From Rhodocollybia butyracea (taxonomy: Eukaryota > Basidiomycota > Agaricomycetes > Agaricales > Omphalotaceae): a stretch of DNA of 64,000 nt. Of this stretch, positions 1 to 64,000 are shown piece after piece. The notes beneath the pieces are model-generated. The model made no database searches and had not been told where the DNA came from. It was given only the letters and a program-made list of their open reading frames with translations. How positions within the stretch are numbered: position 1 is the stretch's first letter; every line of letters starts with the position of its first letter. Made by a program: the position numbers and the translations under genes. The DNA is taken from NCBI GenBank assembly GCA_015501585.1, contig JADNRY010000025.1, positions 352,979 through 416,978 on the forward strand, in the 5' to 3' direction.

Positions 1-1
1 A

Positions 2-85
2 GCGCACAAATGTCCTCATCCTGGATGCAATAAGTCGTTCAGCAGGAGAGACAACCTAGGACAACACGTTCGGGTCCATCTCTGA
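2..85 (+). CDS. C2H2 zinc-finger protein, C-terminal end (partial)
   Basis: The window opens inside an exon on the + strand. Frame 2 reads HKCPHPGCNKSFSRRDNLGQ, then H-V-R-V-H-L and a TGA stop at 83-85. The spacing is a complete C2H2 finger: C-x4-C-x12-H-x3-H. The SRRDNLGQH stretch is the usual DNA-reading helix of fungal stress-type C2H2 regulators. Only the last finger and a one-residue tail are visible, so the gene lies mostly to the left and its identity cannot be given. The family acts as a nuclear sequence-specific DNA-binding factor. Confidence 0.75.
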   Translation, partial: AHKCPHPGCNKSFSRRDNLGQHVRVHL

Positions 86-817
86 TAAACAGTCGCTATT
101 CATACTGCACGTGCTAGATTACATTTCTCTATCGCAACGGCTATATCTTTATTCCTATTCCTCAATCATTGTGATTCGTTCTCGCCCATCTCTATCGCAC
201 CTCCGTTTCTCAATCTTGCGTTCCCTTACCATCGTTTCGCATCGAGTCTCGAATTCACACATCGAACCGTCATCATAGCTTATCCATCACTGAATCTGAA
301 CGAACCCCTTCCCAATCTATTTGTACCAAATGTAATATTGCAACTCAAAAATAACTACATTACTTGTCGGTATGTGGAACTCCCATACCTATCTATAACT
401 TACCATATCGTTTTGTTTCGCTCCTTAGGAGTCTCATCTGAGTAGAGTATTTGTTATGTAACATTTGAAAGATATCCATATGCACTTGTACCGTTACTGT
501 CTTGTTTTTTGTTCGACGTAAGGAGTCAAAAAAGTTTTAGCTGCAGTTTAGCTGTGCAGAACAAAATCGGCAATGCCAAAGCAAGATATATCTTCCGCAT
601 GTGGACATGAGCTGCGATAATAAGTTAACAATCAATGTAACCTTTGGGGAGGCCGTCCACAAACACAACGTTTACTCATAAACCGAATTCAAGCGTTCTT
701 CGAACCAACAAATTAGTGAACTAGTCAAGTTTCTGAATCAGTCTTGGTGGCTGTGCATTGTTTGGTATGTATCAACTTGATCAGTGACTTCATCTGAGCT
801 TATATCCGTACCACAAC
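86..817. other. Intergenic: 3' end of zinc-finger gene and upstream of fasciclin gene
   Basis: No coding signal seen. The first part is probably 3' UTR of the zinc-finger gene. A TTATAT stretch about 20 bp before the fasciclin ATG is the only promoter-like word. Confidence 0.4.
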
Positions 818-1622
818 ATGCGGCACCACTTCTCTTTCTTCGCTTTACTTTGCCTCGCTCCATTTTCTTCTGCTGGATCTCTACAGACTCCTCTTAATCC
901 TCCAGAATCCTTCCAAGCCCCGCAGTTACAGGTTAACAATATGCCTTCGCTCGCCGACCTCCTCACTATTGAATCCTCGGCTTCGATATTCTACTCTTAC
1001 GCAAGAGAGCTGTCGCTTAGCGAACTTTTCAGCCAACCTGCTGGGCTGACTGAGGATAATGGAAAGGGTGGTTTAACCTTGTTAGTACCGACTAACAAAG
1101 CGGTCATGGCAATGGAAAGAAAACCGTGAGTAGTAATGAGATCTTCAACTTCTAAGAAATTTTTTGCTTATCCTGTACGCCACATAGACATCAAGGACCT
1201 CCGCCAAAGGACAACGAGGATATCTCGATTTCTGAGGAGGAATTCTTTAGGAATTCAAAGGACAACGTTCTAAGATGGGTCCAAGCGCACGTAATCCCTG
1301 TAAGTTACCATCTTTTCATCTCTGTTTACTTCTTCTGCCATCTTTTATTGACCGTCACTGATAACAGACTTCGCCTTTGACTTTCCCCTTACCTTCAACT
1401 ACATATGATACCCTTCTTGACGGCAAATCTGTGACATTTTCTTCGGGCAATGTGGATGAAGAGGATTGGAAGAAGGTGACTGTCGAGGGTACACACATAT
1501 TAGATATGAAGCAGGTGTGTTGATTGTCGTTTTCACAAATCTGTCTTTCGGCTAACTGGACAATCGTTTAGGCGTCAAATGGTGTAATGTATATCATCGA
1601 CGGAACGATTAATACTTATTAA
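818..1622 (+). CDS. Secreted fasciclin (FAS1) domain protein
   Basis: Four exons: 818-1125, 1188-1299, 1368-1514 and 1572-1622, giving 205 residues with clean GT-AG junctions. The first 18 residues (MRHHFSFFALLCLAPFSSAG) look like a signal peptide. The rest is one FAS1 domain: LADLLTIESSASIFYSYARE, the H1 box TLLVPTNKAV, a short loop, VLRWVQAHVIP and the closing ILDMKQASNGVMYIIDGTI (H2-type). FAS1 proteins mediate cell-surface or cell-wall adhesion. A single-domain secreted form is common in agarics. No GPI signal is visible, so a soluble or wall-associated product is inferred. Confidence 0.8.
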
Positions 1623-3128
1623 GTGCGAGTGTACGACTTCCTATGTACTAGTAATGCAGTATTTTCTCTCTGGGGCGTCCTCATCGGAAAATGACTTCAC
1701 TACCGCCAGCTTGCGTCGAGTCAAATCAGCATATGAACATACTCAGTCAACACGGAGAAGATGCGCACTATATAGTCTCGCACGCCAGAATTCTTGAGAA
1801 TGAAGAGAGTCCTTCATTCACGCGCATCATGATGGTTTGGACTGCACCGCGCTATTGCTTGTTAACCACCCTCTTCAGTCACCTGTGGTATTTATTGCGA
1901 CAGGACAGGACAGGACAGGACAGGTCGTATGAAGAGTTCGTGGATGCACAAGATTCTGGCGCGTTGAACATATCTACTCCAGCTGATCTCTATCGTTTAT
2001 ATCCTCTTTTGCAGCGAGTGGCGTTTACGAAACCCAAGCGGCTTTATACAGTATAGAGCAGGGATATCCAACTGTGAATCTAGACCAGGAAATGATTTTT
2101 CAGCGGTGAATAATCGGCGAATCACATGGGAAAGACCGCGAACGCCACATTGTGGGCTCTCGTTGATATCAAGGTTACCTCTATCTGCCTCTACCACTGT
2201 ATAAAGCGCGAGTTGGTTCGTTGAATTTGGCATCTCTCTTCACAGAACTCGAAATTTTTCCACCCTGTAGTCGTGCTTGTGGATGATCCAAGTCGACCTA
2301 TTTTTATAAACGCCTTTCTCTGCGGTTCAAATTACATCACCGTGAGTGAATGATTTTTCTTCATTCTCGTGAATTTTTGGCTTGCGAGACTAACATCATA
2401 CCTCAAGTGCACGATTAATGCGATCCTGTCACGGTTCGACAGCATGAACAAGCTTCGTCTGCTGAAGCGCTGAGAGTTAGAACGCATATCCTGCCTCATA
2501 CGATCTACATCTGTCACTGCCTTATCCAGAGTACAAGATTTTGGATTCGACATGCCCTCCGACGACGACTCGTTATCCTCTGAATATGTATCCCTGGTCT
2601 CTAACATATCTCCTTGTGTTGATATCTATCAGTTGTGTTTTCTACAGTCAGAATTTTTTCCGACACGAGCTTCTTATGCATTCCAGTGCATTAATTCCTA
2701 AAACTTAAACCCAGTTCTAGAGGTTGGTGGTGGTAGTGGTGTAACCGACTTAGGAGCAGTCGTTGGAGATCGTTGTTTTCCTCCGTCTTGATTCTGGAGA
2801 AAAAAGTTTTGCAGAACGAATATACTTCATTTGGTCGGTCAAAGCGACAAATATCATCATTGGCACAATAGCTTGCTATGTGCAAAAAATATTGGGAGGT
2901 TTTAAGCCATGTACTCCTCATTAGGTGCCATCACGGTAGTGTTTACGAGCCAATGGCTGCTGTCTTGCATGGCAATACCGGGAAATATCTGAAGCCTGAG
3001 TGGAGAGTGCTGCACGCACAACGAAAGTTAGTGTATAAGTTCCCTGTTCAAAATAAACTGAATATACTTGAAAGTTTATCACTAGGTAGAATCGAATGGG
3101 ACCGAAACAACTATCGTTTACAATTTGT
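1623..3128. other. Intergenic, no gene recognised
   Basis: Only short, low-information ORFs on both strands. The one distinctive item is a five-copy GACAG tandem repeat, listed separately. Confidence 0.4.
1899..1923. repeat. (GACAG)5 pentanucleotide microsatellite
   Basis: Five exact tandem GACAG units. It lies in non-coding sequence and is likely length-variable. Confidence 0.85.
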
Positions 3129-5391
3129 TTACAATTCTGATACTAAAGATACTTTGAGTGGCATCACGGCCGCCTTTCCATCAGCAAAGGGCTGCAAGGT
3201 CGGAGATAAATGCTGAATAATCTTTGCCTCTGTACACTCAAATTCATATGAGCGCACCAGAACAGCGATAATTATCTTGAGTTCCAATACAGCTGGAATG
3301 AAAAATGCTTGGGAAGAAGCGATGAAAACGAAGATATGTAAGAGCTCACCGAGTCGATAACCAACGCAACTCCGTGGGCCGTCAGCTGCATAGTAAGAGC
3401 AAACCAGGCGGTTTATCTCAGTATATTGAAAAACATTAACGGGGATAAAAGGACACCACGTACAAAATGAAGATATATCGCCCACGGTCCATGAGGAAGC
3501 TTGTCAATGGGAGGGAGACCTCCAGGCTCGATCCATCGTTCAGGAATGAATTCGGATGCTTTACTGCCCCAAATGTGTTCATTAGAGTTGAGAACAGCCC
3601 AAGGAATCCGGAGCACCTGAACGTGTGAACAATAAGTTGAACAAACTGCAGTAGGGCCGGCGAACACAAACCTGTCCAGCTTTAACGGCAAACGAGGATA
3701 TCATTTCACCGCTCCTAGCATGAATAGTTTGGTTAAGAGGTATTATATCATCTTGAAGAGCTACGCGTTCTGCGGGTACACCAACAGGATACAGGCGTAA
3801 CCTAAAATTCAAAGCACTGATTGATTTGAAGTTCTAAAACAGAAGGATTTGGATTTGGGCAACATACCCTTCTTTTACTACAGCATTGAGATATTCAAGT
3901 GCAGTATTATTATTGTAATCAAGAGGGCAGAGCTTGAACTTCTTGCTGAAGCTTGCGTTGAATTGCAGGGCTTTGGACTAATTGAAGCAGTATGAGGTCA
4001 GAAGTGACTGCGCTTGTCTCATGCCCAGCCATCCTGCAAAGTTGGTCAGTCATAGTGCGAAGTTAGAAGATTCCACTCAACGCACAAGATGATTGTAATC
4101 TATCATGGAAACAGGAGTAAAACGAGTAAACTGCGAGGATACTAGGCTCTAGCAGGAGCAGCACAGACATTATCTAGCAGTTCAGTAGTAGATAGTTGAG
4201 CTACTGATTTTCCATCCATATTGTGATTGCCGTTGCGTAGAATAGACAATATATCGCCACTATCAAGCACATTTGTGTCTTGGGAGTTGTCTGATAGAAC
4301 TTTTCCTGCGAGTTCATGGACGAACTTCCTCACCACATGGTCTTGGAAGGCAGGTAAGGGTAACCTGACAATGAAAGGGAAAATATTCATCAAGATGGGT
4401 ACCACAAACCCTGCAAAAGTCTGTGATAGAACAACATCTTGATGCCAGGCAGAACTGATTGCTCTCGCTTCTGTACTCTCAAATTCATGTCCGAAACCGA
4501 CCCGTCCAATAATATCTAGACTGAGACTGCGTAGAAAATGTCCAAAATTTTCAACTAGAAAAACTTACGTGCAAGCGGACAGGAACCATATCTACGATGG
4601 TACTATTTCTCACGCCACCGGTACCAATCAAGGAAGAACGGAGATTTCGGGACATCTGCTACAACATATGAGCTCGCGTTGCTGTATGCAAAAGGTACTC
4701 ATCGACCTTGTCTACACAGGAGAATATACTGTCAGTCATTTCCTCGAGGGCACTTGACCTGAATCGATGTTAACAGCATGCTCATCGCAGGGAACTGAGT
4801 TCATACGTACGTGAATGCCGGTGCGAGCAGTCTGCGGTGGTATTTGTGATCTTCACCTTCGGCCCATGCAATACCCTTTCCAGCGACTCGGGCCACAAGC
4901 TGCAGAAACAACGGTGCTCTCGCTAAACACAAACGTACAAGGAGGTGATAAGTATCACCTAGAAAAGTTATGCAGAAGGAGACAGTGCACCATAAGTATC
5001 AGGGTTTTGCAATACGTGATGAGCAGCAGAGTTATCCCCCACAATGACCTGGTATTGGAGGAGAGTTTGGCTTGAATGGCACATACGATGTCAGGTCGAA
5101 ACAGTGCTGCTTTAATCTTATACACCAGCCCGAGCGATGCTGCCCACTTGAGGTACATTTCAAAAGCCTCATGCTTGAAACCTTCAAGCTCATGTCCCCA
5201 TATCCAGCTTGCTGAGTTCTGGAGTGCCCGTTGAGTAACCAGTCGAAGACATCAGAGGACCAACTTACTGGCGTTGGAAGCTTTTCCACTACATTCCGCT
5301 TTCGCTGTACATATTTCCAGAACAGGTAGGACATCCCAAGGACAAAAACACTAAGGGAAAACTTCAAGGAACTGTTGTCAATCATAATCAT
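3129..5391 (-). pseudogene. Cytochrome P450 (CYP), frame-disrupted copy
   Basis: Minus-strand, many-exon P450. The first exon (5391-5269) encodes a membrane anchor (SLSVFVLGMSYLFWKYVQ). Then come a WIWGHELEGFKHEAFEMYLK segment, WAEGEDHKYHRRLLAPAF, LDIIGRVGFGHEFEST, the I-helix AGHETS, the K-helix E-x-x-R in KEGLRLYP, FIPERW and the haem loop DGPRSCVGYRLG with its cysteine. The order matches ER-anchored fungal monooxygenases. Two one-base lesions break the frame. After EVQALPS an extra T (run at 3921-3922) separates it from DYNNNT. Before ISSFSDGPRS one G is missing from a G run (3481-3483). The C-terminal reading frame ends at 3129. The call is pseudogene, or an intact gene with assembly errors, since both lesions are in homopolymers. 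Confidence 0.65.
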
Positions 5392-6822
5392 TGGTCCAAA
5401 ACGTCCTGGTTGAACAAGAGAAGGTTAGGCATAAGGAGATGTGAGAGCAAAGAGAAGAGAGAAAATCGAGAATGTATTATTCATTTATATAAGTAGGTCT
5501 GGACAGATACAGTAAATTTATCCCAAACTATCAACAGTGACTTGATTGAGTTTATATCTATTCCATATCTGCGTTAATGAGTTCTTCCTAATCACCCGTA
5601 GAGATGACTTATATATGGGAACTTGAGGGTGGAAAAAATGATAGTCAAAGGTAATAACCGATTGAAATCTTGAAATCATTCTTGCTTCCTCATCAGCGAT
5701 GAAGTTCCTATAGTGTGCGACGTTAATCTTTAACATGAGAGCTCACGAAAATGTCCAATCATTAACGTACGATGACAAGTAGGGAACTGAGTAAGGTGGG
5801 ACTACGAAAACGAAATGTTAGAAACAGACATGATATTCTTGCAGTGTAAGGTAATTGCTCAAAATCCCTGCAAACCTTTATGTTTGGCCATCAGAGAAGG
5901 AACGCAAAAATGAGAACCGGCGTTGCTGAGGTCGAGACTCGTAAGTTTTTGGCCGAATCAAGGGACTTTACACTTTCATTAAAACTCTTCTCCGCCAGCC
6001 ACCGTAGTACAAGGCTTGTGTAGGCTTATCGTAATGAGATAGCACCTGGATGAACCCATAACGGGTCAACGTTATCGCAAAACAGAGATAACTCCCAACA
6101 ACGAAGCGCATACCATATAACCAACACCCTCGACCATAGCAAAGGGGGATAATCCTTCGTAGCGCTCAGTGTAACATCCGCCTCTGCGCCAGTCTTCCCC
6201 CGAGAATAAGGCAGTAAATTTTTTCTAGGGAGCACTGTGAATCGAGAGACGAAAGACAGGGCCTAAGGCACCATGGTAGTCGTCACAGACAAAGATTTCG
6301 TCGAATACGTGTACGACAGCGTTGCCGAAATCTTGACTGTGCTTGAGGGCAGGGGCAGCTTTCCCTTCAGTAATCTGACGAGTTTTCTGTGTGAGTTCAA
6401 AGCATACGTCTTCTTGATTTTAGGAAGCCCTTGGTCTTGGTTACACAGGAGAGTAGGCCTTTTCGTTTTCCCTTCCCGACGTCCTCATATTTATGACTGA
6501 AAGTGAGAGTATAAGATTAAACACGTGAGGCCGTGTGGCAGTACAAGTTGAACAGTGAACAAACGTCTTCAAGTTTCCTCCCATCGTCCATCTATTATTG
6601 GAAGTTGAACTCCATAAAGCTCTCAATTATCCTCATCGCATTGCCTGACACGTTGATACTTGGTAAATCTGGCCTTTATCCTGATAATTGCTTTGTTAAC
6701 GTTACTCTGAGTAGCAAACCGATTTGAAGATATTGAGAACTAGCAATTAGATTGAAGCAAGCAAAACAAGTCTTCTCCTTATACAAACTCAAGCTTAAGA
6801 ATCATCCCTTTAGGTAGACAAA
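5392..6822. other. Intergenic between divergent P450 (-) and MMS2-like gene (+)
   Basis: Short ORFs only, none with recognisable motifs. It must carry both promoters. No clear element stands out. Confidence 0.4.
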
Positions 6823-7638
6823 ATGGCCAAAAGTGAGTCATCCAGTCTCTTTCTCTTTCAATCGACAAGCACTTAAGCTTTCATCGAACTGCGATCTGCG
6901 GTCTTCCTATCGTTCATCATCTCACCCACTTCCCTTCTCGAATTACGCCTATATATATCCCGCTCTGGAATTCTGAACTCTTTCGTCAATAGTCCCTCGG
7001 AATTTCCGTTTACTCGAAGAACTCGAAAAAGGAGAGAAAGGTATCGGCGATGGATCATGTTCGTATGGACTAGAAGATTCGGACGATCTAATGATGACCT
7101 ACTGGACTGGGACAATTATCGGACCAGGTCATGTAAGACTTCAACATCGATATTCAATACTACTGTCGCTGATTTATACGCTCAATTACTTAGACCGTTC
7201 ACGAAAACCGGATTTACTCCTTAAAGATCTCCTGTGGTCCTAGTTATCCTGATCTTCCGCCAGTAGTGCAGTTCATCAGTAAGGTAAACATACCATTTGT
7301 TGATCAGGTTAGTACATTGTTTCACGGGGATTCTGGGGTTACTCATGATTCCTTCTACAATACATCCTTCTCCCTTCACACCGGCCTACTTTCGTCGTTT
7401 ATGCCACTACTTCCGAACTCCCTCTTTTCGAACAGAACAACGGCGATGTCGATCCCTCCAAGGTTGCTGTCCTCCGTGATTGGAACAGGGATAAGAATCT
7501 CGAAACTGTGTTGGTGGAAATGCGGAAGTACGTTTTTTCTTTCTTCCTCCCCTATCATGTCTGAAGGGTCCGTATAGGGAAATGGCGTCGTTCAACAATA
7601 GGAAGCTACCTCAACCTCCAGAAGGATCAACGTTTTGA
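6823..7638 (+). CDS. MMS2: Ubiquitin-conjugating enzyme E2 variant (Mms2/UEV type)
   Basis: Five exons: 6823-6832, 6993-7132, 7194-7307, 7436-7527 and 7578-7638, giving 138 residues, close to the usual UEV length. The first exon is only 10 nt (M-A-K plus one base). Readable segments are [20 protein letters not shown], the [13 protein letters not shown] core, [39 protein letters not shown] and [19 protein letters not shown] at the end. As in the family, there is no catalytic cysteine where active E2s have one. Mms2 pairs with Ubc13 to build K63-linked ubiquitin chains on PCNA in post-replication repair. Function here is inferred from strong family resemblance. Confidence 0.92.
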
Positions 7639-8195
7639 TCTTATCTAGTGCATGTAGTATGGTGAAGATGTATGATACAACGCATGAATGACTCATCTAT
7701 CTTTTTGGCTATTCAACAGCAGTTATTGCCCGTTCTGTTCTGTCAGTTAGGTCTTGATCAGACGATGTTGAGCTTATGGGGCCCCGTGTTCTGCGGCACT
7801 GTTTACTGAAATCGAACTTCCGTGTACCTATGCCTCCTCCAGCATGAGTGTCCGATATGGTTTAATATGCTTTGTCAGTCTTCGTTTTCTCATCCCTATC
7901 AATACTCTTACCATATCAGGTAGTCAAAATTTCTACCGTAAACACGATAAGGGCATCGATTGAGCTTGATTAAGAGCTTGGAGACACTTTCGGCGGTATT
8001 AAAGCCCGAATCCTGATCCCTCTTCATACACGGAATGTAAAAGTAATCTGCGCCAACCTAAATGGTACTTTCTCACTGCGGTCGAGTCAGCGGTCGAGTC
8101 ATCTTCCAGCTTCTTAGGCTTTCGATGTGCTTCTTCAAGCAGGATATATATATCCAAATATTCCACTTCTCACACCTCTTCATCTCGCCCTTATC
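7639..8195. other. Intergenic, MMS2-like 3' region and next promoter
   Basis: No gene seen. It contains the palindromic TATA element listed next. Confidence 0.4.
8142..8155 (+). promoter_or_regulatory. Palindromic TATA element
   Basis: GGATATATATATCC, a perfect 14-bp palindrome 40 bp before the ATG at 8196. A natural TATA-box candidate for the gene that follows. Confidence 0.45.
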
Positions 8196-9199
8196 ATGCC
8201 TATGAGATCTCCAGTGACAGTCAGTGAAATCGACACCGCAACTCGTGCTACAATCGCAGCACTCAAATCGCTGAATCTTGATTGTTGCCTCGTGGGCAGC
8301 GTCGCATGTTCTGCCTATGGAATGTCCAGGGTGCCCAATGTGAGTTCACTGACTCTAGTGCTTGCTACGAAACTCATCGGTATTTCTGTAGGACATTGAT
8401 ATGGTCGTATTAACCTCGGAATATACCCAAGAGGAACTCAAAGATCGCCTAGTTCGACACAACGCGAGGTTTTATCTCGTGGCTTCCAAAGATCTATCCG
8501 CAACCTATCGGATTCTTTGGTTCAGACTTGACGGCTTTCATCGATCTTGTAAGATCGATTTACTCTTTCCAGGTATAATGAACATCCCCTCGGTGGCTCC
8601 GAAACGCATCTATCGAGTAGGACGAGAGGGTGTGGCAAATAGTGGCAATTATTTGTCGTAAGTGCTACGATTTCGTTCAGGCTTGTTTTCGGCCTTTGAG
8701 TTCTGAACTCTGATACACGTCTTAGCTACCTTGCAGCCGATTATCCGCTCATGCCTTTCCTCCCTTTGTTACTTCTTAAGCTTCAAGCTTGGCAGGATCA
8801 CGGAGAGTCCACCAAGCTTTACATGCGTACAAAGCAACCGACCGACGTACAAGACATTCGGGAGTTACTTCAATTGGCCGAGAGGAGGTATGCGATTAGC
8901 ACCAGCACTAGAAACGTCCGTTATGGTGAGAGGATCCCAAAATCTGTCCTCGAGCATGAATATATCTGCTTGGCTTAACCCAGAGTTTACTGGACAGAGA
9001 AATTCCATATCTTCCCGACTCGTTTGTGAGGGATGCAAGAGTTAGGGTCAGGAAGTTCATGAGACTTCACCCATGGTCTGCGAAGCAGTGGAAATCGATC
9101 GGGTTCGAGGTTGAAACTGGCGTGCGCGATAATGTCAGAGGATTGGAGAGTATGAGGGGACTGGAAAGTATGATGAGATCACTGGCACTAGATTATTAG
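8196..9199 (+). CDS. Nucleotidyltransferase-fold protein, fungal conserved
   Basis: Four exons: 8196-8339, 8392-8657, 8726-8887 and 8986-9199, giving 261 residues. The N-terminal part has the nucleotidyltransferase signature: a G-S loop (LVGSVACSAYG), then NDIDMVV with the paired aspartates reconstituted across intron 1, then a later acidic strand CKIDLLF. The last exon was recovered from a second in-frame acceptor and reads LLDREIPYLPDSFVRDARVR. Many basidiomycetes carry such short nucleotidyltransferase-like proteins of unknown substrate. They resemble the AbiEii/MNT superfamily only in fold motifs. An in-frame ATG exists at 8127. I chose 8196 because it follows the TATA element at the right distance. 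Confidence 0.6.
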
Positions 9200-10392
9200 G
9201 AATATTCCAGTATCGCAGCAGTAAATATAGTAGATGCAAGCTGTACTGAGCTGAAGCTAGTGATGTAATCGTATGAAAGATACCACTTATGTTACATATA
9301 GCACCAAAAAACGGCCTAGCTGATTGAGGTTTGCGTTCCCATGTCGACGAGAGGATGGGTTGGCTCATGTCCTAAGTCTGTACATGCGGCGCAGAAATCA
9401 AGTTTTTTCAAGTTGGGAAAAGAGAAAAAAAAGAGAAAAGAGAGAGAGATCATATACATATACCTTCGTCACCTGCACACCTTTTTTCCACTGAAAATGC
9501 ACTTTTCAGCTTAAAGCTCAGCTCGCTATGAATACAATCAAGATGATTCTAAGTTGCCGGTGCTTCCCGAGTGAAGTCATTTAGTCCCAAGTCGTTTACG
9601 GCATTTGACTTAGGACCTAGCCAATCGTTTTCAAGATTTTATAAATCGGCAGCGGCAGAAGAATGTCTTTACCCGAACTATCCAAGACTTAATGATCTCA
9701 TAAGGTTAATAAAAGACTGATGGCTCAGTGGTTAACACTCCGGCGTGTCGGTAGTTACTAATGAATTTGTCAATTTTTGCTCAAAACGTGTCCAAGTTCA
9801 AGTCCCGCAATAGTTTTGCTTTTGCTATCATAAACCGCGCAACTGATCGTTCAAATGGTAATACCAACAGAATGTAAAAACATTGCTAATTTTTCTTGAA
9901 ATTTTTCTTGAGGAGCGAGAAAGATTCAGTGGTGGACCTGAGTGATTTTGACTTCTGAATTCAATGTGAAATACTACTACTTTCTCTGGAAATTTTCTTC
10001 CCTGTGCTAATGCACAGTCCTACTCAGATTGTACTAGGGCTAGCAACTATTTTCTCTCTCGTACACAGTATTTGTACTGATTCCCGGGATAGAACGGGAC
10101 TGATGTCATTAAGCGCCCATCAATCAAGTCCCAAGTACTTGGGCGTGTACAGACATGGGCTAAGGGCCGATGGGTTCAGCTCTATGGGTTTGATCTAATC
10201 AAGTAAGCGGCATAACTTGAATGCAGCTCGGAACAGCTTGCGTCCTCCAATCACCTTCTTGGGTATACTTACTTTTGCTGACTAGCTGCCGGTTTGCATA
10301 CGTCTCGAGTGCCGCCAGATCGTTGAATATTTATACCGTCATTGGCATACTTAGTCGCGGCGTGTTTCTTAGCAAATTTTTTAAGAACACCA
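9200..10392. other. Intergenic with purine tract and tRNA-like fragment
   Basis: It holds a purine-rich tract at about 9418-9450 and the tRNA-like remnant at 9715-9815. The rest shows nothing recognisable. Confidence 0.4.
9715..9815 (+). repeat. tRNA-like remnant (possible SINE head)
   Basis: TGGCTCAGTGG at 9721-9731 matches a Pol III A box and GTTCAAGTCC at 9796-9805 matches a B box. The spacing is longer than in a plain tRNA, and the acceptor arms do not pair. A tRNA-derived SINE head or a tRNA pseudogene is more likely than a working tRNA. Confidence 0.4.
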
Positions 10393-11617
10393 ATGGATCC
10401 AGTTCTGATCGTTGCTCCGATTATCCTTGCCTTAGCCTCGATAGCCACACCTTTTGGGGGTGTACTTGTTCGTTATAGAGTGCTCTATACTCCTAATCCC
10501 GGGATTCAAATTCAAGAAGATGTGCAGAACCGTGAAGGTCTGTTCAACTTGTAGTAAGTAATTCCGCTAATGTAATACTTACCATAATAGATCAAGGGGA
10601 CAGTCACGTCGGATACTTTACAATAATGAAGAGAGTCATACGCATTGAAGTACGCATTTTACACAGATTTCATTTGGCAAAACTCACTTCAAGTACATAC
10701 GTCTACAGGGCTGGGCTGGCTTATTCAAGGGGTTTAGTGTGTTGAAATTGATCTCAATCTAATACTATTCGCATTGACGATTTCCTTTTCTAGTTCCAAC
10801 TCTTGGTTTTGTCCTTTTCGTTTTTGTTTTGATGAGCACTCTTCCCCGGCAGAAATATCCCGATCCCAATCTGGCGTTGATCTTTCCCCCAAAAAGCATT
10901 GCCGTCATTTTCTTCGGGGTGCTAGCGGGCCTTCCGCTTGAGATCCTGAAAATTCGGTGAGTAGATGCTAAACTACTACTTCAGACTAGAGCTTATATTT
11001 TACAGAGCTATCGTCACATCCCACAAACTCTCTATCTTAGGCTTCCGCAATTCACTAAAAGTTCTGCTCACCCCATACGAGCGTCGTCGTCCGTGGACAC
11101 TTTACACAGCGCCCGGCCTTGTACTCGCCTTCATCCTTCTGTTGGTGATAAGGACTGCCTTTTTGGTGGCGACCTTATGGTTCCTCGTCCCAATCCTCCT
11201 CCGACCTGAAGAGAGACAAAATCCGTTGTTCACTGGCACAATTATAGGTTACAGTTTATCATTCTTGGCCCTTGCCATCATTATTGCACCATTAGAAGTC
11301 ATCGTCATAAGACTCTCAGTTCAACGCAACTTTGGCGATGAAACCTCGAGCACAAGCTCGGAAGTCGAGCCTTTGCTAGAGAGTAGTCATCCAAGAGAAG
11401 ATGTAAGTGAGCATGTAATCTTGTAGGTCTTCAATTTCGTATTAAGGCAGAATCCTCAGTTGACACGGGTATATTTAGGATGCGCAAGGACACGATGGCC
11501 CCCTACACTGGACTAGTTGATACTGTACGAAAAATCGGGGATGAAGAAGGGTGGAAAACGCTTTTCCGGGGCTGGAAGATCAGTCTAATGCTGCCTCATT
11601 ACTTGATTTACCAGTGA
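10393..11617 (+). CDS. Mitochondrial-carrier-like membrane protein
   Basis: Six exons: 10393-10553, 10604-10649, 10709-10736, 10794-10956, 11006-11422 and 11479-11617, in frame throughout, 317 residues. Carrier-type repeat ends are visible twice: RVIRIEGWAGLFKGFIPTLG after the second intron, and YTGLVDTVRKIGDEEGWKTL followed by FRGW near the C-terminus. Several hydrophobic segments lie between (APIILALASIATPFGG; LVLAFILLLVIRTAFLVATL; GTIIGYSLSFLALAIIIAPL). It looks like a divergent SLC25-family protein of the inner mitochondrial membrane. The substrate cannot be read. The last splice (11423-11478) is the least certain; without it the protein ends at 11426. Confidence 0.6.
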
Positions 11618-11754
11618 AGCAAGGAAGTAAGGAAAATATTCAGGTCCCAGCCTAGTTCTGTAAACTACCCATCTCATTTGTCATTAATACCCATCGTATT
11701 CATCTTGATCAATACTCCGCAAGCGGTCGCCCTCGCTCTCCAATTCGAACCACT

Positions 11755-13195
11755 TTAGTTTTGAATTGACATTTTCAGAGCTGCAACATCAGCACCGTAG
11801 ATCCCGTTGATCTTTGCTGCCACCCATTCTTCAATGGAACCCTCTTCACCCTTCTGACCAGTCAAGGCATGCTGGAAAGCGTGAAGCTGGATAACATCGG
11901 GTGCTTGACCAACGATCATGGGGAGACGCTGATAAACCTTCCCTGTACGGACGCATGCTGCCAAATCTGGTCGTCCAAGTTCCTCGTACGCTTTGGCAAG
12001 TTTTTCTTCGCCCGGAGACAGGTCATTGACGCCATCGAAGAAGGCTTCAACATCAACAAGAGCAAGAGGGGCAGCAAATGCTTCACTCTTGGATGCGGTG
12101 TAAGCCCTAATTGTAATTAGTCTCGGCTAGTTACTACACTTGACCCACTCACCACTCCCAGTCAATGATACCAACAAAGTTCCCATCTTTATCCACCATT
12201 ATTTGGTCGCCTTTGTCATCAGCATGTTTAAGGTGAATTGTTTCCTTCTCCCGTAAGCGAGGTGACTGCTGGATGAGGTCTCTCAGCCACAGGTGAGCGA
12301 CATATGTATCAAACGGGCCATCACTAAATGCGCGATGTTGCTCGATCTCGTGCAGAACATGCTCTATATGGGCAAGATAACGATGAGCACTTGATTTGAA
12401 CGGGCCAAAGAAGAAAGGAGCAACGTTTTGACAAAAGTCAGGACTGATCAGACAGCCGACCTTGAGCACGTTGGTGGCGGGCTCGCGAACAACAGACCCT
12501 ATTTGGGAAAATGTGATTGTTGAGAGGTTGACATAAAAAGATGCAATGCTACGAATAAGGTCGTGTTGTTGCTGGTTAGTAAGGGTGCCGCTTGCAATGG
12601 GAGCAGCACAAGCATATCCTTCGAGAAGCTCGACGAAGAAGAAATTAGCATCAGGGTCTACGAATTAGCTGGCTACATGCGGTAAAGATAAACCAAAATC
12701 ACCTCTAGGTAGGAATGCATCCGGTACTTGCAAACCTGAGGCCTTCAAGACTCGCATAGTCTCGCCCTCGCTCTCTGTTATTAGTTTTGCGCCCGGAGTT
12801 GACTCTTGGCGGATACGAGCAAGCCACCTCACACCGTCGCAGAAAGTGATCGGTACATGCACATTTATGCCCCCGCGCTGCAGGCTGGAAGCATCAGCAG
12901 GCATATGGACAACGGGATTGAAACCTGGTCGAAGGGCATTGGCATGTTTAGCAAAATCAAACTGCCTGATACGTTCGAGGACTGCGGTGAGCTGGCAAAG
13001 ATATAGTTGAAGATTGAGAAGCGAACGTAGAATTCTTACTTTTTTCATATTCTCTGAAACATGTCCTGAGATTTCGTCCACTGCACTGACCTTTAGAGGC
13101 TCTTCAGGTTGTATCCGAAAAAATGCTCACCATCCGTAGTACTCATCGTAGCTCAAGGGGAAGACGCGGGCCATGTCCCGGCGACTCCAGAGCAT
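11755..13195 (-). CDS. Phosphotransferase-like protein (APH/choline-kinase fold)
   Basis: Five exons, minus strand: 13195-13131, 13085-13040, 12991-12703, 12657-12153 and 12106-11755, giving 418 residues. The N-terminal MLWSRRDMARVFPLSYDEYY and later GVRWLARIRQES (strand carrying the ATP-binding Arg/Lys region), SEGETMRVLKASGLQVPDAF, the catalytic-loop HADDKGDQIMVD and GIIDWEWAYT follow the order of basidiomycete aminoglycoside-phosphotransferase-domain proteins. The second magnesium-binding position of the H-x-D-x4-N motif is glutamine here. Members of this expanded fungal family have no proven substrate. The gene is convergent with the carrier-like gene, leaving 137 bp between stops. Confidence 0.75.
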
Positions 13196-13854
13196 GCTTC
13201 CGGTGTCAAAAAATGTGGGTCCAATATTTATTCGATGAGCTACTAACTAGCCAATAAACCGACTCAATCTAGACCTGGAGTCTGCTAATGAATTCAAACA
13301 AGGATGCCTTGTCTCGAAAAAGTATATTGCCAGCGGAGCTGGAGGTTCATACCACGATAATCACTTCCCCAGAAGACATCAATTATCAGGTCTCAGATAT
13401 CTAGCTTGAAGAACAGGAACAGACGTCCAAGATGCTCTCGTTATCTTTGCTATGGAACGGGAGTACTCATGTAGGGAGCACTATAGTGTAGGATAATTCA
13501 CCACGACATTAATGTACCAGCAACCGTTCCAAAGTGGTAAGTATAGGAAAATGGTTGAGGTCCGGTGTGTCAATGTGAGCGAGTGGAAGTTGCAGCCATT
13601 GTAGAGTATAAACTAGCTGGTTATCCTGCCCCGCGAATGCTCCATTCGTCAACGTTTTCCCTCGCCATTCTTGTATATTTCTATTCTGTTTAAAAACCGG
13701 CATTATCTCCAAGCACAATTGAGATGGGCTGAATTCGTACGCGAAGCGTTCTTTGTAACAACCAAATTTTCGGTTCGTTTAGCAAGCAATTTTCGTGCCT
13801 ACTATTGAGACAGATCGAGTAATTCGGTACAATCACAAAGTGTCTTACGTGATA
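13196..13854. other. Intergenic between two minus-strand genes
   Basis: Upstream region of the phosphotransferase-like gene. No gene or clear element seen. Confidence 0.4.
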
Positions 13855-15494
13855 TTAACGCTGATCTGAGTCGTTTAGAGGCTCAAGTCGGATCGATGTA
13901 GTCTATCGAATCAGAGTTGAAAGGAGAAACGATAAGAGAAGAACACACAAAAAAAGACTCACACAGTTAAAGTTCAGTCCTAACAGATTACCAACATTTT
14001 CCCTATCTTCCCAGAACGAGACTACATCACGAGAAACGGTCTGCACTCTTCCTGCTACTGCCCTCTTTCCAACATGAACCCACACTCCGGGTCGGAGGCT
14101 AGTTTTGGGTTTAGAAGGGTGGCTTTTCTTTCCTGCTCTTGTTGCGTTCGCCGCATGGCCCACGCCTATCTCCGATCTGGCCGACGTTAATCGCTTCTCC
14201 GACTTCGGCTTAATCAGTCTTTCTGTAATCAAGCTCTTCTCACGAGTAACCTTCGCCAATGCTTCCTCGAGAGTAAAACGACGGTGTTTTGTGGCATCGA
14301 GGGAGATTTGGAGGGACTGTAGAGCGTGTTGGTGAACGTTAGTAACTGATGGCAGTACTGGTGGTGCCAACTCAGAAAGTTTAGAATCAGCAAGTTGGAA
14401 CACAGATTTTCGGAGCCGCCGAAGACAGGAAGGGTGGTGAGCAGCCGCTACAGCGAGGACTTGCGGTTGGATATGACGATGAATCAAAGGCGGCTTCCCC
14501 TGTGACCAATGGGCTGTTGTACATATAACCAGAATCTGAGGAATGGCGTACCGACAATAGAATGTGTTGTTTGCCAGCCGCATTAAATCTCAGACCAGTT
14601 GGGCCAACGAAGAAGGTCAAGGCTTTCCGAGCCAGTTCACTAGACCCGCAGTGTTGACGAAGGAAGTCATCCATTTTTGAATCTCGAAGAGCGATCAAGC
14701 GAGCTGTAGACAACGAAGCATATTTTGATTGGGATGGTAAGCTTTTGGTCGCGACGAGTTGAGCCTAAAGGAGAAAATTGGCATTCAGAAAACTAAGAAA
14801 AACTAAGAAAGACAACCTTACCCTTACCTTCATATCCAATACTTTCTTCTCATGCTCTAGCAGCATTCGTGCAACTTGAACCCATTCTTGTTGCGAAGCT
14901 TGGGCGTCAATTAGAAAAGAGGTGTAAGAGATAGCTCCAGGGTTTTGAAAACCACGATTCGTGCGAGAGTAGATAACCTGTGTGGACAAAGCTAGAATAA
15001 GGCGCAAGAATCTGATCAAGTGTCAGAACCTGGAAATATGTCGGGAAGCAACACACACTTAACCCCGGCGCATTCTTCCAGTAAAGACTTGCGAACTTGC
15101 ACATCTTTCCACCAGGAGCTGCTAGCTGAATTCTCTCTGATGGAACTTTGGCGTGTGTTTTCGAGATATTTCGCGAATGAAGTTCGAAAAGCTATTGTTT
15201 CGGACGGCTTGATGCATGGATACGTTGCAAGAATCTACGTGCAGATAATCAGAGAAGTTGCTTTGCAAGTATGTCGAGTCTTGATCAAACCTTTTTGGCG
15301 TTTTTCCCCTCCAGCTTCTCGACTAGCCAATACGAGATATCTTCCATCATCTTTATCCGAGGTCGTAGACTGCGTTTCTGAGCATCAAAGATATGCATAT
15401 CGAACAGATCATCGTTGATATTTGGATGCTGAAGAGTCTGGAGATGAATAAGGAGCAGGAGTTCAAGAGGGAGAGGAACAAACTGAGGGTTCAT
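13855..15494 (-). CDS. HAUS6-like augmin complex subunit
   Basis: Six exons on the minus strand: 15494-15291, 15234-15059, 15011-14828, 14764-14552, 14499-13963 and 13902-13855, giving 453 residues. The N-terminal third resembles the HAUS6 N-terminal domain: LLLLIHLQTL, DDLFDMHIFDAQKRSLRPRI, a region ending EECAGVKFLRLILALSTQVI. The latter is joined by a 47-bp intron and aligns with the FIHLMYHFA-type segment of HAUS6. A helical middle (QEWVQVARMLLEHEKKVLDM; LEEALAKVTREKSLITERLI) and a basic low-complexity tail follow. Augmin recruits gamma-tubulin to spindle microtubules for branching nucleation. The assignment rests on short N-terminal similarity, so it is moderate. Confidence 0.6.
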
Positions 15495-15686
15495 TATAAA
15501 GAGACTCGAGGGTGCACGATCACGTGTAAAATCGATTCGGTATTACTAACTATTGACTTTTTCTGTCTTGTCTTTTTCCATCCATATGTACCTTAGATTA
15601 AGTCTTTGAGCTCATGAAGATATGGAATGATGAGTACACAACGGAAGGCATGTTGCAGGTAGCGAAGAAAGAAGCTAGGGTTGAGT

Positions 15687-16830
15687 CCCAGTGAAAAGCC
15701 GCACCGAGCTGATCTGGAATTTCCGGCATATCCGAGTAGCTCTGGGTAGCGCTGGCAGGTCTGTGTACAGCTGCCAAATGAGGGCAAATTTTGTTTCAAT
15801 TCAATCCATGTTACACCCGTGAGAGATATATTCTGAATAATCGAGTTCGAGTTTGAGCTAGTAGCGCCGTGTGCAACTTTTGAGCTCAAGTATTCGAGTT
15901 AGTCTTTCGCTTTGTCTTTGTCGCTCCAACTCAGAGTCCCAAATTTCCGCCCGGCCCAACATGTGATAAGCTTCGACACTTTAAAAAAAATTCTATCGCT
16001 CTTTCTCTCTTCACTGCCATTTCAACTTCTCCAAGTTAAGGCTCTGTGCAAGCTGGCTCAAATTCTCGAGATTTACTCTTCAACATATCCTCAACCCACT
16101 TTAAACTCTTGACTCAAGCATGGATTCATTGGGCTAGGCTATTCCCAAGGTGAGCTATTTTAACCTTTTCTTGAATAATCTCTTGAACAATTTTTTTTTT
16201 TGATTAGCTCTCGCTGGTTCGTTGATGTCGTATCACGCTGGTACGCCGCATTCTACCACTTTCATCTTTTCCTCTATACGTCAAAAGTGAGCTATCTTTA
16301 CTTATTCTTTGGAGCTCGGTCTTTGGATAACCTTCTCTCGCTGTAGCTCGTTAGCCTCTCAGAGTTGTTTCAACAAGTCAATATCCCACTGTGCCAACAT
16401 GTCATATAACACTTGTAACCATGCACTGTAGATGTAGCACTGCCCTTACACATGTTTCTCTGTAGTCAGCTTAATGTATGTATATGTAGTATGTGTCGTA
16501 TTCGTACGTATTCGTAGTAGTTGATATCTCAATACATTCACTCAGACCATCCCAGACAATCATAATTTCAGTAATATGTAATAAGTATTATGTGCAGCTA
16601 AGCCCAGATGATCCCAGATGATCCAGAGAAACTCAATTGTATAGAAAACCAAATTTTCATTTTCAGTGTGATTTTGGTCAGATATACCAGATATACCCAG
16701 ACCAGCCCAGACCACAACATAGGAAACGGCCAAATTCTGGATTATCCGCAAGACGGATAATCCCAGTTCATCCAGATATTCCAGCACATGTCGGCACATG
16801 TCAGCTCAGGCGGCGGGGGTTTTCACTGGG
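15687..16830. mobile_element. Non-autonomous DNA transposon, copy A (hAT-like ends)
   Basis: 1,144 bp, starting CCCAGTGAAAA and ending TTTTCACTGGG, an 11-bp terminal inverted repeat with weaker inner similarity (CCGAGCTGA against TCAGCTCAGG). The flanks carry a direct duplication GTTGAGT (15680-15686 and 16831-16837), extendable to 8-9 bp, which fits hAT-type insertion. Several CCCAGA words near the right end may be transposase-binding sub-terminal repeats. No transposase is present. A second copy lies at 29411. This copy has lost single bases from about ten G or C runs relative to the other. It sits 193 bp upstream of the HAUS6-like start codon. Confidence 0.8.
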
Positions 16831-16837
16831 GTTGAGT

Positions 16838-17557
16838 TGGTAAGGTTCACAATAATAATATTAACTGGATACTAGAATCGCGTCCAACCGTACGCGTCTG
16901 TTCCTTCAAGGGAATCAGTTTTGAGCTGGGTTGCAACTTCATTCTGAGGGTCCAACTCACCGTCACCGTCATCCTTCCTTTTGTGCGCAGCTCGCTGGTA
17001 CTCTTGCTTAAGAGTCCAGCCGTTCGCCCGTGGGGAACCGCTGTGTACTACTACTACTACTGCTACTGCTACTACTGCTACCACTACTGCTACCACTGCT
17101 ACTTACCGGTCACTCCCTCAGATTGGCCGATTTATCAGGCTGAAAGCTTATGTATTATCAAAGATGTACTATTAAAGATGAAGTTGCACATGCTCAAGGC
17201 GCAAGTACATTTTTATAGTGAGCTCGTATATTTACATAATACTCTGTGGCCTGGAGCACAAACAAACAGATTAAAAATCAGGAAAATAAAGAGAAGGGTA
17301 AGAAAATACGACAGGTAACCACACCAATAATCCCATACGAAGTCATGGGCCGGCAAAAAGGAGCCGGAACAGAGCTAATAAGAAAGAAGATTATACAATA
17401 AACATATCAACATGAAGGACACCGAGCTGCGGTGCATAATTCATAACAGACATGCTAAATAAAACTCCATCGAGAAAGGCAAGATCAAGAACGACAACAA
17501 ATAAAAAACGAAAACAACAAACAAAGCAACGATAATAAAAAAAAAAAGAAAACATAC
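16838..17557. other. Intergenic, transposon A to GATA gene 3' end
   Basis: It holds the trinucleotide microsatellite and an A-rich stretch, probably the 3' UTR of the GATA gene. No gene seen. Confidence 0.4.
17046..17104. repeat. (TAC/TGC/CAC) trinucleotide microsatellite
   Basis: Degenerate trinucleotide array of TAC with interspersed TGC and CAC. It lies 3' of the GATA gene and creates low-complexity ORFs on both strands that are not genes. Confidence 0.8.
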
Positions 17558-20500
17558 TCATTCGCTTCCGCGACTCGTCGAATCGATGGTCCAAACACGA
17601 TCCTTTTCACTAGCAGGGTTCGACGACGTTGGCCTTTGCAGCGGCATCGAAGCAGCTGTCGTTGATGCAGGTTGGGAGCCAGGCGTTGTCGACGGAGGTC
17701 TCGATCCCGGACCCGCTGCACCAGGCCCACTCCGGAAATCGTCCATACCCCTCTTCAACCCCTGCATCATTCTCTCTGTCCTTTCCAGCATCTCCTCCAT
17801 TCGCTTCTTCTGCTCGCCAAGTTCAGCATAGTGTCGCTCGAGATCAGGTAGAGCTGGGATGACAGTGAATCCAGCGGGTACGATCATAGCTGTACCAGAG
17901 CCTGGGACGTCAAGTGGCTGGAACATCCTCCCAGGTCCATGATGTGCAGAGAGTATCAACGTTCCGGGCGGAGGAGGCTGAGAATTTCCCACCGAAGGTG
18001 AATGGGTTCGACTTGGCCCTGGGGACCCAGCTCGGATGTAGCCTGTTCCGGGAACACCTGGTCCCCCTGGAACGAAGACCATCCCTATTGAGCCTTTTGA
18101 AGAATCTCCCGGCGCGATATCCATCGAATTGATACCGGGAAGCATCCCTCCGTGCCCGAACGATGAAGGCGCGCCAGGCGGAAGAGAATGAACATATCCC
18201 ATGGGAGGTATTGACGTAGGTCGATGCTGAGGCGAGGAGGAACCACCTTCTCCAATCCACTGGTGATGCTCCCCACTATCATCTTTGGTCTTCTTTGCTC
18301 GCTTTCTTTTGGGCTGCCCCTCCTGCGGCTCATGGTCATCGCTCTCCTCTCCTGGAGCAGAGCTTCCACCAACACGACCAACAGATACCAAGGCCTCCGC
18401 CGCTGCTTGATCGCTCATTCGCATAGGTATTGGTGGGCCGATACCAGAAGCTGCAGGGACGCGTTTTCGTCTTTTGATGACAGTTTTTTTCATGGACGTC
18501 GGGCGGTGGGTACCGTGAAGTTTGAAGTAGAGGCCTGAAACATTTATCAGTTATCATTATCGAGAAATGAAAATAAAAACAAAAAAAAAGATCTGGACAG
18601 AGCCATCGCTGAAGAACGAAAAATATCTAACTGACTAGCGCAAGCACAATGTGCCAATACTCGTAGAGAAAGAGAAAAACGTAGGGACGTGAGAGATAAC
18701 AGTGGTCAGATAAACCACAACTATGTGAAACTGATTTGGCGGACATAGCGGGGAAAATGAAGGAAAAGATCGCAAATCCACACGAAGAGTCGGATGGAAA
18801 TGATGAACAAGCAAAACAATGTTCCCGGGAACAGAACGAAAGCTGTACGCACCACAAGCATTACATATATTATTCCCCACATCATCTCTCCTCCACAATG
18901 GCGTCGCACTCGTCCCACAATTGGCACAGCTCAATGCACCAACAACTCCTCGAATCTTTTTGTGATTGTTTCCACCAGGACCGTCTCCTCCACCGACATT
19001 ATTTGATCCACCAGCACCAGCGCTGGGAGAGCCGGATCCATCACCCCCCGTATCCATCGCACCCCCGGCTCCATGATCCCCTCCTATCATAGTGGATTGG
19101 CCCGTAGCTGTCGTCGATGTAGATGAGGCCATATGTTGAGACGACTGTTGAGGTGGCATTGATAAGTGGGTGGCGCCACCAGTGTAGGGTTGCTGTTTTT
19201 GCTGAGAAGTTCCACCAATCCGTTTCCGATCACTATCGTCTTCTTCAACCCTTGCACACATTGCCAAGGCGTTGACGTTGTTGTTGTACGTTGGGCAGCC
19301 TGAACACGTTGTAGTCCCACCTGTTCCGTTGCAGCGGCCGTCTCCTGGGCAGGTACCAGCAGCTACTACCGTTACAGCAGGTGTAGGATCAGCTGCAATA
19401 GTAGCAGGAGAAGCAGCACCTGCAGGCTCGACTGTGGCTGAGTCCTGCACGGCAACAGGCACCTGTTGTTGATGAGGTGCCGGTGATATAGACCCGTGGG
19501 GAGGTGGACGAGTGCTGAAGAAAGATAACGGAGATGGGTTGCTGTTTGCGGAAGCAGGAAAGATACGCTGAAGATGGGGCTCGGCAGAGGGCGACTCCTT
19601 ATCAAGCTGTGTTTGAGATGTATCTGGACTGACTGACGGTTCTTCGGATACGGTTGTGGGTCGACGTCCCTTTCCAGCCTTTGAGTAAAGACCTAGAAGA
19701 TATATCAAAAAGGAAATTAACATATCAGTATCGATGAATCAGCCCAAGATAACATCGAAAGAAGAAAAGATAGCATCGATCAAGAGATAGAACTAGAAAC
19801 ATATTACCGACTAAGAGCGAGAACGAATGATATTATTCCAGGGAGAAGCAAGCAAGGAACGAAAAGTGAGCGTTTGGCGCGTAAGACATACAAGTCAATC
19901 AGAATGTATGGCCTGCTCCTTGCGTTCATATACATCCAGAAAGTGAAGGGAACATCCCTCGACCACACCGCAAACACGCGTTTGACACCTCACGATCGTG
20001 ATATGATTATGATTTGCACGCGCGATTCGTCTTGCTCACTGCCCTTCAAACGCGAACGGTAGAGCATACGGTATCACCCGGGAACACGTTCAAAAATCAA
20101 AGACAGAAAACATATTAAATGATGACAATCGGACCACTCGAAATGAAGAGAGAGCTTGAAAGGACAGCTGATGGTCGATAAAAAAGACCGAACGGCTTGC
20201 AATAACCAACAAGTGAACGAATAAGTGATATCGATCGACGTCGAAATACTGAATTCGACGCCTTGCTTCGAATTAATGAAGTTCTTTGCATCAGCTGCAC
20301 TAGGATCGCCTGCAGGAAGAACTTCCGACCCCAGATAGGAAAGCGATACCATAGGACAAGAAACCAAAGCGGAGTATATATAAAGTAGAGACAGGAGAGA
20401 CTGTCAGACTCACCACAAGCATTACAGACGAGATTTCCGTCAGTATCTCTCCTCCACAGAGGTGTTTCAAGTGTACCGCAGTTTTCGCAAGCCTGGGGGC

Positions 20501-20800
20501 CTTTCCGTTCGGACTCTGTTGCAATGGAGGAGAGCTAGAGGAGGTTTCTGGGCGAGAGCCCGATTGTACTTCAGTTGCGACCACGTTGGTTACTGTTTGT
20601 TGCGCCTGTGTAGTTTTTGGCAGAGCAGAAGTGGATGATGATGGCTCGGCTTGAGGCTGCTGCTGGGCCAAATGATGACGGATATGATGTTCCAAGCTAT
20701 GGTTAGCTGGAGCAACGCCAGCAGCGTATTGTGTATACTTGGCAAGCGTAGTCATAGTAGCTGGGTGTATATTGTTCAAGGCAGAAATGGGCGATTCCAT
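17558..20800 (-). CDS. Iron-responsive GATA repressor (SREA/URBS1/Fep1 type)
   Basis: Four exons on the minus strand: 20800-20594, 20534-20414, 19692-18853 and 18534-17558, giving 714 residues. Finger 1 is [19 protein letters not shown] followed by LVCNACG. Finger 2 is [19 protein letters not shown] followed by NICNACG and [11 protein letters not shown]. Between them is the cysteine-rich linker [20 protein letters not shown], diagnostic of fungal iron-sensing GATA repressors. After finger 2 come a basic stretch [11 protein letters not shown] and a C-terminal coiled coil ([20 protein letters not shown]). The family represses siderophore and iron-uptake genes when iron is replete. Both fingers are interrupted by an intron at the same codon, after CNAC-G. 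Exon 1 to exon 2 needs a 59-bp intron with a weak GTAACC donor; without it a frameshift would be required. Confidence 0.88.
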
Positions 20801-21027
20801 TGAGAACGACTATATCAGTGGGTGGAATTACGAATAGCAAAGTCAGATAAATTCTTAGATGAAAAGCCAACGCACGAATTCGTCCAACCAAATATATGGA
20901 TCTTGAGTTTGAAATATTTCCTCTTCGTGAAATCAGCTTCAGATAGCTGGTTCAGCTGCGGGGAAAGTTAAACAAGAGGGTCAACAGAGTTAGTTGGTGG
21001 ACAAGATCCAAACGAGCGGGGAAGATT

Positions 21028-21187
21028 AGATAAACGTAATTTACTTGTAACCCAAGCAATTTGATTGGCCGAGTCCTATCAGTTATCGCACATGAACCCA
21101 CGCGATTATCCAATCTCGGCCTTTATCGGGTTTCAGTAATCTTGACCTATAGTAGCGGTAGGTTTTCAGATGATCCGTAGATAGATA
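21028..21187. promoter_or_regulatory. GATA-motif cluster upstream of the GATA repressor
   Basis: Within 160 bp, 230-390 bp upstream of the repressor ATG, are AGATAA (21028-21033) and TTATC words at 21083, 21106 and 21123, then a short GATA tandem run around 21180. Autoregulation is inferred, not shown. The rest of 20801-21467 shows nothing else. Confidence 0.4.
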
Positions 21188-21467
21188 GATAGAAATACAC
21201 GGCTCAGACAGTACATGAAATAGATATTGGACTCGAAGCTTCTAAAAGTTCATGTATACTCAGTAATCAATGGCCAGCTACAAGATAATTTCTCTCGGAG
21301 AGCCGCCTCCTCGGACTTAGTAGGCTGTAATCATTTTGCTGCGTTGTGAGCGGAGCTCAAGTATCCAACAAAAGTAAGAAACTATTCAAGTTTAGCATCA
21401 GTTGGCCACAAGCAAAGAATAAGCGGCAGTATGATTATGAGAAAATATGTGTAGTATATTAGAAGCA

Positions 21468-22558
21468 TCACGCCGACACCGACGCCTTTGACACAGGGTT
21501 CGTCTCACAATCCACAGACCAATGGCCTTCTCCCTGACATTGTGTACATTTTGAACGCGGAGGATACTCCTTCCTCACCGGGCAATCTTCCAGTCTATGA
21601 AGGTTCCCACAGCAGGGGCAAAAGCCACGTCGGAATATCTCTCTAACACTCTCGGTCCTTGCCTTTCCTGGAACGCGAACGAGAGACGGGAGGCCAGTCC
21701 TGGAAGATTCAGCGGGGTTGGTAGAGAAAAGGAACCGGTCTCGGAACATCTGGTCGATGAGGAACGCTAAGCGGATGTCGCGCAAGGTGAGCCCTGGGAT
21801 GAGCTGGCCTTCCGGAAAAGCTTTGAAAAGGTAAGTTGTGAATTGGCAAGCGGGAAGGAAACGAAGCGACTTACTGGTAACAGCCTGCGCTGGGAAGTAG
21901 TTTGGATGTCTCAAATCCAATATGGCTTTTGGGATAACGGCCTCGTGAGTGACGGTTTTGACGTCGACTCGGTGAGTCTCGACTCTGTCTTCATCCTCAG
22001 GCAGATTATCTTTAAAGTTAGCTGCTACAGAGCGGAGGGCGAATGGATTATGCTGAATGGAAAAAAGCATGAGTAAAAGAATTAAAAGAAAAGTTCCACT
22101 GTGAGTTGCCTTTTCTTTTTCCGCAATCTTTTTAACCTCTTCAATGAACCCAGCTGCTCCTGATTCGGCGGTGAATCTATATCTTCCCCCAAGTACCAGC
22201 CCATTTCCAAGTACCTTAGCATCGCTAGGAATTTTCAGACCCAAGGATGCACGCTTGTATGTTTTACCGAAATACGGACGAGACTTCCATGGGTATAGTG
22301 AAGCAAGCGGGTAGACATATGTCTCCAGTTCCGAGGGGCTAAGCCATGGTGTAGGACGAGCTTCGGGACGAGGAGGTATATCCGGTAAGGAAGCTACGAG
22401 TGCGGCAGTTTGTGCGCGTACGAAGCGTTCTGCGGAAAAGTCATTAACTACCTTTGCCGTGAAAACGAAATAGACGTACCTTTTCTAGTAATAACTTCCG
22501 AGATATTCCGCTGCAGCCTCAGCGTTCTGGGGACCGGGCGCAATGTGGTGAACAGCAT
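21468..22558 (-). CDS. Pterin-dehydratase-like protein with C-terminal zinc knuckles
   Basis: Four exons on the minus strand: 22558-22480, 22429-22110, 22052-21875 and 21820-21468, giving 309 residues. The start MLFTTLRPVPRTLRLQRNIS is basic and Ser/Arg-rich like a mitochondrial presequence. The centre resembles 4a-hydroxytetrahydrobiopterin dehydratase (PCD): GGRYRFTAESGAAGFIEEVK, KIAEKEK joined to HNPFAL by a GC-AG intron, VDVKTVTHEA and GLTLRDIRLAFLID. The usual H-H-P is H-N-P here. The C-terminus has two CCHC-like knuckles, CPCCGNLHRLEDC and CTQCQGEGHWSVDC, unusual for PCD. Reading through the GC-AG intron also stays in frame, so the two isoforms cannot be separated by sequence. PCD recycles pterin cofactor; the role of this fused form is unknown. 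Confidence 0.6.
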
Positions 22559-24660
22559 GGAAATTTTCAAGTCAAGTATAGACAGTAGTGTGACCGTAAC
22601 AATGGCCTGACACGTGACGCTTTGTGGTCGCTGCGCGCGCTTACACCAACTTCATACTTTCAAGGGAAAGTCCATAACTAATCAATATTCAATCCGCAAC
22701 TTCACTTGTTTGTCTACTGTGATGGCTTCCTTCCCAGAATTATGTGCTGGGATGCTAATATCATATGACATTACGCGGTTTCAGAGCATACCCAGGTTCA
22801 AGAAACTGCGTTCGTGCAGATCTTTGGACCATAACGAAAAATTTTCTTTACCTCTCCGAGACTGCGCTTACATGCACCGCCTACACTGTCCAGTTCTCAT
22901 ATCTATGCAATCTCCGTGGCGAATTGGTTGCGAGGAGAGGTGATGAACCCAATTCCAACACGGAGTTCATGCAAGGTACATTGCAGCAATCATCGGTTCG
23001 ATACTTATCAGGATGGATTCTGTCTCTATGAATTCGAAGATCCGCCCCTCGCTTGCTATAACCGAAAACAAGGTCGCAAAATGATCTTGATGTGCTGGGT
23101 CGCCTCAGTGATGTGGCTCGTTTCAATGCTCTTTGTTCTGATCCAGTCGTCAGTGCTCGCGCGTCTCTTCCGTATCCCTCGGATACGAGATTTCGGTACA
23201 ACGCTATGAGTAGCGCCGGTGGCTAGGCCGCCGAAGCACTGTGGTCAATCACCGCATCGTGCTGTGTGCCTCACCAATTCTTAACTTAATATATCATTTC
23301 AGATGCTACGGATAACCCGGGACCCTACTCTGAGGGATGTCAAAAAATCCGCTACTTCAAGATTGGCAGTGGTACTAGTAGTGGTTCTGTATCAAACCAC
23401 CGCCAAAGGGGAGAAAAGATGCAAAACTGGTGTGGCTGCTACGTTCATTTGATCAGTTTCACGACAGCCCAAACTGGAATAAGGGCAGCAGAATCAAACG
23501 GCTGTATGAAACGAAAGGAAGGAACCTATGGAGGTGATTGATTACAGCGCTTGCTGCACATAGCGTCAGGGGATGGAGCTGGAAGGCACAGAGCTCCAAT
23601 CGACTGGAAATCCCCTTGGATATGATATTCCAAGGTCTTCACCTCAACTGAGGCAGATATAGGTATGTTTTCGCAAGCTTCGAGTTGGTTCTTGTATCGT
23701 CGGATCTGACTCGGCGGTCAGCAGTCCCGGTCGCTTCTATGCTTCAATGCAATGTCCATGAGTTAAGAAACTTTATTGTCCACCGGGTCAATGGTTCCCA
23801 TCGCTTCCAGAATTGCAGTCGGCTTCGACACCTGCGCCCCGTTGGTAATTATGTTGGGCTCAGGACACCCAACGGAGATTATCTAACGATGTGTTACTAG
23901 AAGGCTGTCCTATGTTGAACGTTCAAACGATGGGACTTTACCGGTGCACCGCTGAAGTGCGAAAAGCTGCCATTGGTTTACTGTGTAACGCCTGAACGAG
24001 AGATGATATCAGCTTGACAAAATTTCAACGAAGAGATAGATGCTCCATGCAGCAGTCAAGCTACGTATACAAGCTTCATGATGCTGAGGCTCCATCTCGA
24101 CTTCCCTCTGTATCAGAGGCAGATCGACGTATAGACTTGCTCTTTTTCCATCATAGCATTACAACTTGAAGTATCGCCGAACTATTTAGTCAAGTGCTCT
24201 TTGCCAATCATTTTCCGAAATAAGAGCATATGTCTATTCCTTCAACCACGTCAACTTGTGATGAAGACATGTAGCTGATTGCCTATGGTCCAGGGTCCAG
24301 GCCACGAACAGAGGCTTGAGCTCACAAATCACATATCCGTTGCAGGTGAGCCGGGGATGCGAAGTAAAGAGATAGCATCCAGCAACACAACATCCTATTG
24401 GCAGACAACAGCTATGCCAAAACTTGATCGCAAAGCTAAAAAGCGATGCGATTTTCTTTCTTACATAATCCGTAATTTCGGGGAGTCATTTGTCCCCTCT
24501 AATTAGCTCTTTGATGTATATCTACTGCATGGCTATGAACGCAAGGTATAAAACATACAGCGCTACCAGCCAAACTCCGGTTGTCTCCTCAAAGGTTTCG
24601 GTTTTCTTTCCTCGGTCGTCTGGTTACCTGTACCCAGTATAGCCTTTTTCCTATCATCCC
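22559..24660. other. Intergenic, no gene recognised
   Basis: About 2.1 kb. A + strand stretch near 22914-23200 has an ORF with one hydrophobic segment (MCWVASVMWLVSMLFVLIQS) but no family resemblance and no convincing splice structure. Confidence 0.35.
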
Positions 24661-25327
24661 ATGAATTCACAGCACGCATCTGTATCAAGTCTATCAAATA
24701 CATCACAAACTATGAGCAGTGGAGAATGGGCTAATTTTTCGCGTGTAACTGCAGTAAGCACATTCCATATATATATATTCATTTTCGAAATCTGCAGTAC
24801 TTGCATAAATACCTTGCTGTTTGCTCCGTTCTCCTCATCCACTTCAAAAATACTTACTATGCATCCTCCGGCCTTCTATCAGCGTGCCCAAGGAGACGTT
24901 CCCTCTGCGGTCCGCAACCTCCTCCTATCGATGAAGCAGTTGCAGGACGTGTTAAAACGCTGGAGTGTCTCCCAAGCCTCCGAATCCCAAGTCAGCGACG
25001 TCTACGTCCAAATTGGCACCGATTTCAATACTACCATGCACGCTTTCAGTTATCACAAAATCGATCTCAGGTTCGTGTCCATCGCCGTATGTATACACGT
25101 TCACTGAAACGCTCCGCGTTTTCAGTGACATACATTCTGTACCCAAAGATCTTCGCGTCGTGCTCGAGCAGTGTCTCGCCGAAGATCCCTCCCCCCAGGT
25201 CCTTAATGTGTTCATGCCGCAGATCCGCCAGGTCCTGTATAGACTTTTGCACGGCCTTCAGGCCAAGCAGGACGCGTGGCGCGCGGTAGGCGGACAAATG
25301 CCTATGATACCGTTTGACCCTCGGTGA
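24661..25327 (+). CDS. Stand-alone Bud6/Aip3 N-terminal-domain-like protein
   Basis: Three exons: 24661-24753, 24883-25070 and 25126-25327, giving 160 residues. After a short Ser-rich start the sequence reads GDVPSAVRNLLLSMKQLQDV, VSDVYVQIGTDFNTTMHAF, DIHSVPKDLRVVLEQCLAED and IRQVLYRLLHGLQAKQDAWR. This is the pattern of the N-terminal domain of Bud6, the actin- and formin-associated polarity factor. The C-terminal actin-binding half of Bud6 is absent, and a stop follows at 25327. An alternative start at 24859 (MHPPAFYQ) would keep the same domain without exon 1. Cell-polarity function is inferred. Confidence 0.65.
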
Positions 25328-25849
25328 GGGATAAACGAACTCCGGATCGTTGTACAGGTACATATTCCACAGGCGGTGCAGAAGATAGAAGATATATCGT
25401 GAGTCGAGAGTTGTTTGTACTACAGAAATTACGAGCGTTGCTCTACTACGATACCCTGATGTTGTATTCTCTACTAATTCCCGCAACCATACTCAGTGCG
25501 TTGCTTGTGTATCTTTCCTTGTATTTACTTGACTGTTATCATGGCTTGGCTTCTGGGGTCTCTGCTCCCGAACCTTCCAACTCCTGACTTATTTACCTAA
25601 ATTATTTATTTATTTATGTATTCGAACTTGTTATTATAGAGCGGACAGGTAGAGGCGTTTACACGGAGGAATGAATATTCTATACCCAGCGATATCACAT
25701 TCTTTTTCCAGCGACACCCAAAAACTTCTGGTAGCCCTTTAGCAAAGTTTGTTGGGGGGTTGGTGGAGCAGTGTACACAAAATCAGGATCAAAAGGGACA
25801 GAAAAGCAACGTTTAGAATGCCCCGGGATACGTACTCGTAAATAAGATG
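25328..25849. other. Intergenic between convergent genes
   Basis: 3' regions of the Bud6-like and HET genes. Contains a short TTTA run near 25600. Nothing else seen. Confidence 0.4.
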
Positions 25850-27916
25850 TCAATCGTATCCCATGCGTAAGAAGCCGTCTTCGTGCATGTACAACCTTCT
25901 AGCTGTGATCATGACCTGGAACCGCTTAGACCCCAGCCCCCCAACCATCATCCCACGAACGGACATGAGCATGCCAGCCTCCTTCTTTTCAGTTGACTTC
26001 GACTGGGAAAGGTAATTCCTATCGCCGACAAGCCTTACCCCTATCGAATCAACCCTGTTGTACAAGTCACAGATATCCTTCGCAAATTTTGGGTCACTTT
26101 CCGACCCTGTCAGAATATCTGACCACATCCTATCGTTGTCGATTCCCAGTATAATAGCAAACCCTTTGAAAAAGAGAATGCCTGACATACCACTGTGTTC
26201 CAGCAGAAGATTTAGGCCCGTATCTTCGCCAGACGGCTTCCAACAATCACTGGGGTATGCATCCAAAGGGGAGATTCCAGCGTCCAGTGTCGCCTCGGAT
26301 AAGGATACAGCTAATGTGTACTGGGGTGTTTGAGTGACACCTGGAGCTATGTCTGGGATCTTCCGGGCGATGCGGATGTTGATCATATAGTCGCGGCCCT
26401 TGGGTCGCGCCTCCACTACGATTATTTTGTCATCTGTCCAAAATTTCGATGTTCTATCCACATTCTTCCACCACATCTCTTCATGTTCATTGTCATGAAG
26501 GTAGGAACGTCGTCCGTCCGTGAATTCCACCTCCTCAAAATCAACCACTATATTCAACCAAATGCTGTCTCTGTGCTTTCCAGCCAAGACGACAAACAGC
26601 TGTCTGGTCTGCTCATCTCTGAAAAAGAGAGCACAGGATGAGCCATTATTCAGAGGGGGAAGAGCTATCGTGTTACTGTGCGTGTGATCGTTCGTCTTAT
26701 AAGCTCCAAACAATTTATACTGCAGAAGGGTGCCATCAGGAAAGGAGAATAATATTCGTCGGTGGTCATCAACAACTCTGGAAAGCTCAGGATCCCTCGT
26801 CCTGAACAGTAGTGGGTCGTACTTCCATTCTTTTTCATCACCTAGCTTCGAGCCCTCTATCAAGTCGAGTCTGTCCAGATTTGTTCTCTCAAACTGGTGA
26901 CTGTTTGGTGCCACCGAACGCTTTACATAAATGACTACAGCCTCTGGTTTCCCCCGCCGGCGGCAACTCAGAGGAGCCCAGAATTTATGATAGTTATCTA
27001 CGTCCAAGGGGAGGAAGACAAATGCCGCAAGAGGCCTGAGGGGAAGGTGGATCTGTAACCCAATGTTGGTTATTGAGTACGGCAGCCGTTGGTAGTCCGT
27101 CCTAGGAGTGGTCGGCTCGTACTCGCCACTGTCTTTAAAATTATCTGGACTGGCGGCGAGTAATCCACCAAACCTATCGTCGGACGTCCAGGCAAAAATT
27201 GTCTGGTTGTCGGACACCTTCAATATCTCCTCCTGTAACGTGGTGAAGGCATGTTTTCCTTCTCCATAGATCGTCGGTAAGAAAACACCAAAGAGCCCCA
27301 TCAGCGAGTACGCCCTGTCTTCCACGCGTGTGGTCTTCCTTCTGGCAGCCCAAGACATCCTCTGCGCAACGCTGATCTCAGTGACTGGAACGTTCATCAA
27401 CAGAATCCTTGATGGGATCCCAGTGATAACGGTGATAATCTCTCGCAAGGTCGCTTTAGTTCCAATGTCATTCCAATCGTTTGCTAAGAAGGTGACTGCC
27501 CTTGGCGCCAACAACTCCTGCAACGTCCATCCCCTCGTAAACCATTTAGAATCACGGAACGCTGTTTCGAAGGACGGGCCGGGTGGCACGTCCGCCAAGT
27601 AGGCGTAGCAGACCTCCGCTTTGCGGTAATATTCGTACATCGAGTTGATCGCCTCGGCGAGCTCGGCGCTGCTAGTCTTATCGATGCAGCAGGTATCGAT
27701 CCAAAGGTACTCGTAATCGTCACTGCGTGCCAGCTCGCATGCTCGTACGATTTTGATGTAACCTTTTTGATCAGGCTTTATGCTGGATAGATTTTGCATC
27801 TGCTGGAAGGACACTTCCGCGTCATCCCATACATGGGAAAGGATCGCATATGGTGGTATCTCCTGCTCACTTGTGAAGTTGACGACCTTCGGGTTACTAG
27901 TGGTGAGGAGTCGCAT
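25850..27916 (-). CDS. HET (heterokaryon incompatibility) domain protein
   Basis: A single uninterrupted minus-strand ORF of 688 residues from MRLLTTSNPKVVNF. The same frame stays open upstream to an ATG at 27991. The HET domain occupies roughly residues 20-170: IPPYAILSHVWDDAEVSFQQ, KIVRACELARSDDYEYLWID, TCCIDKTSSAELAEAINSMY and the block around WFTRGWTLQELLAPRAV. RMSWAARRKTTRVEDRAYSL, then MGLF, closes it. MRLL is the typical start of the family, so I prefer 27916. HET proteins act in non-self recognition and can trigger cell death; the partner is unknown. The C-terminal 450 residues show no other domain. The upstream ATG is only 10 bp from the palindromic repeat array. Confidence 0.88.
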   Translation of the reverse strand: MRLLTTSNPKVVNFTSEQEIPPYAILSHVWDDAEVSFQQMQNLSSIKPDQKGYIKIVRACELARSDDYEYLWIDTCCIDKTSSAELAEAINSMYEYYRKAEVCYAYLADVPPGPSFETAFRDSKWFTRGWTLQELLAPRAVTFLANDWNDIGTKATLREIITVITGIPSRILLMNVPVTEISVAQRMSWAARRKTTRVEDRAYSLMGLFGVFLPTIYGEGKHAFTTLQEEILKVSDNQTIFAWTSDDRFGGLLAASPDNFKDSGEYEPTTPRTDYQRLPYSITNIGLQIHLPLRPLAAFVFLPLDVDNYHKFWAPLSCRRRGKPEAVVIYVKRSVAPNSHQFERTNLDRLDLIEGSKLGDEKEWKYDPLLFRTRDPELSRVVDDHRRILFSFPDGTLLQYKLFGAYKTNDHTHSNTIALPPLNNGSSCALFFRDEQTRQLFVVLAGKHRDSIWLNIVVDFEEVEFTDGRRSYLHDNEHEEMWWKNVDRTSKFWTDDKIIVVEARPKGRDYMINIRIARKIPDIAPGVTQTPQYTLAVSLSEATLDAGISPLDAYPSDCWKPSGEDTGLNLLLEHSGMSGILFFKGFAIILGIDNDRMWSDILTGSESDPKFAKDICDLYNRVDSIGVRLVGDRNYLSQSKSTEKKEAGMLMSVRGMMVGGLGSKRFQVMITARRLYMHEDGFLRMGYD

Positions 27917-28064
27917 GATACTGTAACTTAAGTATGGCGCATACTCACACGTGCTCTCGCACTGCCACTGTCCATATATACAACGATTCATACTTTAGAC
28001 CACGATCCCAGATAACCTCGTATTGTTAGAGTTCTGGTGCAATATCCAACTCAGCCATAAAACC

Positions 28065-28371
28065 GGTTTTATGGCTGAGTTGGATATTGCACCAGAACTC
28101 TAACAAAACATCTGACTCTGAGAGTACTACCATGTAGTAGTATCTCAGATCCTATGTCCCTCGGATGTACTCGAGTAGCCGGTTATATGCTGAGTGGGCA
28201 CCATCCCACTGGTCTACCTTGACCTGGTCAGGTTACTAATTACTGGCTCAGCGGCTCTTACAACCCGTAGGACTTGAACCCACGACCTCAAGGTAAACCC
28301 TCACTCAATCTATCTCAGAGTCAGATGTTTTGTTAGAGTTCTGGTGCAATATCCAACTCAGCCATAAAACC
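28065..28371. mobile_element. 307-bp TIR element with tRNA-like core, unit 1
   Basis: Left arm 28065-28123 is the exact reverse complement of 28313-28371. The interior, read on the minus strand, carries a T-arm-like segment GTGGGTTCAAGTCCTAC, whose flanks pair as a T stem, resembling a Pol III B box. There is no coding capacity. Best described as a MITE-like element with a tRNA-derived core. Confidence 0.75.
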
Positions 28372-28434
28372 ACGATCCCAGATAACCTCGTATTGTTAGA
28401 GTTCTGGTGCAATATCCAACTCAGCCATAAAACC

Positions 28435-28741
28435 GGTTATATGGCTGAGTTGGATATTGCACCAGAACTCTAACAAAACATCTGACTCTGAGAGTACTAC
28501 AATGTAGTAGTATCTCAGATCCTATGTCCCTCGGATGTACTCGAGTAGCCGGTTATATGCTGAGTGGGCACCATCCCACTGGTCTACCTTGACCTGGTCA
28601 GGTTACTAATTACTGGCTCAGCGGCTCTTACAACCCGTAGGACTTGAACCCACGACCTCAAGGTAAACCCTCACTCAATCTATCTCAGAGTCAGATGTTT
28701 TGTTAGAGTTCTGGTGCAATATCCAACTCAGCCATAAAACC
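28435..28741. mobile_element. 307-bp TIR element with tRNA-like core, unit 2
   Basis: Near-identical to unit 1. The left arm shows TTATATGG where unit 1 has TTTTATGG. Its right arm abuts the left arm of the truncated third unit with no spacer. Confidence 0.75.
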
Positions 28742-28852
28742 GGTTTTATGGCTGAGTTGGATATTGCACCAGAACTCTAACAAAACATCTGACTCTGAGA
28801 GTACTACCATGTAGTAGTATCTCAGATCCTATGTCCCTCGGATGTACTCGAG
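28742..28852. mobile_element. Truncated TIR element, unit 3
   Basis: Begins with a full left arm but stops after TGTACTCGAG, where it switches directly to AAACCGGTTATATGGCTGAG, a solo arm. Intact units have a related GCCGGTTATATGCTGAG at that point, so the switch looks homology-driven. Confidence 0.65.
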
Positions 28853-28941
28853 AAACCGGTTATATGGCTGAGTTGGATATTGCACCAGAACTCTAACAAT
28901 TGTTAGAGTTTTGGTGCAATATCCAACTCAGCCATACAACC

Positions 28942-29248
28942 GGTTTTATGGCTGAGTTGGATATTGCACCAGAACTCTAACAAAACATCTGACTCTGAGA
29001 GTACTACCATGTAGTAGTATCTCAGATCCTATGTCCCTCGGATGTACTCGAGTAGCCGGTTATATGCTGAGTGGGCACCATCCCACTGGTCTACCTTGAC
29101 CTGGTCAGGTTACTAATTACTGGCTCAGCGGCTCTTACAACCCGTAGGACTTGAACCCACGACCTCAAGGTAAACCCTCACTCAATCTATCTCAGAGTCA
29201 GATGTTTTGTTAGAGTTTTGGTGCAATATCCAACTCAGCCATATAACC
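28942..29248. mobile_element. 307-bp TIR element with tRNA-like core, unit 4
   Basis: Full-length unit with the same tRNA-like interior. It is followed directly by one more inverted arm ending at 29289. Confidence 0.75.
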
Positions 29249-29410
29249 GGTTTTATGGCTGAGTTGGATATTGCACCAGAACTCTAACACGTATAACGAC
29301 TACTACCATCGCGTATTCTCCTGTTGCCTGAAGCCTAGCTTCGCCTCTAGAATATAAGGTGGTCCTGTCAATGCGTGCATCCATTCGTTAGTGTTCTGTC
29401 GGGACTGAAC

Positions 29411-31689
29411 CCCAGTGAAAAGCCGCACCGAGCTGATCTGGGAATTTCCGGCATATCCGAGTAGCTCTGGGTAGCGCTGGGCAGGTCTGTGTACAGCTGG
29501 CCAAATGAGGGGCAAATTTTGTTTCAATTCAATCCATGTTACACCCATGAGAGATATATTCTGAATAATCGAGTTCGAGTTTGAGCTAGTAGCGCCGTGT
29601 GCAACTTTTGAGCTCAAGTATTTGAGTTAGTCTTTCGCTTTGTCTTTGTCACTCCAACTCAGAGTCCCAAATTTCTGGCCCGGCCCAACATGTGATAAGC
29701 TTCGACTTTAAAAAAAATTCCATCGCTCTTTCTCTCTTCACTGCCATTTCAACTTCTCCAAGTGCAAGCTGGCTCAAATTCTCGAGATTTACTCTTCAAC
29801 ATATCCTCAACCCACTTTAAACTCTTGACTCAAGCATGGATTCATTGGGCTAGGCTATTCCCAAGGTGAGCTATCTTAACCTTTTCTTGAATAATCTCTT
29901 GAACAATTTTTTTTTTTTTGATTAGCTCTCACTGGTTCGTTGATGTTGTATCACGCTGGTACGCCGCATTCTACCACTTTCATCTTTTCCTCTATACGTC
30001 AAAGGTGAGCTATCTTTACTTATTCTTTGGAGCTCGGTCTTTGGATAACCTTCTCTCGCTGTAGCCCGTTAGCCTCTCAGAGTTGTTTCAACAAGTCAAT
30101 ATCCCACTGTGCCAACATGTCATATAACACTTGTAACCATGCACTGTAGATGTAGCACTGCCCTTACACATGTTTCTCTGTAGTCAGCTTAATGTATGTA
30201 TATGTAGTATGTTTCGTAATTCGTAGTAGTTGATATCTCAATACATTCACTCAGACCATCCCAGACCATCATAATTTCAGTAATATGTAATAAGTATTAT
30301 GTGCAGCTAAGCCCAGATGATCCCAGATGATCCCAGAGAAACTCAATTGTATAGAAAAACCAAATTTTCATTTTCAGTGTGATTTTGGTCAGATATACAC
30401 GGCCAAACCCTCCCTTGCGGCTCGGGCTGAAAGGTTCCGGATGTCCCCAGGCTAAATATCTTTTGGCGCTGAGCCGCAAAAAATTGAAACCGAGTCTGAA
30501 ATAATTAGTTACCGCTTAGGACGAACTTTTTTTGTACTATATTGGTCCTACATTGCACAAAGCACTCAGTGCAATACTGCTAACTGTGAAAAACAATGTC
30601 CCGCCCAAAGGTTTGTGATGCGTGAGCTGAACATGTGAGCTTGTGATCTGAACATGTGAATGATGAGTCACGTATGTTCAACTTCTTTCTCTCAACGTCC
30701 ATCATCTTTGCATCAACGCTTATCGTCAAGTTGTCGGCGCTCAGAGCTACGCATGAGGATCGTCCGAATTTCACATGTCAATATCGCAAGTACAAAATCA
30801 AGCAACATTCTTCAAGAATCGGCGTTTGTAGCTTCAAGGCAAGGCGGAATCTCAAACGTTCTTCATGGCAAAGCGGAAGCTCAAACTTTATCAAAAATGA
30901 AGCAACTTCAACGCTCTTCAGGTTTAATTCTGATATCTATCCAGCCGACTTCAATTTGAAGACCGATGCTCAAAGTTGTCTCTATCTGTCTGCGTGCCTC
31001 TAGCTGTGCTATCTCAAGACCAGGCTGCTGTTGCTGCGCTACAGTTATTGACGCGGTTTGTTCTTTTTTTCATCAGTTTTCTCACACCTCTCACTATTGG
31101 TTTTCTAACGGCTTTCCTGCAGTACAACTCACGAGTTTCCAACGGTATGTTTGCATTTCTCCTTAGAAATCATTACTTGCTTATCAATGAATCTAGGTGA
31201 ACGATATGTTTACGTGGGTATACAGAGTAGTAACTAATAGCGATGTGCAACGTGTAGTAACAGTAGCTAGAAATATAAAGCATTTTTGGAACGAGAACGA
31301 AAACAGAGGGAAGAACTAGAAGAGCTAAAAGAGCCGGAACAATCAGGTGAGGCAGTGCACAGTAATCCCAAGCACAACGCTCAATTAATACCCAGCATAA
31401 GCTTCTTGCACCTGAGCTTAATTTGCGTTGACCACAGCTGAGGGCTAAATTACGGTTTTTAGACCTAGCTTCGGTTATTTCATGCTTGGGATCAACAGGA
31501 CTGGGCTAGCCTCAGTTGGATAGATTGTCACGGCAGTGTACCCAGATATACCCAGACCAGCCCAGACCACAACATAGGAAACGGCCAAATTCTGGGATTA
31601 TCCGCAAGACGGATAATCCCAGTCCATCCCAGATATTCCCAGCACATGTCGGCACATGTCAGCTCAGGCCGGCGGGGGTTTTCACTGGG
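29411..31689. mobile_element. Non-autonomous DNA transposon, copy B, split by an insertion
   Basis: Second copy of the 15687 element, same ends CCCAGTGAAAA and TTTTCACTGGG. The flanking duplication is ACTGAAC (29404-29410 and 31690-31696), extendable leftward to GACTGAAC, which proves insertion by transposition. The element is interrupted at a GATATA site by a 1.14-kb insertion; copy A shows the intact site. G and C runs near both ends are one base longer than in copy A at about ten places. Antisense ORFs in both copies are not conserved in frame. Confidence 0.8.
30398..31538. mobile_element. Nested insertion inside transposon copy B (Tc1/pogo-like?)
   Basis: Bounded by comparison with copy A. 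It begins CACGGCCAAACCC and ends TTGTCACGGCAGTG, with TA on each side, as Tc1/mariner superfamily elements leave. The right end read inward (CACTGCCGTGACAA) looks like a mariner-type terminus. The left end matches it only weakly. No transposase ORF is visible, so it would be non-autonomous or degraded. Confidence 0.5.
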
Positions 31690-31813
31690 ACTGAACGACA
31701 GCCTTTCAGATACTTTAACGCCTAGCTAGCTATCTTTTTACCAAACGATGTGAGTAAGGCAACGTGACCGTCAAAACAGAGACTCACCAGTCTGTCCGAA
31801 CGTTAGAAGAGTA

Positions 31814-32500
31814 CAGCAAGCCACCATCAATAAAAGTCACAGTGTCGACTACAATAATGATCAGATAAGATAATTTAGGAAGACCAAGACTTTTCAACGT
31901 GTTCAACACAACTCAGTCAATCTATATTGTTGTAGGATAAGCTTTTTAAGCCCATTCAATTCAAAGATTATCTTGTAGCCCCATCCGCTATACAGCAGAA
32001 GATCTCGAGAAGACTTTTCTTTGTTGATATCGGGAGACAACTGCGTGAAATCGAAGAACTGACTTGAACTCTTTTATTTTACGAAAATCCTTCCCTCCTC
32101 GTCGGATACCTCTCACTTCGTAGTTGCCATGGCCGCACTTGTGCGATGATGTCCCGTTTCCAGTACACCAGGCTGATATGATACCACCACTCTGAGTCTC
32201 GGATGGACAGCCTGAGTGTGAGCGGTTCTGTGTTCAATACACGCATGCCCTAACTAATGATTCTGAACCTGTATAAATGTCATTGGATACCTACTATCTG
32301 AGGAACAAAACCTTGCCAGTAAATCTCCTTACGCTATCACTCTCCTTGGCGCTCTTCAGGTTTTCTGTCTGGATGCGTCTGGTGAACCAGGTCTATTTGA
32401 TACGATTAGACTGGCCGTCATGAGTACTCAGGAGAGTTGGAGAGTTTAGTTGGCCAGCTGTGAGCGAGACCGGTACCAAGTAGTGGGTAGGTTTCTCCGA
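31814..32500. repeat. Diverged direct repeat, left copy
   Basis: Shares long similar blocks with 35304-35945, for example CTATATTGTTGTAGGATAAG, the GATCTCGAGAAGACTTTTCT block and the GGATGCGTCTGGTGAACCAG block. Indels and substitutions mark it as old. It lies between transposon copy B and the broken phosphotransferase gene. Confidence 0.8.
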
Positions 32501-33292
32501 GAGTGTAAGAGCTACGGGTAGTGCGGTGGTTGCGAATATGAGTAGTATGTTGGGGTGCTTTGAAGCGAAAACTCAGTTTTTGTATCTCCAAAAATGAAGG
32601 GCGAGCAGCAACGATTATCAAAGATTTACCAAGTGACAAAATTCAAGGACTCGGACGTACATTATCATCGAACGCTTTAGCGACGGTGATTGACAGCGTA
32701 AAGTTAAAGTCATAGTAAGTACCGTTGCATAAGTATCCGGGTGGCTAGTCATTCTAGTAGTGACGGTATAGAGATCCCTGTACTGCATTTAAAGTACAGT
32801 CATTGAGTTCTGCGGCTCTGTTGGGAAGATCTAGAGAAAGAGGGTGTTCTCTAGATTGTGGTTTATAGTAAAGATACGCTTACTGTTGTTGAATATGTGC
32901 GTTCCTGTCCGGGAGGATTTTTTCATCGCTTCTCTTGCTCACCATTGTAGTCGTGTCGAATGCCGTGCTTCCCCAGGTCTGCGGAAGTCATTGGCCAGGC
33001 TGTTTTGCTCCTAACGATTACTAGTTTTTTCCAGCCGTTGCTGGAGATGATGACTTCGGCCGTAGCTTTCAACGCGGATTGCATCTATGGTCGACTTTAA
33101 CCAACATCTCGCAGAACGATACGGGATCAGGGATTCATAGGGCAGGGCGTACTTTTATGTAGGATGAACACTAGATGAAAACCTAGATGTCCTAAGTGTT
33201 AGCCAACACTGACTTACGATTTGTATGAAATCGTGAATACGTACGCTGAGATGAAAGGGGGCTTGTCTTTCTTAGAATGAGTGAGGTGTCTA
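32501..33292. other. Intergenic, no gene recognised
   Basis: Sequence between the left repeat and the 3' end of the phosphotransferase gene. Nothing recognisable. Confidence 0.4.
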
Positions 33293-35155
33293 TTACTTAC
33301 TCCACTCGTTACACATATTCCTCTTCATCCATGTCGTCCCAGGGCCAGTGAGCGCTGATCTCCGCCTGATCCCAGCCGACTTAGCACCCGCCAATCCCTC
33401 TTCCTTGGCCCTCCTGAAGAACGCCACAGCATCCTCATAATCCTCAGTAGACACCCAGCCATCCTCCCCGAGGCCGACTATGTTCTGCAACATCGCAAAA
33501 ACGTTGTCTGCTGTCGCTTGTACTTCATTCAGGTTCTTCGTCTCGCATACTTCCTCAGCGTCGAACTCGACTGGACAGGGCATGCCTCCCCCTGAAAGCG
33601 CCGTCCAGTTCTCTGTTGCTTGTATCAGCGCAAGCTTCAGCTCGAACGTCTCGCCTTCCCAGGGGCTACCAGCGTGAAGGAAGAGACGGTCGGTAAAGGC
33701 AGCGTAGTGGAGCTTGTTGCGCTCCTCCATGCTTTTGACATAGTGGTAATGCACGAGGCGGTCACGGTAGACCACCTCCGCTCTGATTCGATTGACCTCG
33801 TCCAGTTGGTCGAAATCCTCTGGGAGCGACGGCACCGTCATAGATTGCGACACTGGATCATCGTAGTTCTGGAGGCGCTGGGGGACACCGGCGGAAACAT
33901 GGGCAGGATGGAGGCGTGTTGCCAGTCAAGTAGGCCGATAAGTTGACAGTCAGAGTCAGGCGACGTCGACACGATGATATTGCTCTGCTGGAGGTCTGGA
34001 TGGCGAATGCAGAAACGACTGAGAGTGGGGTCCCTAGGGACGAGTGAGGCTGCGAGGCGAAGATAAAGGTTCAGGTTTTTGATGTGGGCCGACGGCGACT
34101 GTTCCTGGTACTGATAACCAGCCCTCCTCTCGCGCCGGAACGGCATGAGGGGTTGATCGAACTGCTTCAAGTAAGCAAGTTCTTTGCGGGCTCCTGCCAC
34201 GAGAGCTGCTTCGGCACTTGGGTCTATAATTATCAGCTGATTCAAGGGCGTAATACTGAAAAGGCAAAAAAAGGCGTACAGGGTCCCCGGTTCACGTCGA
34301 GCCTTGATCTTTTCCCATACCAAAGAGGCAATCTTGTATCTGGACCAATGCAGAAACGATCGTCCTCCAGCGGTATGCCCAGTCCCTTGGCAGTCTTCTC
34401 CAAATCTTTCGTAAAGTATAGGCTCCCGCCAGCAGGAAAAGACAGCGACATCATAGCCGACTCGAGTTGAGTGAGCTGACGGATAACGGAGATGACTTCC
34501 TGGTCGCTTAGGTTAGGTCAGGCGTCGCTGAGCTTGGTGCCTCGAACAAACTGCATCAAGATATACTCGGTTCCAGCAGCGTTGTCCGAGTCGGCGAGTA
34601 ACCATATATCTTAACAGTAACCAGAGAACGCAGGAATCCAAAGTGGCAACTTCGCTGGCGACAGCGTAAAACTTAGGCGCGGTGACAGGGTACGGAATAC
34701 GAGCGACCATTTTGAAGCCGTCGCGTAGGGTGATGAGGAGGGTCCGGTTGAATCCGCCCTCGGCGAGCTTCGACACGTTGACGACGTTGGCAGGACTTTG
34801 ATTAACAGACTCCGCTGCAAGTCGACATAGCGCGTCGACGTTGAAGACAAGCCTCCGTTCTTTGTGGCGAAGAGCATTGTTGTAGCTAAACGAGTTATGT
34901 TACGAGCCAGATATGTATTGTGTATGAGACTTACACCCAATTTCCCGATGTGTATTCGAACAGATCTTGATAGGAATTTGACATGATATCTTGATGAGAA
35001 TTTGCCACGGTAGCGAGTGCGCAACGTGGTACAAACTGTGGCAGGGTGGAGAAGGAAGAGTATAGTGAGCAAAGTGAGACTGGAGCTTTTTGTACGTTGA
35101 AAACAAGCTTTGCTCTCCCAAGGTGGAGCATGCCACTGAGGGAAGAAGGCAACAA
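33293..35155 (-). pseudogene. AIM9/APH-type mitochondrial phosphotransferase, disrupted
   Basis: Minus strand. A probable mitochondrial leader from 35155 ends in DLFEYTSGNW, spliced to YNNALRHKERRLVFNV. Then come KLAEGGFNRTLLITLRDGFK, MVARIPYPVTAPKFYAVASE, DSDNAAGTEYILMQFVRGTK, MSLSFPAGGSLYFTKDLEK, the catalytic-loop HPDLQQSNIIVS, LLDWQHASILPMF and the long C-terminal exon ending at 33293. This is the AIM9/FMP29 family order. Lesions: one T missing near 34635, one G near 34592 and one G near 33888, plus a TGA (34518-34520) where the family expects Trp (L-S-D-A-stop-P-N-L). Three of four are homopolymer contractions. The nonsense codon is a real substitution, so pseudogene is favoured. Diverged direct repeats flank the gene. 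Confidence 0.75.
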
Positions 35156-35303
35156 CGATTTTCCTAGCGGGCCGAGTCGGCGACACCTGACATGCCGGCG
35201 CTTATGTACATCGCCCGATAGTGAAAAAGTAGATTTGGGACAACTCTACCTTGCCCTCTACCTCCACTTTGCAAGTAGAGCTGTTTCTGCCACTACAGAT
35301 GTC

Positions 35304-35945
35304 CAGCAAGCCACTATCGATAAAAGTGTCGCCTGTGCTGTGACTGCAACGATGATCAGATGGGATAGAACCACGCGTTCAACACGACCTAACACGACTC
35401 AGTCAGTCTATATTGTTGTAGGATAAGCTCTTTAAGCCCACTCAATTCAAAGATTGCCTATAGCCCCATCCGCTATACAGCAGAAGATCTCGAGAAGACT
35501 TTTCTTTGTTGATAAGTATCTGGAGACAACTGTGCGAAATCGAGAACTGACTTGTCGGAAATATCTCGCTTCATAGTGTGCGATCTTGTATAATGTCCCG
35601 TTTCCAGTGCGCCTCTGCAGTTTCCTTTCCTTCCAGCACTCGGAGTCTCGAATGGACAGTATGAGCGGTTCCGTGCAGTTCGATACGTGCCCCAACAAAT
35701 TCAATGATAGAGCTGTAAGTGTCAATTATTTTGGCTATTGACTATCTGAGGAACTACTGCTAAATCTTGCCAGTGAATGTAAAACGCTATCAACTCGCTA
35801 GATGTGCGACAGATGTGCGCTCTTCGGTTTTTCTGTGTGGATGCGTCTGGTGAACCAGGTCTATTTAATACGATTAGACCGTCTGCCATTGCTAAAATGT
35901 TACTCACCGGGAGCTGGAAGTACTAAATGAGTAGGTTTCTCTGGC
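35304..35945. repeat. Diverged direct repeat, right copy
   Basis: Counterpart of 31814-32500, about 3.49 kb away in the same orientation. It lies directly upstream of the AIM9-like gene and so probably includes its promoter. Confidence 0.8.
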
Positions 35946-36361
35946 ACTCGTGTTACCGCGCCGCCTGGGCAGCTGGAAAGCCTCTAAACACATCTACACA
36001 CGGTACACACTCTGTACAGTAACTGATTCTTGATCGCCTGGCATTGGCAAGGGTTCGGAATCAGAGGGTTTCATGTGTATACATAATATCACTGGGTAAC
36101 ATTGCACCAGAGCTACAAAAATTGCTCATATTTCAGTGATCGTTCGTGGGCAGCTGAACAGCCTTTAAACTCTTCTTGCCTTTCTTTTTCTCTCATTTCT
36201 CAGCTTGAGAAACTTGTTCTGTTCAGACTCGGGAGTCAGGACACGAACCGATCCAACCAGATCTAGAGGTATGTCATTTTGACCACTCATACCTACTATA
36301 GGTGCTTATAAAAACAACTTGTCTTGAACACAGCTTGCTGGTCAAGCTACAGTTCTCAACA

Positions 36362-37202
36362 ATGCGCGCTAGCCTTCTCGTATTTATGCTTATAGCTAGC
36401 TCCATGCTTGCTGTGTGTATGCCAGCGAAGATCAAGGACTTTGCCGAAAGAGAAAGACCTCCGGCGGGTCTGGCGAGTCGACGAAACCAACCATAAAAGC
36501 CGGATCTTCGAAGCCTCGGAAGGAAAAAACCTCAGAAGCCAATACGTGTAAGTTTAGTAGCTAATCACCTATACTTCATACCCACATTTTGCCAGACTGT
36601 GACCTTCGTGCATGGCAAAGCAGGTTCAAGCTTGGGAACGGAGCCGATTAGGATTACACGGAGCTGAGCGCTTTCAAACAGTATTTCACCAAAGCGATCG
36701 ATGAGGCCATCGGCCACGAAGCAGAATACGAATTCCGAGGTTTATTGGCACCATCAGGAGACAAACGGAAATGGCTTTATTTCATTATCACCGAAGAGGG
36801 GCGTACAAAAACATTTTTTGGGTGGGCAGCAAGAGGCGGTGAGCAGTCGATAGTCACGGATCTCTTTTTCTTGCGTTCCTTATATATGTTTTGCTAGTTT
36901 CATGGAAAATGGGCAGTGGTATGTATCCGAAAAAGAGTGAAAACACGCCTGGTGCTTTTGAAGCGTTGTATGTTGGCGTTAGCTGGGGCAAGCCAAGAGA
37001 CACCTTTACACTCATTTACACACCTCCATCGAATGATCCCCTCGAGCGGAAAAAGTACCGTGTATGGAAGGGCTGTTTGGACAAATATATGGAACAGCCG
37101 GTCTATCCTCCTCCTTTTCCTTCTCGTCCTGAAGACTTTCAACCTCCGGATTCTAGAATTGGTTCTAAAAAGGAATATACCTCTCCTTATGAACCGGTCT
37201 GA
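36362..37202 (+). pseudogene. Small secreted protein candidate, frame-disrupted
   Basis: Starts with a good signal peptide, MRASLLVFMLIASSMLAVCM (36362 on). Downstream exons read LRAWQSRFKLGNGAD, then DYTELSAFKQYFTKAIDEAI and GLLAPSGDKRKWLYFIITEE. After an intron with AG at about 36898 comes VSWKMGSGMYPKKSENTPGA, and the frame closes at 37202. The signal-peptide frame stops at 36496 and must shift to reach the second segment, and a TAG interrupts LGNGAD and DYTEL. No family is recognised. Either a decayed effector-like gene or a gene with sequence errors. Confidence 0.35.
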
Positions 37203-37662
37203 ATGGATACGGTACTGATGAGCGCTTGTTTCTACGTACAATGTACAATGGTATCTGTTGCGTCTTCCCACCTCTCTGTTGGTCATTCAATATTCAGTAC
37301 TCATATTGAGAAGTAGTGGTGAAGTGTATAGGTATCTTATCTCTTTGATTGTTGCCATCTAGCGCGCGTCGGAAGGGAAGCCACCCACCGGCCCGTGATT
37401 CACATCAGGACGCGCTGTCATTCTCCCCACCGAACATCTTTCCAACTCCTGGAACCACATGTCTTCAAAATATTCGTGGTCTTTCATCAGAGACTGCGAT
37501 TCGACTGAATCTTCGGATTCTGACCGCGTGAAGGTGCCCTGCCCGACAATAATCCGTTTCGTGTCTCGTGAGCACTTGAAGAATCAACACGTCTCTGGTC
37601 TCGTTAAAATCTGAACCTCATGACGATGTCCTGAAAACCCTGGCTATAAACTGGATGAAATA
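37203..37662. other. Intergenic upstream of carboxylesterase
   Basis: No gene or distinctive element seen. Confidence 0.4.
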
Positions 37663-40419
<2,757 letters not shown>

Positions 40420-40872
40420 ATTATCGAGCAAACGATCTTTTTTGAAAAGATAAAGATTGTCGTACAAACGGCTTTTGAGCTGGGTACTGTGGGTCCAGTA
40501 TTAGCTTGACCCTTTGGTTAGGACTGTTTGAGGCGCAACCTTTGTATGTGAGTTCTGAATCTCTAAATGTCCATGATTGGCTCATTTTAGATGCCTGTTC
40601 TCATATATGCCATGCAGAAGATTTGCCAATCTTTGAGTGGCCATGTTTTGAGTCTATCACAGAACTCATCATTCAGCCTTTTATGTTAAGATGCTTGCTA
40701 AATCTCACAAATGTAGTTTCAACACACTGGCACCGAACAGAATAAGCAGGTCATTCCAATGTTAGTTCATGATTGATATTTCATTTTAGCTATGCTGTGT
40801 GGATATCATTGCCCCGTGAAGTTAGTGTCTTCCTGGCATTATCGCTTAGTTGCATGCCGGCTGAACCAAACC

Positions 40873-40882
40873 ATATATAAGA
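40873..40882 (+). promoter_or_regulatory. TATA box candidate
   Basis: ATATATAAG-type word about 20 bp before the P450 start codon at 40900. It suggests a very short 5' UTR or a further upstream start. Confidence 0.4.
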
Positions 40883-40899
40883 GAATTGTCTTCTCTTCC

Positions 40900-43212
40900 A
40901 TGAGAAGAAAGATGTTGACTCTGCTTATAGCTGTGATTATGTTGGTCATAATTACCTTTGTGCTCAAGAGAAGGGATTCATCTCTGTCTAATCTTCGAGG
41001 TCCAGCCCCATCTTCTTATATTCTAGGTCGTTGTTCTTTAGCCCCCCTTTTGTCATATGCTGATGGCTTTTTGCTTCTGGACCCACAGGTCATGAATATG
41101 AACTGACCCAACAAAGTGACGTTGGAAAACTGGAATTTGCGTGGCTCGAGAAGTATGGTCCAACAATGCGAGTTTTTGGATGTTTTTCTGTATGATCCAT
41201 CTTTGTTCCCAAATGTCGCTTGCCAATGTTTTGCAGGAGGAGGTTCTGATGATTGCAGACCCAATGGGTTTACAGCATATTTTGCAATCCCAAAATTATC
41301 CCAAGACCAAAGATATTCGTCTCATTGCCGAACGGGTATTCGGTCGAGGCCTGCTGTGGGCAACAGGCAATGCACATCATCGGCTCAGGAGGGCTCTTAA
41401 TCCCGCGTTTTCCACTCAGCAGCTAAAGCATTTCGTACCACTTTTTCAGGAAACAACAACTCAAGTGAGTGATTTTCACTCCTATTTCACCTCCTCCTTT
41501 GATGTGCAACGTATATAGCTTGTTGAAAGATGGAAAGAGGAGTTGAAAGGAGGGTCCATGATATTCAACATGGCAGAGTGGATACCAAAAATCACTTTAG
41601 ATGTCATTGGTCGAAGTTGAGCGCGTTTTACTAATTCAATATCTGCTGTGTATTGAGCAATCTCTATCATAGGCGCGTTCGATTTCAAGTTTGGTGTCCT
41701 CGACGGAACCTCGAAGTACAATGAGTTGTACTGCGCAATCAGAGACATGTTGTATGTAAAATTTCCTTCAGCCGATATAATTTCGGTTACGCTGGGTTAT
41801 CCTATAGCCTCGATTCAAAGTCCCCTTCGACCGTTACAGTGATCTATAGTGCACTACGTCGGCGCCTCCCCGAAAGTCTCAGTTTCAAGCTGTTTACAAC
41901 CAAAGAAGATCGTCGGCTTTCGGCTTTTTTGACTACTGCGCAAGCGACAGCGAAAGTGATACTGGTTCAAAAACTTGAAGCGCAGACCCCTGGTCCTAAT
42001 AACGAGGGTGATAAAGACATCCTGAGTGTTCTAGGTCAGTGCTGAAATTGATCTCCATTGCCTCGCCCCAACCTCTTTTCTAGTTCGCGCGCTGTCATTT
42101 GACGATGCTAGAAGACGATTGACCCAAGACGAAATAATTTCGCAGATGGCGTGAGAATTGACTTGATCGCGACGTCATGAATTTGTACTGATTCTGTTTG
42201 AACCCAGAACAATCTTACTAGCTGGTCACGAAACCAGTTCGGGGAGCATGTCATGGATGCTATACGAATTAAGCAAGCATCCCGAAAGCCAAACCACGCT
42301 CTACGAAGAAATCGCGGCACTCCGGGCAAGGATTGGATACGACACACCCCTCAAACCCGAACACTACGACTCAATGCCATTTCTCAACGCTGTCATCAAG
42401 GTAAAATTGTGTCCAGTGAGAAACTCCTTTACCTTACATATGCTTATGACCAGGAATCGCTGCGTCTGAATCCAATACTCCCAATGTTAGTACGAGAAGC
42501 AAGTTGTGATGATACAATTCCTTTGTCTATCCCTGTGAAAACGAATTCTGGGAGTGTTTTATCCCATATCCCGATTACCAAAGGCCAAAGAATTCTACTA
42601 CCTTTCAGTGTCTATAATCGGTGAATGGAATCTCATTTTTCTGTTGGCCTACCTAACTCACGATTATAGGCTCAGTCAGGTATGGGGGGAGGACGCAAAC
42701 TCTTGGAATCCGCGACGGTTTTTTTGAACGACAAGAGAGAAGTCTTTCTTGGAGTTTATGGAAATTTGTATGTATTGTGGCACTCTTTATTGTATTTGAA
42801 GGCTTATCCTATGATAGAGCAACATTTAGTGAGCGGTCTCCCAGACGCTCTCATTGTCAACTCATCGATGTATTTCAGGCGGCGGCGTAAGATCTTGCAT
42901 TGGGTAGGTATACGATTCTTTCGCATATGTACTCGCTAACTATTCGCTCTTATCAGCTGGCAATTTGCGTACGTGATGATCCCCATACCCATGTCCAAGT
43001 AGTTTAGAGATTCATTCTTCTCCAGTGTCATGGAGCTTCAAGCCATGCTATTTGGGATCATTGAGTCTTTTGAATTCGGCTTACCTTTTGAAGATTTGGA
43101 TGTTCAGAGAATTCCCTCTATTTTGATGGTTCCGATGATTCGAGGGCAGCCGGAGCTAGGAGTTCAGTTACCTTTGAAGGTAACGCAGCGTAGAGGCTCC
43201 AGCAGCGCTTAA
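40900..43212 (+). CDS. Cytochrome P450 (CYP), one apparent frameshift
   Basis: Fourteen exons: 40900-41026, 41089-41189, 41237-41464, 41519-41609, 41673-41751, 41808-42034, 42084-42150, 42208-42400, 42454-42620, 42670-42767, 42818-42828, 42879-42903, 42957-42968 and 43026-43212. Anchor MLTLLIAVIMLVIITFVLKR. I-helix LLAGHETSSGSMSW, K-helix ESLRLNP (E-x-x-R), WNPRRFF, haem loop ATFSGGVRSCIGWQFA assembled from 11-, 25- and 12-nt exons. The only break is in exon 10: after RRFF the T run at 42719-42725 has seven T where eight restore LNDKREVFLGVYGNL. It is a membrane monooxygenase of unknown substrate. It lies 480 bp after the carboxylesterase on the same strand. Confidence 0.8.
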
Positions 43213-43995
43213 TATTGTTGACATGATTAAATTTGGAGGAGAGACTATATTACTACTTACTACTATGCGAACATATTGTCACTGTGGAGCTATTGTTCGG
43301 TAGATGGCCTTCTCTGCATAAAGGAAGACGTCCCCTAATTCTAGGCAGACTGTTGAGAACATTCACAAAGTACTTACTACGTACTAGAGTTGGATATTAG
43401 CGAAAAAGGCCCGATTTTGGCTATGATTATTTTGTAGCAATTAGACGCACTATTCATGAAGAAATGCTTCAACCAGTCGTCAAACTCGTAGAACGTCAGA
43501 GAATCATTGACCCGTATTTGGTTGGTACATATTACAGTGAGAAAAAAGATAATGGATTCGAGGTTTGTGAAACGGGTGATAAATTGATGATAACACGATA
43601 AGGATGGTAGATGGTAGAGGGATACAAAAATTAGTAGCAGTCCTAAGGAGCGTGTATCGCAAGGCGACTAGCACTATTCCACAACGAAAATGATGTCTCA
43701 ACTTTAAAATAATCAGTTCATACAATGTGGAAAAGGATAGAGCGTACACCATAAACTGAGAACCTCGAATCCAAATCCACTTTCCTCTTTGCTTTCCATT
43801 TCCTCTCTCTAAGATAATCCGCAGCTCTTCGCCGGTCACCTTCATTAACGAACGCCATACCATAATCACCGCTAGATCTCCGCCAAAGGTCAGATGATGC
43901 ACCTGTCGTTGCTTAGGAACATCAAGATAAAATATGATGATAGTTGATATTATACGGTGGTGAGCCTCTTCAAATCCAGTGTTTGGAACCATGTT
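43213..43995. other. Intergenic between convergent P450 and UBC6
   Basis: Only weak ORFs. Nothing recognisable. Confidence 0.4.
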
Positions 43996-45163
43996 TCAAG
44001 TTCTGGCAGAAGAAAGCCTGGAGACGACCACCGCTAATGCTACGACCACTGCCCATCTCCATTTATCCCATAAGACCTGGCCCCAGGATATTGCTGCTCC
44101 AGCTGCTCCTGCAGCGTCATCTGTCGCTTTCGCCTTGAATGCGTCCGATGCTGACGATGATGGTAGAGGAGCGGGTGCATTTGTGGGTAAAGCGTCTGTC
44201 GTTGGAGCGGGGGGGTTGAAAGACGGTAGATTTGGAGGAGTAACTATTTTGGTGGACTGCTGTGGCGGACGCTGCTCGCCCATATTGGGAACAGGTTTGG
44301 GATACTGGGTACAGTACTAAAAATAAAGCAATTCAGACAAAGACCCGAGTGCAACAATGAAAAAACAACGCACTTCAGGAAAAGCCTCTTTGAATTTCGG
44401 CTGGGTCAAATTCCAGGCATGGCTTTTGGACGCAAACTGCCTCTTCTGTGCGTCGCTAGATGTCACTGACCCTGTGGTCATCTCGTCAGAAAGCATAAAT
44501 GATAGTAGACCGGTTAGGCTGGTTGAATTGTAAGAACTGAGAACAGGAGCGAGTGAGAGTAAAGACGACGTACATTGTGGCTACGCTCCAGGCAGGATTC
44601 CAAGAGCCTGGGTGAAAGTCAGACATGGAAAAACAAATCTTCTTGTCGGGATGAAATCGCCCAGACGGTGTTAACATCTTCGTGTGGGTTGTAAATCATT
44701 AGTGTACAAGGACAGCATGGAGGGGCGCACCTTGATACCCGGCGGTTTGAAAGGGTATTCAGAGGGGAATAGGAGAACGCCATGAAATTCTCCGCCTGCG
44801 AAGGGTGAATCCGGAGGACCGCGCTGATTTCGCAATTGGACGGATCACAAATCGAACAAAGCAAAGGGCACAGATACGATGTAAAGAGTCAGATAACGGT
44901 CGCATTGAGCAAATAACCCGAGGGAAACTAACGAGTATATAGTTCCCTGTAGATAGGTTAAATGAAATTGCAGAGGTGTATAGATTGCAGCAACATACAG
45001 GTTAAGATGTTCTTCTCGTCGGGTACAGCCCAGATAAACGGGGGCGGGTCTTTCTGCATCGCAACAAATTCCTTCGTAAGCTACAGCAAAGATGACATTA
45101 GAGTACAGCCATTAATTTGGTGGAAACCAAACATACTCGTTTCTGAGCAGCTTTGCTCGCCAT
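43996..45163 (-). CDS. UBC6: Ubiquitin-conjugating enzyme E2 of the ER membrane (Ubc6/UBE2J type)
   Basis: Seven exons on the minus strand: 45163-45137, 45080-44999, 44946-44933 (14-nt micro-exon encoding W-NYIL), 44823-44731, 44677-44574, 44518-44374 and 44316-43996; 261 residues. Reads [56 protein letters not shown], then [20 protein letters not shown] with the catalytic Cys in the Ubc6-specific context, and [21 protein letters not shown] Pro/Ala/Ser-rich linker leads to a C-terminal tail anchor ([16 protein letters not shown]). Ubc6 supplies ubiquitin for ER-associated degradation. All exons are in frame. Confidence 0.93.
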
Positions 45164-47991
45164 TATCAGGGGTATACAAATTTAGAAATTCAAGTACAAA
45201 AGTGTAGCCGAAAGAGAATATAAGAGAAAAGATACGGTGGATGATGTGAGAGAACAAGAATGAGGCGCGTGGGATTGATAACGAAATAATTCAAGCTGAC
45301 AAAGCAAGCCGATTTTGCCGTTGCCGTTGGTTCTGCTGCTCCAAGAGCCAGGTACTCATCTGCAGTAAGGTTGAGCTCTACTTATGTTGAGTACGGTCAA
45401 TTCGGTAAGCTGCTTTATATGCGTATACATATTAGCTGACTCCTGAAGGTAGGCAATTGCGCTCAAGACGCGCTTCAGCTGTGCAGCCTCGTCCGAGTCC
45501 GGCGAAGATCTGTGATTAAAGGGATATTTAGCCTATTTTGCCTTTGATTCGCTCATCGCAGAGCGTGAAATCACACATCATCGCCGGTCGCAACTACTTG
45601 CTCAATAACACAATAGACCCGGCAAGATGGTAGTCGCTTCAAGACGCTACTCCGGCAACCTAACTTGGTCGTCGATGATTGATTTCCTTCCGGTAGCTTG
45701 AACTACAAGATTTCTCGGGGCGAACTGAGTTCTGGCCATCGTTCCGTAGTGCTAGGAATAGCACTTACGCTTATGTGTGTACTCTAATAAAGGTACTTGG
45801 ACCGGGGCCATAATATCATCAAGACTCAACAGGCTACTATGATGAAGCTTGGTGAGGCTTCAAGTTATTTCCAGGTCTGGGGAGCTATCTAATGCGGTGC
45901 AACCGCTCAAAGGCATATGTAATGCATAACGCTCCAATCCAGGCAATCGTACAATCATGCTAACAATTTCGATGACTCACAATTTGCAGTCTGAGTCGAA
46001 CCTACTGATAAACATACTATCCGATGCTCTGGCAAGGCGACGAGTTCGCAAATTTACAAGCTGATATTCATCTCTATCCTAGAAGGACTAAGGCTATGAA
46101 ACCCCGATGAAGGATTCTATCGTAGTTGATGTAGGACTCAACAAAGTAAGTACCTCAGTCTCGTTACTTTAAGCTTCGTCACTGAGACGGCATTCAAACC
46201 CCTTGCCTTGCTTTTACTACAAGTAGTATTTCAAGGTAATGTCGGCTATGCCGGTGTACCGCATTCAGCCAAGATATGCAGACGTGCTCTGCGCTATGAT
46301 CAGCCCCGTTTTTTCACCACCGGCACCGGAAAATCATAATCGCAACTTGAATATGGATAACCTCTCTGTTTAACTCAAGTTGATTGAGCACATCGTTTCT
46401 TTGGTTAGACGACCAAACATTACCTTGAATACCTGACAGTATTGTATCGTATAGCTTCAAGGCTCTGCAGCATAAGAATCACGGCGTTGATGCTATATGG
46501 TCATCCTTCTACTAATTAGGATCCAATACCGCTTTGGTCTAATTTTCACCGCGTGGAAAGTAAGAGAAAGATGGAGGCAATTTCACTACTTGACAACACA
46601 GACAGATTCACTCTGATCAGAACAATCCTGAGGACGCCCTTGGACGCCCTTAATCTAAAGTTGCTCGTCGACGGGCCAAGAAAATACCTCTTGCCAACTC
46701 GGCGCACTCCCTGCACTGCACCATCCTTCCGCTCACCTGTACATTCGAAACTGGTCAGCACAATTATCCCATGCAAAGCATATATCGCTTCAATGTGATC
46801 TCCCTGCTTTTGTTCGGTCCATATCGTCGTCGCCGCCTACTCCACGAACCTGTCAACGTGGTTTCATGCATCTGGATCCACAGCTAATGGTCGAGGTGGA
46901 GCTAGGAGCTCAGCCCTGCACAAACCCCAGAGAGATGGGAAGGCACTAGCATCCATTCGTGCGGTTGCAGTGCGAGTGACGGTATAAGTCATGCATGTTA
47001 TTAATGTTCTGTGCTATAATTTGCCTCTCTGAGCGCCCGTGCGTAGATTACTAGAGCTATCATCAGTATCTATTCACTCAAACGTGGCATTTCTGTCGTC
47101 GGGCGGCCAAGATTTTTGCTGCAGCAATCCAGAATTCCTTGATATCTCTTAATCCACCTTATATGCTGAGCAAGTCCACACGAACCCCTCAGAATGCCAC
47201 TCAGCTCACTATGTAGCCTTTTTTGTTTTGCCACTGATAATCATCAATCGTACTGTCAGCACCTTGTTAGCTGCGCTTGTACTTGGCGTAGACACGACAC
47301 AGGTCACTAAGTTTCATGATGTGTGCCACTTAAACATGGGCCACGCGTGGCTTATGTCGCGGTAGCTATGTGCAGCCTGTGTTCAGAACGCTGTTTTCAT
47401 TTTTTCTAGAGTTTCCGATTTTTACGCTTGAAGTTTCCCTGAAAATCTCAGAATCCGATCGCAATGGCATACGTACTGTCTACAAGAGCAGAAAACGCAG
47501 TGTAGGGAGGATGCCCTCGAGGAGCTCTCATTAAACAGAGGATCTGACGTAGAAATATCGACTTGCGGCCTGTCAGCTTTTGCTTCAGCCTTCGGGATGT
47601 GTTAAATGCACTTCAAGCGTCCCATTGAAGGTACGGTGTTATAGAGTACTACAAATTTATGTGGCCTCACAGACAGGATCGTATAATTGCCAGAATATAT
47701 CATTTAGGCCAGCCACAATATTATAGCTGAATTTAGTTCGAGCAATAACCGGCTTTGTCCTTTCCTGATTTGTTCCTGATGAGGAGACGGATCAGACGGC
47801 CGCCCGTGTCCATCGTTGCAACTTGCGGCTTGCGGCTCATTCCACCCACGGACCACCATCTGCTAATATTAAGCGGTATTTCTTTTTCGATTCCACTTAC
47901 TAATAACCGGGCTAAGTATAAATCCTATAAGGACCAGGCTGTTGGACCAGGGAATGCATTACTAAAGCAAGAACTTGCTAACTGCTATACC
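45164..47991. other. Large intergenic region, no gene recognised
   Basis: About 2.8 kb with only short ORFs. No repeat, tRNA or transposon end noticed. It must contain the UBC6 and MFS promoters. Confidence 0.35.
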
Positions 47992-50060
47992 ATGACCACG
48001 ACGACTACTCAGAACCGGGAAAGGGAGAACAAGCTCCCCATAGAGCCTGAGCTTTCTGGAGAAACCATGCCTAACGAAGCCGATAATGCCACAAATCCCG
48101 AACCCCAACTTCTGGGACCCAGACGCCAGTGACTCTTGCAGGCGCTGACGAACAAGAAAAAACGACCCAACAATGGCCTACCAAAGATTTGGACTGATAC
48201 CTATACCAAAAAGTCTACGATACCATCCGGACAATCCACCTTTCCATTTTGGGTTGGTGCTCAATGCTTCGTTTGGCTTTGCTTGTACTTTTGGTGAGCT
48301 ACAAGCTAAGCATTCATAACTTTCGCTGACCCTCCTTTAGTTGTAGCGAATTTATACTACTGTCAACCTTTACTGAGTGCGTGGATGTTGATTGTGTTCA
48401 CGTCCGTTTCTTATCTGGTATTGCAGTTCAATTATCAGAATCGTTCGATGTATCGTACGATAAGATTTCAAAGTGCGTTTTGTCTTTATCAGCTACATTG
48501 GTATTGGATCTAATGTCTATCACAGCGTTCCTACAGTTCGTATATTTTGACGATCATCTTTTCATGATAATTGATAGTTTCGTGCATTATTTAAGCTTGT
48601 ACAGGCTGGGTACGCCGTTTTACATCTAAACAATCATATTTCTCTAATGTTCATACACAGCTATGCAGTTGGTCTACTTCTCATCACACCTCTTGGAGAC
48701 CTCGTCCGTCGGCGTCAACTGATTCTGATCGCAGTTTTCCTTTCCACTACATTAACGATTCCCCTCGCGATAACCTCCAATATAAATGTCTTCCTTACCT
48801 TTTCCTTTCTCGTCGGTCTCGTATCCATCACTCCACAAGTGCTTCTACCGCTCGCCGCAGATCTCGCTCCGGCACATAAACGTGCGTCTGCTCTTTCGGT
48901 CGTCTTCGGGGGGTTGCTCTTCGGTGTCCTTATTGCTCGTGTCTTCGCCGGAATCATTGCACAGTTCACGACTTGGAGGGTCGTCTACTATCTCGCGATT
49001 GGCTTGCAGGCTGTCGTCCTACTAGGCTCTTGGGCTTTGTTGCCAGATTATCCCGCAAAAAACCAAGGAATGACATATGTAAATATATTATGGACGATGG
49101 GAAAATATGCCGTGACAGAGCCAGTTTTGATTCAAGCGTGTTTGGTGAATTTGGGGAGTTCTGCGTCGTTCAGTGCTTTCTGGGTCTCATTGACGTTTTT
49201 GTTGGGTGGAGAGCCGTATAACTATTCGACGTGAGTAATATTACTTAACTTTCGGTCGAACCGCTGTCTCATGCCTTGTCAGACTTGTCATTGGCCTTTT
49301 TGGATTAATCGGGATGTTTGGTGTCACAATGAGTATTTTGGTCGGAAAGATAATAGATGCACTTCCAGTGTACTATGCCTCGCTGTTTGCATGTGTGGCA
49401 TTGATAGTCTTCCAGGTATTTATAGGCCCATCCTGTCTATTTTGAGAAATATACTCATGTGTTCATAGGTGGTGCAAGTCGTCGGAAACGGCATTAGCAT
49501 TGCGGCAGTTATCATCGCTGTCCTCGGGATGGACCTATTCAGGCAGATGCTTCAGACCAGTTTGGCGTCGAATATATTCAGGCAAGTAGTTGCTATCTTC
49601 CACAGTAGTCCGACTGACAATGTCATTTTAGTATCGCTCCAGAAGCTCGAGCGCGTCTGAACGCTGTGTACATCCTTTCTGTGAGTCGTTGTTTTCTGTT
49701 TCTTGTGTTTGTGTCTGACGCTTCACTCAGCTCTTCATCGGCCAAGTCATGGGAACGTCGGCAGGAACATTTGTCTTTATCCATTTCGGCTGGCGTGCGT
49801 GTGCGCTCATGACATTTGGCTTCTCGATATGGCAAATTGTAATTCTTTTGTTAAGAGGACCGGGGCTGGATCGGTCAGGTCCTGTGAGAGGGAAACGATG
49901 GATTGGATGGGATGGGCTCGGATGGGAGTTGAAGAGTAAAAAGAAAGGACCAGCGGATGACTCAGCTAGGAAGGATGAGGATTTAGAGAAGGGCTCACGA
50001 GCTTCAGGGGTTAACAATGATGGAAAACTTCAAGGAGATGATAACGAGAAGAAGGGGTAG
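47992..50060 (+). CDS. Major facilitator superfamily transporter, two apparent frameshifts
   Basis: Starts MTTTTTQNRERENK with a hydrophilic N-terminus. Membrane segments follow: NASFGFACTF joined to VVANLYYCQPLL, then LVQAGYAVGLLLITPLGD (via a 14-nt exon), the loop RRRQ, LILIAVFLSTTLTIPLAITS, NVFLTFSFLVGLVSITPQVL, VFGGLLFGVLIARVFAGIIA, VVYYLAIGLQAVVLLGSWAL, and a second half ending SLFIGQVMGTSAGTFVFIHF. It resembles bacterial-type MFS exporters common in fungi; substrate unknown. Before the first membrane segment two one-base losses in runs (CCC at 48118-48120, GG at 48191-48192) break the frame. Restoring one base in each run gives a continuous product. One intron (donor AG|GCAAGT after SNIF) is GC-AG. 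The tail is charged (SKKKGPADDSARKDEDLEKG). Confidence 0.8.
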
Positions 50061-50519
50061 CCTCTAGGCGATATGTTATGCTTTCTTGTTTTGCTGAGAC
50101 TGGGAATTTTCTATTTTAGTATACATGCCTGGGCTGGTCCTCGACTGATCATAGTACATAGTAGCAGACCATAATCTTTTTGAGTTAAGATCTGCGAATA
50201 TGCGTTGAACAATGTTGAATTGGATAAAGAGATACACCTCAGCCGGCGGCTGGCGGCATCGTGGGTCGAGGCGTCATCCCACACATTACATGAAAAAAAT
50301 GGGAAGAGGTGAAGAGATCATGCATTGCCTTATTGGAAACGTCAAAGCGTCCGATTTGGGACTTAATCGAATTCTTTTACAGACAAAACAACTATGAATA
50401 ACTCCACACGTATTCCCACTCAATTTAAAAAATTTGAATCAGAGAGCACTACTAGTTGTGCATTTACAAGAACCTGCAGTTTGTAAGTACTATTTAGACA
50501 AACTAACATTCATACTGGT
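50061..50519. other. Intergenic between convergent MFS and xylanase genes
   Basis: 3' regions only. Nothing else seen. Confidence 0.4.
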
Positions 50520-51338
50520 TCAGATTCCCGAAACGGTGATGGTTGCCTGACCACTACCGGAGAGCGACTCCACAGCGACAATCTGGTAGTTCAATGTACC
50601 CAGTTCCATTCCAAGCGAAGCCCATGCGTTGAAATGGTTCGCTACCGTGACAGTTCCACTGGTACGCCCGCTTTGGCGAACAGAAATGAACTGGTTGAAG
50701 GTCGCGGTGCCTTGAATAGAGGGTTGGTTTACTTGTTCATGAGTGAAGATAGTGTACTCTGATCCATCAGAGGTAACGGTGCCCTTTTCTGTGGCCTCGA
50801 AGGTGATGTCGAATTGACCGTTGTTGTTGAATTCATTGATGTAATATTCAACGAGAGGGTTCTCCGACCAGCCTGTATACGATTTCTCGAGCGTTAGTTA
50901 TAGCCGAGATACTAGCCGAGACTCGGTACCAACCGTAAACTGAAAGGATAACCGCAGAATCGGGGTTGGGTTCAAAGCTACCGCCAAAGGTAACTTCCCT
51001 GGAAAAATAATCAGTGATTGTAAAATCCACAGTTGTATAACTCACGCGGTTTTGCTTCCAGGGTTTTGACCTTGGCCGACGACAAAATCGCCGCTTCCAT
51101 CCCACTGAATCTCGTACTGCCCTCCGGCAATATTGGTGAAGACTGTGTCAAAACCACTAGTGACAAAGTAAGACCAGAAAAAGCCGTCAAAAGTGCCTTG
51201 GCCGGGTGATGGATTACTCTGTCGAGCAGTCAACTCGCTGCGAATCTCGCGCATGCGAGTCAAGTTTCCGGGGAAGGCGGAGACTCCTGCGACTGCGATT
51301 GCAGCAATGGAAAGCAGAGATAGTGATTTGAAAACCAT
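50520..51338 (-). CDS. Endo-1,4-beta-xylanase, glycoside hydrolase family 11
   Basis: Three exons on the minus strand: 51338-51046, 50998-50934 and 50872-50520, giving 236 residues. Signal peptide [20 protein letters not shown]. The GH11 jelly-roll reads [49 protein letters not shown], then [11 protein letters not shown] carrying the nucleophile Glu and, near the end, [13 protein letters not shown] with the acid/base Glu. There is no carbohydrate-binding module. The enzyme is secreted and cuts internal beta-1,4 xylosidic bonds of plant xylan, consistent with a plant-litter or wood decomposer. The frame is intact. Confidence 0.94.
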
Positions 51339-53905
51339 GATAATTGGCGTTTGGAACTACTGAGCGACTTGAGGCTGCGGGCCCTTTTAAGCGTTCGGGT
51401 TGCTACGAAAGACGAAAGACCATTGACCCGAAGTTCACCAGCTCGGTCGCAATTACATGAGAGTTTAAAGTCGTTATAGTCATAAGCAGACAACGGTTCA
51501 GCGCTCAGTGCTCACATGAGCATCAATGGGAGACTTTTTGAGCATGTTGAGCGAAATTATCTGCTGAATGTACAAAAACCTTGCACTCATTCCCACCAGA
51601 AGTCATGGACCTGTTTCGGTCTGATGATGAGGGCGTTAACTTGGCAGTATTTCGGAGATTTCTTTGAATAGTCCTATAAGCCGTGTTCCAGTGACTATAC
51701 TTTGCCAGGACTGTACTCCGCTGTAAATCCTGATTTAATTATAAATGTGTCAAGTGGTCAAGAATTAAGAATGCTGCGAAGTGATTTTGAGACAGAAACG
51801 AAGAGGACTGAAGGGGATGTACCGAAGATGCGGAAGGTAAAAGCGACAAACATAGGTGCATCGTGTTATGTTCAGCTTCTCTAGAGCACGCGGACCCCAC
51901 GCTCTCGAAGTCTAGTTGATGTTTATCAGTCATCTATCCATCTAAATAAAGGGCACATTACCCCTCGTCTATTATTGAGTCCGTACATCCTCTAAAGGAA
52001 GGCGGAGGGGTGAAAAGGTACATCCGAAAGATGACGTCGAGAGTACTAGACGATGCAAGCTGCAGACAGCTTCCACATAACTGATTGTGATATTCGTCGA
52101 TGCCCAAGTTCTCCTACGCTTCCATTTTATTTGTGATGATTTCCCATAGTTTTCGAGGGTAAACCTCGCGACCGACAGTTTCAATATTGGAACTGATGCA
52201 ATGATAATTAAACCGGAAGCAGAAGGTGAGAAGTAAAGCTTACAGAGAGAAGTTCCCCGCTGATACATCGCGATAGGCAATAGTTACACAAAGCACCGTT
52301 CGTTCTTCTATCGGATAATCACGATCACATCTTTGTTCCAAAACGAGTTTGGACTTCTGCCTACCATTCTTCTATCCTGCCGCTGGTGTAGCAGCTCGCT
52401 CAGTGTGCGCAGGATATTCGGATGCATTCCACAGAAAAGCATTGACTCGGAAAGGTCACACTGCCCGATTTCATCCCCCGAGTTACTCGCCCAATTATGC
52501 GCGACCGGCACTCAAGTTGGCGTACTAATTTAAGCGAAAGTCATGGGTTTATAAATCCAAGGCTGAATATGGGACTATAGCAGTGATAGCGGGACAAATT
52601 TTTACAAGTAAGATGAAGCAGAAGGCCTGGCAGCTCCTTGTCGGCATTCTTAGCGTGTGACGACAAACAATGATTGGAGTATATTCTTCCGCACACTAAG
52701 TACAAGTCTTAGAGGAGCGCCACGGATGGAAGCCAGCTCTATACGAGGCTCAGATATACGCATGCACGAAAAACTGTCAGCAACAGTCACAATGAGCTAA
52801 GACAAGAATCAAGAAGACTTTGAAAGCTATCATTTTCGACTCACTTATGATGAAACTCGCATTTTTCGTAAAAGGGGCAGGTATTTGAAGATCGAGAGTG
52901 TAGCATACACAACGTCGAATCTAGAGGTATGAAGAGATGGATGAAAGTATTCAGGAGCACAAAGAACACCCGTGTCTCAGGGACTTGATGCGATCTTCTA
53001 GTTCCTCCTACCTCACATCTAGTATGTATCCTCCGATTCGGTCAAGCGGCGCATCAAAGGTTCTGCCTCATCTTTTCTACATGTTTTACCACTTTTCTAC
53101 GTCAATCCCTGGCCCGGCCCAAGGCACTAATTGAACTATATACTGCTTGGATCAAGTCCTGTAGGTCTGTCCAGTCTTCAGGTTTGGATCCAAGCAGCAG
53201 GCCCACAAGTATGTAGCCTTGCATAAGATTTCCACGAGATGTTGAATACAAATTCTATCGTGAAACCTATCCGGCGAACAGAAACGTGTATTCCGCGTAA
53301 AAGGTGTGTGTCAATGGCAAATATAATGTTTCCGAGGTTTGCACGCAAGGTGGAACACTAAAAGTGGAACGAGATTGCGAAATTTGCATGGCCCAGGGAA
53401 GTTAAACACAAGGAGAACGTATGTCGCGCCAAGGACATCAAATGCCACAGGGCACGAATGAAGCGTGTGTCGTACAGAGTTTTGACTGTGACGAAAGTAT
53501 GAGGATTTGGGACAGCTCGGGAGATATAGGATCTGAGTGTATAACCTGTCTGATTCTGAAGGTGCCAGGGACTAGAGCAGTGCCACTAATATTCAAGCAA
53601 CGACCACAACAAGGGACCCATGGGTCCAGAGAGTCCAGGGTGTCGCCTTTTCGGTGAGTTGTCCCCGCGACAAGAAAATTTACTAGCATACAGATAAAGT
53701 TCAAGAGCCTGGCCAGCCGCTATTTTGCAAAGAAATCAAACAACAATGGCGCCACTGCGCTTATTTTACGGTCAGGTGATTACTACTAGCTCGCTACTTA
53801 TAAAATTAAACACATGCTTTGAATGAGACAGTAAATTTTACACATGTAAAAATGTCGCTGTAAAGTTGTGCTTGTTCACACTCACGTCGACTTGTGAGTA
53901 GTACT
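51339..53905. other. Large intergenic region, no gene recognised
   Basis: About 2.6 kb of short ORFs on both strands. Upstream of the divergent xylanase and dehydrogenase genes. No transposon ends or repeats noticed. Confidence 0.35.
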
Positions 53906-55223
53906 ATGGGCAACTATATTTCGCAAAACTTCCCCGCGCGGCCTACCTGGCATACAGACCATATTCCTGACCTGTCTGGGCAGGTCATTATTGTCACTGG
54001 ATCCAATACTGGTGAGTTTAACTTTGAGCCGGCTCTAAAAAAAGTTTGGATGTCATAGTATATTGCAGGAATCGGAAAAGTCACAGTCAAGGAGCTTTTA
54101 AAACACAATGCAAAGGTCTACATGGCTGTTCGAAGTCGGGAAAAAGCAGAAGCTGCGATTAAAGACCTGAAAAAGGAGACTGGGAAGGAGGCTATATTTT
54201 TAAAGCTGGATTTAGGTGACCTTACAACAATAAAGGCTTCTGTCGAGGATTTTCTCAAGTCAGTCGCTGTGTCAATACCAACCAAGAAACTAATTATTAT
54301 CTCTATGATAGAAATGAGACCCATCTGCACGTCCTGATTAATAACGCGTACATTTTAATATCTACCAGAGACCGTGATGATTAATATTATCTCTTTTTCT
54401 CAGAGGTGTTGCTGCCCCACCAAGGGATATGTTAACAAGTCAAGGATACGATCTACAATTTGGGGTCAACACGCTCGGCACGGCCATTTCGTTCCTCACG
54501 GTGTACTATAGTACTTACGACTCATTTCAGGCCATTTCTACTTCACAACGCTCCTTCTTCCGATCTTGACGTCTACTGCTCAAACCACCCCCGACAAGAA
54601 AGTTCGAGTGGTGCACGTATCATCTTATGCACATCACTTTTATGCTAAACTAGACTTTAACTCGTTCAAGGATGGCCCAGCACGAAGAAGGATGGGAGAT
54701 ATGGCTTTGTATGGACAGAGCAAAACGGCGAGTCTTGACATACTTGGGAATGAACAGTTTCTTACTCCAACTTGTATTCTATTGGCTAGGGAAACATTCT
54801 ATTGTCGAATGAACTAGCCAGGCGATATGGGGATCAGGGTATCGTATCCATCTCCCTCCATCCTGGCAGTGTCAGGTCAGAACTACAACGTTATGGCCCT
54901 CGGCTCCTTATGGAGTTTATTGTACGTCTTTTGCATATTCTTGCTGAGCCGATTCTAAACCATCTTTAGCGATGGGCAGTATTCTATCCCGTTGAACTTG
55001 GTAGTCTTACTCCATTATATGCGGCAACCGCACCCGAATGTGCCGAGTATAATGGCGAAGTATGATCCCTTTGATCTTTTTGTTTTGTTAACATTAACCT
55101 TGACTGTAGTATCTGTCCCCTTGGGCACGGCATGACACTCGTGAGCCAGACTCAGGTGCCAGAAACCCTGTTCTCGCAAAGGAATTGTGGCAGTACATGG
55201 AGGAGCAAGTGAAAGGCTATTGA
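53906..55223 (+). CDS. Short-chain dehydrogenase/reductase (retinol-dehydrogenase-like)
   Basis: Multi-exon, starting MGNYISQNFPARPTWHTDHI. Rossmann cofactor motif TGSNTG-IGK spans intron 1 (54012-54068). Then KHNAKVYMAVRSREKAEAAI, LDLGDLTTI, LHVLINNAG-VAAPPRDML across another intron, RVVHVSS with the catalytic Ser region, and YGQSK with the Tyr/Lys pair. The C-terminal part reads NELARRYGDQGIVSISLHPG and ends MEEQVKGY. NAD(P)H-dependent oxidoreductase; substrate unknown. Two introns seem to use GC donors: after YGQSKT (GCGAGT) and, less surely, before HFYFTT (GCACGG). If these are wrong the gene has frameshifts there. Confidence 0.78.
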
Positions 55224-56022
55224 TGTAACCTTCGGAGAATCGGAATAACGAATCACTACTGCCTTAATCACTGATTATCAGCTAGGCCTGTATTCGATAC
55301 CTGGAGAGCTTCAGACTTCAGTAGATCTACCCAATTCCACTTCCCCACTCTTCTTCTGAAGCAACCTTATCATCAAGTCGGCCCTTTAGATTGAAGAACG
55401 CGGCTCCCAAACCCAATTGACGCATACAAATGAATTAAGATAAAGTTCCTCCCCGCGTTACTTGACGAATGTCCGTCTCGAAGGGCGCTGCGCGTCAATT
55501 TGCTGTTCTAGCCTTCAATTTAAAGCGTTATAACTTACATCTGACCAACCACAAGCTTGCCATGTCAGAGGGTACTAACAAATCCTTCCCTATCCTTCCC
55601 TCCTTCCACAAACAAAATCTGATTCGCAAGGATGAATCATTTTAAATTCGCGTATCGATTCTGAAGCATATCAGTCCGCAGTTGATCCGGGGCTTGATGG
55701 ACCAGGCTCCCAATTCTTGTCCGATTCCAACACTGACAGCATCGGGCTAGATACTTGAAAGCAGCATGTCAGTGCTCAGTGCTAAAGACTCAAGACAACG
55801 TGCTCGAGTGTTTCCATATGCATACTACTATAACTGGGTAGTACAGATTTGCTATCAGTTCCATTTCACGCTCTGAAGTCTACGTACGGAACTGAGCCCC
55901 GAGTCATACGCTGTTTTCAACTCTCTGTATGCTCTAGAAAAGCACATCATTCTCCTCCACAGTATAGTTCAGTCCACATTCACTATAGCAGGAATCAGCT
56001 CGTGAAGCATTGTTAATTATGA
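55224..56022. other. Intergenic between convergent genes
   Basis: No gene or element recognised. Confidence 0.4.
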
Positions 56023-56795
56023 TCAAATGGACGTGCCAAGGAGTTGGAACTGTTGGCGCACATCAGCGGTGTTTTGATCCTCAAAGACCAACTGCATATA
56101 GGAATTAAGAATGCACAGTCAGCGTTAGGATGCAAAAGCGCAGAAGAGAGTTGGGAAGAACCACATACAGGAGCGTCCAAGCCAAAGGTGAGATTAGGGG
56201 CCCATCCTGTCATATATATAGGGAACCCGAAAGGAACATTCGCCATGCTGATACTGTTGTGATCATGAGCGAGAGAACAAGCAGTAGTTCAGTACTAACT
56301 CACAAGAACGGCCCATTACTCTGACCAGCGACAACCGGAGTGATCGTGAAAGAGATGTCAGATTCAGAAGTTGGCTGCAAGGCCCCCTGAGCTCTGAAAT
56401 TAGAAGCTTTAGCTATCTCGCCAGGATAACTGAGGGAGAATCCTGGGCATTGGATGCTCTGAAACTGAGATACAGATTGCCATGGACATCGTGACCATTA
56501 AGTCGGATGTATATTTCTCGATAAATAGAACGGACTTACTTGAGAGGTAACACCATCCGCGGCCGTTACAATATTCCACTATTAACAAAATCGATGTATA
56601 ATAGCGTACCAGGCACAACAATATATTACTACCTACCCCTGAGCTCCCTCCTATCGGCCACATCTGGAGAGGCTGAAACTGTTGGCATTGTAAGATGGGC
56701 TGGACTGAGTAAGTCGCGGTAGTGTCTGCAATGATGACACTGACTGCCGCTGCTGAAAGTGCAGCGAGGTCGCTCAGGTTGATATTCGTGAGCAT
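56023..56795 (-). CDS. Unrecognised small protein with hydrophobic N-terminus
   Basis: Five exons join cleanly on the minus strand: 56795-56637, 56578-56540, 56464-56304, 56253-56169 and 56091-56023; 170 residues. The N-terminus (LAALSAAAVSVIIADTTATY) is hydrophobic and could be a signal or anchor. Then VQPILQCQQFQPLQMWPIGG, WNIVTAADGVTSQ, ALQPTSESDISFTITPVVAG, VPFGFPIYMTGWAPNL and FQLLGTSI at the end. The opening Q-x-x-Q-C-Q-x-F pattern recalls secreted basidiomycete proteins with a beta-sandwich domain, but I do not recognise a family. All junctions are GT-AG and in phase, the main reason to believe it is a gene. Confidence 0.5.
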
Positions 56796-57667
56796 TGTGT
56801 GTTCACCAGGCTTGAAGAGCGGGAAAACTAGAATAGCTCATTTTTATAGCACCTGGGATGTATAGATGGTTGTCCTTTTTTTCTCTCCACATCAAGTTTC
56901 ACCAAGAGGAAGAGTGCCTTGTTCTCTCATTCTGTTCCAGACATGAGAAAACTTTGGACGATACAGAAGTATCAGTCATTCACCACATCTCGCCGTTTGG
57001 GACATCACTTCGCACACACTGATTTTGGAAGGGTTTTCGTATGCAGTCTCGTTGTGATGCATGCTCAGATCCCTTTCAAGGCCAAAGATAATGCTCAAGT
57101 GACTTTGAGGCCGCCCTTCTGGCCCTGATTTTACAGGTACCCTGGGAATGGCCCCTGGCGAATGTCATATGATGTCTGATCTCACTCAAGCCTAGGAGTT
57201 CAAACTGGAATCCTAAACCTTAAAGTGGCCAGCCACCAGGGGGCCTTGGACCACCCCCAGACCAGGACCTGACTCTGTCTAGCTTTAGACTTCATTGTCA
57301 ATCAATTGCTGTGGTCGAGGGGCCAAGGAAAATACCAGGGAAAAAATTTCTCGGCCTTGGGCATCGACGTTCTAACCCAAACTTCGAGTTGAATTCTGAC
57401 CCCATATAAGGTAATTATGCATCATCAGTGCCTAACACTGTGGTCTCTTGCCCTTGATACATATGCTACCCGCCCAATTAACCTTTGTAACTCCTCTCCT
57501 TGATCAAGAGATCTAATATGATACTGTAAATTTACATGCATTAACTTGGCATTAACACAGAGTTCTCATAAGTCGATACTAACCCAAAATTGTTTCATGT
57601 CGTCTCAGGTCCTCTCCGGGTTGTACTGTAGCCCAAGGTTAATGACTCTTCTCCGAAAACAGAACCA
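56796..57667. other. Intergenic, no gene recognised
   Basis: Nothing recognisable apart from short ORFs. Confidence 0.4.
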
Positions 57668-58197
57668 CTCACCATTACTCGTTGTGCTTTGGATGACCAA
57701 GACGTCAAATTCACTGGAATATGCCATTCCGACATACATACCGCCCGTGGGGAATGGTCAAACGCCACCTACCCGCTGGTCGGCGTTGGACCGGAATAAC
57801 TGGGGTTGTTAGCGCTGTGGGCAAGGACGTTACCAAGGTCAAAATTGGAGATCGGGTTGGTGTCGGCTGCCTAGTACGGCTGTAGGAGTGTTACGACGGC
57901 AAAGACGGGGAGGAGCGATATTGTATAAAGGAACCTCACGCCGACCTATGGCAGCAAGGAACGCAAAGACGGCACGATTACACAGGGTGGATATTTGGAG
58001 TACATTGTTGTGGACCAGGCATACATATTGAACATTCCAGCAAACCTTCCGCTGGAGATGGCGGCGCCACTGCTCTGTACATGTGCTAGTATAACGGTCT
58101 TTTCACCGTTGAACTACTGGAAAGGTGGGTCTGGAAAGAAGGTTGGGATTGGGCTTGGTGGTCTAGGGCATATGCTTGCAATGTCAGTTCCTTGAGG
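57668..58197 (+). pseudogene. Zinc alcohol dehydrogenase (CAD/ADH6-like) relic
   Basis: Fragments in several frames match the first half of a zinc-type alcohol dehydrogenase: [85 protein letters not shown] and [12 protein letters not shown]. The catalytic-zinc G-H-E segment is missing between PLVGV and GPGITGVV. Stops and frame changes occur throughout, and the Rossmann half after GLGGLGH is absent. This is a truncated pseudogene, not explicable by one or two run errors. Confidence 0.8.
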
Positions 58198-58670
58198 TGA
58201 TTCCTGCGTCTTAAATCAATGAGACATACAAGAGAGTGGTAAAGTCACAGGTCAAGTTAAGATTTGTTTTCTTCTTGTACATGTAAAGACCTTAAAACAG
58301 ACGGATATAAGTTGCCAACCGTTGAATCTTGGGGTCGCCGTCAGGGATGGCCTCCTCAAGAGCAAATTGTAGCTGCCGATGAAGATTGAGGCTTGATGGC
58401 TGGAAGTTGAACATACAGAATTAGTTCAGCACTGAAATCAAAAGCTGCATTCGTACTGGCAGTAGTTGTTTCTCGACTGTTGGCTGGAACAGCAAAATAC
58501 GATTAGATAGGCAGAAGTTTTGAGTGGATAATTTCGTAGGCCTGTAAGTTATTTCTGGAGGGTGTGCCGACGTTGTACTACAAAAGCATACGTCAACAAC
58601 AACAAAGACCTAGCCAAAGGCAACACAGATTTTGCAAGTAGCCTTGGACTTCAGGCCTCAATACTCAACG
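58198..58670. other. Intergenic before the Gypsy element
   Basis: No gene seen. Short inverted repeats are not dense here, in contrast to the adjacent element. Confidence 0.4.
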
Positions 58671-58927
58671 TGTAACGCCTCCTCCCCATCTTGCCTGATT
58701 CCCTTCCGGCCGCGCCTTATGGCGCGGCCTTAACTTTTGTCGCATCGCGACTCTTATCTTATCTTATCTTACGATTAGATATCATTTCTATTCTATTCAT
58801 TTCGATTACTATAACTAGTCGAATTACATAAATTACTGTAGTTCTTCTACACTACGAGTACACAATCGCATAGCCTTTGTCAGTGCTCTTTCGTGTGAAC
58901 GTAAGACTCTCGCCTAAGGGCGTTATA
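58671..58927 (+). repeat. 5' long terminal repeat (putative end)
   Basis: Begins TGTAACGCC. The right end is placed at GGCGTTATA (58919-58927), a one-mismatch inverse of the start, as expected for LTR termini. It contains strong hairpins, e.g. GGCCGCGCC/GGCGCGGCC at 58708-58729. The primer-binding site is not recognised, so the 3' boundary is tentative. Confidence 0.5.
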
Positions 58928-59363
58928 CTTTTTTGAGCATCAAAAAATCTTTATTAAAAGATTGTGTGCACAAAACTACGAGAAGTAATAACTACTCGAC
59001 TAGAATTATAAAGTAATCTAAACAATTATCACCACTCTTACTCCGCATCAAAAGCGCCAAGCAAAATCAACAAAAGTTCGATCACATGGACCAAAACAGG
59101 AACTCAGAGAAGTCCAACGAGATGCGAGCAATCGCCACTCACAACATGGTGATGCCACGTCACCAATAAATTCACACGACGGTAGTCATAGTTCACGACT
59201 ACCACCGTATGCAGGACAAAGTCCTGAAATTGAGCTGTCTAACGACAGGCAGAATGTAAGTGATGTCGAAGACATCCGTGAGCGTGCGTCGAATACGACG
59301 CACGATAAACTATCTGAGTCTAATGAGTCTCAGGGAGCCTTTAGCAATAAAGGCTTCGCAGAC

Positions 59364-60653
59364 ATGAATGACCTCAAGGAGGCCATGCAAGAACTATCGC
59401 AGTTCTATGGACAAGGTGCGCAAGCACTAAACCGTATAGCTACCGCGGTAGAACGTTGGTCCGGACCATCCGGAATGAGTAAGTCCAGACCGTTACCAGA
59501 TACTGGTAACCTTACGAGCATAGCAATGCCCGTAGCCCGACCGCCAGCAGTAACGCCAGCGGTATTACAGGCGGCATTACCGCCTGACAACGAACAAACA
59601 AGTCGTTGGGAAGGCATAAAGCCTACCACACATCCGTTCCGTCAAACGATGGGAATATACGAACCACCAGGTGCCCGAGATCGGAGACCTAAAGAATCTT
59701 TCAAGCCAATACATAACGTATGGCATACAGATTCATTCGATCCGATAGACCCACCTGAAGGTGAAGGTCTATTTGACAACCTTGAAACCGAGGTTGTAGA
59801 AGAAGGTGATTGCCAAAGCGATCCCTATAATAACTTTGGCGACTTTGTAACGATAAGGAAGAATCAAACTTCCCAAACGAACAAAACGCCAAATAAAGGA
59901 GTTCATGCAAATGAAAGCCCAGTCATCGACTTATCAAACTCGACAATGGGTAAATCAAATGAACCCCAGACGCTTCGTTACTCTCCAGTAATAAGGCAAA
60001 ACATCTTCACAGGAAGAATGTCTCCGGCCCCAAGAGGACCGAGATCGTTACCTACTCCGCCTACAATTAGTATACGGAAGAATGACCCCATCCAACGGAC
60101 AGAGTCAACAATAGTGGGACCATTGAGAAATGAGTCCCTTATCAAAGCTCACGAAGCATTCATTCAAGAATTGAATGAACATTATCGTAAAAACCAACCA
60201 TTGGTTGATGTTAGTATTCCTACACAAGGAATACAAACAAAAACGATAGCACCGTCAGCACCGATAACGGTACGTATGGCGCAAACACAGACAACGACAC
60301 AAGTCGTCTGTCAACAAAACACGCAAGGACCTGGTCCGAGCACAATGGTACTACATACAGTAGTACCACCCGCACAACAACAGTTACCTCCGGTAACTCT
60401 TACACAGCAAGTACAAACAGTACCTGCTAAAATGAAGGCTTCTGTAAAGAAAGAGCCAATTACTACAGTGATCCCACCAGTAACAATACAACAAGCAGTA
60501 CCACAAACAGTAGTACTACCAACACTGCCAGCTACAATAGTACAGGCATCGCCAATAGTAGTACCAACACCGGTACCACTGATAAATGAAGTACAGAATA
60601 ATACTGCACTGACGGCGATAAGATCGCCTAGTATGCCGCTCCTGAACGGATAG
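59364..60653 (+). CDS. Gypsy element ORF, N-terminal Gag-like region
   Basis: 429 residues, starting MNDLKEAMQELSQFYGQGAQ. Mostly hydrophilic, Pro/Thr/Gln-rich in the last third (QTTTQVVCQQNTQGPGPSTM). No domain recognised; position suggests the N-terminal Gag or linker part. It ends at a stop 65 bp before the next ORF, which is in another frame. Confidence 0.6.
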   Translation: MNDLKEAMQELSQFYGQGAQALNRIATAVERWSGPSGMSKSRPLPDTGNLTSIAMPVARPPAVTPAVLQAALPPDNEQTSRWEGIKPTTHPFRQTMGIYEPPGARDRRPKESFKPIHNVWHTDSFDPIDPPEGEGLFDNLETEVVEEGDCQSDPYNNFGDFVTIRKNQTSQTNKTPNKGVHANESPVIDLSNSTMGKSNEPQTLRYSPVIRQNIFTGRMSPAPRGPRSLPTPPTISIRKNDPIQRTESTIVGPLRNESLIKAHEAFIQELNEHYRKNQPLVDVSIPTQGIQTKTIAPSAPITVRMAQTQTTTQVVCQQNTQGPGPSTMVLHTVVPPAQQQLPPVTLTQQVQTVPAKMKASVKKEPITTVIPPVTIQQAVPQTVVLPTLPATIVQASPIVVPTPVPLINEVQNNTALTAIRSPSMPLLNG

Positions 60654-60718
60654 CGAGCGATTGGGAAAGTCGCGTAGCGATTCAGAGACAACACAACTAT
60701 AGTCTCAGAACATCCGGT

Positions 60719-61564
60719 ATGATACCGGATGCATTCCCTGACCAGATGGTAGGATTCAATGACGACGGCATCCCCGTTGACAAACTAACTACTCCACGAG
60801 AAGTTTGGGATCGGGAGTATAATAATACCTCCTCAAAGCAAGCTCAATCGTCGCAACCCTACAAGGGTGGCAGAGTTAGGTATGCCTCCGGCACACCTGG
60901 AGATCCTGATGATAACTCCGACAGCTCTGACTCTAGCGATAGAGACAAGAAGCGTAAAGGTACGCCTTGGTCTGATGAATCATCAGACGATAACGACAAG
61001 GAGTCCGATTCTGACTCCTCATCTAACGATTCCTGGGTGAATTATATAATTCAACCACAGGCAAATCTTAGTAAATCGCAACAGCGTAAGCTGCGACGAA
61101 AACTTGCAGCTAAACTGCGAGAGAAAACAGGGGATGACGAACATTGTGCCCGATGGAAACACCAGGTACACAGAGTGTATCGACGTATGGTACGTCATGC
61201 AGTGGGGAAACCCGTCACAACTACAGACGGAGCTAAGAATATCAAGCTCCCAACGCCTGAGGCATACAATGGTACGCCAGATGTAGAAATTTTCGAGAGA
61301 TGGTTAGCCATCCTTCTCAGATGGATGGCTGTAAATTGCTATTGTGGTAAAGACCACGATAAAACACGCCTCCAGGTATTGGGGTTATTCCTCAAGGACA
61401 AAGCCCTTGATTGGTACAACGACGAAGTCGATGGACCTCATAGGATCACAATATCCTGGAAATTCGAAGACGCCATAATAGGAATCTTCGATAGATGCGT
61501 ACAAGCATCTACAATACATCAAGCTGCTCAGCAGTTTGAAACAAGTAATATACTCGCCCGCTAA
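60719..61564 (+). CDS. Gypsy Gag, retrotransposon-gag domain
   Basis: 281 residues. After an acidic Ser/Asp-rich stretch (SDSSDSSDRDKKRKG) comes the retrotransposon Gag core: PTPEAYNGTPDVEIFERWLA, KTRLQVLGLFLKDKALDWYN and WKFEDAIIGIFDRCV. It forms the capsid-like particle in this family. The Gag core continues out of frame at 61536-61787 (YHATLLRWAARM, RFINGLP), so a frame lesion lies near 61560. Confidence 0.75.
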   Translation: MIPDAFPDQMVGFNDDGIPVDKLTTPREVWDREYNNTSSKQAQSSQPYKGGRVRYASGTPGDPDDNSDSSDSSDRDKKRKGTPWSDESSDDNDKESDSDSSSNDSWVNYIIQPQANLSKSQQRKLRRKLAAKLREKTGDDEHCARWKHQVHRVYRRMVRHAVGKPVTTTDGAKNIKLPTPEAYNGTPDVEIFERWLAILLRWMAVNCYCGKDHDKTRLQVLGLFLKDKALDWYNDEVDGPHRITISWKFEDAIIGIFDRCVQASTIHQAAQQFETSNILAR

Positions 61565-61845
61565 AGGCATACGAGATTATCATGCCACCCTATTAAGATG
61601 GGCGGCAAGGATGCAGCAGCCGCCTAATTCGGCTGCGATGCGCAATCGATTCATTAATGGGTTACCCATTACGATACTGAAACATCTAGCGAACCAAGCA
61701 TCGTTCCAGAGTATGCTAAACTCAGAACGATGGTCAAAGCGGTTACTAGACTCGAGGACAATCGTCATCTCGAAGATTACTACGTGACTTCACGTAAGAA
61801 AACCGAGCTCTGAAGACTCGAAATATATCACTAAGCGAATACGCC

Positions 61846-62586
61846 GTGAAGCAAAAGTACAAACCAAGTGGTAGTACAGGACCATATAAATATGGTCCAG
61901 TGCTAGTCAAAGGACGACCATTTCAACTGGTGAAGCATCGCTTCTCCAATAATAAATCGAAGCCCGTACGCACTGAGAATACACTCAGAAGCACGGGACA
62001 GGTAACGAACTCTAAGAGTTCAAGACCTAAACCGTCTAGTGACACAAGCACTAGAAAACTCTGCTACGGATGTGGCAAACCGGGACATTTTGCAAATGAC
62101 CCTACTTGTGAACAATACGGGCAACCCCGCATGTATGTCATCCAAGAAGAGGATGAACAAGAGGAGATAGAATCTCCTCCGATAGTCAAAGAAGAGATTC
62201 AAAATGATGAATCTCCGAACATAACTGATCCTAATGAGAGGAATCGTCCGAAGGAGAATACACCCTCGAAACCATACGAGGATGAATATGTCGGTCGACT
62301 ATATGACGACAACGATGACTTTAGCAACTACTATGGTCGCATAATGGAACCGGTTCAGACCGATTCTGAGGATTTTGAAAATCCATTAGATGATTGCGGA
62401 CCACCGGTCTGCATAGAAGAGGATATGGATGATGATTTATTCTTATCCATAGATCCTCACTATCATTCATTCATAATGAATGAAGATCGGTTGACTGCTA
62501 TCAGTCACCATGAAGACGAAGAACCAAAACCTGAAAAAGGTAAAGGTTTTCAAACTTCAAGTAAACAAATGCCTGCGACCAAATAG
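61846..62586 (+). CDS. Gypsy Gag C-terminus with zinc knuckle
   Basis: 246 residues. A basic N-terminal part leads to CYGCGKPGHFANDPTC, a CCHC nucleocapsid knuckle with six rather than four residues between His and the last Cys. A long acidic tail follows (DEQEEIESPPIVKEEIQND). Confidence 0.75.
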   Translation: MKQKYKPSGSTGPYKYGPVLVKGRPFQLVKHRFSNNKSKPVRTENTLRSTGQVTNSKSSRPKPSSDTSTRKLCYGCGKPGHFANDPTCEQYGQPRMYVIQEEDEQEEIESPPIVKEEIQNDESPNITDPNERNRPKENTPSKPYEDEYVGRLYDDNDDFSNYYGRIMEPVQTDSEDFENPLDDCGPPVCIEEDMDDDLFLSIDPHYHSFIMNEDRLTAISHHEDEEPKPEKGKGFQTSSKQMPATK

Positions 62587-62638
62587 AGGTCCAGCGAAAG
62601 ATCGTCGTCCAATGACAGTGATAGTAAATATCGGGGAG

Positions 62639-63070
62639 TCGAAGCGTTTACGCTATTCGACTCCGGATGCACAATAGAGGCATTAAGCCCCTCGTTTGTT
62701 CGCATAGCGAACATAAAAGCTTCATCAGCTAGCTGATCAGCATTCACTACAGCTAGGAACTGTAGGAAGTAAAGCCAAATTCAATTTTGGCACAGTGTAA
62801 ATACCTCCTATGGAGGTATTGATGAAAAAGTATACTTCGACATTATAAATATGAATAGATACGATGCCGATCCTAGGAACGCAATTCATGCGTAAGCATG
62901 GAAAACAACTCGACTTCGATAAGGATGTAATCCTTATCAAAGGAAAGGTAGCACCATATCTTTCCGTGGGGGAGGACGCAATGGAATTTGCGCGCCGAAC
63001 CGCAATGAAAAAGGAAACCCTTAACGGGAAATTCCAAGAACGGAAACGCAAGCTAGTAAAGAGTGACTAG
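62639..63070 (+). pseudogene. Gypsy aspartic protease region, frame-broken
   Basis: VEAFTLFDSGCTIEALSPSF has the retropepsin D-S-G active site. After stops and frame changes, LGTQFMRKHGKQLDFDKDVI (62878 on) matches the domain end. Confidence 0.7.
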
Positions 63071-63117
63071 CTGCAGTTTCAACTTCAAAGAAGTCGAAAA
63101 ATAACGAAATTCCAATA

Positions 63118-64000
63118 GTGGAAATTGAGACGATAGTGGACGAAGAACATCTTCGTTCAGAATTACAACGCTCCGCAAGGAGCTTTCCGCACCATTTCCC
63201 AGTAATACTGGAGAAATATGATGAAAATGATTCATCACAAACACCGAAAACAACTATGTTATCGGCAGAAGACCTCGACAATTATGTCGAAGTCTTACAA
63301 GAAATATCTCGTGAAATGTTTCCCGAGAGTGTGCGCAAACAAGTTAAGCTTAGAGCTCAACGAGAAAAGGAGAAGGACAATTCTCCTGAATCCGAACCCG
63401 AATCAGGGGACGAGGAATTCAAGGCAGTTCAAGAGGACAGCCCATAGACTTTTCCTCGCTACAAAAGCAAGGACCATTTACGGATGATCAAATACCGATG
63501 ATCCACGCGATGATAATCGATGAGTATAAAGATATACTCGGGGAGTACCAGAGGTACTCCCACCTACGAGAAATCAATCATCGAATTAAACTAATCGATG
63601 AACAACGGCGATATAATTATTATATGCCTAGGTGCCCAGTATCTAAAAACGCAACTTACTGATAAAATCGGTAAATACACCAGATCAAACTGGTGGATAC
63701 AGCAACCTGCTCCGCAGGCTGCACCTATGCTTTGTATTCCAAAGAAAAATGGTACACTACGTACCATTATTGACTATCGTCAACGGAACGATAACACGGT
63801 AAAGGATGTCACTCCTTTCCCTGACCAGGATAACATCCGAACGGATGTAGCCAAACATAAGTATCGATCCAAGATCGATCTTAGTGATGCGTACAAACAA
63901 ATTCGTACTGAAGCAGGCGATGTGTGGAAAACAGCATTCGCCTGCATCTTCGGGACATTCGTCAGTAATGTCATGATGATGGGGGATTGTAATGCCCCAG
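63118..64000 (+). CDS. Gypsy pol: linker and N-terminal reverse transcriptase (partial)
   Basis: The first segment (63118-63447) is an acidic linker (NYVEVLQEISREMFPE). After a frame change the reverse transcriptase begins: CIPKKNGTLRTIIDYRQRND, SKIDLSDAYKQIRTEAGDVW and KTAFACIFGTFVSNVM, ending at the window edge before the catalytic YxDD. This is the standard Ty3/Gypsy fingers-palm sequence. Confidence 0.8.

What the first reader, a model, noticed from the sequence alone, without database searches (positions are those of the whole stretch)
58708..63964. A Gypsy retrotransposon whose whole sequence is a chain of short perfect hairpins
Reading the element base by base, almost every 20-40 bp holds an inverted repeat. 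Examples are CATCCGGTAT-g-ATACCGGATG at 60711, TTCATTCAA-gaa-TTGAATGAA at 60159, AATACCTCC-tat-GGAGGTATT at 62800 and GGGAGTACC-aga-GGTACTCCC at 63541. I count at least 14 with arms of 8 bp or more and loops of 4 or fewer. My rough expectation for 5.3 kb of random sequence is about 0.4 (5 loop sizes x 4^-8 x 5330). They run through LTR, leader, gag, protease and RT regions and disregard reading frame. The ADH relic and host genes do not show the pattern. I know of no described element like this. Possible causes: selection for a fully hairpinned genomic RNA (packaging, RNAi evasion), or repeated intramolecular template switching during reverse transcription or repair that turns near-palindromes into perfect ones.
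Basis: seen in the sequence. Interest (0 to 1): 0.93.

Follow-up and report, generated by a model that had tools for sequence, protein, structure and literature searches.

The report
Retrotransposon built of short hairpins
A group of mobile genetic elements in a fungal genome is packed along its length with short perfect hairpins that look maintained by natural selection, like a denser version of the genome-wide RNA folding known from some viruses.

Summary
Window 58671-64000 holds 17 perfect hairpins (arms >=8, loop <=4) against 0.27 in dinucleotide shuffles and 0.64 per 5330 bp in the rest of the window. Synonymous-codon shuffles of sister copies do not reproduce it. The element is a copy, cut by the contig end, of a multicopy Ty3/Gypsy family, A. 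Related families B (about 73% DNA identity) and D (LTR-gag-LTR) of the same genome share the trait; four other Gypsy lineages there do not at that strength. Mean folding-energy excess is 39-48% on the + strand. Between A and B, fourfold sites in stems differ at 32-38%, outside hairpins at 54-58%, in loops at 65-74%. One-sided stem changes are 35-42% below codon-phased shifts; double changes are mostly complementary; changes do not cluster on one arm; hairpins avoid overlap. This favours selection for a chain of local hairpins over template switching. Closest known: genome-scale ordered RNA structure of +RNA viruses. Its purpose (shielding from RNA silencing, compaction) is inference; which strand folds is unresolved.

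The parts
58671..64000 (+). Ty3/Gypsy element, family A, cut off at 64000 by the end of contig C550
   Evidence: 100% own locus, 42 matches of a 601-bp probe in the genome at 94-100%; contig length equals window end
58671..58928 (+). 5' LTR, about 258 bp, begins TGTAACGCC
   Evidence: same stretch found at both ends in L019 and L025
58708..58729 (.). hairpin in LTR, arm 9, loop 4
   Evidence: D has a different 10-bp hairpin at nearly the same LTR place
58929..58947 (.). hairpin just after the LTR, arm 8, loop 3; probable primer-binding region
   Evidence: near-identical hairpin in D; role inferred
59283..59304 (.). hairpin, arm 9, loop 4
59336..59355 (.). hairpin, arm 8, loop 4
59364..60653 (+). 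open stretch of gag (429 aa listed)
59492..59510 (.). hairpin, arm 8, loop 3
60159..60179 (.). hairpin, arm 9, loop 3
60711..60731 (.). hairpin, arm 10, loop 1
60719..61564 (+). open stretch of gag, capsid-like part (281 aa listed)
   Evidence: no Pfam hit for the whole gag frame of L010
60970..60988 (.). hairpin, arm 9, loop 1
61038..61053 (.). palindrome, arm 8, loop 0
61655..61671 (.). hairpin, arm 8, loop 1
61846..62586 (+). open stretch with a CCHC zinc knuckle
   Evidence: motif named by eye
61879..61898 (.). hairpin, arm 9, loop 2
62161..62179 (.). hairpin, arm 8, loop 3
62463..62484 (.). two overlapping hairpins, arms 9, loops 3 and 1
62800..62820 (.). hairpin, arm 9, loop 3
62918..62938 (.). 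hairpin, arm 9, loop 3
63064..63069 (+). TGA CTA, in-frame stop between gag-PR and pol frames of sister copies, presumably read through
   Evidence: 16 of 20 A loci scanned, and B
63541..63561 (.). hairpin, arm 9, loop 3; kept in B with one changed pair
63598..63999 (+). start of pol with the first part of the reverse transcriptase, cut by the contig end
   Evidence: RVT_1 in pol of L010

Best explanation
A clade of fungal Ty3/Gypsy LTR retrotransposons carries a chain of short local hairpins (mostly arms of 5-9 bp, small loops) along its whole sequence, coding and non-coding. SHOWN here: the excess; its restriction to this clade among the lineages tested; its independence of protein sequence and codon use; low change at paired fourfold sites beside free loop sites; mostly complementary double changes; avoidance of overlap. 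INFERRED: the hairpins are kept by selection acting on a single-stranded form of the element (full-length transcript and/or minus-strand cDNA), single hairpins coming and going while the density is kept. INFERRED, weaker: the benefit is shielding and compaction. Stems of about 10 bp or less would hide the RNA from antisense and small RNAs in a host with RNA-silencing genes without giving duplexes long enough for Dicer, and would condense the genome for packaging. I put selected structure at about 0.75 and shielding/compaction as the main benefit at about 0.35; the figure below is for selected structure with some such cis function.
For: Excess over dinucleotide and codon shuffles. Families B and D share it, four other Gypsy lineages do not at that strength. 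Fourfold differences A/B: stems 23 of 71, loops 17 of 23, flanks 47 of 86, rest 99 of 182; with B's stems 39 of 102, 15 of 23, 58 of 100, 74 of 137; 0 of 364 sham shifts as low in either. One-sided stem changes 65 against 111.7 and 96 against 147.9, 0 of 1085 shifts as low. Both-changed pairs complementary in 15 of 23 and 19 of 31. Overlapping hairpin pairs 9, 0, 3, 3, 1 against 30.4, 9.5, 20.0, 10.4, 5.7 at random. MFED 39-48% on +. LTR hairpins of A and D at nearly the same place with unrelated sequence. Present in D, in which no pol was seen.
Against: Stems with one mismatch do not favour G-T over A-C in A (12:27) and B (6:16), only in D (15:9), and the - strand folds nearly as well in A and B; this is not what selection on sense RNA alone predicts. 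Pairs changed on both sides are not more frequent than in shifts (23 against 20.2; 31 against 24.1). Most hairpins are not intact in the other family (35 of 44 and 43 of 56). Private changes in single A copies are slightly rarer in stems than outside (34 of 1907 against 267 of 11602 CpG cells, p 0.18; 28 of 17733 against 190 of 84891 other cells, p 0.09), so a small mutational part is possible. Function rests on no experiment.
Confidence: 0.65

Rival explanations
1. Mutational origin: this clade's reverse transcriptase, or repair, often switches template inside short imperfect inverted repeats, so that one arm becomes a copy of the other. The arms evolve in concert, without benefit.
For: Stems are Watson-Crick and nearly strand-symmetric. 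The mechanism is documented for short inverted repeats in yeast genes (PMC8604942, passages), and that paper cites short inverted-repeat regions as more conserved than their surroundings. Concerted evolution tied to protein constraint could also lower fourfold change. In L023 one hairpin differs from L010 mainly on one arm (3928).
Against: No clustering of A/B differences on one arm: 25 of 53 same-arm pairs (expected 26.6) and 39 of 96 (expected 48.4); 48 of 65 and 73 of 96 one-sided changes are at codon position 3. Loop sites change more and stem sites less. Hairpins avoid overlap. Other Gypsy lineages in the same cells lack the trait.
Confidence: 0.2
2. Double-stranded DNA or cDNA is the selected form: hairpins or cruciforms in minus-strand cDNA or integrated DNA act in reverse transcription, integration or chromatin.
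For: No G-U preference in A and B; A-C outnumbers G-T 43 to 18 in their one-mismatch stems. Folding of the - strand is nearly as strong in A and B.
Against: A-C is also favoured by base composition: A about 0.33, C 0.23, G and T about 0.22 on the + strand of A. D leans the other way (15 G-T, 9 A-C; + strand z -7.4 and -9.6, - strand -5.6 and -5.2). Only 6 of 85 triloops are of the GNA type known (recalled) to be stable in DNA.
Confidence: 0.12
3. Chance, base composition or codon usage.
For: None found.
Against: Dinucleotide and synonymous-codon shuffles, rest of the window, other Gypsy lineages.
Confidence: 0.01

Closest known systems
[quoted passage not shown] abstract and passages seen)
   Same: Sequential, largely unbranched short stem-loops through coding regions; little dependence on the bases used; folding-energy excess over dinucleotide-preserving shuffles; paired sites less variable; long uninterrupted duplexes avoided.
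   Different: Here an LTR retrotransposon; stems are mostly perfect and Watson-Crick, G-U share 0.045-0.075 on +; MFED 39-48% against 15% for SARS-CoV-2 and 23.4% as the highest vertebrate RNA virus in that paper; LTR and leader included.
Ty1 and Ty3 genomic RNA of yeast mapped by SHAPE (PMC11381356; passages seen)
   Same: LTR-retrotransposon RNA with stable folded regions.
   Different: There stable regions make up to 30% of the RNA and are discussed as separate motifs; no chain of perfect inverted repeats is described in the passages seen.
Inverted-repeat arm homogenization by template switching in yeast genes (PMC8604942; passages seen)
   Same: Gives perfect short inverted repeats in coding DNA.
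   Different: There detected as multinucleotide changes on an arm in single genes; that signature was looked for here and not seen.

Membership tests
Ty3/Gypsy LTR retrotransposon | RT, RNase H and integrase in Gypsy order | tested here: met
   RVT_1, RNase H, H2C2, rve, SH3_Tf2-1 in pol of sister copy L010; the window copy stops inside RT
Ty3/Gypsy LTR retrotransposon | LTRs, polypurine tract | tested here: met
   LTR at both ends in L019 and L025; GTGGGGGAGGG before the 3' LTR of L019
Ty3/Gypsy LTR retrotransposon | primer-binding site for a host tRNA | tested here: inconclusive
   conserved post-LTR stretch seen, primer not identified
GORS | folding-energy excess along the genome over dinucleotide shuffles | tested here: met
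   A 42.2%, B 39.0 and 40.4%, D 48.3 and 47.9% on +
GORS | paired sites less variable | tested here: met
GORS | sense RNA is the folded, selected strand | tested here: inconclusive
   G-T/A-C and strand z mixed
GORS | +RNA virus genome; effect on host sensing and persistence | not testable with these tools
   the element is a retrotransposon; no experiment
Template-switch homogenization | changes clustered on one arm | tested here: not met
   25 of 53 (expected 26.6) and 39 of 96 (expected 48.4) same-arm pairs

The most novel reading that the evidence does not exclude
A distinct genome architecture for retroelements: a selected, sequence-agnostic chain of perfect Watson-Crick mini-hairpins over LTR, gag, pol and tail, nearly twice as strong in folding-energy excess as the most structured vertebrate RNA virus of PMC7642675, that keeps RNA and cDNA compact, unpaired with other copies and hidden from homology-dependent silencing in a genome full of copies.
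Probability: 0.3. Interest if true: 0.92.

Novelty: new variant of a known kind. Interest (0 to 1): 0.78.

Why it matters
Genome-scale RNA folding is discussed mainly for +RNA viruses, and its purpose is debated. A retrotransposon clade with an extreme form of it, beside Gypsy lineages without it in the same genome, is a natural experiment: silencing, packaging and transposition can be compared with and without the trait. It also means that synonymous sites of such elements are not neutral, which biases dating and selection tests.

Tried and rejected
Chance, composition, codon usage: rejected. Genome-wide mutational bias: rejected by other Gypsy lineages and the rest of the window. One-arm template switching: not seen. 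Known RNA families: no match of 58400-64000 at E <= 0.1 among 4227 Rfam models. DNA-stable GNA triloops: 6 of 85. Self-priming: longest complement found between LTR and the 50 nt around its end is 8 nt. Relatives in IMG/VR: none. Bacterial genome records gave six distant Gypsies (33-39%, L046-L051), none enriched like A; L047 and L049 have a mild excess at arms >=8 (4 against 0.55 and 4 against 0.65). L034 was first taken for a 54% relative; it is a decayed A copy (87% DNA identity). My first element length (7.7 kb) was too short: L010 runs 9157 bp without reaching a 3' LTR. Double changes inside family A (18 of 18 both-changed pairs complementary) were set aside, since 16 of the 18 are C-G/T-A exchanges and can be paired CpG decay. 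DNA of the 50-60% protein relatives could not be reached. In one search the two D pieces overlap by 121 bp, so a few D counts there may be doubled; removes the overlap.
Full report
OBSERVATION. The four quoted hairpins are where stated. In 58671-64000 there are 17 perfect hairpins with arms >=8 and loop <=4 (two overlap) and 42 with arms >=6. Thirty dinucleotide shuffles give 0.27 and 5.6; the other 58.67 kb of the window give 0.64 and 7.2 per 5330 bp. Fifty synonymous-codon shuffles of each of three ORFs of sister copies give 0.54-0.80 hairpins with arms >=8 (loop <=8) against 11-20 observed. The excess covers loops of 0 to about 18 nt. Over 21.1 kb of A, B and D, arm lengths (loop counted as at least 3) run 201 of 5 bp, 128 of 6, 73 of 7, 46 of 8, 19 of 9, 4 of 10, 1 of 11, 1 of 12, against 83, 21, 5.7, 1.7, 0.5, 0.15, 0, 0.05 in shuffles.

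WHAT IT IS. The window ends at a contig end, so the copy is truncated. A 601-bp probe finds 42 matches in the 95.6-Mb genome, all 94-100% identical; the tool calls such counts lower bounds. LTRs are about 258 bp. Sister copy L010 has a gag-PR frame of 1349 codons, one stop, and a pol frame of 1215 codons; the stop is TGA followed by CTA in 16 of 20 A loci scanned and in B. The window copy's frames are more broken. Pol of L010 has RVT_1, RNase H, H2C2, rve and SH3_Tf2-1 domains; its gag has no Pfam hit. 712 proteins match pol at E <= 1e-60; of the 120 listed one is 97% identical and the others 51-60%, the named ones from Mycena, Phanerochaete, Phlebia and Trametes. That the host is an agaricomycete is inferred from this.

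WHO HAS IT. Hairpins with arms >=7 and loop <=8 in 3.6-kb RT-IN stretches: B (L029, L030) 37 and 38 against 1.7 and 1.25 in shuffles; A (L014) 23 against 1.6; L032 20 against 1.4; decayed copies L031, L033 and L034 13, 25 and 21 against 2.25, 2.15 and 1.6; Gypsy lineages whose RT is 48, 44, 40 and 37% identical to A (L035-L038) 2, 5, 4 and 3 against 1.35, 0.95, 2.05 and 1.4. The 44% lineage has a mild excess: arms >=6 16 against 5.85 and arms >=8 3 against 0.2; upstream of it arms >=6 22 against 9.05 but arms >=7 1 against 2.15. L032 holds a nested element, D, of about 3.7 kb, LTR-gag-LTR with no pol seen, gag about 66% identical to A over 672 bp; its first 1.5 kb has 14 hairpins with arms >=8 against 0.4. 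D is repeated: 40 of 227 first-look candidates were scored and all 40 listed at 92-100%. Outside A, B, C and D, 132 kb of window and fetched loci carry 0.78 hairpins (arms >=7) per kb; the densest 1-kb windows there hold 6 (an insertion in L021, 654 bp unmasked) and 4 (window 28001-29000, L024, L036). The tail of A after pol (L019) also has it: 18 with arms >=8 in 3.8 kb against 0.5.

FOLDING. Mean MFED of 350-nt fragments (20 dinucleotide shuffles each), + strand: A 42.2%, B 39.0 and 40.4%, D 48.3 and 47.9%; - strand: 32.5, 29.4, 34.6, 25.7, 26.2%. Five stretches of four other Gypsy lineages: -0.2 to 15.0% on +. Window 20-30 kb: 13.4%, raised by at least one extreme fragment (maximum 108%). 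PMC7642675 (abstract and passages) reports, by a similar calculation, about 15% for SARS-CoV-2, 7-11% for HCV, and 23.4% as the highest in vertebrate RNA viruses. Fragment spacing and shuffling program differ, so this is a rough comparison.

EVOLUTION, A AGAINST B (pol, 1105 codons, 80.6% identical residues). Stems were defined in one family without looking at the other. Fourfold sites differ at 23 of 71 in stems, 17 of 23 in loops, 47 of 86 in 12-nt flanks, 99 of 182 elsewhere (stems of A); 39 of 102, 15 of 23, 58 of 100, 74 of 137 (stems of B); none of 364 sham shifts is as low. One-sided changes in stem pairs: 65 against 111.7 +/- 8.3 and 96 against 147.9 +/- 9.6; none of 1085 codon-phased shifts is as low. 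Hairpins without any change: 6 of 44 against 1.5 (3 shifts reach it) and 8 of 56 against 1.9 (1 shift). Pairs changed on both sides are not more frequent than in shifts (23 against 20.2; 31 against 24.1) but are mostly still complementary: 15 of 23 and 19 of 31, against 2-8 of 9-18 and 6-11 of 23-30 with slid partners. Overlapping hairpin pairs: 9, 0, 3, 3, 1 against 30.4, 9.5, 20.0, 10.4, 5.7 at random placement. LTR hairpins of A and D lie at nearly the same place with unrelated sequence.

TEMPLATE SWITCHING. One-arm conversion predicts that differences between a hairpin and its imperfect homologue lie on one arm. Same-arm pairs are 25 of 53 (expected 26.6) and 39 of 96 (expected 48.4); 48 of 65 and 73 of 96 one-sided changes are at codon position 3. 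A copies differ from each other mainly by C>T and G>A, mostly at CpG. Both-changed pairs between L010 and copies 2-6% away are all complementary (18 of 18, shared ones counted per copy), but 16 are C-G/T-A exchanges that paired CpG decay could give, so I do not count them. Against me: concerted evolution tied to protein constraint could also lower fourfold change; private changes in single copies are slightly rarer in stems (p 0.18 at CpG, 0.09 elsewhere); and PMC8604942 (passages) cites short inverted-repeat regions in bacteria as conserved.

WHICH STRAND. Selection on sense RNA should favour G-U over A-C mismatches. In stems of 7 or more pairs with one mismatch, G-T:A-C is 12:27 in A, 6:16 in B, 15:9 in D; among one-sided A/B changes 18:25 and 17:29. 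D folds better on + (z -7.4, -9.6) than on - (-5.6, -5.2); A and B nearly equally. Unresolved.

FUNCTION. The trait covers LTR, leader, gag, pol and tail, ignores the sequence used, and is present in D, in which no pol was seen: it looks like a property of the nucleic acid in cis. The genome has Piwi (22 matches), RdRP (26) and RNase III (5) domains; a complete Dicer was not tested. Shielding from RNA silencing plus compaction is my preferred reading and is not shown. Nine searches of the open-access library ran; no title or abstract start in their listings describes an LTR element like this. Subscription papers and preprints are not held.

Noticed in passing
63064-63069; L009-L028, L052: In-frame TGA CTA between gag-PR and pol, kept in 16 of 20 A loci scanned and in B; TGA CTA is a known readthrough context (recalled). 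In L010 it lies in a short hairpin.
   Followed up: partly
L016:1-1149 (-); also L014, L028 after pol: An extra open frame after pol (383 aa in L016), probably coiled-coil; only a sub-threshold Pfam hit, PUMA_CC E 0.0059.
   Followed up: partly
L032 and L053 (C816:208487-212207): Nested LTR-gag-LTR element D with no pol seen, repeated in the genome, perhaps a non-autonomous partner.
   Followed up: partly
A copies, L009-L028: Copies decay mainly by C>T and G>A at CpG, as expected from cytosine methylation.
   Followed up: partly
58929-58947 and the same place in D: The stretch after the LTR is a hairpin kept almost letter for letter between A and D; the primer is unknown.
   Followed up: partly
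window 20001-30000, with 28001-29000 hairpin-richer: One 350-nt fragment folds at about twice its shuffles on both strands (MFED up to 108 and 136%), and 28001-29000 has 4 hairpins with arms >=7.
   Followed up: no
L052, gag region of B: The translation has a run of more than 20 lysine codons at the end of one open stretch of gag.
   Followed up: no
L021 about 2160-2813: An insertion inside an A copy with 6 hairpins (arms >=7) in 654 unmasked bp, perhaps another member of the clade.
   Followed up: no
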